In this document: positions 1-64,000 of the stretch, in pieces
Layout of the letters: every line of letters starts with the position of its first letter
How positions within the stretch are numbered: the first letter of the stretch is position 1
From: Caenorhabditis remanei
Taxonomy: Eukaryota > Nematoda > Chromadorea > Rhabditida > Rhabditidae
DNA: 64,000 bases
Direction of reading: 5' to 3'
Assembly (NCBI RefSeq): GCF_010183535.1
Contig: NC_071331.1
Coordinates: 22,010,001 to 22,074,000 of the forward strand
Program-made: the position numbers and the translations under genes
The notes under the pieces: model-generated
Told to the model about the DNA's origin: nothing
The model's database searches: none
Seen by the model: the letters and a program-made list of their open reading frames with translations, nothing else

Positions 1-359
1 AAAAATGTAGTCGAAACCGGTTTTCAAAAAAAAAAAAGGAATTTTTGTGACGACGAACGGAAATTCAAACCGAAATTGAGAGATGGGTGTGGTTATGTTG
101 CAGGGGTACAGTAATCTGTTAGGCACCGTAATTCTACATAAGGCCACCGTAAATACTGAAAAAGAACCAAGTTGTCAATACAGTAACCTAGTAAACTACA
201 GTACCCAAATTATGGCTGAAGGACTAGTTTTCCAAGAATTTGGATTTCTAGGCCACCGTGTGGAAACTTAGTCTCCGGGTTTGTTTTTGAAGGTTTTTGA
301 AGGTTTTTGAAGGTTTTCACATTCAACGAGCTATGACTCCCCGAGTAGCAATTTCACAA
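1..359. other. AT-rich non-coding sequence
   Basis: No gene is visible. It holds a degenerate copy of the dispersed palindrome core (TTTCTAGGCCACC near 247-260) and three tandem copies of a short AAGGTTTTTG unit around 286-320. Confidence 0.5.
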
Positions 360-1640
360 AAAAGTTGTCAACTACAAAAATGTGCAGAATTCAATTCTCT
401 ACAGTTTTCCATTTTAAAATTCTCAAAAATCTCTATTCCTCACTAAGATAATCGCAATTTAGTATCCCAGAGCGAGAGATGGAGAGACGCAGAGAACCGA
501 GAGCACTCTCGTTTCTCTGCGTCTCTCTTGGAATTCAAACGTCTGTAACTCCGCGGGGAGGGGAGATATCAAAAAATGGTCAACTACAAAAATGTAGAGC
601 ATGAAAAGGGCTATCTGGTGGGGGTAAAATTGTGTGGGGTGGCGTGACCTAAAAAACCAATAATTTGGGAAAACTAGTCCCCAAGCCAAAAATCGCTCAA
701 AATCTCAAAATTTCGGAATTTTTTTGATTTTATGTACATTTTAAGCGTTCAACATTCTGCATTCGATAAAATTCATTTTAAAAACGGAAAAATTCACGTC
801 GCCGCTATAAAATAGTGATGACCAGAGTAGAGGTAACTAATCAAATTACCCCCTCCCCGTCCGTGTCATCAAAAAAAGAAAATCATCATCATCAAAAATT
901 TGGGAACCAGTTTCTCATCTCAAAAAAAAGTCTCTTCTGCAAACATCCCCCTTCTCCGTTTTCTTGGCGCCAAATGAAGGTCATTCTATGTTTCTCTGCG
1001 TCTCTCTATCCGCTGTACTCTCTCATCTTGTAGATTCTTAGAATGACCGGAAAGGAAGATGAGACACGGTCAAAAGTTATGAATTTTCAATTGGGGAACA
1101 AGTGGTTTTGTAGGTCAAGAAGGCAAATATTTGACTTATTCTGGGCAACAAGTAGTAACAAGTAGGTAGTTAGGGTGAAGAGGGGACAGGAATACGGTAG
1201 AAATCAAAAATTGAAAAAAAATAAGGTTCTGTTTTCGAAATGTACATAAAAACCAAAAAATTTCAACAATTTTCAGTTTTTGAAGCAATTGAACCGATTC
1301 CCACTCGCGGACTAGTTTTCCCAATTTTCGGTTTTCTAGGCCACGCCACCCTTTTAAAATTTATATTCACTAAATAGCCCTTTTCACGCTCTACATTTTT
1401 TCAGTTGACCATTTTTTGATATCTCCCTTCCCCGCGGAGTTACAGACGTTTGAAGTTCAAGAGAGAGACGCAGAGAAGCTAGAGTGCTCTCGGTTCTCTG
1501 CGTCTCTCCCTCTCTCGCATGGGGATGCTATTGTCAAGTTTTCTCAGTGAGGAATAGAGATTTTTGAGAGTTTTAAAATGGAAAAATGTAGAGAATTGAA
1601 TTTTACACATTTTTGTAGTTGACCACTTTTTTGTTACATT
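360..1640. repeat. 1.3-kb foldback element with ~300-bp inverted arms
   Basis: The left arm (about 360-690) and right arm (about 1320-1640) are imperfect reverse complements. Both carry GTTGTCAACTACAAAAATG-type ends, a CCGCGGAG segment and the motif GAGAGACGCAGAGAA, which recurs elsewhere in the window. The central 600 bases have no ORF resembling a transposase, so this looks like a non-autonomous foldback or MITE-like element. No clear target-site duplication was found. Confidence 0.6.
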
Positions 1641-1959
1641 GAGTTTTAGGGAGTTATTGCGTTTTGAAGGTGAAATTACAGCCGTTGATCCAAAAGTGAG
1701 TGAAGAATAGTTAAATTGAAATGAAAATAAAAGTGAAACCCTCAGAACGTTTACCTAATCCTTCAGGAGCAGATGTCCAGTAAGAAGGGGACCACCTGTT
1801 TCGAATTAGGGTCACTTTCTATCAAATCCTTAGTCAATTAGAAGAAAAATGAGGAATAAGGATAGTGAGAGCACATTTTTAAATTCAAAAATGCAAAAAA
1901 GGAACTTTTTATTTAAAAAACTGGCGGAAAACCCTTCAAAAACCGTCAAAAACCACCCG

Positions 1960-2690
1960 GGGACTAGTTTTTCACATGGTGGCCTAGAAATCCAAATTCT
2001 TGGAAAACTAGTCCTCAGCCAATTTTTGGGGTTTTTAATTATTGCTAACAGGAAAACACACAAAAAATCATAAAAAATCGCTTTTTTTTTTTTTTTTTTT
2101 TTTTCTGGATTCTTACACGTTCAGCTCAGAGGGTGGGACACCGAAAAATAGCTTAACATTCGGAGTGAAATCCGGGGATTTTCTGCAGATTTTAGAGGCT
2201 TTCCGAAGATTTTTTTATATATTTTTATAGCTAAAAGGTGATGAGCATTGGTCGGGGACTAGTTTTCCAAAAATTTGGTTTTCTAGGCCACCACTTGGAA
2301 ACTTAGGCCACGAGTCTTTTTTCATAGTTTTTTGCGATTTTTATGACTTTTAAAAGATTTTATGTGTGTTTTTCTGTTAGAAATCACTTTAAAAAACCAA
2401 AAAATGGGTGAGGGACTAGTTTTCCAGATTTTTGGTTTTCTAGGCCACCACCTGGAAACCTAGTCCGCGAGTCTTTTTTCATAGTTTTTTGCAAATTTTA
2501 AGATATTTTAAAGATTATTTGTGTGTTTTTCTGCTAGAAATCATTAAAAAACCGCAAAAAATGAGTGAGGGACTAGTTTTCCAGATTTTTGGTTTTCTAG
2601 GCCACCAAGTGGGAAACTAGGCCATGGGTTTTCAATAAGTTTTAAAAGGTTTTTTGTAGTTTTTTTTGTTAGAAAAAAATGAATTTTGTA
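1960..2690. repeat. ~160-bp direct tandem repeat with GGCCTAG palindrome halves
   Basis: Units beginning near 2250, 2415 and 2575 share the order GGGACTAGTTTTCCA, TTTTCTAGGCCACCA, a CGAGTCTTTTTTCATAG stretch, then TTTTTCTGYTAGAAATCA. A more divergent unit lies near 1960-2050, next to a 22-base-or-longer T tract at about 2083. No coding potential. Confidence 0.55.
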
Positions 2691-2699
2691 TTTTGACCT

Positions 2700-3105
2700 G
2701 ACCCGATCTGACCAGACACTTTGGCGGTTTTTATCAGTGTCCCCTCACGCTCGTCAAATTCAGAGTTTTATCAATGAAAAATGATGTTTTATCACGTTTT
2801 TGTGGTCATTTACTACCCCCGCAAAATTGTGGGGAAAAAATTGCAATTTTTTCGAAAAAAAAAGTACAGATCGTGGGATTAAAAGGGCAAATTGGGGGGT
2901 CAAAATGGATTACTAGTAGTTTCTGAATTATCGGGTATAAAGGATAAGTGGCAATGAATGACAATAAAACATGACAATATACTTGCAGGTGAGAAACCGG
3001 TTTGGAGAAAAATAAATTTTCAAAATTTTTTTTTTAGAAATTTATTTATTTTTGGTTTAAAACTTTTTATTCTCAATCTATTAACTGCGAAATTATTATA
3101 TTCGG
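2700..3105. other. non-coding sequence, nothing recognised
   Basis: AT-rich sequence without a convincing exon, repeat family or RNA gene. Confidence 0.4.
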
Positions 3106-3107
3106 AT

Positions 3108-3287
3108 TCAGCTTGTCGAGAGCGTTCAGAAAAGTACTCATAAGCCCTAGTTCTGACCACTTTGGGTCCAATCACAAAAACTACAGTAACCCGTTTTCAT
3201 GGGGTACTGTAGTTTTCGTGGTGGGACCCAATAGTGACAGAATGTAGGCTTGTGGGTACTTTTCTGAAAGCTCTCCACGAGCTGAAT
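3108..3287. repeat. palindromic MITE, family P, copy 1
   Basis: About 180 bases, near-palindromic. The ends are TCAGCTTGTCGAGAGC and its complement; inside lie AAAAGTAC...CACAAG and a central pair of complementary CTACAGTA / TACTGTAG blocks. Four further copies lie at 3741, 4845, 5811 and 13503. Confidence 0.75.
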
Positions 3288-3740
3288 GTAGATTTTTGGT
3301 TTAAAAAATTTTCTGCAGCAGTTTTGAAAAAAATCTAGAAAAAATTGAAAAAAAAATTGAAAAAAAAATCGAAAAAAAAAGTTCCACATTTTCAGTGCAC
3401 AATGACAACCACACCTAACTCGAACTTTGTCATTATAATCTGCAGCTGGCGGCGCTCCGGAACACTTCAATAAGTTCTCAATTTCTTGGAAAATCTTATT
3501 TTATTTGGGTCATCAGAGAGATGCGTCACAAAAAATAATCGGCTCAGAAAATGCCGACTTTTCGATCATAATACACTCATTTTCTTGTTTATCGATATCA
3601 ATTTTTGACTGATAAGTGTTTCCAGATGTCTACTTGATGTTTGTTGTTATGTACTAAAAAAAATTTGAAAAAAAATTTCAAAATTTTTTTTTCAAATTTT
3701 TGTAAAACTGCAACAGAAATTTTTTTAACCTAAAAATCTA

Positions 3741-3928
3741 GATTCATCTCGTTGAGAGCTTCCAGAAAAGTACCCACAAGTCTACATTCCGTCACTATTG
3801 GGTCATACCACGAAAACTACAGTAACCAAAAAATTTAGGAGTACTGTAGTTTTCGTGGTGGGACCGAAAGTGGTCATAACCAGGGCTTGTGGGTACTTTT
3901 CTGAAAGCTCTCAACAAGCTGAATCTGA
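3741..3928. repeat. palindromic MITE, family P, copy 2
   Basis: Same architecture as the copy at 3108: inverted ends around GTTGAGAGCTTCCAGAAAAG and CTGAAAGCTCTCAACAAG with a central CTACAGTA/TACTGTAG inversion. Confidence 0.75.
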
Positions 3929-4235
3929 AAACTGCATTCTTATATGGTTCTTGAATGTTTACTTGAATTTCTTAGGCTTACCTGTGAATTGTTCGGAATG
4001 TCTTCTACAACATTGCAGAAGAGCCAACCAAGACACGCGGGCATTATGGAGATGTTGGGGATAGGATAACCTGAAACTTTAGAAGTAAACTCCAAAAAAA
4101 AAACGGAAAAAAATCGCTTCCAGACGTTGAAAACCGGTGGATTTCCGGCTGGAGGCCTAGAATTCCACGATTCCTTAAATCCTAGGCCACCGATTTTAAA
4201 ACCAATAAGAAAATTAGATTATTCATAAAATTTGC

Positions 4236-4360
4236 GAAATTTTGAGCCCCATATTGCCCTATTTTGGAGCATTTTGAGGTTGGTGGCCTAGAAATTCGAA
4301 AATTTGGGTTTCTAGGCCACCACTCAGAAATAGGTCAATATGGTACTCAAAATTTCGGAA
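4236..4360. repeat. palindromic element, family Q (GGCCTAGAAA core)
   Basis: Outer arms are GAGCCCCATATTG and its inverted form, inner arms GGTGGCCTAGAAA and TTTCTAGGCCACC around a short AT loop. This is the most abundant dispersed palindrome of the window. Confidence 0.75.
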
Positions 4361-4844
4361 ATTTTATAAAAAATTCAAAATTTTCATTTATAATTGTCAG
4401 AGGACTTCATTTTGAGAAATTTGAGTTGAAACATGTTTTTTTTTTCAAATTTTTTTTTGAAAAGTGACATCACGTTCTCCTTCTAGTATTTTCGGATATA
4501 GATCATTTTCATATTTAATTTTAGACTCTTATTCGTTCCAAAAATACTCCAGAAAACTTTTTAACTTTTTCCATCTTTTTAACTTTTTCCATGAAAAAAT
4601 CTGAAGAATTGGCGATAAATTATTGACGTTATCACCGAAAATTTAATTATAGACATCGCGGAAAAAAAGTTTTTGATAACGAAAAAATGCGGAGAAACAG
4701 ATCGGAAATGGGTTTTACCCTGTATTGATCTGGAAATTTGAATCTGAAATTTTTTTTTTTAATTTACAAAAAAATGTTTTTCAGATTTTTAGAGCAAAAA
4801 ATTTCAGCTTCAAACTTTCTCACAATGATAATATTATATTCGTT

Positions 4845-5028
4845 ATCAGCTCGTGTTCAGCTTTCAGAAAAGTACCCACAAGCCTATATTCCAATCACTT
4901 TGGGTCTCACCACGAAAACTACAGTACCCCTAAATTTTCTTGTTACTGTAGTTTTCGTGGTGGGACCCAATATTGACGGAATATAAGCTTGTGGGTACTT
5001 TTCTGAAAGCTCTCGACGAGCTGAATCT
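4845..5028. repeat. palindromic MITE, family P, copy 3
   Basis: The best preserved family P copy; arms around GCTTTCAGAAAAGTACCCAC and its complement pair almost perfectly across a CTACAGTA/TACTGTAG centre. Confidence 0.75.
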
Positions 5029-5029
5029 G

Positions 5030-5810
5030 AAAATCGCAGTTTTAGTCAATTTTTATTTTTATTTTCAGAAAAAAATTCAAAAAAATTGAGTAAGATTGCA
5101 AAAAAAGTTTTTTCCAATTATTTTTTAAAGTTATAAAAACTGCGGTAAACTAAAAACATGAAAAAAGTGGGCGTGGCTTCCTAAATACTTGACCACCACC
5201 CTCGATTTATACGTTTTCGGTGTCTGGCGAAAGAGCGAGAGACGCAGAGAGTGTAGTCCTCTTGGACAAGTAGATCAAATTTGAAATTCAAATTTATTGC
5301 GGGAAAAAACATCATTGGCCACTTTTAAAAGTCACTTCAAAGAGGATTTGGTCGGGGGAAAAAGGGGCGGAGTCGCTGAAATGATCAAATTTCTATTTTT
5401 AGAGACAAATGGACTTTGATGTGGAGATGATGGCCTAGAAATCCATCTGGTGGCCTAAGAATCCAAAAACTTTTGGATTTTCAATGTAAAAACATTTTTA
5501 ATAGATAGTTTCTGAGTTTTTGCATATTTTGAATGTAGAAACACGGAAAAATAGCAAAAAATAGAAAAGTTACAGATTTTCGAAACTTTTCGAAAATATA
5601 GTTTTACAAAACTACCGTAACTCTCTTGGATTTGGTCTAAATTCAACTATTTTAATATTTTTGGAATCAGCGTGATTTGACGGTTCAGAAAACTATAATC
5701 ATGCCTTACTTTTGAAAATTAAATTTATTTCATTTTTTAAGGGAAAATTCGTATTCTCCTTATAACTCGATTCAGTGCAGCATTAACTTTAAAATGTTTA
5801 TATTTTCGAG
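5030..5810. other. non-coding sequence
   Basis: No gene seen. It contains one GAGAGACGCAGAGAG motif near 5235 and a half copy of the family Q palindrome near 5430-5465. Confidence 0.45.
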
Positions 5811-5993
5811 TTCAGCTCGTCGAGAGCTTTCAGAAAAGTACCCACAAGCCTATATTCCGTCACTATCGCGTCCTACCACGAAAACTACAGTACCATTTTA
5901 TTTTTGGGTTACTGTACTTTTCGTGTTGAGACCCCAATTCGCTCCAAACCTAGTCATGATTATACTTATTCGAACCGTCTTGACGAGCTGATT
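5811..5993. repeat. palindromic MITE, family P, copy 4
   Basis: Left arm intact (TTCAGCTCGTCGAGAGCTTT). The right arm differs from other copies: it ends in a CGAACCGTCTTGACGAGCTG variant, shared with the copy at 13503. Confidence 0.7.
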
Positions 5994-6180
5994 CTGAATT
6001 TTAACATTATTTCCTGAAAATTGGACTCTAAAGAGGTTTTTGAGGAAAATCTGAAATTTTCAGCAAAAAAAAATTTCCAAAAAAAATTGTTTTCAAGCAA
6101 TAAAATTTATCTTGTTTCAACCAAATAAAAAAGAATCCCAGCTTTTATCAAAAAATTTCACAAAAAAAAATCACAAATTA

Positions 6181-9078
6181 TTAATAAGTATTGGAAGCGG
6201 CGGCAATTGGTGCCTGAGTGATGGCCGGTGGTGGTGCCGGGGCGGCGGTGGCATCAGAAGCGGCTCCCCACGAGCTGGCTCCAGAATCAGAAGACATGGC
6301 TGGCTGGGCTCCAGAATTCCAGTTATTGTTGGCTGGAACTGGTTGGGCCGCAGCAGTGTTCCAGGTGTTGGTGGCTGGTGGTGCCTGAGGGGCGGAGCCA
6401 GTTGACCATGAGTTGGCTGGTGGTGTCTGGGATCCAGTGGACCAAGTGTTACCGGCTGGTGGGCTCTGGGCGGCTCCGGTGCTCCATGAGTTATCGGATT
6501 GCCACGAGTCGACGAGTGGTTGAGAGGCGGCTGCTGGAACTGGAACTGGTTGGGCGGCGGCTCCGAAAGTGTTTCCGTTTCCATTGTATGTTGGGTTTGA
6601 GGCAGCTGGTGGAGCGGCGGCGGCGGTGTTGTAGGTCGATGGGTTCTGGAATTGAAATTGATTTTTGAGATTTGAAAAAATTCGAAAAAAAAAATTTTTT
6701 GGAAATTTTTTTTGAGATGTTTTTGAAAATGTGATTCTAGGGCATTTTGAAGATGATTTTTGTGTTTTTCACTAAATTTCCAATGTTTTAAGCCCCATAT
6801 CGACCTATTTTTGAGCATTTTGAATTTGGTGGCCTAGAAATCCAAATTTTTGGATTTCTAGGCCACCAACCTCAAAATGCTCCAAAATAGGTCGATATGG
6901 GGCTCAAAACTCAGCAACATTTGTGGAAAACTCAAATCTGATGTTGGTTTCTTACAAAAAGTTCGATTTTCATGTTTTCAGAAATTTTGAAATTTTCCCA
7001 AAAAAATGTGTTTTCAAAAATTTCTGATAATGAGATTCTAGGATGATTAGATAATGATTTTTGTGTATTTTACAAAATTTCTGAAATTTTGAGCCCCATA
7101 TTGCCCTATTTCTGATCATTTTTAGTATGGTGGCCTAAAAATCCGAAAATTTGGATTTCTAGGCCACCATCCTCAAAATGCTTCAAAATAAGTCGATATT
7201 GGGTTAAAAATTTTGAAAATTGTTTGGAGAGTCCAAAAATCTTATCAGTTTCAAAATTGGTGGCCTAAAATTTCCTAGAATCCAAGGTCTGAGGTTTGTA
7301 GGCCATCAATTTTCAAACGCTCTAAATTACTCATCAAGTTTTGTATTTTTTTGTGCTAGAAATGTTAAATTTATATTTTTCAACAAATTTCCAAAGTTTT
7401 GAACCCCATATTGATATATTTTGGACCATTTTAAGGCTGGTGGCCTAGAAACCCAAATTTTTGGATTTCTAGGCCACCAGCCTTTAACTGCTCCAAAACA
7501 GATCGATATGGGGCTCAAAATGTTGGAAATTTGATGGAGAATCTGAATTTGTCATGAAAATCTAAGTTTTCCGACTAACCTGAGCAGCTGGATTGATTCT
7601 TGGTGCACAGCAGACGCACTTGACGTTGGTATGGTACTTGGATGGTTCCCAATCGGCTTCCGAGACATAAGTCGAGTCGACACGATGGTACTTTCCTCCA
7701 CGTCTTCTGTGATCCTTGTCGTCATCATCATCGTCGTCGTCATCATCATCATGGTCTGCGCCTCTCTTATCTCTCTTGAAAGTCTCGTCGTCGTCAGTTT
7801 TAACGATGGCCAAGAATCCGAAGAGAGCGTCATTTGGGAGTGTGGTGTCACGACGGGCGGTTTGTTGGCAGCAGAAATTACACGAATCCTCGTCATGGTT
7901 CGCCACTTCTGAGCACTTCACACGGACGGCACGGTTAGCTGGGACCGATGGGTTACTGTAACCGTATCCTGGTTGTGGGCGGTTGTGATGGTGACGGTTG
8001 GAGTCGACGACGAGGAGAACGGACGCGTCGAGGTCGCACACGAAACCTGGCAACATTCAGAGTTTTTACGGCAAATGAAAAAAAATTTGAGAAATTTTTT
8101 CATTTTCAAAAAAAAATTTGAAACCCACCCACATGACTGATATCTAACTTTTTTCGGCACTATTATGAAAACTGATCCCAAATTCAAATTTTCCAGAAAA
8201 TTTCCAAAGTTTTGAGCCCCATATTGACCCATTTTCACTCATTTTGAGGTCCGTGGCCTAGAAACCCAAAATTTTGGATTTCTAGGCCACGGATTCCAAT
8301 TTGCTCCAAAATAGGTCCATATGAAGCTCAAAATGTTGGAAATTTTGTGGAGAAATCAAATTTAATGTTGGTTTCTTATAAAAAATTAGATTTTCAGATT
8401 TCCAGAAGTTTTGAATTTTTCTTTATTGTGCTGGTGGTCTAGAAATATCTGAAATCTCGATTTCTAGGCCACCAATCACAAAACTAATCCCAAATTCAGA
8501 TTTTCCACAAAATTTCCAAAGTTTTGAGCCCCATATTGACCCATGTCCGCTCACTTTGAGTTTGGTGGCCTAGAAACCCAAATTTTTGGATTTCTAGGCC
8601 ACGGACCACAATTTGCTCCAAAACAGGTCAATATGGGGCTCAAAACTTTAGAAATTTTGTGAAAAACTCGAATTTGATGTTGGTTTCTTGTGAAATTTTG
8701 ATTTTCAAAAAAAAATTATTTCGAAAAAAAAATTTTTTGAAAATTTTTCAAAATAAGGAAAATGTAACTCACGATCCTGAATAAGTGGTTGCCAGTATCC
8801 GGGTCCATACGATGGGTATCCATATCCTCCTCCGTTGGAATACGATGGACTGCTGGATCCATACGATGGACGTGGACGGTTGTAGCGTCCGGCGGCGGCT
8901 TCCGGCTTCACCTCATCGGCTGGCTGGAATTTTTTCAAATTTTTTTTTGTTGGTGACGTTGACGTCATCTTCTGAATCCTTGACCCCAGAATCAGAATCC
9001 AGAATCCCTTACCTTGTTGTTGGCAGCGCCGAGGACGGTGGCCAGTGAGGCGACGGTCAGAAGAAGAGCGGTTTTCAT
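6181..9078 (-). CDS. secreted low-complexity protein with paired cysteine motifs (gene 1 of a divergent pair)
   Basis: Four exons: 9078-9013, 8923-8773, 8046-7580 and 6645-6181, all with GT/AG junctions and matching phases, giving 382 residues. A signal peptide is visible (MKTALLLTVASLATVLGA). Next comes a Tyr/Gly/Pro/Ser-rich stretch, then a basic cleavage-like site (KRDKRG), a run of 11 Asp with flanking Asp-rich sequence, and cysteine motifs C-NF-CC and CVCC. The last exon is a 154-residue Ala/Pro/Asn tail with repeated W-S/N-T/S-G units (NTWSTG, NSWSTG, NTWNT). A TATAAAAT box lies at 9149-9142. The plus-strand neighbour at 11376 is a shorter paralogue with the same motif order, so the two form a divergent pair. 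Function is not recognised with certainty. Extracellular or eggshell proteins of the C. elegans PERM-2/PERM-4 type are a memory-based guess. Introns carry several family Q palindromes. Confidence 0.85.
6783..7531. repeat. three family Q palindromes in one intron
   Basis: Near-perfect palindromes at about 6783-6910, 7083-7215 and 7386-7531, each with outer AGCCCCATAT arms and inner GGTGGCCTAGAAA arms. A truncated core lies at 7258-7310. All are in the last intron of the minus-strand secreted-protein gene. Confidence 0.7.
8201..8661. repeat. two family Q palindromes in one intron
   Basis: Copies at about 8201-8345 and 8508-8661 in the second intron of the secreted-protein gene, with a core-only relic between them (about 8428-8475). 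Confidence 0.7.
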
Positions 9079-9141
9079 TTTCTTCGAAAAAAAGAAAATG
9101 AAACGGATCGAATGATGGATTGGACTGAGGCGACACGGAGC

Positions 9142-9149
9142 ATTTTATA
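9142..9149 (-). promoter_or_regulatory. TATA box of the minus-strand secreted-protein gene
   Basis: TATAAAAT on the minus strand, 64 bases upstream of the start codon and next to a GCTCCGCCC element. Confidence 0.6.
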
Positions 9150-9339
9150 GCGGAGCCAAATAGGCTCCGCCCACTTTTGAGGGGGAATGGAGGGATGGAG
9201 ATCTGGTGATGGATGGGGAGATCGGGAAATGAAAAAGTTTTTTTTTCGAAAAAAATTGGATTCCGATAAAGAAAGGGACATCAGAACCGTTAGAATCTGA
9301 AATTCTTTGATAATTGACAGCGTCAAAGGCGCGCCAGGA

Positions 9340-11210
9340 TCCAAATTACAGTAACGTGGATCCAGGATCTAAAAAAATTAAAACACGTCAAAGGTGCGAC
9401 AGACAACTCGTATAAACTTTTGAAAAGCAAGGTTACAGTACCCTGAACTCCGGCTACAGTATCCCAGTGTCAGGTTCACTACCCTCCTAGGATCCAAACT
9501 ACAGTAACCCGGATCCAGGATCCAATTTTTTTTCAAAAATTGGAAATTTTTGATTTTCTCGAGAAAAAGGGGTTTTAAAACACGCCAAATGTGCGCCTGA
9601 CAATTCGTATGAATTTTTGAGAAGCAAGGTTACAGTACCCTGAACCTCGGCTACCGTAATCTAGTGTCAGGTACAGTACTCCCTCTAAACTACAGTAACC
9701 CGTCTAAACTACAGTAACCCGGATCCTGGATCCAAAATTTCTTTTTTTTAAGTAAAATTTGTGTCAAAGGTGCGTCAGACAACACCAGTGTCAGGTACAA
9801 TACGGCAATAACTACAGTAACCCGGATCCTGGATCCAAATTTTTCAAAAATTTTAGGATCGGGTTACTGTAGTTGGATCCTAGGATTCTAATTTTCGCCG
9901 ATTTTTCTCCAATCTTATCACTATGGGTTACTGTAGACTGTTGTCTGGTCGTCATAAGTACAGTAATACCATTCGATCTCATCTACCTACAGTAACCCGG
10001 ATCCAGGATCAAATTCAAAATTTTTTTTCGAATTTTTTAAAACTTTGACCAGTTTTTTTTTGTTTTTTGTTGCTTTTTCATATCACAAGATTCGTGCCCC
10101 CGCAGACACATTTTTTTCAATTTCAGATTTTTCAATTTTGATAAGAATCTGGACGATTCCATTCCCATTTGTCATGAGAGTGGGGGCGATTTTTCATTTT
10201 TCTTCTTTTTTTTCAATTTTTTTCTTTTTTCTCGATGGAATGTTGCAATATGTCGGATTGGATGTAATGGAATCATGGGAAAGCGATGGGAAGAAGAAGA
10301 TAAATCAAAAAAAAATGAAAAAAATTGACGGGGAAAAAATAGAGGTCAATCTGGCGGAAGGGGGTGGTGTAATAAGAGATTTTGCAATTGCTAAAGATCT
10401 TGGGGTAGATCAAAATACAAAATAAACAATGGATACGGTAGCCTAGAGTAAAAGTTAGGGAAGAAGTGGAAAAAAAAATGAAAAAATCGGTTGAAAAAGA
10501 GCGAAATTTGGAACCCTAGGATCCAGGTACAGTAACCGGATCCTAAAAATTTTTTGGATTATGCTACTCTACCCTAGATCTATAAAACTGGAATCCTTCT
10601 ACAGTAGTCTCACTTACTACAGTATCCCACACCGCTACAGTAACCCGAACCTGAAATTTCAGGATCCAGCTACAGTAACCCGATCCTAAACATTTTGAAT
10701 CTTATTACAGTAACCTGATCCCTGATTCTATGGCTTCAACTACAGTACTCTCTTCAACTACATTCCCCCAAACAGCTACAGTAACCCGATCCTAAAAATC
10801 TTGGATCTAGTATTACTGTAGGTCATCATTTCTGGAAATTTTCAAAATCGGAATATTTTGTTCGATTTTGAAACTTTTGTCACGTACAAAGTCGAACATG
10901 TGGTACTGTACTCACTTGCCTACAGTAACCCGATTTTTTCCAATTTTTTGCTACAGTACCCCTCTCCTTGCTACAGTAACCCGGATCCAAAAATTAGGGT
11001 CTTGGATCCAGGATCCAACCTACAGTAACCCGATCCTACTCAATCTGAAAATTCTTTGAATTCTGGTCCCCACCTACAGTACTCCGAGACTACAGTACCC
11101 CTTTTTTTTATTATAGTACCCCGGATCCTAATTTTTGGATCCTGGATCCAAAATTCAGGATCGAACCTACAGTAACCCGATCGTACAGTACCCCCCACAA
11201 ACTACCGTAC
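9340..11210. repeat. CTACAGTA / GGATCC-rich intergenic repeat field
   Basis: Dozens of CTACAGTAACCC and GGATCCTGGATCC or GGATCCAGGATCC motifs at irregular spacing fill most of this interval; 10.04-10.44 kb is an AT-rich gap without them. Nearly all are in the CTACAGTA orientation, whereas the introns of the gene to the right carry the opposite one. No gene or stable hairpin array was recognised here. Confidence 0.7.
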
Positions 11211-11325
11211 CCTTTGTATGACGTCATTTTCTCCGGTTTTTCATCATTTCTCCTCAAGAAAAAAAGAAAAATCTCGTGATCCCTCTTCTCTAAGCCCCGC
11301 CCCTTTTCTCGGCCGTCGGAGCACA

Positions 11326-11333
11326 TATAAAAG
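11326..11333 (+). promoter_or_regulatory. TATA box of the plus-strand secreted-protein gene
   Basis: TATAAAAG 43 bases upstream of the start codon, preceded by a GCCCCGCCCC box. Confidence 0.65.
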
Positions 11334-11375
11334 AGCCCGTCGTCCCCTCGGGAATCCATCAGTCTCTGTTCCGAG

Positions 11376-13402
11376 ATGTTCTCTCCCACTTGGATCGTTT
11401 CGGCTCTCGCGATTTTGGCCGTCGTCACAATGGCCGCCGAGACACCGGCTCAAGCTGCAAAGGTTAGTCACAGGGGGTACTGTAGGTTGGATCCAGGATT
11501 CAGAAATTTAGGATCCGGGGTACTGTAGCAAGGAGGGGTACTGTAGATTAAACGTACTGTAGGTGGGAGTTAGAATCCAAGAGAATTTTCAGATTGAATA
11601 GGATTGGGTTACTGTAGCTAGAATCCTGATTTTGGATCCAGGATCAAAAATCTTAAATTTAGGATCCTGGCTACTGTAGCATAGAAAATGAGTACTGTAG
11701 TCTAGGAGTACTGTAGATAGGAGCCAGAATCTGATAGAATTTTCAGGTTGAGTAGGATCGGGTTACTGTAGGTTGGATCCCGATTTTTGGATGCAGGATC
11801 AGAAATGTTAAATTTTGGATCCGGGTTACTGTAGCATAGAAAAGGAGTGCTGTAGTCTAGAAATACTGTAGGTTAAATAAAAACGGAACCCAAGGGATTT
11901 TTCAGATCGGGTTACTGTAGATTGGATCCTAAATTTTGGATCCAGGATCCAGGATCCAAAATTTCGGATTTTTGATCCAGGATCCAGGTTACTGTACATT
12001 TTTTCAGCCAGCCGACGTCAAAGACGCGCCAGCCGCCGCCCACTACGGTGGAGGATACGGTGGACCATCGTACCAACAGCCACAGTACCCAGTCTACCAA
12101 TTCCCGAACTTTGACGTCAACTATTGCTCCGTTCACGCCTCGTTCCCACTCGTCGGACTCAGAAGTGAGTAATTGGGGTACTGTAGCTGGATCCTAAAAA
12201 CTATTGGATCGGGGGTACTGTAGCTGGATCCAAGAAATTTTGGATCTGGGTTACTGTAGCTGGATCCTAGGAATAGGATGAAAATTTTGACTACAGTAAC
12301 CCAATTTTTTTACTTTTTTTCCAGAACACCACGGAGGACACCACGGACGTGGAGACCGTCACAAGAGACAATCCTACGGAGCACCAGCTCAGGACTCGAA
12401 CAACGGATACGGAGCACAGACTTTCGGTAAGGGGTACTGTAGGATGAGAGAGGGGTACTGTAGCTGGATCCTGAAAATTTTTATCGGGTTACTGTAATTT
12501 TCTGGAGTTACTGTAGTCAGTGAGAATACTGTAGTCGGATCCCAACTTTATAGATCTAGGTTACTGTACTTAAATCCCAAAAATTTTAGGATAGGATTAC
12601 TGTAGTTGGATCCTACATCCTTAGATCGGACTACTGTAGCTTTATAGGGGATTTTACTTAGATAGTTACTGTAAGTGAACTCCCAGATTCAGGATCCGGG
12701 TTACTGTACTAAAATCCAAAAAAAAATTAGGATCGGGTTACTGTAGTTGAATCCTAGATCCTAGGATTCAAAATTTCGCTTTTTTTTTCGATTTTTTCTC
12801 CAATTTTTTCCAATTTTCTCCAAATTTTTTGTATTTTTTCAGATTCCCCAGCCACCTCGTACAACCCACCAGCCTACGGACCACCATCATACGTCCAAAG
12901 ACCACGCCCATTCGAGCGTCAAGGATGTAGAAATACGGCGATCTACTCGCGCAAAGCGTGCCACAACTGCTGTCAAATCTCGTCTCGTGCCTCTGGAAAC
13001 ACTTCGGTAGGTCATGGAGGGGTACTGTAACTTCTTGGGGTACTGTAGTTTAGGTGTACTGAAGGTTGAGTAGGATCGGGTTACTGTAGGTTGGATCCTG
13101 GATCCTAAATTTTGGATCCGGGTTACTGTAGCATAGAAAATGAGTACTGTAGTCTAGAAGTACTGTGGGTAGGAGCCAAAATCTGAGAGAATTCTCAGGT
13201 TGAGTAGGGTCGGGTTATTGTAGGCTGGATCCTGAATTTTGATTTGCATGGATTACTGTACTTTTTTCAGCCAGTCGTCGGAATCCTGATGATCTTCGAT
13301 CCAAAACTGTCTGCTGACAAGAAACACCACAAGAAGGATGATGACGTCAACTCACCAGATCGGGCCATCCAATGCGTCTGCTGCACTTCCAGAAGAGTCT
13401 AA
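11376..13402 (+). CDS. secreted low-complexity protein with paired cysteine motifs (gene 2 of a divergent pair)
   Basis: Five exons: 11376-11462, 12008-12164, 12325-12426, 12843-13006 and 13271-13402. Phases agree throughout and give 213 residues. The N-terminus is a signal peptide ending near TMAAETPA. A Gly/Tyr/Pro/Gln-rich region follows, then a His/Gly/Arg stretch ending in a KR cleavage-like site, then C-HN-CC in exon 4 and CVCC near the C-terminus. The exon 1/2 junction (AAK then PADVK) matches that of the minus-strand gene (NNK then PADEV), and so does the cysteine order, so they are paralogues. It lacks the Trp-repeat tail and poly-Asp tract of gene 1. Introns are dense in TACTGTAG motifs. 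Role unknown; a structural extracellular, possibly eggshell or cuticle, protein is likely. Confidence 0.88.
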
Positions 13403-13462
13403 GGCCACGCCCACTTTTTTAATTTCGAAAAAAATTATGTGCCATTTTATAAGTTTCGAAGC

Positions 13463-13468
13463 AATAAA
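13463..13468 (+). terminator. polyadenylation signal
   Basis: AATAAA about 60 bases after the stop codon of the plus-strand secreted-protein gene. Confidence 0.6.
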
Positions 13469-13502
13469 TTGATTATTAATTGAAATTGGAATACATTCTC
13501 AG

Positions 13503-13684
13503 ATTCAGCACGCTGAGAGCTTTCAGAAAAGTACCCACAAGCCTATATTCCGATAATATTGGGTCCCACTACGAAAACTACAGTAACCCAAAAAAAGGTT
13601 ACTGTAGTTTTCGTGTCGAGACCCAACTAGCTCCAAACCTAGTCATAATTATACTCTTTCGAACCGTCTCAACAAGCTGAATCT
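13503..13684. repeat. palindromic MITE, family P, copy 5
   Basis: Lies directly after the polyadenylation signal of the preceding gene. Arms around GAGAGCTTTCAGAAAAGTAC; the right end has the CGAACCGTCTC variant seen at 5811. Confidence 0.7.
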
Positions 13685-13894
13685 GAATATTATAACAAAA
13701 TTTTTTTAGGTGGCCTAGAAACCCAAAATATCGAATTTCTAGGCCACCAGCCTCAAAATGCTCCAAACAATGTCGAAATGGGGTTCAAAATTTCAGAAAT
13801 TGCGTGGAAAAGACAAATCTGATAGTGGCAATTCCCGATTTTCTAGAAAAAAGTCTAAAATTTTAAAAAATTGAAAAAGAAAAATATCACAAAA

Positions 13895-13977
13895 CCCAGA
13901 TTCCAGGTGAAACGCTCATTTTCTAGAGTATCAATTCTCAAAGAAAATGGGTCATTACCTCTGAAATCCCGGGGATG
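13895..13977 (-). ncRNA. predicted hairpin, array 1 left terminal (class E)
   Basis: In the minus sense the arms GAGGTAATG...CATTTTCTTTGAG and CTCTAGAAAATG...CGTTTCACC pair around an 8-base loop. It is nearly identical to the right-terminal hairpin at 16126 and to the one at 60038. Confidence 0.45.
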
Positions 13978-14045
13978 TGGGGGTTACTGTAGGATCGGGG
14001 TACTGTAGATGGATCCAAAATTTTAGGATCGGGGGGGTACTGTAG

Positions 14046-14136
14046 GTCTCTAGCAAGGGGATTTTAGACACCTTTGTCATATATCACATAGGTTTGTGAT
14101 ATATATCCAAACGTGCCTAAAATCCCCTAGGGGACC
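14046..14136 (-). ncRNA. predicted hairpin, array 1 left (class A)
   Basis: Stem of roughly 30 pairs: GGGGATTTTAGGCACGTTTG with the facing CAAAGGTGTCTAAAATCCCC, then ATATATCACA with TGTGATATAT. Closing ends are GGTCCC and GAGACC. Confidence 0.45.
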
Positions 14137-14214
14137 AGAATAATAGAGAATAGTAGGATCGGGGGTACTGTAGCTAGATCCTGGATCCAGAAATTTAGGA
14201 TTGGGGTTACTGTA

Positions 14215-14303
14215 GGTCTCACCAAGGGATCTCAGACCGCTTATATGAATATCATACAGTTTTTGATATTGCAGATAAGCCATCTGTGATCCCAACGGGA
14301 CCA
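14215..14303 (-). ncRNA. predicted hairpin, array 1 left (class A)
   Basis: Closing ends GGTCCCGTTGGGATCACAG and CTGAGATCCCTTGGTGAGAC. The inner arms GGCTTATCTGCAATATC and GATATTCATATAAGC pair and are unlike those of other class A hairpins. Confidence 0.45.
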
Positions 14304-14404
14304 AGGAATACTGTAGTTATCAGAGAATAGTAGGATCGGGGTACTGTAGCTGGATCCAGGATCCAAGAATGCAGGATCGGGGAGTACTGTAGTCAAATGG
14401 AGGT

Positions 14405-14486
14405 ACCACCCCGGGGGGTAAGATAAGCAGTAACTATTCTGAAATTATTGCTCAGAATAGCTAGCGGCAGATCTTAGCTCCCAGGG
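14405..14486 (-). ncRNA. predicted hairpin, array 1 left (class B)
   Basis: Closing ends CCTGGGAGCTAAGATC and TATCTTACCCCCCGGGG; inner arms CTATTCTGA and TCAGAATAG around a GCAATAATT loop. Confidence 0.45.
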
Positions 14487-14540
14487 GGTACTGTAGAATA
14501 GAGAATAGTAGGATCGGGGGTACTGTAGCAGGATCCAGGA

Positions 14541-14553
14541 GGGGGGGGGGGGG
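14541..14553 (+). repeat. G13 homopolymer tract
   Basis: Uninterrupted run of 13 G in a spacer of hairpin array 1. Such tracts are unstable and can form G-quadruplexes. Confidence 0.9.
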
Positions 14554-14572
14554 TACTGTAGTGTCAAGAGGG

Positions 14573-14657
14573 TACCACCCCGGGAGATGAGATAAGCACT
14601 GACTATTCTGAAATTGTTGCTCAGAATAGGCCAGGTGGTTGATCTCAGCTCCCAGGG
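14573..14657 (-). ncRNA. predicted hairpin, array 1 left (class B)
   Basis: Arms GGGAGCTGAGATCAACCAC and GTGCTTATCTCATCTCCC, with inner CTATTCTGA and TCAGAATAG. Close relative of the hairpin at 60781. Confidence 0.45.
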
Positions 14658-14806
14658 GGTACTGTAGCTGGATCCAGGATCCAGAAATTTAGGATCGGGG
14701 TACTGTAGGAGGGGATCCGAGATAGGATCGGGTATTTTCATAGATCCTGATTCTAGAAAATTCCCGGAAAACCGGATTGAATGATTTCCGGGGGGCCACC
14801 ACCCGG

Positions 14807-14936
14807 CTTTTATACCCCCACGAGTGGGCGGAGCCTATTTTCCACCGGACGGCCGTTCTGCTAAAGTGGTGATCGGCAAGTGGTCATCAATCGAGCGCAC
14901 TTTCCTAGCAAAGGGGCGGAGCCTGGGGTATAAAAG
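14807..14936. promoter_or_regulatory. divergent promoter at the centre of hairpin array 1
   Basis: Minus-strand TATAAAAG at 14814-14807 and plus-strand TATAAAAG at 14929-14936, about 115 bases apart. Between them are mirrored GGCTCCGCCC / GGGCGGAGCC boxes and a TCATCAATCGAGCGCAC segment. The same order occurs at 33026-33154 and 60481-60631. Confidence 0.65.
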
Positions 14937-15000
14937 AGCGGCGGTGGCCCCCTGGAAATCATTCATTCCAATTTTTCCCCTCTCCTGGGACACCCTGGGG

Positions 15001-15060
15001 GATCCGAGTAGTCTCCGGCTAACTTCAAAAATCAGAAGTTAGCAGAGACTCCTAGGATCC
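15001..15060 (+). ncRNA. predicted hairpin, array 1 right (class D)
   Basis: Short strong stem: GATCCGAGTAGTCTCCGG then CTAACTTC, facing GAAGTTAGCAGAGACTCCTA then GGATC, with an 8-base loop. It is the first hairpin after the leader and recurs at 32906 and 60354. Confidence 0.5.
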
Positions 15061-15140
15061 ACCGGTGTGGTGGACCTACAGTAACCCCTCTTGGATCCAA
15101 CTACCGTACCCCGATCCTATAATCCCTGTGCTACAGTACC

Positions 15141-15225
15141 CCCCGGGAGACGAGATATATCATGTGGGCATATTCTAGATGGTGTCAAAAGAATATGCCA
15201 GTGATTATTTCATCTCCCGGGGTGG
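15141..15225 (+). ncRNA. predicted hairpin, array 1 right (class B)
   Basis: GGGAGACGAGATATATCA and GTGATTATTTCATCTCCC close the stem; GGCATATTCT and AGAATATGCC pair perfectly inside. Counterpart at 32740. Confidence 0.5.
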
Positions 15226-15302
15226 TACATCTACAGTATCCCCTCCCCCATGATCCAGGATCCAGCTACAGTACCCCCGATCCTGTTATTCTCTATTATT
15301 TG

Positions 15303-15389
15303 GGTCCCACTGGGGGCAGGCAGTCGTGAAAGGGAAACTCTAGCATCCTACTGAATTTCTCTACCACGTCTACCGGCCCCCGGTCGGAC
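15303..15389 (+). ncRNA. predicted hairpin, array 1 right (class C)
   Basis: Ends GTCCCACTGGGGGCAGGCAG and CCGGCCCCCGGTCGG; a longer, bulged inner stem. Counterparts at 32584 and 60193. Confidence 0.4.
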
Positions 15390-15454
15390 CTACAGTAACC
15401 CCCATCCAGGATCCAGCTACAGTACCCCTGATCCTACTATTCTCTGCTATTCAA

Positions 15455-15545
15455 GTCCCTCCGGGGGTCAGAAAACTTGTGCGAATAGTTCTAGACCGTT
15501 TCCTTGAATATTCACACACGTTTTCTAGGCCCCCGGTGTGCCGGA
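15455..15545 (+). ncRNA. predicted hairpin, array 1 right (class C)
   Basis: AGTCCCTCCGGGGGTCAGAA and TTTTCTAGGCCCCCGG close the stem; inner CTTGTGCGAATA and TATTCACACACG pair with one bulge. Confidence 0.45.
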
Positions 15546-15628
15546 CCTACAGTAACCCCGATCCTATATTTTTGGATCCTGGATCCAGCTACAGTACCCT
15601 CGATCCTACTATTCTCTATGCTACAGTA

Positions 15629-15715
15629 CCCCCTGGGAGCTGAGGTTGACTAATGCAATGCTCTAGAACACGTATCTCAAGATCAATGCAGAGCCACCTT
15701 CACCTCCCAGGTGGG
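15629..15715 (+). ncRNA. predicted hairpin, array 1 right (class B)
   Basis: CCCCTGGGAGCTGAGGTTGA and CCACCTTCACCTCCCAGG close the stem, with TGCAATG... and ...CAATGCA inside; the loop is large. Confidence 0.4.
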
Positions 15716-15789
15716 TACACCTACAGTAACCCCGATCCTAAAATTTTGGATCTGATCCTGGATCCAAAAACCTACAGTAACCCAATTGG

Positions 15790-15873
15790 TCCCCTTGGGA
15801 TCTTAAGCTGCTTGTGGTTTCTATCTTAATCTCATAAAAAGATAGAGAGACAATGCACCTTAAGATCCCTTGT
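15790..15873 (+). ncRNA. predicted hairpin, array 1 right (class A)
   Basis: GGGATCTTAAG and CTTAAGATCCC, then TTTCTATCTT and AAGATAGAGA, give about 28 pairs. Counterpart at 32423. Confidence 0.5.
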
Positions 15874-15969
15874 GAGAGACCTACAGTACCCCCGTATCCT
15901 AAAATTTTGGATCCAGGATCCAGCTACAGTACCCCCGATCCTACTATTCTCTATGCTACAGTATTCTTT

Positions 15970-16055
15970 GGTCCCGTTGGGATCACAGAGGGCTTTATCT
16001 ACTATATCTGACAGTATCTGATATAGAGGTAGTCTGTCTGAGATCCCTCAGTGTG
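15970..16055 (+). ncRNA. predicted hairpin, array 1 right (class A)
   Basis: Ends GGTCCCGTTGGGATCACAG and CTGAGATCCCTCAGTG; inner arms rich in TATCTAC and TATATC pair with GATATAGAGGTAG with bulges. Confidence 0.4.
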
Positions 16056-16125
16056 ACCTACAGTAACCTCCGATCCTAAAATTTTTGGATCCAACTACAG
16101 TACCCCGAGGCTACAGTAACCCCAC

Positions 16126-16207
16126 ATCCCCGGGATTTCAGAGGTAATGGCTCATTTTCTTTGAGAATTGATACTCTAGAAAATGAGCGTTTCACCTGGA
16201 ATCTGGG
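16126..16207 (+). ncRNA. predicted hairpin, array 1 right terminal (class E)
   Basis: Arms GAGGTAATGGCTCATTTTCT and AGAAAATGAGCGTTTCACC pair closely. Inverted copy of the left-terminal hairpin at 13895. Confidence 0.5.
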
Positions 16208-16301
16208 TTTTGTGATATTTTTTCAACTTTTTCAATTTTTTAAATTTCAGACTTTTTTCTAGAAAATCTGGAATTGCTACTATCATATTCGTCTTTTCCA
16301 C

Positions 16302-16454
16302 ACGATTTCCAAAGTTTTGAGCCCCATATTGGCCCACTTTCGCGCATTTTGAGGTCCGTGGCCTAGAAACCCAAAATTTTGGATTTCTAGGCCACCAGCC
16401 TCAAAATGCTCCAAAATGGGTCAATATGGGGCTCAAAATTTTGCAAATTTCACG
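16302..16454. repeat. palindromic element, family Q
   Basis: Outer arms GAGCCCCATATTGGCCCA and its complement, inner GGCCTAGAAA and TTTCTAGGCC. It lies between hairpin array 1 and the peptidase gene; the matching copy at 59772 sits at the same relative place beside array 3. Confidence 0.7.
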
Positions 16455-16599
16455 GGGAATCTGAACATCATATTTATAAGCGACGGAAACGAGAGGAAAA
16501 CCGGAAAAACAAGAAAAATAGCAATTTGGCATAGAAAAAACGGCAGAATTCAGAAAAAAATAGTCTAAAATAGATCAAAAATCAATTATCTTGAATTCC

Positions 16600-18339
16600 T
16601 TAGAGTCGCCGCCAACGGTTCGGTGGCCAGATGATGTGGGTGGCGCGTCCGGAGACCAGAGAACAGGAAACCTGCAAAAAATCGATTTTTTGCTCAAAAA
16701 ATCTCAAATTTTTCAGATTTTCAGTCAAAAATCTGCAATTTCTCACCGGTCCGTAGAGATTCGAGTCGTTTCGATGCTCCGGATTGTCTCCTTCCATCCA
16801 ATAGTGTCCTTTCACCACTTTCGTTTTCCATTCCGGATGATACGTCGGACTTCTGATCTCTCCTTCGACTGCCGTCACACGTTTGATGTGTTGAGTGTCT
16901 TTGTCACGGGGCGAACTGAAAAAATATAGATTTTTGAGCCGAAAATTGTGAAAATTCGCTTAATTTGAGCGGAAAACTGCTCAAAAACCGCTTTTTTAGT
17001 CTAAAAATCATGAAAATCTAGGAAAAATTATCGAAAACCCGCATTTTTGACACTATGGCCGAACTTTTCGTCTTGTGGCCTAGGATTCCGTGTTGTTGGT
17101 TTTCCAGGCCATCGTTACTTAGAATTGGCTCAAAATGTATTGATCTGGTGGCCTAGGATTCCGTATTGGTAGTTTTCTAGGCCACCGATACTTTTTTGTT
17201 GAAAATTGGCTCGAAATCGATTGAAAGTCAGCGAAAATCGGCTCAAAATTGTCATTTCTCAACTTGGTGGCCTAGAAACCCAAATATTCTAGAATTCTAG
17301 GCCACCAAAACATTTTTTTATGAGAAAAATGACATTTTGCGTCTAAAATTGCCGTTTTTCATTAAAAATCGATTAAAAACAGTCAAATTGAGTCGAAATG
17401 GTAATTTTCGACTTGGTGGCCTAGAAAACCAAATCGTGAAGAATTCTAGGCCACCAATTGAATTTCGGCCAAAATTCCGAGTTTGCAGCCTTACGTGAAA
17501 ACGAGAATGGTTCCGGGTGAGCAATGATAGAGATCTCTCGCCGACAACCACACGAAATCTCGTTTCCACCAACGAGCGTCGCCTCCTTCCAGTGTTGGTT
17601 GCATCGAATTTCCTGCAAAAAATCAGTTAAAATTGGAAAAAGAGGGCGTCAAAAGCGCGCCAGCCTGTCAAAATGTATCATTTTTCAAACAAAAAGTAAG
17701 AACGCGTCAGAGGTGCACCAGTTCACCGAAATCCTAATTATCGGTGAGAAAACGCGTCGCAGGTACGCCAGTCTGTCAAAATGTATCATTTTCAAAAAAA
17801 AGTAAGAACGCGTCAAAGACACGCCAGTTCGCCAAGATCCTAAATATGGGTACCGAAAACGCGTCCTTGCAACGCCAGACAGTCTGATTAACGGTGCTTG
17901 AGACGGGAAAACGCGACAAAAACGCGCCAGACAGTCCAAATTTCCATTTATAAAAGTAAAAACGCGACAGAAACACGTCCAGATAACCAGAACTCCGGTC
18001 TTTGAATCATAAATTGCGGCAAAGGCGCGCCAGACTCAATATACACTCAAAACTTGAAACTATCTGTCTGAAAACGCGGCAAAGGTGCCCAGGACAGTCT
18101 GAATTTGGAGTTTGACTGAAAAACGCGCCGAAGGCACGCCAGTCACCTGATTTCTGGCGGTTTTTGAACCTTTTATAGCGCCCAAAAACCGTATCTTCAG
18201 CTTTTCTCTTCCAAAAAACGCGTCGCAGGCACGCCAGAAACTCACCGATAACGACAGCCGGATGACCGACTTTATCGAAAAATGTATAGAGGGCGCATCC
18301 ACCGACGACGACTTTTCCAACTTTCTTGAGAGCTTGCAT
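16600..18339 (-). CDS. immp-2: mitochondrial inner membrane protease subunit 2 (IMMP2L type, S26 signal peptidase)
   Basis: Four exons: 18339-18246, 17612-17495, 16915-16747 and 16671-16600; phases agree and encode 150 residues. Exon 1 gives the hydrophobic anchor (GKVVVGGCALYTFFDKV). Exon 2 opens with NSMQPTLEGG, which carries the catalytic Ser of the SMxP box. Exon 3 has IKRV-TAVEGE, which carries the catalytic Lys, followed by a GHYWMEGDN segment and DSNLYGP. Exon 4 has SGRATHIIWPP, typical of IMP2. In the family this subunit works with IMP1 to remove inner-membrane sorting signals from intermembrane-space proteins. A TTTTCAG trans-splice acceptor lies only four bases before the ATG (18346-18344). 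The MINDY gene is upstream on the same strand, about 960 bases away, which is long for an operon. The first intron holds a 52-base-period minisatellite. A headless copy lies at 58148-59661. Confidence 0.93.
17643..18240. repeat. ~52-bp-period minisatellite in immp-2 intron 1
   Basis: Eleven degenerate copies of AACGCGTCAAAGGCGCGCCAG occur at roughly 50-60-base spacing (for example at 17700, 17753, 17808, 17858, 17911, 18073, 18121 and 18216). Single copies of the same motif are scattered elsewhere (18.95, 23.19, 24.13, 43.47 and 52.33 kb). Confidence 0.7.
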
Positions 18340-18359
18340 TTGGCTGAAAATTGGCTGAA

Positions 18360-19300
18360 AATAGGCTGAAAGTCATGAAAAATGAGTCAAAAATAAGTTG
18401 AAATTGGGTGAAAAACCACATAAATCAGTGAAAAATTCTCAAATTTTTGTTAAATCTAGCGGTTTACAAGCGTCAAGATACACAAAATACAGAAAAATCG
18501 GCGAAAATCGGGTCAAAATGTACAAAAAATGAGTTTTTTCTATGAAAATCGGCTGAAAATCGGGCAAATATGGTACAAAATGGGTCAAAATGGGCGAAAA
18601 ACCGAAGCAAAAATCAAATAAGTAAGGTGAAATTACAGAAAAATTGGATTTTTGAACAAAAAAATGGCTGAAAATGGCTGAAAATTACTGAAATTAGAGA
18701 TTTTTGGGTCAAAAATGGGGAAAAATAGACAAAAATAGGTGAAAATTGAGGTTTTTGTGCTGAAAATTGATAGAAATCTGGAATTTTTCGATCAAATTTG
18801 GCTGAAAATGGGCTCTTCTATAGATTATGACTGTTTTTAGTGGAAAAAAGCTGAAAATGACTGATTTTAAGACTGAAAATTGATAGAAATCTGTCAAAAT
18901 CGACTTAAAATGAATCAAAAATTTTAAAATCAGAAGTCTGGTGCGCCTTCGGCGCGTTTTCAGACAAAAATTTCGAATCTGGCGCGCCTTTGACGCGTTT
19001 TATGATTCAAAATTTTGAAAATTCCAGACATTTTTGATATAAATACCAGAATTCTGGTCAACTGGGGCGCTTTTGACGCGTTTTTCAGTCTGAAAAATGC
19101 AAATTTCAGCTCAAAAATGATCCAAAATGACTGAAAATGAGTCATTTTTGTTGAAATTAACCAAAAATTCTTTTAAAAAGTCAAAAAAACTGCTGAAAAT
19201 GAGCCAAAAACCCCATTTTCCCCGAAAATCTCGAAATTTCTCTAAAATTTCAGCCAAATCTACATATATATATATACAGTACTCCTTCTACAGTACCCCA
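18360..19300. other. intergenic sequence rich in GCTGAAAAT repeats
   Basis: Low-complexity GCTGAAAAT / TCAAAAATG sequence and two GGCGCGCC-containing motif copies near 18945 and 18985. No coding exon is seen between the MINDY stop codon and immp-2. Confidence 0.5.
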
Positions 19301-22300
19301 TCACATCAGCTGACACCCTTTTCCCTCATCTTTCTGAGTTCTTCTCGTCGGTGTCCCAGCATTTGTTCTCTGAGCAATTCCAGATGATGCTCCGCGAGCA
19401 GTTTGAGCTCCTCCAGATGCTCCAGATGCTCCAAAAGAGGGCGTGGTCTGAGCAGGAGAAGTGGGCGGAGCTTCGATTGGAGCCGACGCGGGTCGTTCGA
19501 TCATTTCAATGCCTTCCTCGATTTCATCGATTTGATGTTCGATCGATGAATGGGTTACTGTAGTTCCAGATGACGTCGAAGTGGGAAGTGGGCGGGGTCT
19601 GAAAAAAGTGAGATTTGGCTGAAAATTTGGGGAAGAAGGGCTGAAAATTGGCTATAATTGACGAAAAAACGGCAGAAAATGAGCCAAAATCGGTTAAAAA
19701 TGGCCAAAAATGGCTGAAAATGAGCCAAAATTCCAAAAATTTCGGCTGAAAATGCTTCAAATCGGAGAAAAATAACCGAAATTGATCGGAAATGAACCGA
19801 AAATTCTGAAAATTCAGCTGAAAAAAGGGTAAAATTGATGAAAATGATAGAAATTTGGCTAAAATACCTAAAAATCTGGCTGAAAATAGGCTAAAATCGG
19901 CCAAAAATGACCGAAATTGATAGGAAATGAACAAAATTCGACTGAAAATGAGCCAGAAATTCTGAAATTTTGGCTGAAAATGCTTAAAATCGGTTAAACA
20001 TCACCGAAATTGGTTAACAATGAGTCGAAAATTGTGAAAATCCGGTAGAAAATGAAATAAAGTTGGCTAAAATTTGTCAAAAATGACTGAAAATGGCTCA
20101 AAATGGCTGAAAATAGCTGAAAATCGGTTAAAATTGGCCGAAAATGAGTTCAAATAGGTTAAAAATGGCCAAAAATAGCTGAAAATGAGCCAAAATTTCA
20201 GAAATTTCGGCTGAAAATGCTTCAAATCGGTGAAAAATAACCGAAATTGATCGGAAATGAACCGAAAATTCTGAAAACTCAGCTGAAAAAGGGTAAAATG
20301 ACTCAAAATGATGAATATTTGGCTAAAAACCTAAAAATTTGGCTGAAAATAGGCTAAAATCGGTTAAAAATCACCGAAATTGGTTAAAAATGGCCAAAAT
20401 ATCTGAAAATCTGGCTAAAAATGCTTAAAATCGGTTAAAAATCACCGAAATTGGTTGAAAATGAATCGAAAATTCTGAAATTTTGGCTGAAAATGCTTAA
20501 AACTTGTCAAAAATAGCTGAAAATAGCCGAAAATCGGTTAAAATTGACAAAAAATGAGCTCAAATAGGTTAAAAATGACCGAAATTGATGAAAAATGATC
20601 CAAAAATTCTGAAAATCCGGCTGAAAATCTCCAAAAACTCACTTAAAATTGCCAAAATCACAATTGACAAAGATGGAATCCCCATCGACACTGTTGAATG
20701 TCTCCCACACGATACTCGTCTCGTCGGCAATCCCCTCATCGGATACCAATTTGAAGATCTCATCCTGAAAAAGAGGGGATAATTAAGGGATAATTAACTG
20801 AAAATTAGCTGAAAATCGATGCAAAAATTTGGTAATTTCGACATAAAATGGTAAAAAACTCATTAATTTCGGATTACGAGCTCTTATGTCGATTTACGGA
20901 GGTCTTGTGTCGATTTACGGGCAGTTATGTGGATTTACGGGACGGTTTTTTTGCCAATTTTTGCACCGTAAATCGACACTTAAGCTCGTAAATCAACACC
21001 AGAACGCTTTTCGGGAAAAATTGATGGATTTTCCTCATTTTCTTCATTTTTAGGTCAAAATTTACAGATTTTTCTTGTTTTTCACTTCAAAAGCTTGTAA
21101 ATCTACATGAGACCTCTCAAACTAGCTGAAAATTCTCCGAAAATTGATTAAAAAATCGGAAAAAATCGCAAAATTTCGACCTAAAAACGCAGAAAAACGA
21201 GATCATGTGTAGATTTACGGAGATCTTGTGTCGATTTACGGGCAGTTATGTAGATTTACGAAAGCGGTTTTAGGCTTTAAATCGCCAATTTCTTGCACCG
21301 TAAATCGACACTTAAGCTCGTAAATCGACACCAGGACGCTTTTGGGCCAAAATTGATAGATTTTTCTTCATTTTTCTCCATTTTTTAGGTCAAAATATTC
21401 CGATTTTTCATGTTTTTCACTTAAAAAGCTTGAAAATCTACATCAGACCCCTCAAACCAATGCTGACGTATTCCGGAGAGTTTGGTGTGGATTTACGGAG
21501 ATCTTATGTCGATTTACGGGCAGTTATCTGGATTTACGGGCAGTTATGTGGATTTACGGCGGTGAGTTTTGAGCCGTTTTTGTTGGTTTTTGGCTCAAAA
21601 TCACCAAATTTTGCACCGTAAATCGACACTTAAGCTCGTAAATCGACACCGGAACGCTTTTAGACCGAAATTTCCCCATTTTCCTTCATTTTCCACTCAC
21701 CCTTCGCCTCAAAATGGTCGAAAAATGGTTATTCTGGAACAAGACGGCCAACTCGGCGTCCTTCATCTCGGTAAACAAAGATTGTACTCCAATGAATGTG
21801 ATTTGACTCTGCGTATCCTCATACCAACTTTTGTACATTTCCCTTTCAGTCGTATCACTTTCAGCACAGATTTTTTCCACCAATTCATTGTAATTCAGTG
21901 ATTTAATCAAATCAAAAATGACAGGAAATTGGGGATCTGGGAGCCAGACATGATACAGATTGATATGGACCAAATCGAATAGAGATAGTGCTGGGGTGAA
22001 TTCGAATTGGTTGACAGCGCTGAAAAAATCAAAAAATTGGCTGAAAATGCATTAAAAACTACTAAAAATCGCTCAAAATTCATCGAAAATGACTGAAAAT
22101 CAGCCAAAAACGATATTTGCAAAATTTGGAATTGAAAAAAAAGGCTCCGGGACGTTTCGACACCAGACATTTCGACACCCGCGACAACTCGACACCTCGA
22201 CATTTCGACACCAGACATCTCGACACCAGACGTTTCGACACCAGACATTTCGACACCAGACATTTCGACACCATTGAAAATCGAGTAAAATTTGTCTCAA

Positions 22301-25300
22301 AAAGGCGATGGTTTTAGGGTTTGAAGGGTCCGGGGTTCGACCCCAGGTGCTTGAAAAAGTGTTTTTTTTTAATTTTTGGGTTTTTGGTACCAATCTGACA
22401 ACCAGGGTTCGACCCCCACGGGTACCAATGTTTTTTGTTTTTTGTGTTTAACATTTTGGTACTAATCTGACGTCCGGGGTTCGACTCTTGATGCTGGCAA
22501 ATCTTTTTTGACTTTGATTTCTGACATTTTTCTTCATGTAAGCTAGATAGAAGTATAATTGCGAGGAAGATGGGAATATCACTTGGTCAAACGACTTGTA
22601 CATGTTCTTGAAAAACCATTCCCTATTTTGTATGATTGAAAAAAGTTTCTCCGTATTCCAGGAGTGGTTTTCTCGAACATTCGAATTATCATCATCATTT
22701 GAGTTGATGCACGCACAAGTCGTTTGAGCAACAGGTATTCCTACTTTCCTCGCAAAAATGCTTCTATCTAGCTTAGATGAAAAAAAAGTCAGAAATCAAA
22801 GTCAAAAAAAACTTTGCCAGCATCAAGAGTCGACCCCCGGACGTCAGATTAGTACCAAAATGTTAAAAATAAAAAAACAAAAAACATTGATACCCGTGGG
22901 GGTCGAACCCTGGTTGTCAGATTGGTACCAAAAAGCCAAAAATAAAAATAAAGCACTTTTTCAAGCACCTGGGGTCGAACCCCCGACCCTTCAAACCCTA
23001 AAACCATCGCCTTTTTGAGGCAAATTTTACTCGATTTTCAATGGTGTCGAAATGTCTGGTGTCGAAATGTCTGGTGTCGAAACGTCTGGTGTCGAGATGT
23101 CTGGTGTCGAAATGTCGCGGTGTCGAGTTGTCGCGGTGTCGAAATGTCTGGTGTCGAAACGTCCCGGAGCCGAAAAAAAGCGTCAAAGTCGCGCCAGACG
23201 TTCCACATTTTGAAAAATGAAAAATTGGGCATAGCTTCCGCGTCAGAATGGCAAATGCGCTCTACTGATAATCCGGATGAAATTCAGTTATTTTCAAGCT
23301 GAAAATAACGAATTTAATGCCAGATTAGCAGTAGAGCGCACTTGTCATAGTATGAACAACGATTACGAGCCAAATTCATCGAAAACGACTAAAAACTGCT
23401 CAAAATTCATCAAAAACAGCTGAAAATCCGCCAAAAACGATACTTAAGCTCTAAGATGCATCAGAACGTCTTCTAGATCGTTTCAGAAGCTTTTTTAAAT
23501 GTTTCAGGCAAATTTGACGCTTTCTGAACGCAAATTCAGAGTGTCTGGGGTGCCTTCGGCGTGGTTTTCTGTCAAAATTCCAAATTCTGACTCTCTGGTG
23601 CGCCTTTGGCGCGGTTTTCTGAGTCAAAACTGAACGATTGGGGCACCTTCGGCGCGTTTTCTCGCTTTCACGACTACAGAGAACTCCTGAATCGATTTGA
23701 CGTCTTCTGGTTACTCCAGACGTCTTCAAAATCTTCAGAATCCCATATCGATAGAGCTTCCATCCACTCTTCTCTCTATTACTCATTTTCGCATTTTCTA
23801 GAATTGACTCAGTATGACTCATTTCTCTGCGTCTCCTCTCTTGCTGCACTCTCTTGCCTCGTGGTCCCCCTCTCCCCACTATGAGGAGAGTGGAGACAAA
23901 GGAGATGACGGTATAGAGAATTCTGAGGAATCGAGTGGAAAATCGGATAGATTATAGTCAATTTCAGCGAGTTTCAGGCAGAAAATTGACGATTTCGGGG
24001 GGTTATGAGGTCTAGAAGACGTCAGAATGCTCCATAATGCTTCAAAATGCTCCATAATGCTCCGAAACGCTTCAAAATGCTCTAGAATGCTCCAGAATCC
24101 TCCAGAATGCTTGGAATTGAAAAAAAACGCCAAAGTCGCGCCAGACTTTCCCTTTTTTGAATAAAAAATGAAAATTTGGGCATAGCTTCCGCGTCAGAGT
24201 GGCAAGTGCGCTCTACTGATAATCCGGATGAAATTCAGTTATTTCAATAGCTGGAAATAACGAATTTAATACCAGATTAGCAGTAGAGCGCATTTGCCAA
24301 AGTATGAACACTTCCGAGCATAAATAAACTTTTTTCAGTGAAAAATTCGATTTTATAAAACATTTTAACGAAAAATACGAATTTGATCTTAAAATTCGCG
24401 TTTTTCGGCAAAAAAAACCGGCAAAAATCGTATTTTTAAGCCGAAATTTGAGTTTACCAGCTGAAAACTGACTCTTCTCTCAGAAAACTCAATTCCGACG
24501 AGTTTCTGACCAAAAATTTAATGTGTGGGATCAAAATTATGATTTTGAGCTCAAAAGTGACAATTTTGAGCTTAAAATGCAGCAAAAATCATGTTTTTCA
24601 GCTGAATTTGGACTGGAAAGCATTGTCGATGTCAAATGATGCTCCAGACTTCAATTCAGATGGAATTTCAGCCATTTTTGATGATTTTGGAGCAATTTTC
24701 TGCTTTTTTTCGCCAATTTCCCCCTATTTATACCTAAATTTCACATTAACATCGAGTCCATTCACTAAAGTTGGCATCAAATTCATCACATCTCTCAAAT
24801 TCGCCTCATAAATTTCTTTTGTCTTCTGATTCGACGGTTCCGCCGATAAAATCACATTTGATAACAAATTGAGCAATTCGGTCGATGTGACGACGTAAAC
24901 GGCTGGAATTGTCACTTTTCCTGCAAAAATCAAGTTTTTTGGGCCAAAAGTGGGCAAAATGATGATTTTTAGCATGAAAACCGATGTTTCAAGCAAAAAA
25001 TCTAGTTTTTCAGTAAAAAATGAGCAAAAATAGTGTTTTTCATCTTAAAAATCAACTTTTCCCAGTAATTTTCAAGTTTTTGGCTGAAAATTAGGCGAAA
25101 ATAGCGATTTTTATCTCAAAAACTTATTTTTCTGCTGAAAATTAAGAGAAAATAATGATTTTTAGCTCATAATTCAAGTTTTAAGCTGAAAAATCTAGTT
25201 TTTTGGTCAAAAATGAGTAAAAACTGTGATTTTTTTAGCTCAAAATCCGACGTTTTTCGTCAATTTTTCGATTTTACCTTTCAAAACGAGTGTATTGATG

Positions 25301-27053
25301 ATAGCAATAAGGGGACACGGTCCATTGAGATTTTGAGTGACAATTCGATAGTCAATCGGTCCGAAACGAATCACTTTTGTCTGAAAATTGAAAAAATTTA
25401 CGAAAATCGGTTCAAAACTGAGTTTTCAGCAAAAAAACAAAAATTTTGAGCTCAAAATTCGCGTTTTTTGGCTGAAAATACGGCAAAAAACGAGTTGTAT
25501 TTTGAAGTGAAAAATACCATTTTTCAAAAAATTAACGAGATGTACGATTTTGGTGTCAAAATAGGTGAATTTGAGCTCAAAAATTGGATTTTTAAAGTCA
25601 AAAAACGGGAAAACCCATGATTTTATGCAAAAAATCGAGTTTTCTGGCTGAAAATTGACCTTTTTCCAGAAAATTCGATTTTTTATCCATTTTTACGAAA
25701 ATTGCGTTTTCTGTATGTAAAAACACGATTTTCAACCCCAAATTTGTGATTTTCAGCTCAAAATCATGCAAAAACCGGTATTTTCAGCCAAAATTGAGTT
25801 TTCTCGCTGAAAATTGACTTTTCTAGTAGAAATCTCAATTTCGATCAGTTTTTGACGAAAACTGCAATTTTTGAGCTCAAAATCGTGAATTCGAGCTCAA
25901 AAGTCACGATCAGCTCAAAATACAGCAAAAATCATGTTTTCAAGTGGACATTTGAGTTTTCCAGCTGAAAATCGACATTTCTCTCAAAAAACTCGATTTC
26001 GACCAGTTTTTGACAGAAATTACGTTTTCTGAGCTGAAAATTATGATTTTAGGCCAAAAATCCCAATTTTCAGCTAAAAATGCAACAAAAATCGTGTTTT
26101 TCAGCCGAATTTCGAGTAGTTTAAGCGGAAATTGACTTTTCTCTTCGAAAACTTGATTTCGAGCAGTTTTTGACGAAAACTTCGATTTTTGTGTGAGAAA
26201 TTGCAATTTTAAGCTTCAATTGTGTAATTTTCAGCTCAAAATTATGCGAAAACTGGTATTTTCAGCCAAAATTTGAGTTTTTTGGCTGAAAATTGACTTT
26301 TCTCTCAGAGAACTTAATGTTGCTTAATTTTCGACTAAAAATGCAATTTCTGAGCTGAAAATTATGATTTAAAGCATAAAAATCACAATTTTCAGCTCAA
26401 AATCATGCAAAAACCGGTATTTTCAGCCAAAATTTGAGTTTTCTCGCTGAAAATTGACTTTTCTACTAGAAATCTCAATTTCGATCAGTTATTGACGAAA
26501 ACTGCAATTTTTGAGCTCAAAATCGTGAATTTGAGCTCAAAAATCACGATTTTCAGCTAAAAATACAACAAAAATCGTGTTTTTCAGCCGATTCTCGGGT
26601 AGTTTAAGCGAAAATTGAAATTTTCCAATTTTAGCTAAAAACTTGATTTCGACGGAATTTTGGTGAAAATCAGGCTGAAAATCACGATTTCAAGCAGGAA
26701 ACTTGCAATTTTCAGGTGAAAAATGTATAAAAATTGCGTTTTTTCTGCGAAAATTTCGTTTTTTTCTCAATTTTTCCGTTTTTTTCTCATTCTTCTCATT
26801 CCAACCTTGAAATATCTTGGTTCTTCTCCTTTTTCAGCTTCCGCAGCTTTTTGTTCGACAACTTCAGGCTCCTTGACGTCTTCTTTCTGTAATTTTTCAT
26901 ATTTTTCACCGGAAACTCTATTTTTATCGATTTTTCCAATTTTTCATTAAATTTCATGGAGTTTTTTGCAAGAAAAACACTCACATTCTCCTTCTCCACC
27001 TCTTTTTCCGTTTTTCCCACCATTTCCGGCATTTCTTCGGGCTCTTTGCTCAT
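19301..27053 (-). CDS. MINDY1/2-family deubiquitinase (FAM63-like, K48-linkage type)
   Basis: Seven exons: 27053-26985, 26886-26806, 25380-25278, 24920-24734, 22019-21701, 20764-20643 and 19598-19301. All phases agree, giving 392 residues. Exon 3 holds QNLNGPCPLIAI with the catalytic Cys and the oxyanion Gln six residues before it. Exon 4 ends in LVNGLDVNVKF. Exon 5 carries the substrate-binding region and FQNNHFSTI with the catalytic His. Exon 6 has SIVWETFNSVDGDS. The Glu-rich N-terminus and the Ser/Thr/Ala/Gly-rich tail look disordered. The last four residues are CQLM, a CaaX box ending in Met. Family members trim long K48-linked ubiquitin chains. It is divergent from atg-3 and on the same strand as immp-2. 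The total is close to vertebrate MINDY1 minus part of its tails. Introns are large and repeat-filled. Confidence 0.92.
19599..20642. repeat. GCTGAAAAT-rich intron
   Basis: Last MINDY intron. Degenerate tandem repeats of TCGGTTAAAAATGGCC and GGCTGAAAATGCTTAAA, with a longer direct duplication (about 19690-19830 matches 20155-20290). Confidence 0.5.
20850..21690. repeat. three ~300-bp tandem repeats with GTCGATTTACGG palindromes
   Basis: Units start near 20875, 21195 and 21475. Each has GTGTCGATTTACGG-type motifs first and GCACCGTAAATCGACACTTA with CTCGTAAATC second, so each unit can fold back. In the intron between MINDY exons 5 and 6. Confidence 0.6.
22143..23172. repeat. 1.03-kb foldback element with tRNA T-arm-like units
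   Basis: The arms 22143-22560 and 22745-23172 are close inverted repeats. The outer parts are 14-base tandem repeats of TTCGACACCAGACA. Further in, each arm has three GGGTTCGACCCC-type boxes resembling the pol III B box, each followed by a T run. The ends are GGCTCCGGGACG and CGTCCCGGAGCC. It lies in the fourth MINDY intron and has no ORF of its own. Confidence 0.65.
23249..23347. repeat. ~100-bp MITE with TGGCAAATGCGCTCTACTG ends
   Basis: Terminal inverted repeats GGCAAATGCGCTCTACTG and CAGTAGAGCGCACTTG surround a palindromic centre (TTCAGTTATTTTC...GAAAATAACG). A second copy lies at 24200-24299 with the same flank, GCGTCA-AAG-TCGCGCCAG and CATAGCTTCCGCGTCAGA. Confidence 0.65.
24200..24299. 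repeat. ~100-bp MITE, second copy
   Basis: Same inverted ends and same ~75-base left flank as the copy at 23249, so flank and MITE were duplicated together or form a larger repeat unit. Confidence 0.65.
25400..26800. repeat. GCTGAAAATTGACTTTTCTC-type intronic repeats
   Basis: Second MINDY intron. Long stretches recur at a period of about 130-600 bases (compare 25760-25900 with 26380-26540). No exon is seen inside. Confidence 0.5.
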
Positions 27054-28441
27054 TTCTTCGATGAATAATCAGCGGTGTTGTTTGCGCGTCAAATCTGGCA
27101 CATTGGGGTACGCATGCGTCGGAATTGACGACAAAATGCAGACAAATCACGTGAGATGAAAAATTGATGTTTTCGATCAATTTTCGAGACGGTTTCGTCG
27201 ATTTTTTGTGTTTTTTCATGTGTAAATATTGATTTTTTGAATTAAAAACATTAAAATCACTGATTTAATGTGTTTTGCTCACTAAAACCTAGGTTTTTAG
27301 TGTTTTTTATCACCAAAATTCAAAAAACACAGTTTTCTCTCTTTTAAGGGGTAAAAGTAGGTAAAATGCAGGATTTTAGCGTTGAAAATCAGGTTTTCGA
27401 GCGATTTTTAATCGGAAAATCCACTAGTTTCGCAATTTTTACCCCCCGAAAACCTAAAATTTGGTTTTTTACCAATTTTTTCTTTTTGCCCAAAAAATAT
27501 CTCAAGTCCCATTATTTTTCTGATTTCCGACTTGAAAATTGTAGAAAATTGCAGTTTCAGAAGTTTTTAGATAAGAAAATCAGATTTTTTCGCTAAATTT
27601 TAGCCCGGAAAACATGTTTTTCTGCGATTTTTGAGAATTTCTAGCAGAAAACCTGATTCGGGTTTTTTGTAGTGAAAAACGTGTTTGTAAAAGAGTTTTT
27701 GACTTAAAAACCGTAGGTTTCCCGAAATTTCAGCCAGAAAGCAATATTCGCCGAAAAAAAATCGCTCTTACTGAGAGAAAAGTCAATTTTCAGCCAGAAA
27801 ACTCAAAATTTCGCTTAAAAACCTGATTTTTGCTGTATTTTGAGCTGAAAGTTGTGATTTTTGAGCTCAAAACCATAATTTTAAACTCAGAAATTGCATT
27901 TTTTGTCAAAAACTGGTCGAAATTTAGTTTTCTGAAGAAAAGTCAATTTTCAGTTAGAAAACTCGATTTCCGCCGGTTTTTGAGCCAAAAAGCGCAAATT
28001 TTGAGCTCAAATGTACCTATTTTGACACCAAAATCGTATTTTTCGTAAGAAATTTCTATAAAATCGAATTTCTCACAGAAAAACACGATTTTCGGCTAGA
28101 AAATTCGTTTCTGGCCTTATTTTTAGTAAAAACACGTGAATTTTAAGCTGAAAATTAGGGTTTTCCATCAAAAATTGATTTTATTTGCTAAAAACTCAGT
28201 TTTTAAACGGTTTAAATACGATTTCGGTGTCAAAATGGGTATATTTGAGCTCAAAATTTGCGCTTTTCGGTTTCAAATCATGCGAAAACAGGTATTTTCT
28301 GCAAAAAATCGAGTTTTCTTCAAATTAAACCGATCTCTGTCAGTTTTATACGAATTTCTCCCTTTTCCGCAATTTTTCACCTAAAAATCTCGAATTTTCA
28401 CTCAAAATTTCCAACAATTTCAGCCAAAAAACTTCCCAAAA
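27054..28441. other. divergent intergenic region between MINDY and atg-3
   Basis: AT-rich, with GAGCTCAAAAT and GAAAATTG motif repeats. The last bases before atg-3 form a TTTCAG trans-splice acceptor (28418-28423), 18 bases before the ATG. No clear TATA box was seen. Confidence 0.5.
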
Positions 28442-31400
28442 ATGGCAATGCAAGACATAGTGAATTCATTCAAATCGACAGTACTCTCAATCGGTGAATC
28501 ACTGACTCCAGTACTAAAAGAGTCGAAATTCCGTGAGACGGGAGTTTTGACACCCGAAGAATACGTCGCTGCGGGCGATCATCTCGTTCATCACTGTCCA
28601 ACGTGGAAGTGGTCGACGGCTTCGGATCCGTCGAAGATCCGGACGTTTCTGCCGGTCGATAAGCAATTCTTGATTACGAGAAATGTTCCGTGTCATAAAA
28701 GATGCAAACAGATGGAGTATGATGAGAAATTGGAAAAGGTTAGGAGGCAATTCGATGGAAAAATCGATAAATTATAGATAAAAATCCGCAAAAATCGATG
28801 AATTCTTGGAAGATTTCGGTTAAAAATAGCTCATATACCGGAAAAATCATTCAAAATTGACTAAAAATAGACAAAACGTTTGATTTTTGCATTTTGAGCC
28901 GATTTTGAGCCTGAAATTGCCAATTTTCAGCCCAGATAGCCTAGATTTTGACAAAATTCCTTTAAATTTAAGTGTTCAGCCAAAATTGAGATTTCCGCTC
29001 GAAAGGCTCGAAATTTGGCTGAAAAGCATGATTTTCAGTGAATTTTGAGCTGAAAATTGTGATTTTTCAGCTTAAAATCATAATTTTTAACCCAAAAACT
29101 GCATTTTTCGTCAAAAAAGCTATTTTATGTGAAAAATAGCTTACTTTCATGAATTTTGAGCTGGAAATGACAATTTTCCGGATAAAAATAGTCGATTCTG
29201 ATCGATTTTGAGCTGTTTTATGCCGAAAACAATAAATTCATTGAAAACTGTTAGATTTCGGTATTTAAAATAAACGGAAAATTATAAAATTTATCGGAAA
29301 TCGGCATATTTTGGCTGGAAATGGCTGGAAAATTAAAAAAAAAAAGATTTTTTGATAGTTTCAGCATAGTTATAGTTATTTCTGCTCGAAAATTGCTCAA
29401 TTTAACGATTTATAGGCTCACTATAGCCAAAAACGCTGAAAAACAGTGAAATTCGGCTGAAATCACTGTTTTTCAGCGTTTTCGCCTACTTCGAGCCCAT
29501 AAATCATTAAATTGTGCACATTTTCGCACTGAAATAGCTGTAACTATGCTGAAACTATCGAAAAATCTCTATTTTCATGGATTTTCCAGCTATTTCCAGC
29601 CAAAATATGCCGATTTTCGATAAATTTTATAATTTTCCGATTATTTTGCTGAAATCTGACAATTATGTTTTCCGCATAAAATAGCTCAAAATCGATCAAA
29701 ATAGACTATTTTTAGCCCGTAAATTGTCATTTTCAGCACAAAATTCATGAAATTGAGCTATTTTTCACATAAAATATTCATTTTCGATTAAAAAAATTGG
29801 TTTTTGGAACAAAATCCAAATTTTCTGCTAAAAACAATCAATTTCCAACTGAAAATTCATAAAAAACGAATATTTTCAGATTATAAACGATACGGAGGGC
29901 GAATTTGCGACGGACGAGGAGAGCGGATGGGTGGATACACATCATTATGAAAAGGAGAAGGAAGCCGTGGAGGTAATTGATGAGAATCGACTGAAAATCG
30001 CTGAAAATCTGGTTGAAAGGGATTCTGGAGCATCGTCAGGACTTCTGGACCCTTTTAGAAGCTTCTGTGCCAATTTCTGCCGTTTAGACGCTTCAGAAGA
30101 TTGAAGAATACTCCAGAATCCGTTTTACTTCGTTTGGAACAATCTGAATGTCTTCTCGAGTATTCTGACGTCATTCAGAAGATTTTAAGTGCTTTTGGAT
30201 CGTTTTTTGGCGTTCTAACGCTTCAAAATGCTCCAGAATCTGTCAAAATGACATTTTTGAAGGATTTTGAACTTTTCAGACGCCTCAGAAGCTTCGGAAC
30301 GTCATCTGAATGATTCTGACATCTTTCTGAAGCTTTTCTAGTCTTTACAACGCTAGAAATAATTTTAGAAGCTCTCAGACGTCTTCTGAATCCTCCTGAC
30401 GTCTTCTGGAGCATTCTAGACACCAAAAATATCCATTTCGATAATCAAATGATCAAAATCAGCATATTTTGAGTGCAAATAGCTGGTAATTCCATCTTCT
30501 GAAGCATCCTGACGTCGTCTGGAGCCTCCTGACGTCTTCTAGAGCATTCTGACGTCTTCTAGAGCATTCTGGAGTGTTTTAGAGAATTTTAGAGCAATCT
30601 AGAGCATTGTGGAGTGTTTTAGAGCATTCTGACGTCTTCAGAACCATCCTTACGGCTCCTGGAGCACTCTGACGGCTCCTGGAACATCCTGACGTCGTCA
30701 GGAGCATCCTAGACTCATTTTCAGCATTTTCAGCGCTTCAAATTGTCTCAAAACTCACTAAAAGTCTCTTAATTTCCAGACCACTGCTCCACCACCACCA
30801 CCCCCAGCCGCAGCTCCAGAATCGGATTCTGACGATGAGGAGGCGATCGATTTGGATGATTTGATCGAGTCGGGAGCTCTCGACGTCGAGGAGAACGATC
30901 CTAATCGATTTGTGGCGACGAAGACGGTGCCGGTGGCTGCTGCGACCACTGAGAGTTCTGAAGTGGAGAAGATTCGAACTTATGATTTGCACATTTGTTA
31001 CGATAAGTACTATCAGGTAGGGATTCTGGAGTGATTTGGAGTGTTTTAGAGCATTTTAGAGCATTCTGGAGGGGTTTGGAGCATTTTAGATCATTTTGAG
31101 GGTTTCTGGAGCGTTCTGGAATGTTTTGGAGCATTCTGTAGTGATTTTGAGCATTTTGGAGCATTCTGGAGCATTATGGGCCATTCTGGAGCATTCTGGA
31201 GCATTCGAGAGCATTTTGGAGTGTTCTGGAACATTTTTAGATCATTTTAGATCTTCTGGAGCTACTTGATGTCTTCTGAAGTCGTTTTCACTGTACAAAC
31301 TTGAATTTTATGTTTAGAAGCATATTTTACATCGATTTTTGAGCATTTTAAATTTTTTTAAAAATCAATTTCTGTTGATTTTCAGCCGAATTAGTAAAAA

Positions 31401-32254
31401 GGGAATTCTGGAACATTCTGAATAGTTTTAGTTGTCTAAAGTCATCGTTGACTCAAATGTTGAAGTTTTTAGACTGATTTTCATCGAATTTCAGCTTTTT
31501 CAGTCATTTTCGAACGTTTCTAACCGATTTTCAGCGCGATTTTAGTGAATTTAGACTCAATTTGTAAATTTTTTATCCAAATTTGTTTCTGGAGCTTTCT
31601 ACCAGCTTCTCGACAATTTGAGACTCATCTGAATCCTTCTGACAGCTTCTGGAGCCAATTTTGACATTTTACTGCTTCAGAATCCTTCTAGAACCTTCTG
31701 AAACCTCCGTGACGCTTCTAGACCCATCAGAATCCTTCTGACGTCACTCAGTGGATTTTGAGTGCCTTTTGACCGTTTTTTCGACGTTCGAACGCTCCAA
31801 AATGCTCCAGAATTAGTCAGAATGCCCTAAATTGTGTCTAACGTCTTCTGAATCCTCTCTGAAACATCTATGAATTTTCTAGACCGTTCAGAATCCTTCT
31901 GACGTCTTCTGAATCCCCTCTAAATTCCTAATTTTCTTCTTCCAGGTCCCTCGTCTCTTCCTTATGGGATACGACGAGAACCGCCGTCCTCTCAGCGTCG
32001 ATCAAACTTACGAAGACTTCTCGGCGGATCACTCGAACAAAACGATTACTGTAGAATCGCATCCATCTGTCGACCTCTCGATGCCGACCGTCCATCCGTG
32101 TAAACACGCGGAAATGATGAAACGACTCATCAATCAATACGCGGAATCTGGAAAAGAGTTGGGTGTTCACGAGTATCTCTTCTTGTTCTTGAAGTTTGTC
32201 CAAGCGGTTATTCCGACGATTGAGTACGACTTCACTCGCGCCATCAAATTGTAA
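28442..32254 (+). CDS. atg-3: autophagy E2-like conjugating enzyme ATG3
   Basis: Four exons: 28442-28738, 29880-29972, 30780-31016 and 31946-32254. They are in frame and give 311 residues, against 314 in human ATG3. Exon 1 has the amphipathic N-terminus and the conserved core [34 protein letters not shown] and [13 protein letters not shown]. Exons 2-3 encode the acidic flexible region, with [11 protein letters not shown] and a Pro/Ala run. Exon 4 holds the active-site [10 protein letters not shown] with the catalytic Cys, and the C-terminal [21 protein letters not shown]3 moves LC3/GABARAP (LGG-1/2) from ATG7 to phosphatidylethanolamine on autophagosome membranes. A trans-splice acceptor precedes the ATG. 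Confidence 0.97.
30000..31945. repeat. GACGTCTTCTGGAGCATTC-type repeats in atg-3 introns
   Basis: Introns 2 and 3 are filled with degenerate 10-20-base units (TCTGGAGCATT, TCTGACGTCTTC, TTTTGGAGCATTCTGG) in many arrangements. Confidence 0.6.
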
Positions 32255-32422
32255 AGAATATCGATAATTTACCTCACAATTGCCTTTTCACTATTCCATG
32301 TTGTATTATTTACTCGCCAATTTCTGTAAATTCCTGTAAATGAATCAATTTCCAAAATTTTAGGATCGGGGGTACTGTAGCTGGATCCTGGATCCAGAAA
32401 TTTAGGATCGGGGTTACTGTAG

Positions 32423-32516
32423 GTCTCTCACAAGAGTTCTTAAAATGCATTGCATCTCTATCTTTTCATATGTTCCAGATAGAGAACACAAGCATCTTAA
32501 GATCCCAAGGGGTCCC
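32423..32516 (-). ncRNA. predicted hairpin, array 2 left (class A)
   Basis: GGGATCTTAAGATGCTTGTG with TGCATTTTAAGAACTC, and TCTCTATCT with AGATAGAGA, pair in the minus sense. Counterpart of 15790. Confidence 0.45.
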
Positions 32517-32583
32517 ATGAGATTACTGTAGGGTTTTGGATCCTGGATCCAGAAATTTAGGATCGGGGTTACTGTAGGTCCCG

Positions 32584-32665
32584 ACCGGGGGCCAGTAGCC
32601 GTGGAACAGAAAATCAGTATGGTGTTGGAGTTTCCCTTCGACGACTACCTGCCCCCAGTGGCGCC
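32584..32665 (-). ncRNA. predicted hairpin, array 2 left (class C)
   Basis: Ends GGGGGCAGGTAGTCGTCGAA and GGCTACTGGCCCCCGG. Almost identical to 60193. Confidence 0.4.
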
Positions 32666-32739
32666 CAAATAAGAGAGAATAATAGGATCGGGGGTACTGT
32701 AGCTGGATCCAGGATCATGGGGAGGGGGTACTGTAGATG

Positions 32740-32828
32740 TACCACCCAGGGAGATGAGATAATCAGCGGCATATTCTCATGATACCATCTAGAATATGCC
32801 CACATGATATATCTCGTCTCCCAGGGGG
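32740..32828 (-). ncRNA. predicted hairpin, array 2 left (class B)
   Basis: GGGAGACGAGATATATCATG and GATTATCTCATCTCCC close the stem; GGGCATATTCT and AGAATATGCC pair inside. Counterpart of 15141. Confidence 0.5.
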
Positions 32829-32905
32829 TACTGTAGCACAGGGATTATAGTATCGGGGTACGGTAGTAGGATCCAAAAGGGGTTACTGTAGGTCCACCAC
32901 ACCGG

Positions 32906-32970
32906 TGGATCCTAGGAGTCTCTGCTAACTTTTGATTTTTGAAGTTAGCCGGAGGCTACTCGGATCCCCC
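32906..32970 (-). ncRNA. predicted hairpin, array 2 left (class D)
   Basis: GGATCCGAGTAGCCTCCGGC and AGCAGAGACTCCTAGGATCC pair across CTAACTTC and a GAAGTTAG-like partner. Confidence 0.5.
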
Positions 32971-33025
32971 GGGGTGTCCCAGGGGGGAAATTGGAATGAA
33001 TGATTTCCGGGGGGCCACCGCCCCT

Positions 33026-33154
33026 CTTTTATACCTCAGGCTCCGCCCCTTTGCTAGGAAAGCGCGCTCGATTGATAACCACTAGCCGATCACCACTCTT
33101 GTAAAACGACCGTTCTGTGGAAAATAGGCTCCGCCCACTGGTGGGGGTATAAAT
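33026..33154. promoter_or_regulatory. divergent promoter of hairpin array 2
   Basis: Minus TATAAAAG (33033-33026) and plus TATAAAT (33148-33154), with GGCTCCGCCC boxes and the CGCGCTCGATTGATAACCAC segment between. Both sides lead into GGAAATCATTCATTCC leaders. Confidence 0.6.
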
Positions 33155-33350
33155 GGGAGGGTGGTTGCCCAGTGGAAATCATTCATTCCGGTTTTCCGGG
33201 TTTTCGGGAATTTTCTAGAATTGCAATCTATGAAAATACCCGATCCCTTCTAGGATCCCCACCTACAGTACCCCCGATCCTGATTTTGGATCCTGGATCG
33301 AACTACCGTACCCACGATCCTACTATTCTCTATGCTACAGTATTCCTTTG

Positions 33351-33431
33351 TCCCGTTGGGATCACAGAACGGTTCAAATACAAGATCTGACAATATGTAA
33401 TCTTGAGCTAACCGTTCTTAGATCTCTCGGT
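33351..33431 (+). ncRNA. predicted hairpin, array 2 right (class A)
   Basis: Ends GTCCCGTTGGGATCACAG and AGATCTCTCGGTGTGAG; inner AACGGTT and AACCGTT, and ACAAGAT and ATCTTGA, pair. Counterpart at 61430. Confidence 0.5.
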
Positions 33432-33733
33432 GTGAGACCTACAGTAATCCCTATCCTAAATTTTGGAGCCTGCTACAGTAACCCCGTGTTGAGACCTAAA
33501 TCAGGCCAAACATGGTATGATTATATTTTTCTGAAAGCTCTTGATGAGTGGAATGCGACTGTGCAAATAGGAATTTGAAATGTTTGGATCCTGCAGAGAA
33601 ACAATTCAAAAATGGAAAACAAAACTGTTACCAGGCTGGTCTCAATTCCTTTCTTGTAAACACTAGAGAGTTCTGCCTAACTGTGGTTTATTTCATGTGA
33701 AAATTAAGAAAAAATAATTGGAAAATAAATGGA

Positions 33734-36076
33734 TTATTTATGAAGAGAAAGAGATTTCTCAAAAAGAAAAGCCAACACGTCGTGGTCCATTTCCTTGGGA
33801 TTCTTAGACATTACAGCACGAATATCTTCCACAGTTTTGATCTGTTTCAGACAGAATTCCTGAAAAGAAGTTGAGTACACTTGTTGTTTTAATTGAACAG
33901 TTTTGATACCTTTAATTCATTCGAATTGAATTGCACAGCCAAATCGAGTTTCTCTTTCAGACTCTTCTTTGATTCTTTAATCAAATAGAATTGACACTTT
34001 TGAATGACTCTTTTTGCATCGAACATGTCTGCTAGTTTCAGTATCCCATCGACTGTTTCATCTGGAATTTAGAGAGATCATAAAGAAAACGTACAGTAAT
34101 CGTTACCATTGATAACAGGGTCTCCATAAAGAGATTCGAGAAACAATTGGAAGTATTTCGCTTCGACATCTTTCAGACTGATTTCATCTTTCTTCGATTC
34201 TTCGAAACTTCCGATGAACAGAGATTTGAAGTAGGAAGATTCCGAGGCAAGGAACTGCAAATAGTACTTTGATTGAGACACCATAATACCTTTGAAATAC
34301 TCACCAATTTATTCACATAGAACTTCTTCTCCTCGACCACCAACACGACATCACTAAACTCTTTCACCGACTCATCGAACAGTCGTGGTGTAACATTTAC
34401 GAATTCGATTTCTGTTTTGTTTTCAATTGCAGTGGCTTGGGGCTTCCTGACTCCATTTTCCTCTACTTCATACACTTCCACATGACATTCAATTGTCATT
34501 TTTCCATCAACGACATACCTTGGATCTTTTTGAAACGAGATCGCGCAAACTTCTCCAAATCTTCCTTCTTTCTGACAAATTGTCTCAACACCATTCTTTG
34601 TTCTGATTTTAAATTCGATTTTCCAGTAAAGTGACGGAGGTGGACTCTCCCATAGTGCCAAATCAACCAACCACCTTGAATCATTTTCTTTGCGACACCC
34701 GATGCAACTGAAATTGTAAAAAAGAGTTGTTTTCACAAACGAAGTTGTTTTTGTGAGAATAAATGTTGTACTGGTACTACTATCCTACTAGAGAACAGTG
34801 TGTGCTCTCAAATTTTTTTTTTTGAAAAATTCAGATTTCGAAAGAAACCGAAAGATGTTTCAAAATACTTTCCGCTAAAGAGAGCGCCGATTGGGATTTT
34901 AGAGCATCGTTGTTTTTTCAAATTCTATTTTTTTTTAAATTTTGTTGGTATTTTCGATTAATTTTTTGTTGAACATAAGTTTAGGGGAAGTTTCGAAATT
35001 GTATTGCTATAAAACACCAAAACTTCACTGAATTCAGTAGAAAAAGGCGCCGATTTAGTAATTTTTGTATACTGTATGAACTTTTTTTTGCTATGCGCCT
35101 TTAAGCTACAGTAGGAATATTTTCGAAAATTCTTTCGAAATTGCTTCGAAGGCACACACTGATAGAGAATATCACCAAGTGACCGTGGAGTTATGGAACG
35201 TCACTTATATCATTGGATGGCGGAGAATACTCAAATTTATGTAGTTCTACAGTGAATTTAGTGATTAAAAGTACTTGAACATTATTTTTGGGGTGTTAAA
35301 ATTCAAAAAAAATTGGAAAAAGCCAGCAAAATCTGTCCCTCGGCTGGCCCATCACCTTTCTGACACACGAAAATTGAGTTAGAACTTTGTTGGAATTTTC
35401 GTGTGTATATATTAGACCTCGAGAGTAAAAAGTGAGTATATATTTGGAATGAGAGTTTTCTTAGCTTTCCAATGATATAAGTGACGTTCCATCCCCTCAA
35501 AAAGAACTACAAGACACGCGAAGCCAATTTTTTGCACGAATTAATTCTATTTTTCTATTTTTTGTTCTGAAATTGTAGTATTTTCAGGTTTTCGGATGGA
35601 ACAATGAATGAAAAAAGGTCCCATCCATCAGAATTGTAGAAAATTAAATTCTTTATCTTATAAACCACAAAACGTGAATTTTGGTCAGAAATTGACTTTT
35701 GTGATACAGAAAAACAGATTTTCAGAAAAGTGATTATAACTTTTTTTAACAGAAAATATTTTGAACAGAAATTACAGGAAATGTAACTCCCCGGTCACTT
35801 GGTGACATTCCCTATTTAGATACCTCAAAAATAAAATGTTGCGGTAGACTAGTTTTGGGCAGAATGTGTGATATTGTTCCTCTCAGACTTGAAAAGATGT
35901 TTCGATTAAATTCGAAAGATTGTTTTGACAGTATTCAAAATGACACAAATAGTTTAAGAGTAAACTAACCAAATGTATCCGTTGATTGTTTCTGTTGGTC
36001 CAAAACACGTATCACCTGTTGATAACTGCACAACACGGAAAGTATGAGATAAAATTAACTGTCCAAGAAGAACCAT
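33734..36076 (-). CDS. MATH-BTB protein, copy A (BATH family, CUL3 adaptor type)
   Basis: Five exons: 36076-35970, 34707-34305, 34254-34107, 34061-33910 and 33859-33734. Phases are compatible; 311 residues. Residues 5-140 are a MATH domain (KFxxxHxF-like start, WKIEFKIRT, DGKMTIECHVEVYEV). Residues 150-250 are a BTB/POZ domain (FSDVVLVVEEKKFYVNKL, FLASESSYFKSLFIGSFEES, KYFQLFLESLYGDPVI), and a helical C-terminus follows. In this nematode-expanded family the BTB domain binds cullin-3 and MATH binds substrates for ubiquitination. The first intron is about 1.26 kb and contains palindromic elements. All splice sites look functional. Copies lie at 46161, 53552 and 61792, with a partial one at 37331. 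The exact C. elegans bath number is not assignable. Confidence 0.85.
35146..35825. repeat. inverted-repeat element in MATH-BTB intron 1 (CACCAAGTGACC ends)
   Basis: GAATATCACCAAGTGACCG with ACGTCACTTATATCATTGGA near 35165-35220 reappears inverted near 35460-35490 and 35790-35810. Fragments occupy the same place in copies B, C, D and E. Confidence 0.55.
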
Positions 36077-36289
36077 TGTTAGACTGCTCTTACCCAAACG
36101 AGTATTTCTGAATAAAGATAGTTTTAAAATACTTCATTTCACAAATATTCTCTTATCAGTGTTGTTTGCTATCCGGAAATGACGTCAACAATCAATTAAG
36201 GAATATCAATGTGAGAGAGGAAGCAATATGAGTATTATGCAACTGCACGGTCTCCCACACCTCAAAAAAGAACTACAAGACACGGGAAG

Positions 36290-36720
36290 CCGATTTTCTG
36301 CACTATTTAATTATATTTTTCTATTTTTTGTTCTGAAATTGCAGTATTTTCAGGTTTTCGGACGGAACAATGAATGAGAAAAGGACCTATCCATCAGAAT
36401 TGTAGAAAATTAAATTCTTTATCGAATGAACCACAAAACGAGAATTTTGGTCGGGAAATAACTTTTTTGAAACAGAAAAACCAATTTTCAGAAAAGTGAT
36501 TATAACTTTTTTGACAGAATACATTTTTGACAGAAATTGCAGGAAATGTAATCGAGGACTTTCTGAAACTGTCTTTCTTTTTCTGAAAATTGGTTTTTCT
36601 GTATCAAAAAATATATTTTCCGACCAAAATTCACGTTTTATTATTCGTAACATAGAGAATTTTGAAAACCCCTAAAAATACTGCATTTTCAGAACAAAAA
36701 TAGAAAGAATTGAATTAAAA
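36290..36720. repeat. palindromic element upstream of MATH genes (TTTTGTTCTGAAATTGCAG ends)
   Basis: The left part has GCAGTATTTTCAGG and GAAAAACCAATTTTCAG; the right part has CTGAAAATTGGTTTTTC and AATACTGCATTTTCAGAAC. Related palindromes lie at 48050-48500, 55480-55930 and 63690-64000, with a short one at 39350-39480. Confidence 0.6.
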
Positions 36721-36989
36721 CGTTAAAAATGCGATAGAAGGAATGCATGAGACAGTACGAAAAATCAGAGAAAAAAGAGAATTGTCGACAAGAGAGAGAG
36801 TAATAAGAAATGAAATCGCCCAATTTCTTATCAATCAACTATTTGCTCTCCATTATTTCGATGTCAACATTCAACTAAGACATAGCAATATTAGAGACAC
36901 AATACATTTATATTGCATATCAGTTGATGAGTCATCTCATTTCCCCAAGAAAGTTTTTAATAGCTTTTAAAGTTGAAACTTTGTAGAAG

Positions 36990-37262
36990 CATTGAGGAGA
37001 TTGAGACATTGCACAACAACTTTACAAGAAATGGAATACGGCGAATAGTAGTACTAAAGAGTCCAGACCGTCACATATATCGTTAGAAAAAGAAGAGGTC
37101 CTAGTACTGAGAATATTCATCGTGTTTGATACTTTCCCATTAACCAAAATTCGTTGGCTTCTTTGAGAGATGAATGAGCTCAACCAATTGAGCATGTTTC
37201 CAGTAATTCCATAACTTCGGAAAAGACACCTTATCGAATGTCATTTATTGGAGTTTCATGAA
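36990..37262 (-). pseudogene. relic of a non-LTR retrotransposon reverse transcriptase
   Basis: In the minus sense one frame reads GNMLNWLSSFISQRSQRILV followed by NGKVSN, and another reads VLGPLLFL. These are standard blocks of jockey/CR1-type reverse transcriptases. Stops and frameshifts separate the blocks. It lies just 3' of the MATH-RING copy and is unrelated in detail to the LINE at 44576. Confidence 0.65.
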
Positions 37263-37330
37263 TTCAATTCGAAACTACAAATCTAACAGGAAATTGCACT
37301 ACCATTAAAGTATGATACAATTAATATATT

Positions 37331-39122
37331 TTACATACTGAGAGCCAGGTAATTCTTTGGAAGATTGGAGATTATCCGTCCAGTAAGCTGTGTGACGACT
37401 CGACAAAATGGACACTGAATTTGATCCGGTAGGGCAATACCTTTGCAGCAACCAAGGCATAGAGTGTGTCCACAATCCAAAACTCGTGGCGTTCTGTCTC
37501 CATCCTCTCCATATTCTTACAAACAAATAGTACATTGTTTCCATGGCAAAGTCTCTTTCTTCTTCTGTTGCTCCTTAGCCTTCTCGAATTCTTTCTTGCT
37601 CAACGATATTGCCGTTTCTAGCTCCTTTACCTTAATTGTCAGTTGATTGATCTGATCATGAACTCCGATTTCTGTTTCGTTTTCAATTACCGCCCGGGGC
37701 TTCCTGACTCCATTTTCATCTACTTCATACACTTCCACATGACATTCAATTGTCAAGTTTCCATCAACGAAATACTTTGGATCGTTTCGAAACGAGAGCA
37801 CGGGACTGTCTTGATATCTTCCATCTGTCGTACCAACTGTCTCAACACCATCATTTGTTCTGATTTTGTACTCGATTTTCCAGTGAAGTGACGACGGAAG
37901 TAGACTGTTCCATACTTCCAAACCAATCACCCACTCTGATTCATTTTCTTTGTAACACCCGATGCGACTGAAATTGTAAAAAAGAGTTGTTTTCACAAAC
38001 GAAGTTGTTGTTGTGAGAATAAATGTTGTCTCTGGTACTACTATCCTACTAGAGAACAGTCAGTGCTCGAATTTTTTTTTGAAAAATTCAGATTTCGAAA
38101 GAAACCGAAATATGTTTCAAAAACACTTTCCGCTAAAGAGAGCGCCGAGCGGGATTTTAGAGCATCGTTGTTTTTTCAAATTCCATTTCTTTTTCTTTTT
38201 TTTGTTGGTATTTTCGATTAATTTTTTGTTGAACCTGATTATTTTAGGGGAAGTTTCGAAATTTTATTGCTATAAAACACCAAAACTTTACTGAATTCGG
38301 TAGAAAACGGCTGATTTTGTAATTTTTGTATACTGTATGAAATGGTTTTGCGATGCGCCTTTAAGCTACAGTAGGAATATTTTCGAAAGTTCTTTCGAAA
38401 TTGCTTCGAAGGCACACACTGCTAGAGAATATCACCAAGTGACCGTGGAGTTAAGGACCGTCACTTATATCATTGGAATGCGGAGAATACTCAAATATTA
38501 GGTTGGCAAGAAAGTTTTTGACCATGATTTGTTTTGAATGCTGTCAGACAAATGACGAGAATCAAAACCAACTATGCATGGCCTATGTTAGATAAACTCT
38601 CTGGAATTCTGATAGTATACAGCATTTCCCTCCGACGCTTCCCTTCTGGGAGAGCACTGCCTATTTTCTTTCTTGACCAACAATTCTTACAGCAATATTT
38701 TCGATTTCCCATTACATGTTATACTAATATTACTATAATTGCTCAACCGATAGGAGAACTTAGCAAGGGTGAAATTTTCTATCGACACACTAAAAGTAAT
38801 TTAGTTCACAGCATTGAGAAATGTCATTTTTAATGATCAAAGTATCACGTACTAAAAAACCATATGAACAGGATTTGTACATGTTGTGAGTTATAGAGGA
38901 AGAGTATCCATCCAAGTATTTTTGTGAATTAGACTTGAAAAGACGTTTCAATTAAAGTCGAAAGATTGTTTTGACAGTATTCAAAATGACACAAATAGTT
39001 TAAGAGTAAACTAACCAGTCTACTCCGTTGATCGTTTTTGTTGGTCCTAAACACAAACGACCTGTTGATAACTCCACAACAGGAAAGGAATGAGATAACA
39101 TAAACTTTCCAGTGTGATCCAT
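37331..39122 (-). pseudogene. MATH - coiled coil - RING chimera (copy B) with a stop inside the RING
   Basis: Exon 1 is 39122-39016, and exon 2 starts at 37967. Exon 2 encodes a MATH domain like the other copies up to ENETEIG, then a Glu/Lys-rich heptad-like helix (HDQINQLTIKVKELETAISL and on), then QCTICL followed by TAA at 37519-37517. Without the stop the frame runs 61 more codons to 37331 and completes a C3HC4 RING: CTIC, then DCGHTLCLGCC, then CPFC. The stop falls where GAA (Glu) would be expected from the following EYGED, so one base change could explain it. The open part is 185 residues. The BTB exons are absent, so this copy swapped its C-terminus. It may be a nonsense allele, or a truncated MATH-coiled-coil protein may still be made. 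Confidence 0.7.
38504..38860 (+). mobile_element. mariner-like terminal repeat fragment
   Basis: After a TA, the sequence TTAGGTTGGCAAGAAAGTTT starts exactly where the other MATH copies diverge (after GCGGAGAATACTCAAAT). This is the classic mariner 5' end. No transposase motif or matching right end is recognised, so the right limit is a guess. Confidence 0.5.
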
Positions 39123-39746
39123 TGTTAGACTGCTCTTACCCAAATGAGTATTTCTGAATAAAGATAGTTTTAAAATACTTCATTTCACAAATATTCTCTT
39201 ATCAGTGTTGTTTGCTATCCGGAAATGACGTCAACAATCAATTAAGGAATATCAATGTGAGAGAGGAAGCAATATGAGTATTATACAACTGCACGGTCTC
39301 CCACCCCTCAAAAAAGAACTACAAGAAACGGGAAGCCGATTTTTGCACGATTTAATTATATTCTTTCATTTTTTGTTCTGAAATTGCAGTATTTTCAGGT
39401 TTTTTGACGTCGCAATGAATGACGTCTTTGACGTCTGAAAACCTGAAAATACTGCATTTTCAGAACAAAAATTGAAATAATTAAATTAAAACATTTAAAA
39501 ATCGGCTAGAAGGAATGCATGAGACAGTACGAAAAATCAGAGAAAAAATGAGGTTTGTCGACTAGAGAGAGAGTAATAAGAAATGAAATCGGTCATACCC
39601 AATTTCTTATCAATCAACTATTTGCTCTCCACTATTTCGATGTCAACATTCAACTAAGACAGAGCAATTTTAGAGACATAAAACATTTATATTGCTTATC
39701 AGTCGATGAGTCATGTAGAAATTAGAATTTGGAAAATAATTACTAA

Positions 39747-40394
39747 CACGGAACCCTAATGTTACGATGCGAAAGCAACAATACTGACGCATTTCTCGTT
39801 GATTTTTTCGCCAATTTTATTCAAATTGCAGGTCTTAGAATTTATGAAAATTTCAAAAATCAGAAATTCGGAATTTGTCTGTTGTAATCAGAGATAAGAG
39901 GCTAGAAAATGTGTTTTTGTACTTCTACTAACACTTTGGGAATAGAAAAACCAAAAAATCGAAATTTTTTTCCTAAGTTTATTGTAGAAAATTGAAAAAA
40001 AAGGCGCATTTCAGCGAGTTTAGAGCATATAATAAGCTTCTGGGATATGGAAAGAATGTTATTGTTTACGGTGATAAAAACCCAACTTTTGCTTGTTTTT
40101 CTAGTGATTTTGTCATTTCTCAACTTTCAATACAGATAGGCTCCTCCTCGAATAAAACACTAAAAATCAGAATTTTATCATTTTCTGATAGTTCTTTTCA
40201 TATTCTTCGATGCTATCATTTTGGATCTTTGAAATTCGATCTTTTTCTATTTATTTTCCATCAAAAACTGTCTTTTCAGTAGTGATTTTTTTCCTCAAAT
40301 TTTGTCGGACGTTTCGCGCCAAGAGACGTTACTGACGCATTTCTCGAACACCGCTGCGCATAAATGGAGACTTTTGTAACTTTAGGGTTCCGTG
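39747..40394. mobile_element. DNA element with CACGGAACCCTAA inverted ends, long copy
   Basis: Left end CACGGAACCCTAATGTTAC, right end GTAACTTTAGGGTTCCGTG, 648 bases, no transposase. ACTGACGCATTTCTCG occurs near both ends. The block-2 counterpart at 48771 is about 320 bases shorter by an internal deletion. Confidence 0.6.
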
Positions 40395-40987
40395 CAGTAG
40401 AGCGCACTTGCATCAAATGGGCGGGGTCACGCGCCAAAAAAGCGCGGGAATTTGAATTTGAGTTTTTTGGGAAACTTGCTGGAATTTCAGCCAGTTTTGG
40501 ACAGTTTTCATCATAAAAAAAGCTGAAAATTCATATTTTCGTATATTTTCAGCTGTAGATTTAAATAATTCAAAAAAATTTACATTTTTTTCCTTCAAAA
40601 ATTGAGTTTCCACGACTTTTCCATGTGAAAAGTGGGTTTTCGGCGGTTAAAAAGTCCCGAAATTCTCAAAAAACTTAAGATTTTCCATTCTTTTCGCCTA
40701 TCCTCACATTGTTAGAATTTTCTCATTTTCTATGTATAAAATCACTAAAATCTGAGAAAATAGGAAACAAAAAGCGATTATTAATAAGCAAACAACCAAA
40801 ACGATTCGATTTATTCAAAAAAACTAGGGAAATACAATCCGCTATGCATCATCCAGAGACAAGTAAACTTTTTATACTCATTCGATCGATTGCCTCCGAC
40901 AACGAACCATAATTTAGTGTCACGATTACATTGGAGAGTGACTGACGCTTGTTGATTACTGGTGGCTATCTGGAATTTCAGAACACT

Positions 40988-42346
40988 TCATGTGCTGCCA
41001 CCCAAATTAGAACCACCCGAATTAGAACCAGAAGATGAACAGTCTTGAAACGTCTCCAGTTCCCAACAACGTACCTTATATTTGTGATATTTCGAAAAAT
41101 GAAGATTCGTATAGTTAGCCAACACACTAACTTCTGCTATCTCCTTATAGACATACGATATTTCACATGTTAACCGAATATTCTCACAATTTGTCCAATT
41201 TTCTTGTAAAGGGATAGTAGGATTTAAGCCAGTTGAAAGAATAGGAAATCTGCAACATTCTGAAATCAATAATAATAGGGTTACTGTAGGTTGGTGGCCT
41301 AGAAACCCCGTCTCACTCGAAACTCCGGGTTTCTAGGCTACCATACAAAAAATAAATGTTGGATTTGAATTCACCATACAATTTCCAAAGCTTTGAGCCC
41401 CGTATTGACATATTTTGAACGTATTTGAATTGGTGCCCTAGAAACCTCCATTCCTAGGCCACCACCCCCCCCCCCCCCCCCCCCAACATTTCCACGTGAA
41501 CCGAAAAATCTCAATATGAGACTCAAAATTCCGTGAATTTTGTGAAAAATTTCACATTGGTTTTAGCAAAAAATCAAGAATTCAATGTGAAACAGGTCAA
41601 CTGTAGGTTGTTGACACAGAAACCACCCGGAATTAGTGGTTTCTAGGCCATCATACTCAAAATAAGTCTTAAATTTGAATTCTCCATACTATTTGGTGAC
41701 CTAGAAAATGCATTTTCTAGGCCATCAAATCGAAACGCATCAAATTGTGTCAATATTGTGTCAATCTAATATGGGGCTCAAAATTTTGGAAATTGGTTAA
41801 GAAATCTGAAAATTTTGTCAGCAGTCCTACAAAAAAAATAAACTGCAAAAATCACCAGAAAACTCTCTCGGACAGGCCATTTTGAGTATCTGACCCAGAA
41901 AACTCACTGAATTCTGAATTCTAGGAAACCAACCTGAAAATAAGTAGAAAAATCGGGGTCTCCATAAAATTTCTAAAATTTTGAGCCCCATATTGACCTA
42001 TTTTGAAGCAATTCGATTTTGTGGCCTAGGAAATGCATTTTCTAGGCCACCAGACACAACATTTTTGAAGTGCACCGAAATAGGTCAATATGGAGCTCAA
42101 AATTTCGGAAATTTCAAGATGACGAATATCATAATGAAAAATTGAAATACTTGAGCTTTCGATGGTATTGAGGGGTCACAAGATATAGAAATTTTCGAAA
42201 AAAAAATTATTTTTTAATCATCAATCACCTTTGACTTTCCCGTTTAACTCGGGTATACGACGGTCAATACTGTCAAAATATATTCTTGGAAAACATCCGT
42301 CGGCCAAAAGTATTAGAACCGATAATAGTGGTAGGAAGATATTCAT
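40988..42346 (-). CDS. small secreted cysteine-containing protein
   Basis: Two exons: 42346-42229 and 41259-40988; 129 residues. Exon 1 is a signal peptide (MNIFLPLLSVLILLADGCFP) plus a short linker. Exon 2 begins ECCRFPIL and has further cysteines in WTNC, LTC, KVRCW and FQDC, with glycosylation-like sites NWT and NYT, ending in a Ser/Gly-rich tail (GGSNLGGST). The intron is about 970 bases and holds three palindromic elements and a C20 tract. Likely a nematode-restricted secreted protein; the spacing recalls Caenorhabditis C6-type domains, but I cannot assign one. The duplicate at 49639 has lost its start. Confidence 0.7.
41380..41540. repeat. family Q palindrome interrupted by a C20 tract
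   Basis: Between the inner core TTCCTAGGCCACC and the right arm lies an uninterrupted run of 20 C (41465-41484). The corresponding copy at 50031 lacks it. Confidence 0.7.
41967..42118. repeat. palindromic element, family Q
   Basis: GAGCCCCATATTGACCTATT and AATAGGTCAATATGGAGCTC outer arms, GGCCTAGGAAATGCATTTTC core. Confidence 0.7.
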
Positions 42347-42882
42347 TGTCAAGTGAAACATTGACGTATTCTTTTCCCTCAATGCCCTAATTAATAAGTG
42401 TCCTAATTAAGTTTTTATAATTACATTGCCCTTGTAAGTGAGAAAACTAATTAGTGGACTGCGCCGCAAATTGGAAAAGTGGGAGGAGCCTAATAAAAAT
42501 GAAATGTAAAAAGGTTTTTTAAAAAATTATTGAAGAGCCGTGAAGCTTTTGGCGATCCATTGAGATTCATGACGAGATTGTCAAACGGACATCTGATGAC
42601 GTCACCAATAACTGTTGCCACGTTCTGGATACAATGTAAGCACGCCGTGTGATGCTGAAAATGCTGAAAATAGTTGAAATGTTGATAAAGTCATGATAAA
42701 GTAATAAAGTGATAAAGTAGGGAATAAGATTTTAAGCTCCGCCTCCAAAACGGGGGGCTTTGTTTTGTTATGGAGAAATAATTCTGAGACTCTAGATTGT
42801 TATTTGAGTGGAGCGTGCTGAATTGGACATCGAATACTGGATACATGTACTCAATGATTGAACAATACAGAAGTATCTTGTG

Positions 42883-43583
42883 CTATGCGTATTGCGATCG
42901 TCCGTTTTTGATTGATGAAGCGAAGGCAGTGTCGAGAATTCGCTTGAATCTTTCTGTGACGGTACTGTACCAGTTTAGTCTTTCAGTGGAAAGAAGTGGA
43001 ATCGAGTCGAGTTTCTCATTCAAGCTCTCCAATCCAAACGGATTTCCGTTTATCACCATCACTGACATTTTTGGAATCTGAAAAGTTTAAATTAAAAATA
43101 CAGTTTTTTTTTCGGAAAAAATTAATCTAATTTTATCTTGAAAAGCGGATCATACGACAAGATGATACTCAACGATTCCAGCTCTTTCTGATTGACCGTA
43201 TTTTCGAATGTCATCACGTCAGAGATTTGAGACAAATCCGTCGAATGTACTCAAATCGTTTTCTGCTTTTTTTCAATAGCTCCTCCAAATTGATCGGATT
43301 TTGTTCTGATGAATCATCAATAAGTTCTGCACAATCCTCAATTGTTGCTGGAGCAGTAGTTTCCGAATATTCAGTCGTCTGATGACTCGTTTATCATCAA
43401 GTAGTCACCAATTTCATCTGGCAAACACTGGAAATTTGAATAATTTAAGTCTTACAATACCACATAGAAAAACGCGCGAAAGTCACGCCAGACACCTATC
43501 CAATAGAAATTTTTTGAATATTACCTGAAAATCTGTCGCTTCCAGTTTGAGTCCGTGAATTCTTCGTTGCTCATCGTGGCCAT
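42883..43583 (-). pseudogene. decayed gene of unknown family, block copy 1
   Basis: On the minus strand, MATMSNEEFTDSNW plus KRQIF opens at 43583 and ends at a GT near 43525. Further on, frames such as SSEQNPINLEELLKKSRKRF, MTFENTVNQKELESLSIIL and MVINGNPFGLESLNEKL are open but do not join without frameshifts or odd splicing. The same breaks occur in the second copy (about 51700-52460), so decay preceded the duplication, or the gene model is different from what I can see. Confidence 0.35.
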
Positions 43584-44449
43584 TTCTTGTAATGAAAAAT
43601 TCAGAGTTATTTTTAGGGATGGTAGTAGAAAACGTGCGAAAAGGAGACTGTGTTCAAGAAATGTTTAGTGAAAATTGATGAATTTTGCCAAAATTTTGAC
43701 GGAAAAAGGCACAAATTACGATAGAAAATCGATAGAATATGAGAAAAACAGCCAAAAATCAACAAACAACTCACTTTTTCCCGCAAAAATTCAGTTTTTG
43801 GCGCCGAATCCGGATGATTGAAAAATATAAAATTTCATCTGAAAGCTTATCTGAAACATTTTTTTAAAATTAAAATCATCACTAATTTACCTTTTGTTTG
43901 ATGAGTTATCTGAAAAATCTGTCAAAATATTGTTCTTTTAATTCTGATTTTTATCATTTTTTCGTGGATAATTGTCATTTTTCATCAATTAGGGGGGCTT
44001 GATCAGGTCTCAAGTGTTAACTATTGATTTTTTTTCTTTGTGTCAATAAATTAAATTAAATTAATTGGACTCCGTAAATCTACACAATTTTCCGAGAGGA
44101 GTACACCGAAGGCCTCAGCAGAGCGCATTTGCTGGCCACTCTGATATGCTACAGTACCCCAGATTTTTCGTGACGGGACTCAAAATTGTCGAAGCCTAGT
44201 CGTGTGGGTACTTTTCTGAAAGCTCTCGACGAATCGATTTCAAAAAGATATAAATTTATGTGAAATGGGGCAAATTCGGCAAAGCTATGACTGTTTCTCT
44301 AAATTTTAGGAATTTCGAAAATTTTCGAAATGCTGTAACATTCCAAGTTTCTGCGCATTTTCGATGGTTTTTAGCTGAAAATGTGGGATTTATTCTCGAT
44401 TTTCTGAGAAAAACTATTCCGATCCATATTTTCAAAAACGATCGATGGG

Positions 44450-44575
44450 ATGGCCGTCCGTTCCACCAAAACCGACCAACTCGAGAATGGACCGGAATAC
44501 GGGATAACTGTAACACTGACCATCAAATCGAGGCAGAATAATGGAGACGATGAGGAGGAATTCGTGGAAGACGGA
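44450..44575 (+). pseudogene. LINE-truncated copy of an acidic orphan ORF
   Basis: Matches the intact ORF at 53225 (VRSTKTDQLENGP, GITVTLTIKSRQNNGDDEEE) up to base 44575, where the retrotransposon begins. The last ~90 coding bases are missing. Confidence 0.55.
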
Positions 44576-46035
44576 TATTTGGAAGACCGCTATGGTTATT
44601 CCAGTTTTCAAAAAAGGAGCCCGTTCCAATCCAGGAAATTACCGACCCATTTCCCTAACATGTTCTACTTGCAAAGTTTTAGAAAAACTTGTCCGAAGAT
44701 CTCTATTGGAGCATTTAGCTATCAACAAGTTACTGTCCAATGCCCAATATGGGTTTCGCTCCCGAATGAATACTGAGTTGCAGTTGTTGAACTATGTGGG
44801 TCTCTTGATTAGTAATTTGGAACGCAATAAGCCTGTCAATGCTGTTTATATTGATTTCCGTAAAGCTTTCGATACTGTTGCTATACCTAAATTGAAGATC
44901 AAACTTAAAGCTTATGGCATTCAAGGGAAGCTTCTGAATTGGATAAACTCTTTCCTCAGTGGAAGATCTCAAAAAGTCTTGCTAAATGGAGTTCTCTCCA
45001 ATTATTCCTCGGTGGGTACTGGCGTGCCCCAAGGCTCTGTCCTTGGGCCACTACTATTCCTCCTATATATTAATGACATTGGTGATAAATTAAAATCAAA
45101 CCCCCTTACTTTATGCAGACGACCTGAAACTTATTTCTCCTGACGCAGTCACAATTCAGAATGACCTGAAAATGCTATCCGAATGGTGCCAGTCCTGGCA
45201 GATGAACGTAGCACCAAAGAAATGTGAACTGACCACATTCGTCAAGTCTAGAAGAAAAAGTGTGAAATCGAACCCTATGCTCAACATATCTCTTGGTGGT
45301 TTACGCTTACCAAAATGTGAACCTATTCGTGATCTTGGAGTTATTTTCTCCTCTGATTTATCTTTCGATTCTCATATAAATTCTGTTATACGAAGAGCTC
45401 ACTGTCGAATCAATATGCTTTTTAATGTTCTTAGGAATTCAGTATTCGGAGTGATGCTGAAATGCTATAAGGTTTTTATCCGACCTATTATTGAATATGA
45501 CTCTACGATATATTCCCCCACGCTCAAATGTCTCATCAAAAAATTGGAATCAGTCCAAAAATCGTTTATTTATCGCTGCTCCAAGAAGTTTAACTTTGAA
45601 TACATATCCTATTTCAAAACTTTGGAAACCTATGAATTGGAATCTTTGGAATATAGACGACTAATCAACGATCTAGTTTACTTGTATAAAATAGTTGTAT
45701 CTAAGGAATTTTACTCCCCAAATCTGCTGTTTACCTTGTTTCCAAACCTTAAGTCTTTAAGACGACATCCTTTCCATATTAGATCTATCCTGTCTAACAA
45801 CTCTAAATTCGGTGCTCAATACTTACCCAACCGTTTATTATCCTGTTGGAATTCCCTTCCTGTTAATGTTTTCCCGGTAAAACCATCCTCCCACTGTTTT
45901 AAAAATAATGTCAAAGTTCTCGATTTAACTCTGTATCTTACGCTTAACATGTCTAACTACTAATTTTAGTATCCTATTTCTCTTTTTTCCCTCTATTGTG
46001 ATTGTGTTAGTGGCTTTTGGCCCTTCATCTCAAAT
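44576..46035 (+). mobile_element. 5'-truncated non-LTR retrotransposon (jockey/CR1-like) with a frameshifted reverse transcriptase
   Basis: The reverse transcriptase reads from the element start in one frame to 45143 (VIPVFKKG, NYRPISLT, AVYIDFRKAFDTV, GVPQGSVLGPLLFLLYIND). It then continues in another frame from the catalytic YADD at 45112-45123 to a stop at 45963. The shift lies beside a C5 run just before YADD, so the enzyme is inactive. The thumb and C-terminal RxxxRR-type region (LESLEYRRLINDLVYLYKIV) is present; no endonuclease remains. Compared with the intact locus at 53350-53440 it replaced about 90 bases of target. The 3' end merges into AAATAAATAAA. Confidence 0.85.
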
Positions 46036-46160
46036 AAATAAATGTAATTTTTAATTCAATAAACTTTTAAGGGGCAGACATGCTGGTGCGTCAATAAAAC
46101 AAATATAACATTTCATTCCTCCTTAAATACAATTTTTGTTGATAAAATCTTATTTATTGA

Positions 46161-47834
46161 TTATTTAAATTCAAGCAATTTCTCAAAAAGAGAAGCCAAG
46201 ACGTCGGGATCCATTTCCTTGGGATTCTTAGACGTTACCGAACGAATATCTTCCACAGTTTTGATCTGTTTCAGACAGAATTCCTGAAAAGAAGCTGAAT
46301 ACATTTGTTGTTTTGATTGAATAGTTTCGATACCTTTAATTCATTCGAATTGAATTTCACAGCCAAATCGAGTTTCTCTTTCAGACTCTTTTTTGAATTC
46401 TTGATTAAATATACCTTACACTTTTGAATGACTCGTTGTGCATCGAACATGTCTGCCAGTTTCAATATCCCATCGACTGTTTCATCTGGAATTTAGAGAG
46501 ATCATAAAGAAAATGTACAGTAATCGTTACCATTGATAACAGGATCTCCATAAAGAGATTGCAGAAACAATTGGAAATATTTCGCTTCAAAATCTTTCAG
46601 ACTGATTTCATCTTTCTTCGATTCTTCGAAACTTCCGATGAACAGAGATTTGAAGTAGGAAGATTCCGAGGCAAGGAACTGCAAATAGTACTTTGATTGA
46701 GACACCATAATACCTTCGAAATACTCACCAGCTTTAACACATAGAACTTCTTCTTCTCGACCACCAACACGACATCACTAAACTCTTTCACCGACTCGTC
46801 GAACAGTCGTGGTGTCACATTTCCGATTTCTGTTTCGTTTTCAATTACCGCCGTCCTGACTCCATTTTCATCTACTTCATACACTTCCACATGACATTCA
46901 ATTTTCATGTTTCCATCAACGAAATACTTTGGATCGTGTCGAAACGAGATCTCGGAAACTTCTCCAAATCTTCCATCTGTCGTACCAACTGTCTCAATAC
47001 CATCATTTGTTCTGATTTTGAATTCGACTTTCCTGCCAAGTGACGTAGGTAATTCATTCTTCCATACTCCCGAACCAATCGCCCACTGTGATTCATTTTT
47101 TTTGCAACACCAGATGTGACTGAAATTGTAAAAAAGAGTTGTTTTCACAAACGAAGTTGTTGTTGTGAGAATAAATGTTGTCTCTGGTACTACTATCCTA
47201 CTAGAGAACAGTCCGTGCTCTCGAATTTTTTTTGTTGAAAACTTCAGAATTCGAAAGAAACCGAAACCGAGTGATAAAAAGTACTTGAACATTATTTTTG
47301 CGGTGTTTAAAATTCAAAAAAAATTGGAAAAAGCCAGCGAAGTCTTTCCCTCGGCCGGCCGATCACCTTTCTGACACACGAACATTTAGTTAGAACTTTG
47401 TTGGAATTTTCGTGTGTCACAAATGTATTAATCAGTCATTTTTGCGAAACGTTGGCCTTGTTTTCATCGGACCTCGAGAGTAAAAAGTGAGTATATATTT
47501 GGAATGAGAGTTTTCTTAGCTTTCCAATGATATACGTTCCATAACTCCACGTTCACTTGGTGACATTCCCTATTTAGATCCTTCAAAATCAAAATGTTGC
47601 GGTAGACTAGTTTTGGGCAGAATGTGTGATATTGTTCCTCTCAGACTTGAGAAGACGTTTCGATTAAAGTCGAAAGATTATTTTGACAGTATTCAAAATG
47701 ACACAAATAGTTTAAGAGTAAACTAACCAATTGTATTCGTTGATCGTTTCTCTTGGTCCCTCACACCAATAACCTTGTAATAACTCCACAGTAGGAAAGG
47801 AATGAGATACCATAAACTTTCCAGTGTGATCCAT
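46161..47834 (-). CDS. MATH-BTB protein, copy C
   Basis: Exons 47834-47728, 47119-46729, 46678-46531, 46485-46334 and 46283-46161; 306 residues, all junctions canonical. MATH: GKFMVSHSFPTVE, GRKVEFKIRTNDG, DGNMKIECHVEVYEVDENG. BTB: FSDVVLVVEKKKFYVLKL, LASESSYFKSLFIGSFEES, FLQSLYGDPVI. It differs from copy A mainly within the MATH domain, the presumed substrate-binding part, while the BTB is nearly identical. Intron 1 is shorter (about 610 bases). It likely acts as a CUL3 adaptor. Confidence 0.82.
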
Positions 47835-48770
47835 TGTTAGACTGCTCTTACCCAAATGAGTATTTCTGAATAAAGATAGTTTTAAAATACTTCATTTCAC
47901 AAATATTCTCTTATCAGTGTTATTTGCTATCCGGTAATGACGTCAACAAACAATTAAGGAATTTCAATGTGAGAGAGGAAGCAATATGAGTATTATGTAA
48001 CTGCACGGTCTCCCACCCCTCAAAAAAGAACTACAAGAAACGGGAAGCCGATTTTCTGCACTATTTAATTATATTCTTTCATTTTTTGTTCTGAAATTGT
48101 AGTATTTTCAGGTCTTCAGAAGGAACAATGAATAAAAAAGGTCAGAATCGTAGAAAATTAAATTCTCTATCGAATGAACCACAAAACGAGAGTTTTTGTC
48201 AGAAAATAGATTTCGTTGATACAGAAAAACAGATTTTCAGAAAAAGAAAGACAGTTTCAGAACGTCCTCGAATATATTTTCTGCAATTTTCGTTCAAAAT
48301 GTTTTCTGTTAAAAAGTTATAATCGCTTTTCTGAAAATTGGTTTTTCTGTATCAACGAAATCTATTTTCTGACCAAAATTCAAGTTTTTTGGTTTATTCG
48401 ATAGAGAATTTAATTTTCTACGATTCTGACCTTTTTTATTCATTGTTCCGTCTGAAAACCTGAAAATACTGCAGTTTCAGAACAAAAATTGAAAAAGCTA
48501 AATTAAAACATTTAAAAATCGGCTAGAAGGAATGCATAAGTCAGTACGAAAAATCAGAGAAAAAAGAGGTTTGTCGACAAGAGAGAGTAATAAGAAATGA
48601 AATCGGTCATACCCAATTTCTTATCAATCAACTATTTGCTCTCCACTATTTCGATGTCAACATTCAACTAAGACATAGCAATATTAGAGACACAATACAT
48701 TTATATTGATTATCAGTCGATGAGTCATGTAGAAATTAGAATTTGGAAAATAATTAATAACACGGAACCC

Positions 48771-49095
48771 TAATGTTACAATGCGCAAGCAACAATACTG
48801 ACGCATTTCTCGTGCATTTTCTCAACTTTCAATACAGATAGGCTCCTCCTCGAATAAAACACTAAAAATCAGAATTTTATCATTTTCTGATAGTTCTTTT
48901 CATATTCTTCGATGCTATCATTTTGGATCTTTGAAATTCGATCTTTTTCTATTTATTTTCCATCAAAAACTGTCTTTTCAGTAGTGATTTTTTTCCTCAA
49001 ATTTTGTCGGACGTTTCGCGCCAAGAGACGTTACTGACGCATTTCTCGAACACCGCTGCGCATAAATGGAGACTTTTGTAACTTTAGGGTTTCGT
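48771..49095. mobile_element. DNA element with CACGGAACCCTAA inverted ends, internally deleted copy
   Basis: Same ends as the 39747 copy; internal bases corresponding to about 39795-40115 are absent. Confidence 0.6.
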
Positions 49096-49638
49096 GCAGT
49101 GGAGCGCACTTGCATCAAGTGGGCGGAGTCACGCGGCAAAAAAAGCGCGGGAATTTGAATTTGAGTTTTTTGGGAAACTTGCTGGAATTTCAGCCAGTTT
49201 TGGACAGTTTTCATCATAAAAAAAGCTGAAAATTCATATTTTAGCTATAAACTGTAATTTCCACGACTTTTCCATGGGAAAAGTGGGTTTTCGGCGGTTG
49301 AAAACTCCCGAAAATCTCAAAAAACTTAAAATTTTCCATTCTTTTCGCCTATCCTCACATTGTTAGAATTTTCTCATTGTCTATGTATAAAATCACTAAA
49401 ATCTGAGAAAATGGGAAACAAAAAGCGATTATTAATAAGCAAACAACCAAAACTATTTGATTTATTCGAAAAAACTAGGGAAATAGAATCCGCTATACAT
49501 CATCCAGAGACAAGTAAACTTTTTATACTCATTCGATCGATTGCCTCCGACAACGAACCATAATTTAGTGTCACGATTACATTGGAGAGTGACTGACGCT
49601 TGTTGATTACTGGTGGCTATCTGGAATTTCAGAACACT

Positions 49639-50620
49639 TCATGTGCTGCCACCCAAATTAGAACCACCCGAATTAGAACCAGAAGATGAACAGTCTTGAA
49701 ACGTCTCCAGTTCCCAACAACGTACCTTATATTTATGATATTTCGAAAAATGAAGATTCGTATAGTTAGCCAACACACTAACTTCTGCTATCTCCTTATA
49801 GACATTCGATATTTCACATGTTAACCGAATATTCTCACAATTAGTCCAATTTTCTTCTAAAGGGATAGTAGGATTCAATCCATTGGAAAGAATTGGAAAT
49901 CTGCAACATTCTGAAATCAATAATAATAGGGTTACTGTAGGTTGGTGGCCTAGAAACCCCGTCTCCCTCGAAATTCCGGATTTCTAGGCTACCATACAAA
50001 AAATAAATTTTGGATTTGAATTCACCATACAATTTCCAAAGTTTTGAGCCCCATATTGACATATTTTGAACGTATTTGATTTGGTGGCCTAGAAATCTCC
50101 ATTCCTAGACCACCAAACTCAAATTTTCGAATTGCTCCAATGTAAGTCATTATCGAGCTCAAAAGTTTTGAAATTCGATGAGAAACTTGAAATTTTTGTC
50201 AGCAGTCCGCATAAACTGCAAAAATCACCAAAAAACTGTGTCGGACAGGCCATTTTGAGTATCTGACCCAGAAAACCCACTGAATTCTGAATTCTAAGAA
50301 ATCAACCTGAAAATAAGTAGAAAAATCGGGGTCTCCATAAAATTTATGAAGTTCTGAGCACCATATTTACCAATTTTGGAACAATTCGATTTGGTGGCCT
50401 AGGAAATGCATTTTCTAGGCCACCAGACACAAAATTTCAAATTGATCGCAAGTGTGTTGATATGGGACTCAAAATTTCGGAAATTTCAAGGAGATGACGA
50501 ATATCATAATGAAAAATTATAGAATTTTTCGAAAAAAATTTTTTTTTTAATCCTCACGCACCTTAGACTATCCCGTTTAACTCGGTTATCCGCCTGTCAA
50601 TACCATCAAAATATATTCTT
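49639..50620 (-). pseudogene. signal-less duplicate of the secreted cysteine gene
   Basis: Exon 2 (49910-49639) is open and nearly identical to that of the 40988 gene. The remnant of exon 1 (about 50545-50620) lacks some 75 bases covering the start codon and signal peptide, and the leftover frame has a stop (GTC TAA) just before the donor. It is therefore a pseudogene. Confidence 0.65.
50031..50490. repeat. two family Q palindromes
   Basis: Copies at about 50031-50175 and 50338-50490, at the positions equivalent to 41380 and 41967 in block 1. Here the first has no C tract. Confidence 0.65.
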
Positions 50621-51037
50621 GGAAAACATCCTTCCCTCAATGCTCTAATTAATAAGTGTCCTAATTAAGTTTTTATAATCGCATTGCCCTTGTAAGTGAG
50701 GAAACTAATTAGTGGACTGCGCCGCAAATTGCAAAAGTGGGAGGAGCCTAATAAAAATGAAATCTAAAAAGCCGTGAAGCTTTTGGCGATCCATTGAGTT
50801 TCATGACGAGATTGTCGAACGGACATCTGATGACGTCACCAATAACTGTTGCCACGTTCTGGATACAATGTAAGCACGCCGTGTGATGCTGAAAATGCTG
50901 AAAATAGTTGAAATGTTGATAAAGTCATGATAAAGTGGTAAAGTGATAAAGTAGGGAATAGGATTTTAAGCTCCGCCTCCGAAACGGGGGGGGGGGGACT
51001 TTGTGTCGAAACTCCAGGGACGTGCGGAACGGAAATC

Positions 51038-51705
51038 ACGACCAGGGTTCGATCCCCGCCTAGACCAAATCTTTTTTGTATTGTAACACGGTGCGCTAGC
51101 ACCGTGCCAAATCCTCCTCCCAAGAGCGCGCGGACAAGGTCCCGCCCACGGAAAGGGCTGGTATAAAAGGAGGAAGAAAGGAGAGATCGTCAGTTGGGTT
51201 GGAGCTGTGGTTGAGAGGAACCGTGATGTGAGAGAACCTTCTCTTATTATTCTATTTCCTTTATTTATATTTACTTTATCTTTCTTTACAATTTTATCTT
51301 ACTTCTATTCTTTATACTTTTATAATTATATTCTTATATAACTAAACCTATAATAAATACTTGTAAGGTAGATAAGATGCGTTAGCTTATGTCTTGAGTA
51401 TAAACGGGTCTAAAATATAACACGAGTAGGGGTCGTGTTACGGTATACTTGTTTTTGGGTTTCTGGATGAAAATTTTCATATTTAATATCAAGAATTATG
51501 CAGCAAAACTACGAAATCTTGTAAATTTTGAAACATATTTTGGACAAATCAAAAATCGAAATAATTTGACTTTTTTAAATTAAAAAATAGTCTCAAATCC
51601 AGTTTTTCGGCTACAGATCAACTTTTTGAAGCTTCTAGACATCCAGAAACCCAAAAACAAGTATACAAAAAATATTTGGTCTATGTGGGGATCGAACCCT
51701 GGTCG
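51038..51705. repeat. foldback element with T-arm-like ends, split by a solo LTR
   Basis: Left arm ACGACCAGGGTTCGATCCCC...GTATACTTGTTTTTGGG and right arm (the complement, 51640-51705) match. GGTTCGATCCC resembles a pol III B box and is followed by a T run. Block 1 lacks the element, so it arrived after the duplication, at or near a G-rich tract. Confidence 0.6.
51082..51442 (+). mobile_element. solo LTR of a retrotransposon (361 bp)
   Basis: Starts TGTAACACGG and ends CGTGTTACG. It is flanked by a 4-base direct repeat GTAT (51078-51081 and 51443-51446) and interrupts the foldback arm whose intact partner reads TTTTTTGTATACTTG. Internal features fit U3-R-U5: TATAAAAGG at 51162 and AATAAA at 51352. 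The last base pair differs from the usual CA end. No internal retroviral genes are nearby. Confidence 0.7.
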
Positions 51706-52460
51706 TTTTTGTGTCACCCTGTACTCAATGATTGAACAATACAGAAGTATCTTGTGCTGTGCGTATTGCGATCGTCCGTTTTTGATTGATAAAGCGAAGG
51801 CAGTGTCGAGAATTCGCTAGAATCTTTTTGAGTCGGTACTGTACCAGTATAGTCTTTCAGTGGAAAGAAGTGGAATCGAGTCGAGTTTCTCATTCAAGCT
51901 CTCCAATCCATACGGATTTCCGTTTATCACCATCACTGACATTTTTGGAATCTGAAAAGTTTAAATTAGAAATATAGTTTTTTTTTTCGGAAAAAAATAA
52001 TCGAATTTTACCTTGAAAAGCGGATCATACGACTCAACAACTCCAGCTCTTTCTGATTGACCGTATTTTCGAATGTCATCACGTCAGAGATTTGAGACAA
52101 ATCCGTCGAATGTACTCAAATCGGTTTCTGCTTTTTTTCAATAGCTCCTCCAAATTGATTCGGATTTTGTTCTGATGAATCATCAATAAGTTTTGCACAA
52201 TTCTCAATTGTTGCTGGAGCAGTAGTTTCCGAATATTCAGTCGTCTGATGACTCGTTTATCATCAAGTAGTCACCAATTTCATCTGGCGAACACTGGAAA
52301 TTTTAATAATTTAAGTCTTACAATCCCACGTAGAAAAACGCGCGAAAATCACGCCAGACACCTATTCAATAGAATTTTTTGAATATTACCTGAAAATCTG
52401 TCGCTTCCAGTTTGAGTCCGTGAATTCTTCGTTGCTCATCGTGGCCATTTCTTGTAATGA
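51700..52460 (-). pseudogene. decayed gene of unknown family, block copy 2
   Basis: Matches 42883-43583 with the same broken frames, plus an extra stop in the segment at 51720-51830 and a small deletion near 52040. Confidence 0.35.
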
Positions 52461-53224
52461 AAAATTAAGAGTGATTTTTAGGGATGGTGGTAGAAAACGT
52501 GCGAAAAGGAGACTGTGTTCAAGAAATTTTTAGTGAAAATTGATGAATTTTGCCAAAATTTTGACGGAAAAAGGGACAAATTACGAAAAAAACCGATAGA
52601 ATATGAGAAAAACAGCCAAAAATCAACAAACAACTCACTTTTTCCCGCAAAAATTCAGTTTTTGGCGCCGAATCCGGTTGGTCGAAAAATATAAAATTTC
52701 ATCTGAAAGCTTATCTGAAACGTTATTTAAATTAAAATTATCACTATTTTTCCTTTTGTTTGATGAGTTATCTGTCAAAATATAGTTCTTTTAATTCTGA
52801 TTTTTATCACTTTTTCGTGGATAATTGTCATTTTTAATCAATTAATTGGTCTCCGTAAATCTACACACTTCTCCGAGAGGAGTACACCGAAGGCCTCAGG
52901 AGAGCGCTGGCCACTCTGATATGCTACAGTACCCCAGATTTTTCGTGACGGGACTCAAAATTGTCGAAGCCTAGTCGTGTGGGTACTTTTCTGAAAGCTC
53001 TCGACGAATTGAATTCAAAAAGACATACATTTATGTGAAATGGAGCAAATTCGGCAAAGGTATGACTGTTTTTCTAAATTTTAGGAATTTCGAAAATTTT
53101 CGAAATGCTGTAACATTCCGAGTTTCTGCGCATTTTCGATGGGTTTTATCTGAAAATGTGGGATTTATTCTCGATTTTCTGAGAAAAACAATTCCTATCC
53201 ATATTTTCAAAAACGATCGATGGG

Positions 53225-53434
53225 ATGGGCGTCCGTTCCACCAAAACCGACCAACTCGAGAATGGACCGGGATACGGGATTACTGTAACACTGACCATCA
53301 AATCGAGGCAGAATAATGGAGACGATGAGGAGGAATTCGTGGATGACGGAAGTGATGAGATAGTTGAGATTGAGGAGAATGAAGTGGAGTTGGTGGACAC
53401 TTCTGAGGAGCTCTATTTGGCTCGTCGGATATAA
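53225..53434 (+). CDS. acidic orphan ORF, possible last exon of an unrecognised gene
   Basis: The open frame encodes a short Thr/Val-rich part (GITVTLTIKSRQNNG) and then a strongly acidic tail (DDEEEFVDDGSDEIVEIEEN...) ending LYLARRI. It stops at 53434, with AATAAA at about 53454. It converges on MATH-BTB copy D 118 bases away. No family is recognised. The block-1 copy is cut by a LINE. The start is uncertain; it may be a terminal exon whose upstream exons were lost. Confidence 0.3.
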   Translation: MGVRSTKTDQLENGPGYGITVTLTIKSRQNNGDDEEEFVDDGSDEIVEIEENEVELVDTSEELYLARRI

Positions 53435-53551
53435 ATAAATTGTGATTTATAATTCAATAAACTTTTAAGGGGCAGACATACTGGTGCATCAATAAAACAA
53501 ATATAACACTTTATTCCTCCTTTAATACAATTTTTGTTGATAAAATCTTAT

Positions 53552-55239
53552 TTATTGATTATTAAATTCAAGCAATTTCTCAAAAAGAGAAGCCAACACG
53601 GAATGGTCCATTTCTTCTAGATTATCGGATATTACAAAACGAATATCTTCCACAGTTTTGATCTGTTTCAGACAGAATTCCTGAAAAGAAGTTGAATACA
53701 TTTGCTGTTTTGATTGAATCATTTTGGATACCTTTAATTCATTCGAATTGAATTGCACAGCCAAATCTAGTTTCTCTTTCAGACTCTTCTTTGAATTCTT
53801 GATTAAATATACCTTACACTTTAGAATGACTCTTTTTGCATCGAACATGTCTGCCAGTTTCAGTATCCCATCGACTGTTTCATCTGGAATTTAGAGAGAT
53901 CATAAAGAAAACGTACAGTAATCGTTACCATTGATAACAGGGTCTCCATAAAGAGATTCGAGAAACAATTGGAAGTATTTCGCTTCGACATCTTTCAGAC
54001 TGATTTCATCTTTCTTCGATTCTTCGAAACTTCCGATGAACAGAGATTTGAAGTAGGAAGATTCCGAGGCAAGGTACTGCAAATAGTACTTGAGACACCA
54101 TAATACCGTAGAAATACTCACCAATTTATTCACATAGAACTTCTTCTTCTCGATCACCAACACGACATCACTAAACTCTTTCACCGACTCGTCGAACAGT
54201 CGTGGTGTCACATTTCCGATTTCTGTTTCGTTTTCAATTACCGCCGTCCTGACTCCATTTTCATCTACTTCATACACTTCCACATGACATTCAATTTTCA
54301 TGTTTCCATTAATGAAATACTTTGGATCGTTTCGAAACGAGATCGGGAGATAGTCTCTAAATGTTCCATCTGTCGTACCAACTGTCTCAACACCATCATT
54401 TGTTCTGATTTTGTACTCGGCTTTCCAGTAAAGTGACGGAGGTGGATCGTTCCATACTAACAAACCAATCTCCCACTCTGATTCATTTTTTTTGCGACAC
54501 CCGATGTGACTGAAATTGTAAAAAAGAGTTGTTTTCACAAACGAAGTTGTTGTTGTGAGAATAAATGTTGTCTCTGGTACTACTACTATCCTACTAGAGA
54601 ACAGTGTGTGCTCTCGAATTTTTTTTGTTGAAAAATTCAAATTTCGAAAGAAACCGAATGATGATTCAAAAACACTTTCCGCTAAAGAGAGCGCCTATTG
54701 GGATTTTGGAGCATCGTTGTTTTTTCAAATTCAAATTCTTTTTTTTTGTTGGTATTTTTGATTAATTTTTTGTCAAAAAGTTTAGGGGAAGTTTCGTAAT
54801 TTTATTGCTATAAAACACCAAAACTTCACTGAATTCAGTAGAAAACGGCTGACCTTGTTTTCATCGAATATTAGACCTCGAGAGTAAAAAGTGAGTATAT
54901 ATTTGGAATGAGAGTTTTCTTAGCTTTCCAATGATATACGTTCCATAACTCCACGGTCACTTGGTGACATTCCCTATTTAGATCCCTCAAAATCAAAATG
55001 TTGCGGTAGACTAGTTTTGGGCAGAATGTGTGATATTGTTCCTTTCAGACTTGAGAAGACGTTTCAATTAAAGTCGAAAGATTGTTTTGACAGTATTCAA
55101 AATGACACAACTAGTTTAAAAGTAAACTAACCAATTATATCCGTTGAAGGTTTTTACTGGTCCATCACACCGATCACCTTTTGATAACCCCATAACAGAA
55201 AAGGAATGAGAATATATAAACTCTCCAGTGTGATCCATT
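53552..55239 (-). pseudogene. MATH-BTB copy D with an exon-1 frameshift
   Basis: Exons 2-5 (54509-54122, 54076-53929, 53883-53732 and 53680-53552) are open with canonical splice sites and full MATH and BTB motifs. Exon 1 (55239-55132) is 108 bases where copies A, B and C have 107. An extra T in the CATTCCTTTTTCTG stretch shifts the frame after SHSF and brings a stop some 20 codons later. An internal start could still give a BTB-containing protein, but a full MATH domain cannot be made. Confidence 0.7.
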
Positions 55240-56008
55240 GTTAGACTGCTTACCCAAACGAGTATTTCTGAATAAAGATAGTTTTAAAATACTTCATTTC
55301 ACAAATATTCTCTCATCAGTGTTGTTTGCTATCCGGTAATGACGTCAACAATCAATTAAGGAATATCAATGTGAGAGAGGAAACAATATGAGTATTATGC
55401 AACTGCACGGTCTCCCACCCCTCAAAAAAGAACTACAAGAAACGGGAAGCCGATTTTCTGCACTATTTAATTATATTCTTTCATTTTTTGCACTGAAATT
55501 GCAGTATTTTCAGGTTTTTTGACGTCGCAATGAATGAAAAAAGGACCCATCTTTCAGAATTGTAGAAAATTAAATTCTCTATCGAATAAACCAAAAAACT
55601 TGAATTTTGGTCAGAAAATAGATTTCGTTGAAACAGAAAAACAGATTTTCAGAAAAGTGAATATAACTTTTTTAACAGAATACATTTTGAACAGAAATTG
55701 CTGGAAATATATTCGAGGACGTTCTGAAACTGTTTGGAATAAAGAGTTCTTGTCTGAAATAGCTGTTTTTCACGAAAATCGGTTTTTGTTTCTCAAAATA
55801 AAAAATCTATTTTCTGACCAAAATTCACGTTTTCTGGTTTATAAAATAGATAACTTATTTTGCTACAATTCTGACTTTTTTCATCCATTGTTACGTCTGA
55901 AAACCTGGAAATACTGCATCTCTTGGAGAATTGGGGAAAAAACGGCAAGAAGAAATGCATAAGTCAGTACGAAAAATTAAACAAAAATAGAGGTTTGTCG
56001 ACAAGAGA

Positions 56009-56393
56009 GACACAGGGTCATAGAATGTCCATATGAAGCAACTGCGCTCCAAAAAAATTAGCGTTAAATTAGCGCGAAATTCAAAAAATTCATCCAAAAA
56101 AAATTTTTTTGTGTATTAAAAATTTGTATTTTTCTCTTTTTTAATGAATTCGATATTTTTTTGTGCAAAGTTTTCTCGAAAATAGCGAGAAAAATGGAAG
56201 AAAAGCTAGCTTCATTCGAAAAATTTGACTCCCTATCGTTCGTCTTACTGTACCCACGTTATACAAAGGCCGCATTATGCTGATCGGCGACTCAATTGGC
56301 AACGTGCAGGTTGTGTGCAAACGCGCTTCACTGAGCTTCCGGTTTCGCGCGAAAATAATTTGAACTCATATGGACAAAATTTGACCCTGTGAG
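56009..56393. mobile_element. MITE-like element with CACAGGGTCA inverted ends
   Basis: Left end CACAGGGTCA...CATATGAA and right end TCATATGGACAAAATTTGAC with CCTGTG. It interrupts the AAGAGAGAGAGTAATAAG sequence that is continuous at 36785, 39560 and 48575. It contains no ORF; the AG-repeat target hides the exact duplication. Confidence 0.7.
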
Positions 56394-56499
56394 AGAGTAA
56401 TAAGAAATGAAATCGATAGTAGAAATGGGGGAGGAAAAATCCCCCGCGAGAGAGTATGGGAAAATGAGAGAAGCAGACAGTCAGACAGAGAGACCGAGA

Positions 56500-56660
56500 T
56501 GATCAGACAAAACGGGCAATTTTCTCCACAGAATGAGAAAGTAAAGACGCAGAGAAACGAGAGGAAAAGTGAGAGAGTGCTATGGAGAGAGAGAGAGACG
56601 CAGACAAAGAGCGAGAGCAGTCGGCACACAATAGAGACGCAGAGAGTACTAAGGGGGCGA
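56500..56660. repeat. GAGAGACGCAGAGA-rich purine stretch
   Basis: Repeated GAGAGA and GACGCAGA units (at least four GACGCAGA copies) in 160 bases. The same motif forms the arms of the 360-1640 element. Confidence 0.6.
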
Positions 56661-56739
56661 AAAACTGTGAGTAGAGGGTACGGTACTATTCTTGAAAGGA
56701 GTCTATTTTGATGATTTACTGAATAAGAAAAGTGATTAA

Positions 56740-57240
56740 TCACGGGGGGGGGGCACACATTTTGTACAATTACCCCAAGAAGTTCGTCTCTTAATGCGCC
56801 AAAACCGCGGGTACCAACTTGATTAATTACCATTCCAGTTATTTTCATAAGTGCCATGAAAATGGGCCTATAATGACGTCGAGGGCTCCAGCTTGATTAA
56901 TTACCGTTCCGAAAAAGGTTCCATTATTTCGTTTTAAATCATACCGACACATCAGATGACCCACAATTGAAGAACCGCATGAAGCGAGACCCAAGAAGCC
57001 GTGATATTGACTCTTGGTGCGAAAAGATCTTGATACAATTACCTCCGTCCCCATGAAGCTTCTCTTTCTCTGGGTCTCTTATTTTGTATTTCTTTTCTTT
57101 TCTGTGCGACGAGCGCGCCAGCTTTGATTAATTACCTCCGTTCCCTAGCAGCCTTGTGCGCCAAAAACGAGTGTTGGTTTCAACTTTCAATTTATTTATT
57201 ATGACGCTTTATAAGAAAAAATACTGATTGATTATAACCA
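56740..57240. other. non-coding sequence with GATTAATTACC repeats
   Basis: Three or more TTGATTAATTACCNTTCC motifs spaced about 80-230 bases apart (near 56820, 56890 and 57125). No gene was recognised. Confidence 0.45.
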
Positions 57241-57497
57241 GTCGGTTCACGTCGCCTAACGGCGACTAAACCTCCTTCTCAACACCACCCTTCTGGGTGT
57301 CACAGTGAATTACCCGGAAACGGACGACACGTTTGGATTCCTCTATTTTTTCTGAATCCAATGATATCAAAAAATCCTTCACGTCGTCACTTTTTAGAAA
57401 ACGGCCCATAACTTTTTATGACGTGGATCAATCCAAAAACGGACGGCACTGACCACAAAGAGAAAAAAGTTAAAGTTACATTTAACCGCTTTTCTTT

Positions 57498-57600
57498 GGC
57501 GTCTGGAGTCGAACCAACTAACTGTAGTCAACGTTGCTTAACTTGCCAGATCGGACGGTCGGCGCGTTCCCTTTTATCAACGCGCCACTGAAGAGGCGCC
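57498..57600 (-). repeat. 5S rRNA-derived segment (SINE3-like head or 5S pseudogene)
   Basis: On the minus strand CCGTCCGATCTGGCAAGTTA then AGCAACGTTGA-T-CAGTTAGT matches the middle of Caenorhabditis 5S rRNA as I remember it. It is followed by GGTTCGACTCC (pol III B-box consensus) and AGACGCC, which could pair with GGCGCCT at the other end, 103 bases away. It is not a functional 5S gene because both ends of 5S are replaced. Sequence on to about 57230 may be the SINE body. Confidence 0.6.
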
Positions 57601-58147
57601 GCTCTGTGAAGAGGAAAGTGAGCAGCCGACGTTTAACGGGTTTTGCCGACCGCCTCCCCCTTTTCTCTCTTCGAATTTGGCTTGAAAAGCAGTATTTTTG
57701 ATCCGGAAGTCGTAATTTTGAGAATTTTGAAAAAAGAAAAAGACGGGCATCATTAAGAGAAAATTTCTGATCTTTTGGTCCAAATTCGAAGAAAATCGGT
57801 TCAGTTTCAGGAAAGGCGGTAGGATCGGCGACAGACACACAAACATACAGCCGTTTGCGTTTGTTAATAGTAAAGATCTCGAGACACTATTCTCGGTTCA
57901 AACTAATACAATTTTCAACAAACAAAAGGAAAAGTTATTGTTCTGGCTGTTGCGCGTTGCATTTTCTCTTTAGGCTGGGTAGAAGATCATACTTGTAAAA
58001 TTTTCCATTGCGGTTAGCGTACCCTTAGTTAGGATCTCGACGAACTGGCGTGTCGTTGACGCTTTTAACTCTCAAAAAAAAAGGAGTTTTTGGACTGGCT
58101 GGCGCGCCTATGACGCGTCTTCTTTTCAATTTTCTTCGATTTTACAG

Positions 58148-59661
58148 GAAATTCGATGCAACCAACACTGGAAGGAGGCGACGCTCGTTGGTGGAAACGA
58201 GATTTCGTGTGGTTATCGGCGAGAGATCTCTATCATTGCTCACCCGGAACCATTCTCGTTTTCACGTAAAAATTTCGGTTTTTTGGTGACGAAATTCCAG
58301 AATTTTTGGCTGAAAATCGCTCAAAAACCGCTTTTTTTCATCCAAAAATCATGAAAATCAACGAAAAATTACCCAAAAAACGCATTTCTGACTACGTGGC
58401 CGAGTTTCCCGTATGGTGGCCTAGGATTTCGTTCTGTTAGGTCACCGATTCTTTTTTTTCGAAAATTGGCTTGAAATAGAGTGAAAACTGCCGAAATTCA
58501 GTCCAAAATATGTCTGAAAACCGAATTTTTCAATTGGTGGCCTAGGTTTCCCCACGATTTGATTTTCTAGGCCACCAATGCTAAAATGACCATTTCGACT
58601 CAATTTTGATGGATTTTTGATTGATTTTTATTGAAAAACGCCAATTTTTGACTCAAAATGTCATTTTTTTTCAAAAAAAGTCTATTGGTGGCCTAGAATT
58701 CTCCACTATTTGGGTTTCTAGGCCACCAATTCCTAAAATGACAACTTTGAGTGAATTTCTCTTTCGATTTCTAGCCGGTTTTAAACAAAAAAGTATCGGT
58801 GGCCTAGAAAACCAACAACATGGAATCCTAGGCCACCAGACGGGAAGTTCGGCCGCGGAGTCAAAAAATGCGGTTTTTGGGTCGTTTTTCGTAGATTTTT
58901 GGATCAAAAAAGCTGGTTTTAACGATTTTGAGCCGTTTTTGTATAAAATTAAGCTACTTTTTCATGATTTTTGGCTCAAAATCTGTCAAAATTGAGTAGA
59001 AATGGTCATTTTTGATTTGGTGGCCTAGAAAACCAAATCGTTACGAAACCTAGACCACCAATCCGGTTTTCGGTGATGTTTTGGACCAATTTTGACGGTT
59101 TTTACTCTGTTTTGCGCCAATTTTAAACAGAAAAGTATCGGTGGCCTAGAAAACCCACACCATGGAATCCTAGGCCACCAGACGGGAAATTCGGCCACGG
59201 AGTCAAAAATGTGGTTTTTGGGTCGTTTTTCGTAGATTTTCATGATTTTTGGATTAAAAAATGGGTTTTTGAGCAGTTTTCCACTCAAATTATGCAAATT
59301 TTTATAATTTTTGACCCAAAAAATCATATTTTTCGCAGTTCCCCCCGTGACAAAGACACTCAACACATAAAACGTGTGACGGCGGTCGAAGGAGAGATCA
59401 GAAGTCCGACGTATCATCCGGAATGGAAAACGAAAGTGTTGAAAGGACACTATTGGATGGAAGGAGACAATCCGGAGCATCGAAACGACTCAAATCTCTA
59501 CGGACCAGTGAGAAGAGACATTTGGCTGAAATTTGGCTGAAAATCCGAAAAATTCCAGATTTTTCAGCCAGAAAATTAATTTTTTGCAGGTTTCCTGTTC
59601 TCTGGTCTCCGGACGCGCCACCCACATCATCTGGCCACCACAACGTTGGCGGCGACTCTAA
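58148..59661 (+). pseudogene. partial inverted duplicate of immp-2 lacking exon 1
   Basis: Exons 58148-58265, 59339-59507 and 59590-59661 correspond to immp-2 exons 2-4, with the same lengths (118, 169 and 72), intact splice sites and the catalytic Ser (NSMQPTLEGG) and Lys (IKRV). The few replacements include KVLKG for KVVKG and PPQRW for PPNRW. No exon encoding the membrane anchor is visible upstream to 57600, and sequence similarity ends in intron 1. The reading frames are still open, so the duplication is recent or the copy is used with a foreign first exon. Downstream, the family Q palindrome and the class E hairpin follow in the inverted order of 16.1-16.5 kb. Confidence 0.82.
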
Positions 59662-59771
59662 ACTAATTGATTTTTGATGACTTTTAGACTATTTTTTCTG
59701 AATTCTGCCGTTTTTCTGTGCCAAAACTCTTTTTCGGTTGCTTATAAATATGATTTTCAGATTCGTCGTGA

Positions 59772-59930
59772 AATTTCCAAAGTTTTGAGCCCCATATTGA
59801 CCCGTTTTGGAGCAATTTTGGGTTGGTGGCCGAGAAATCCAAAAATTTGGGTTTCTAGGCCACCAACTCCAAAATTTCAAAATCTTCTGAAGTAGGTCGA
59901 TATGGGGCTCGAAACTTTGGAAATTGCACG
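59772..59930. repeat. palindromic element, family Q, between immp-2 copy and array 3
   Basis: Equivalent, in inverted orientation, to the copy at 16302-16454. Outer arms GAGCCCCATATTGACCCG and its complement. Confidence 0.7.
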
Positions 59931-60037
59931 GAAAAGACAAATATGATAGTTGTTCTGGCTGTAATTTCAGAAAACATTTTCTGGAAAAAATCTGAATATT
60001 TTTAATTTGGAAAAAAGTTGAAAAAATATCACAAAAC

Positions 60038-60120
60038 CCAGATTCCAGGTGAAATGCTCATTTTCTAGAGTATCTATTCTCAAAGAAAATGGGCCATTAC
60101 CTCTGAAATCCCCGGGGATG
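60038..60120 (-). ncRNA. predicted hairpin, array 3 left terminal (class E)
   Basis: Same fold as 13895 and 16126: CATTTTCTTTGAG pairs with CTCTAGAAAATG, flanked by GAGGTAATG and CATTTCACC. Confidence 0.45.
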
Positions 60121-60192
60121 TGGGGCTACTGTAGGATCGGGGTACTGTAGTTGGATCCTGGATCCAGAAATTTAGGATCGGGGTTACTGTAG

Positions 60193-60280
60193 GTCCCGAC
60201 CGGGGGCCAGCAGCCGTGGAACAGAAAATCAGTATGGTGTTGGAGTTTCCCTTCGATGACTACCTGCCCCCAGTGGGACC
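60193..60280 (-). ncRNA. predicted hairpin, array 3 left (class C)
   Basis: GGTCCCACTGGGGGCAGGTA and GGCTGCTGGCCCCCGGTC close the stem. Nearly identical to 32584. Confidence 0.4.
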
Positions 60281-60353
60281 CAAATAATAGAGAATATTAG
60301 GATCGGGGGTACGGTAGTTGGATCCAAAAAGGGGTACTGTAGGTCCACCGTAC

Positions 60354-60420
60354 CGGTGGATCCTAGGAGTCTCTGCTAACTTCTGATTTTTGAAGTTAGC
60401 CGGAGACTACTCGGATTCCC
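60354..60420 (-). ncRNA. predicted hairpin, array 3 left (class D)
   Basis: GAATCCGAGTAGTCTCCGG and AGAGACTCCTAGGATCC pair, with CTAACTTC and GAAGTTAG inside. Confidence 0.5.
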
Positions 60421-60480
60421 CGGGGTGTCCCAGGAGAGGGGAAAATTGGAATGAATGATTTCCAGGGGGCCACCGCCCCC

Positions 60481-60631
60481 CTTTTATCCGGAATCTAGGC
60501 TCCGCCCCCAGAAAAAGGGCCCCCCTTCGCTAGGAAAGTGCGCTCGATTGATAACCACTTGCCTATCACCACTCTTGCAAAACGGCCGTTCTGTGGACAA
60601 TAGGCTCCGCCCACTGGTGAAGGTATAAAAG
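60481..60631. promoter_or_regulatory. divergent promoter of hairpin array 3, one side decayed
   Basis: Plus TATAAAAG at 60624-60631; the minus side reads GATAAAAG at 60488-60481 and has an extra GGGGGCCC-type insert. GGCTCCGCCC boxes and the GTGCGCTCGATTGATAACCA segment are kept. Confidence 0.6.
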
Positions 60632-60780
60632 CCGGGTGGTGGCCCAGTGGAAATCATTCATTCCGGTTTTCCGGGTCTTCCGGGAGCTTTCTAAAATTAG
60701 AAAATACCCGATCCTATCTAGGATACAGCTACAGTACCCCCGATCCTATATTTTGGATCCTGGATCCAGCTACAGTACCC

Positions 60781-60859
60781 CCCGGGAGCTGAGATCAACC
60801 ACCTGGCCTATTCTGAGCAACAATTTCAGAATAGTCAGTGATTATCTCATCTCCCGGGG
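60781..60859 (+). ncRNA. predicted hairpin, array 3 right (class B)
   Basis: CCCGGGAGCTGAGATCAACC and GATTATCTCATCTCCCGGG close the stem; CTATTCTGA and TCAGAATAG pair next to an AGCAACAATT loop. Confidence 0.5.
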
Positions 60860-60940
60860 TGGTAAACCCTCTTGATACTACAGTACCCCTCCCTACAGTA
60901 CCCCCGATCCTATTTTTCTCTATACTACAGTATTCCTTGG

Positions 60941-61020
60941 TCCCGTTGGGATCACAGTGAGGTTGGTTTGCTGTATCTAACAGTGCCAGATACGTAACCA
61001 ACCTCTCTGAGATCCCTCGG
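60941..61020 (+). ncRNA. predicted hairpin, array 3 right (class A)
   Basis: Ends GTCCCGTTGGGATCACAG and CTGAGATCCCTCGGTG; inner GAGGTTGGTTTGCTGTATCT pairs with AGATACGTAACCAACCTC. Confidence 0.5.
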
Positions 61021-61109
61021 TGTTAGACCTACAGTACCCCCGATTCTAAAATTTTAGATCCTGAATCCACCTACAGTACCCCCGATCCTACTATTCTCTA
61101 TTCTACAGT

Positions 61110-61193
61110 ACCCCCTGGGTGCTGAGATCGACTACCGTGGTTGCCCTAGACTGTAGTTTCAGAGCAACCGGTGCTTATCTCATCTCCCGGGGT
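61110..61193 (+). ncRNA. predicted hairpin, array 3 right (class B)
   Basis: CCCTGGGTGCTGAGATCGAC and CTTATCTCATCTCCCGGGG close the stem; GGTTGCCCT and AGAGCAACC pair inside. Confidence 0.45.
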
Positions 61194-61429
61194 AGTACCT
61201 CCTTGACACTACAGTATCCCCGATCCTAAATTTTTGGATCCTGGATCCAACTACAGTAACCCCCGATACTACTATTCCCTGCTATTCGGGTCCTATAGGG
61301 GGTTAGACGACTCGTTTTCTAGCTCGCGGTCTGGAGGACCAACAGTACCCCCGATCCTAAATTTTTGGATCATGGATCCTGCTACAGTACCCCCGATCCT
61401 ACTATTCTCTATGCTACAGTATTCCTTTT

Positions 61430-61512
61430 TCCCGTTGGGATCACAGAACGGTTCAAATACAAGATCCGATAGTATCTGATGTTGAGCTAACCATTCTGAG
61501 ATCCCTCGATGT
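61430..61512 (+). ncRNA. predicted hairpin, array 3 right (class A)
   Basis: Ends CCCGTTGGGATCACAG and CTGAGATCCCTCGATG; arms AACGGTTCAAATACAAGATC and GATGTTGAGCTAACCATT. Counterpart of 33351. Confidence 0.45.
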
Positions 61513-61791
61513 GACACCTACAGTAATTCCGATCCTGAATTTCTACCTCCAACTACAGTAACCCCGTTCCGAGACCCAAAGTGATTCAAACATGGTCATG
61601 ATTATACTTTTCTGAAAGCTCTTAGGGAGGTGAATGCGACTGTGCGAAGTGAAATTTGAATTGTTTGGGTCTTGCAGAGAAACAACTCAAAAATGGACAC
61701 AATTCCTTTTTTGTAAACACTAGAGGATTCTGCCAAACTGTGGTTTATTTCATGTAAAAATTAAGAACATAGAATTTGGAAAATGAATGAA

Positions 61792-63537
61792 TTAATTACG
61801 AAGAGAAAGAGATTTCTCCAGAAGGAATGCCAACACGTCGGGATCCATTTCCTTGGTGTTCTTAGACATTACACCACGAATATCTTCCACAGTTTTGATC
61901 TGCTCCAGGCAGGTTTCCTGAAAAAGTTGAATACACTTGTTGTTCTGATCAAACAGTTTTGATACCTTCAATACACTTGAATTGAATTTCACAGCCAAAT
62001 CGAGTTTCTCTTTCAGACTCTTTTTTGAATTCTTGATTAAATGGAATTCACACTTTAGAATGACTCTTTGTGCATCGAACATGTCGGCTAGTTTCAGTAT
62101 CCCATCCAATGTTTCATCTGGAATTTACTGTTGACATAAACAAAATGAAGAGTGAGTTACCATTGATAACAGGGTCTCCATAAAGAGATTCGAGAAACAA
62201 TTGGAAGTATTTCGCTTCGACATCTTTCAGACTGATTTCATCTTTCTTCGATTCTACGAAACTTCCGATGAACAGAGATTTGAAGTAGGAAGATTCCGAA
62301 GCGAGGTACTGAAAATAGTGTTTTGATAGGGACCCCCACATAGAAATACTCACCAATTTATTCACATAAAACGTTTTGTCCTCGACAATCAACACGACAT
62401 CACTAAACTCTTTCATTGATTCATCAAACAGTCGAGCCGTTTCTTTTTCAATTACCGTCGGAGGTATCCTGACTCCATTTTCATCTATCTCATACACTTC
62501 CACATGACATTCAATCGTCATGTGTCCATCAACGAAATACTTTGAATCGTCTAGAAACCTTATCGAGGATACGTCTTTAATTCTTCCATCTGTCGTACCA
62601 ATTGTCTCAAAACCATTCTTTGTTCTGATTTTGTACTCGATTTTCCGGCCAAGGGACGGAGATGGATTTTTATATATACAAAACCGACACTCCCATTCTG
62701 ATAGACCTTCTTTGTGACACCATATATTACTGAAATTGTTTTTAAAAAGTAGTTTTTTTTCACAAACGAATTTATTGTTGTGAGATTTAATGTTGAAATG
62801 TATTTTTGCAGGTAATTTCGGAAATTATGCCTTTACTAAAGAAGGTCACCAAGTGATCATGGAGTTATCGGATGTAACTTACAGTAGTGGTGATGATTTT
62901 TTGAGTAAAAATATGTTGAGCAATGTTTGTAAAAACAAGACATAATGTCAGAATGCGTTTGCTTTTAATCAATTATTCATGTTATAAAATAGTAACAACT
63001 AGCCAACATGCATTGTGTTCTACAGGAAAAACATAATTAAAACCTTTTTTGGTTAATTGCAGCTGTTTCATAACCATAAAACATCAAACAATAGAGCGAA
63101 AATTAGAAATCCAATTTTTGTCGCTGAAAAGCGCTCCGTCGTACAAAGGCAGAAACTATGTATACATTTGGAATTACAGTTTTCTCCACACTCACAGCAT
63201 TGCAAAGCATAAAAATACTGTTTTCATGGTAAGTCCTGTTCCATGGTCACGTGGTTTCGTTACCTATTTACATCCCTCAAAAACTAATTGTTCCGGAGAA
63301 AATGTTGCATTTGACTAGTTTTGGGTAGAATCTCAGACTTTCTGACCTGATAAGACGTTTCAGTTAAAGTCTAAAGATTGTTTTGACAGAATTCAAAATG
63401 ATAGAACTAGTTTCAAAGTAAACTAACCCTGCTATTTCATTGATCTTTTCGAATGGTCCCGCATGATACTCTCCAGGCGTTGAATGTTCTATATCAAGAA
63501 AAGTATGAGAGTATATAAACTTTCCAGTATATTCCAT
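61792..63537 (-). CDS. MATH-BTB protein, copy E
   Basis: Exons 63537-63428, 62729-62354, 62308-62161, 62117-61966 and 61917-61792; 303 residues, frames and splice sites intact. MATH: GKFIYSHTFLDIE, GRKIEYKIRTKNG, DGHMTIECHVEVYEIDENG. BTB: FSDVVLIVEDKTFYVNKL, LASESSYFKSLFIGSFVES, FLESLYGDPVI. It is the most diverged copy (exon 1 is three bases longer), and it follows hairpin array 3 as copy A follows array 2. Probable CUL3 substrate adaptor. Confidence 0.82.
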
Positions 63538-63559
63538 TGTTAGACTGCTCAGAGAGATC

Positions 63560-64000
63560 AGTTGAGTACTTCTGAAAAAAATAATTTGTAAAAACACTTA
63601 GAGAGGAAGCAATATGAGTATGCAACTGAGAACATTATTATACAACATTTGTTTGAGCGATCTCTTGGAGAATTGGAAAAATGTATTTCATTGTTTGCAG
63701 TATTTTCTAGTTTTGAGACGTCATAATGGATGAAAAAGGTCCCATCCATCAGAATTGTAGAAATTTACTATCTAATGAGCCAGAAAACGTACTTTTTGGG
63801 CGGAAAAAAGATTTTTAGAAGAAAAAACTGATTTTCGGAAAAGTGTATATAACTTTTTGGCAGAAACCTTTTTCGAACATAAATTGTACTCGAGGACGCT
63901 TTCGAACTGTTTTATTTTTTGGAAAAATAATTGTTGGCTGAAAGCTGTTTTTTTTCAGAAAAACGGTTTTTCTCTATCAAAAAAGTGTATTTTCTGACCA
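63560..64000. repeat. upstream palindromic element of MATH copy E, cut by the window end
   Basis: Similar to 36290-36720: TTGCAGTATTTTCTAG, GATGAAAAAGGTCCCATCCA, then GATTTTCGGAAAAGTG facing AAAACGGTTTTTCTCTATCA near the end. Confidence 0.5.

Follow-up and report, generated by a model that had tools for sequence, protein, structure and literature searches.

Candidate microRNA-like hairpin clusters around putative divergent promoters at three paralogous loci of Caenorhabditis remanei

Results

Three hairpin arrays share one layout

Three low-copy arrays of stable hairpins, each built around a putative divergent promoter, lie on chromosome IV of Caenorhabditis remanei (PX506), within a 64-kb stretch of that chromosome's right arm (hereafter the window). 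Their anatomy, copy number, fold stability and promoter geometry are direct observations. At a little short of an even chance, we tentatively read the arrays as miRNA-like clusters that are specific to the lineage and transcribed divergently, a microRNA interpretation that is plausible though unproven. The loci may be private to the C. remanei lineage; the genome searches covered C. remanei. The main rival, which we consider quite possible, is an amplified foldback block without a product. Here palindrome units and a dispersed repeat (CTACAGTA) would have spread jointly as unequal exchanges and inverted duplications occurred in an arm that recombines and is rich in duplications, the promoter would have been captured from a gene, and the hairpins would persist through youth or through template-switch repair of quasi-palindromes at the DNA level.

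An earlier note on this DNA had placed the arrays, built on one plan, at 13.9-16.2, 32.3-33.5 and 60.0-61.5 kb, and they were recovered there with a common layout:

13880..16222: array A1, 13 hairpins distributed on the two sides of the candidate divergent promoter; centre inverted relative to A2 and A3; ends are 103-nt inverted repeats
13880..13982: A1 terminal inverted repeat, left copy, 103 nt, 98% identical to 16120-16222, overlapping hairpin L5
16120..16222: A1 terminal inverted repeat, right copy, 103 nt, overlapping hairpin R8
32355..33490: array A2, candidate divergent promoter with 5 hairpins around it
60030..61570: array A3, candidate divergent promoter with 7 intact hairpins and one remnant

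In total, 25 hairpins are intact and one more, A3R4, is a shortened remnant. Terminal inverted repeats were present in A1 only, where they favour the foldback rival, and no ends are common to all three arrays. The 103-nt repeats, which are themselves hairpins, are absent from the earlier note.

Promoter halves with fixed TATA-initiator spacing

Two candidate outward core promoters were located in the centre of each array:

14929..14969, plus strand: A1 right, TATAAA at 14929, TCATTC at +30, leader GGAAATCATTCATTCC at 14954-14969; GC box GGGGCGGAGCC immediately upstream
14774..14814, minus strand: A1 left, TATAAA from 14814, TCATTC at +30, leader at 14774-14789 with one mismatch
32993..33033, minus strand: A2 left, TATAAA from 33033, TCATTC at +30, leader at 32993-33008
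33148..33189, plus strand: A2 right, TATAAA at 33148, TCATTC at +31, leader at 33174-33189
60448..60488, minus strand: A3 left, GATAAA from 60488, TCATTC at +30, leader at 60448-60463
60624..60664, plus strand: A3 right, TATAAA at 60624, TCATTC at +30, leader at 60649-60664

The distance from the TATA-type box to TCATTC was 30, 30, 30, 31, 30 and 30 bases, so that all six halves have the TATA box and the initiator about 30 bases downstream that mark a Pol II TATA promoter, one of them with GATAAA. This supports the divergent promoter proposed in the earlier note; its outward TATA pairs over 115-145 bases were found at TATA-to-TATA distances of 115, 115 and 136 bases, but the left box of A3 is not TATAAA. 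The leader was exact in five of the six halves, and GGTGGCCC was likewise present in five, A2 right carrying GGTTGCCC instead. Among the 77 TATAAA motifs of the window, downstream TCA[GT]T[CY] accompanied 5/5 in the arrays versus 3/72 elsewhere (Fisher p=3e-6, which overstates independence given that the array promoters are paralogous to one another). The three non-array cases (9149 minus, 11326 plus and 51162 plus) all have GC-box-like sequence upstream.

The likeness between A-side and E-side promoter halves starts at TATA, stops at the leader and spans 39-51 bases, as would be expected if the core promoter were under constraint. Altogether, the motifs support a divergent TATA plus initiator promoter in the arrays, and six outward core promoters with a fixed spacing speak against the foldback rival. 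The leader was also considered as a genome-wide mark and set aside: with up to two mismatches it occurs at 223 places in the genome, and at the 15 non-array places inspected (one direction scripted, the other by eye) no TATA[AT]A was present 25-35 bases before it.

Low copy number of promoter and hairpins

The promoter block was found at three genomic places (a lower bound), namely A1, A2 and A3, a low number that also counts against the foldback rival. As it was found at the array loci only, the arrays are, by this sequence count, no dispersed MITE; neither the many dispersed copies nor the common ends of such elements were seen, and the hundreds of genomic copies by which the earlier note would have recognized a neutral MITE did not materialize. 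The exact base motif of hairpin family D occurred at 5 places, all within the arrays, as did 6 of 7 matches to the E/B base motif and 3 of 3 matches to the family A arm. The spacers, on the other hand, belong to the widespread genome-wide C. remanei repeat CTACAGTA, which is also present inside a gene at 11.4-13.4 kb. At C4:24.70 and 24.71 Mb, spacer repeats surround a decayed copy. Both points favour the foldback rival.

Hairpins are more stable than shuffled sequence

All hairpins were folded, and all except the remnant were compared with shuffles:

A1 right, plus strand: R1 14985-15078, R2 15136-15232, R3 15300-15392, R4 15453-15548, R5 15626-15719, R6 15787-15883, R7 15967-16055, R8 16119-16215
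A1 left, minus strand: L1 14568-14660, L2 14400-14492, L3 14212-14304, L4 14044-14138, L5 13887-13985
A2 left, minus strand: L1 32888-32982, L2 32734-32834, L3 32575-32668, L4 32420-32517
A2 right, plus strand: R1 33344-33440
A3 left, minus strand: L1 60342-60436, L2 60192-60284, L3 60026-60124
A3 right, plus strand: R1 60773-60866, R2 60935-61030, R3 61110-61204, R4 (remnant) 61280-61342, R5 61422-61520

On the outward strand the intact hairpins (n=25), as delimited, are 89-101 bases long, contain 27-39 pairs and have loops of 3-13 bases; the earlier description gave 75-95 bases, 25-35 pairs and loops of 8-15 bases, and the loops in particular are often shorter. In the comparison with shuffled controls that the earlier note had called for, 23 of the 25 were matched by none of 100 dinucleotide shuffles each, and A1R7 and A3R5 by one (mean z -5.8). 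For miRNA precursors a stem norm of 35 +/- 1 bp is given in PMC9856966. Judged by a single stem-loop, a stem near 35 bp and a stability above that of shuffles, 24/25 hairpins are precursor-like, although several fall below or above the norm; A3L1 has two extra small side hairpins at its base. By plain MFE the outward strand was the more stable one in 15 of 26 hairpins (remnant counted). Many other strong hairpins and palindromes occur elsewhere in the window, as the foldback rival would have it; thus stable hairpins by themselves are not unusual there, whereas the shared layout is.

Similar lower stems and variable upper stems

Lower stems are similar among hairpins, with a GGG common to 24/25 in the alignment and a 5' arm of 29-37 nt from GGG to loop in the 21/25 hairpins where the script located it. 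In 16/25 hairpins the lower stem carries UG at its base, though often paired; GAG with a central mismatch (the mismatched GHG mark) was recognized by eye, and then only in family D. A mismatch at position 6 or 7 from GGG, with differing letters (C-A, A-G, A-A, C-T; by eye), recurs in families B, C, D and E; palindrome repair would tend to erase it, and it therefore weighs against the foldback rival; the mismatches of family A are located elsewhere.

Upper arms within families D and E show just 55-67% identity yet keep their pairing, again at odds with the foldback rival. Natural D/E hairpins average ~8 kcal/mol below within-family arm swaps, and 4 of 10 members pair strictly best with their own partner; in families A, B, C, F and T the penalty for swapping arms was 0 to 2.2 kcal/mol. 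RNAalifold over all 25 hairpins returned just 6 pairs, since the upper stems are left unaligned by MAFFT. A covariance model of E and B (R1, 7 sequences) recovered its own seven and gave E values of 0.002 for A1R1, 0.007 for A2L1 and 0.17 for A1R4; its reach into family A was weak, and families C, D, F, H and T, as well as A3L1, were missed altogether. A single family for all hairpins was therefore rejected, and their common descent is not established by this model.

Constraint among close paralogs is weak

Hairpin conservation above the spacer level was not found in either comparison of arrays. Identities between A1 and A2 were 97% (hpA), 94% (spacer), 92% (hpB), 94% (spacer) and 85% (hpC), and between A1 and A3 96% (hpA), 89 and 93% (spacers) and 85% (hpC). 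Better conservation of hairpins was accordingly dropped as support, and the likeness of both divergences fits the foldback rival. Changes at paired sites of close paralogs comprised 18 WC/GU, 13 WC/AC, 19 other breaks and 1 compensatory change, so that the pair was kept in 19/51 classifiable changes, against a drift expectation of roughly a quarter (our own, unsimulated estimate). GU exceeded AC by 57 to 34 over the 25 related hairpins (p=0.02), by 29 to 16 in A1 alone (p=0.07) and by 31 to 19 with one hairpin per family or subfamily (n=14, p=0.12). This outward-strand wobble bias is weak, and its lack of clarity among close paralogs is a further point for the foldback rival. The kept outward orientation was rejected as evidence because inverted duplication preserves it without selection.

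For constraint on paired sites, the deep families D and E give a moderate signal and close paralogs no clear one. The microRNA or hairpin-siRNA cluster proposed in the earlier note gains from the divergent promoter, the precursor-sized stable hairpins and the low copy number, but not from the paralog tests; since these were negative or weak, the amplified-foldback alternative remains.

No match to described families

At gathering score no Rfam family matched anywhere in the window, so at that score no hairpin counts as a member of a described Rfam family of animal microRNA genes. Sub-threshold matches were discarded as support: A1 had 13 (12 to miRNA families), no better than two control stretches of equal length with 13 (10 miRNA) and 51 (mostly miRNA) at better scores. 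No report of these arrays was found in the literature covered, in which the two primary C. remanei small-RNA surveys figure by citation in PMC4255771. RNA-seq has yielded 149 C. remanei miRNAs and 47 more, as reported in PMC4255771, and the array hairpins may already be among them.

Discussion

In the miRNA-like reading, the divergent Pol II core promoter (GC box, TATA, initiator at +30) would drive two outward primary transcripts, each a row of ~27-39 bp hairpins with spacers drawn from the widespread repeat. Drosha/Pasha and then Dicer would release miRNA-like small RNAs, the similar lower stem serving as docking part and the variable upper stem as guide duplex. Transcription, cutting, Argonaute loading and any target are predictions from the sequence. 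If the arrays are expressed, the three paralogous clusters offer a built-in comparison of the same promoter with differing hairpin content, and would show new microRNA clusters arising from repeat-spaced palindromes and the evolution of a constant base with a variable guide. If they are silent, an amplified foldback block can closely mimic a microRNA cluster, which calls for caution in annotation.

A bolder version, rather improbable in our estimate, sees the arrays as a library of small-RNA guides under diversification: the processing machinery would grip an invariant hairpin base, upper stems would be mutated or replaced yet stay self-paired, and a dedicated two-way promoter beside a BTB gene cluster would express them, perhaps as part of a genetic conflict unique to C. 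remanei. We lowered its probability slightly because the covariance model does not join all families.

It is unlikely that the arrays are hairpin-siRNA (hpRNA-like) loci, whose hairpins would be diced to siRNAs silencing nearly perfectly complementary genes. The inverted repeats do adjoin a cluster of BTB genes present in many local copies, and hpRNAs suppress selfish genes in Drosophila simulans, as described in PMC10292708 and PMC10317233. Guide-length queries matched the rest of the window slightly better than shuffled ones, at >=16/22 in 25/100 real versus 27/200 control cases, but no piece beyond the arrays exceeded 17/22 (3/100 real and 2/200 control at that level). Upper-arm 22-mers of families A, B and E, three of ~50 arms, found no counterpart beyond the arrays even when 3 mismatches were allowed, and the hairpins are short and mismatched. 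Equally doubtful is a real promoter for another product, a spliced non-coding or short-peptide transcript with the hairpins as passengers. The core promoter at 11326 resembles those of the arrays and stands before a gene, recognized by eye, in which the spacer occurs as well, and A1 has one ATG-stop frame of 98 aa; yet the longest frames are 63 aa in A2 and 57 aa in A3, and the same hairpin families come back behind the promoter across arrays.

Among known systems, the mammalian clusters C19MC and C2MC are supported by small-RNA reads. Like these lineage-specific tandem miRNA clusters of mammals, C2MC being located in an Sfmbt2 intron (PMC3212979, PMC6346411), the arrays consist of many related hairpins duplicated within one lineage; unlike them, they are candidate clusters laid out as two outward rows from one putative divergent promoter. 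Drosophila hpRNA loci share inverted-repeat sequence potentially yielding small RNAs, whereas the array hairpins are short and clustered, with no near-perfect target for the three arms tested. Foldback elements and MITEs likewise have internal palindromes and, as A1 alone does, terminal inverted repeats, but they do not share the three promoter-block copies (a lower bound), the lack of ends common to all arrays or the internal divergent Pol II-type promoter. Within the genus, the mir-64 cluster, with seven genes in C. remanei, eight in C. latens and homologs of its members identified in eight Caenorhabditis species, is described in PMC4255771 as tandemly duplicated and fast-changing; the arrays differ from it in matching no Rfam family at gathering score, and resemble it as clustered, tandemly duplicated and fast-changing hairpins in C. 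remanei.

Layout and copy number of the arrays

Each of the three arrays of microRNA-like hairpins (A1, 13880-16222; A2, 32355-33490; A3, 60030-61570) consists of two hairpin rows directed outward from a central divergent promoter. To the left and right of it stand 5 and 8 hairpins in A1, 4 and 1 in A2, and 3 and 5 in A3, where one on the right is a shortened remnant; the centre of A1 has the opposite orientation to those of A2 and A3. With families A-H and T assigned by eye from hairpin alignments, the row of the A-side promoter half reads A,B,C,G,E,F,D,T in A1, A,B,C,F in A2 and A,C,T in A3, and that of the E-side half E,E,D,H,T in A1, D in A2 and E,D,E,(remnant),D in A3. From this family order, the arrays appear to descend from one ancestor, with later gains and losses of hairpins. 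Since the genetic map of PX506 (PMC10461856) has the right high-recombination arm of chromosome IV begin at 17.1 Mb, and the window is C4:22010001-22074000, the arrays are located on that arm.

The earlier note held that hundreds of MITE-like copies would speak against a microRNA cluster. Such numbers were not seen in the genome (130,466,896-base assembly, 186 contigs), where the promoter block was found at at least three loci (among the matches listed, only A1, A2 and A3) and the D base motif matched exactly at 5 places, all inside the arrays. With up to 2 mismatches, this motif gave 17 matches vs 8 for the reversed control; the E/B base with up to 3 mismatches gave 7 (6 inside arrays; control 1) and the A arm 3 (all inside arrays; control 4). 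The spacers between hairpins, namely CTACAGTA, CCGATCCTA and the palindromic GGATCCTGGATCC, match many places on contigs C1-C5, and CTACAGTA also lies within the small secreted-looking gene at 11.4-13.4 kb. Among tandem spacer copies outside the arrays, E-like hairpins with a shortened upper stem were found at two loci:

C4:24.704 Mb (L051:1560-1640), E-value 8e-6
C4:24.711 Mb (L063:1443-1523), E-value 3e-6

Two more loci matched weakly (E-values 0.06 and 0.24). The L051 hairpin is antisense within an intron of a BTB-type gene, intron and gene being read by eye.

Divergent promoter

The paired, outward-pointing TATA boxes of the earlier note stood as TATA-type boxes in all six promoter halves, the A3-left one being GATAAA rather than TATAAA. 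Their distances to the initiator TCATTC are 30, 30, 30, 31, 30 and 30 bases. Of 77 TATAAA in the whole window, TCA[GT]T[CY] follows downstream in 5/5 within the arrays vs 3/72 elsewhere; these three, the only boxes outside the arrays that have an initiator some 30 bases downstream, are:

9149, minus strand, just upstream of minus-strand open frames
11326, plus strand, preceding the small secreted-protein gene (read by eye)
51162, plus strand

All three have a GC-box-like sequence upstream. The likeness between A-side and E-side halves spans 39-51 bases; it starts at TATA and stops where the leader ends. Of the signs that the arrays are, or recently were, transcribed, this promoter geometry is the strongest.

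Hairpin folds and their shared base

Folded on the outward strand, each of the 25 intact hairpins (named by array, side and number outward) forms 27-39 pairs below a loop of 3-13 bases; they are near the size of animal pri-miRNAs, for which a stem norm of 35 +/- 1 bp is given (PMC9856966). A single stem-loop formed in 24, and A3L1, as delimited, also has two small side hairpins. Folding better than shuffled sequence, on which the earlier reading depended, was borne out: with 100 dinucleotide shuffles each, 23/25 beat all controls, and A1R7 and A3R5 were each reached once. When all 25 were aligned with MAFFT, 24 had a GGG in common on the 5' side of the lower stem (CGG in A1R4), its first G lying outside the main stem in A3L1 and the three T hairpins. 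The 5' arm from this GGG to the loop measures 29-37 nt in 21/25 hairpins, a count that leaves out A1R2, A1L1, A3R3 and A1R5, for which the script took the wrong GGG. A covariance model built on families E and B picked up A1R1 and A2L1 with weak scores and A1R4 at an E-value of 0.17; because it missed A3L1 and families C, D, F, H and T, a single origin of all families is not established.

Within families D and E, members share 81-96% identity in the lower 11 bases and 55-67% in the upper arms. Natural D upper stems have 16.2 pairs vs 13.9 in within-family arm swaps (natural mean reached by 2/20 swaps) and E upper stems 16.0 vs 14.7 (6/20); shuffled arms gave 13.0 and 12.0, respectively. Since natural upper stems thus pair more than swapped or shuffled ones, there is a moderate case that the D and E arms changed jointly over the longer term. 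The upper stems are not clearly faster-changing than their surroundings, because flanks of the same hairpins are 59-82% identical.

Constraint and the microRNA reading

Between A1 and A2, identity in order is 97% (hairpin A), 94% (spacer), 92% (hairpin B), 94% (spacer) and 85% (hairpin C); between A1 and A3 it is 96% for hairpin A, 89 and 93% for spacers and 85% for hairpin C. Hairpins of close copies are thus about as conserved as spacers, which favours an amplified foldback block without product, an explanation that we rate only somewhat below a miRNA-like product. In seven close groups covering 18/25 hairpins, the 58 varying paired sites comprised 18 kept by wobble, 1 compensatory change, 13 changes to A-C, 19 other breaks and 7 without a Watson-Crick state. 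The wobble excess on the outward strand was 57 to 34 (p=0.02) for all 25 hairpins, which are related to each other, 29 to 16 (p=0.07) for A1 and 31 to 19 (p=0.12) when each family or subfamily was represented by a single hairpin, 14 in all. No clear constraint is seen in the recent evolution of the hairpins.

Judged by sequence, the arrays are built like a divergently transcribed hairpin-RNA cluster, and on paper they would work like a microRNA cluster; we tentatively predict a miRNA-like product, rating this slightly below even. In Rfam, the whole window had no match at gathering score. Sub-threshold matches in A1 were rejected as microRNA support, being no better than those in control stretches. 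RNA-seq surveys of C. remanei are reported to have yielded 149 miRNAs and then 47 more (PMC4255771), and some array hairpins may already be among those published.

Neighbouring features

34173-34736, 37517-37996, 46597-47292, 53900-54640 and 62114-62521, minus strand, similar open frames lying in a cluster
44541-45963, plus strand, two adjoining frames
3132-3262, 6785-6911, 7396-7522, 16312-16442 and 59784-59914, other very strong palindromes, with 53-57 pairs when folded on the plus strand

Of three clustered frames compared with Pfam, 53900 and 62114 contain a BTB domain and 46597 had no match. The first frame at 44541-45963 matches a reverse transcriptase (PF00078) and the second had no Pfam match; the pair is probably a retroelement remnant. 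A2 and A3 have a right flank in common, near ends of the clustered frames. Palindromes of the GTGGCCTAGAAA type lie on both sides of A1, with a similar palindrome to the left of A3.
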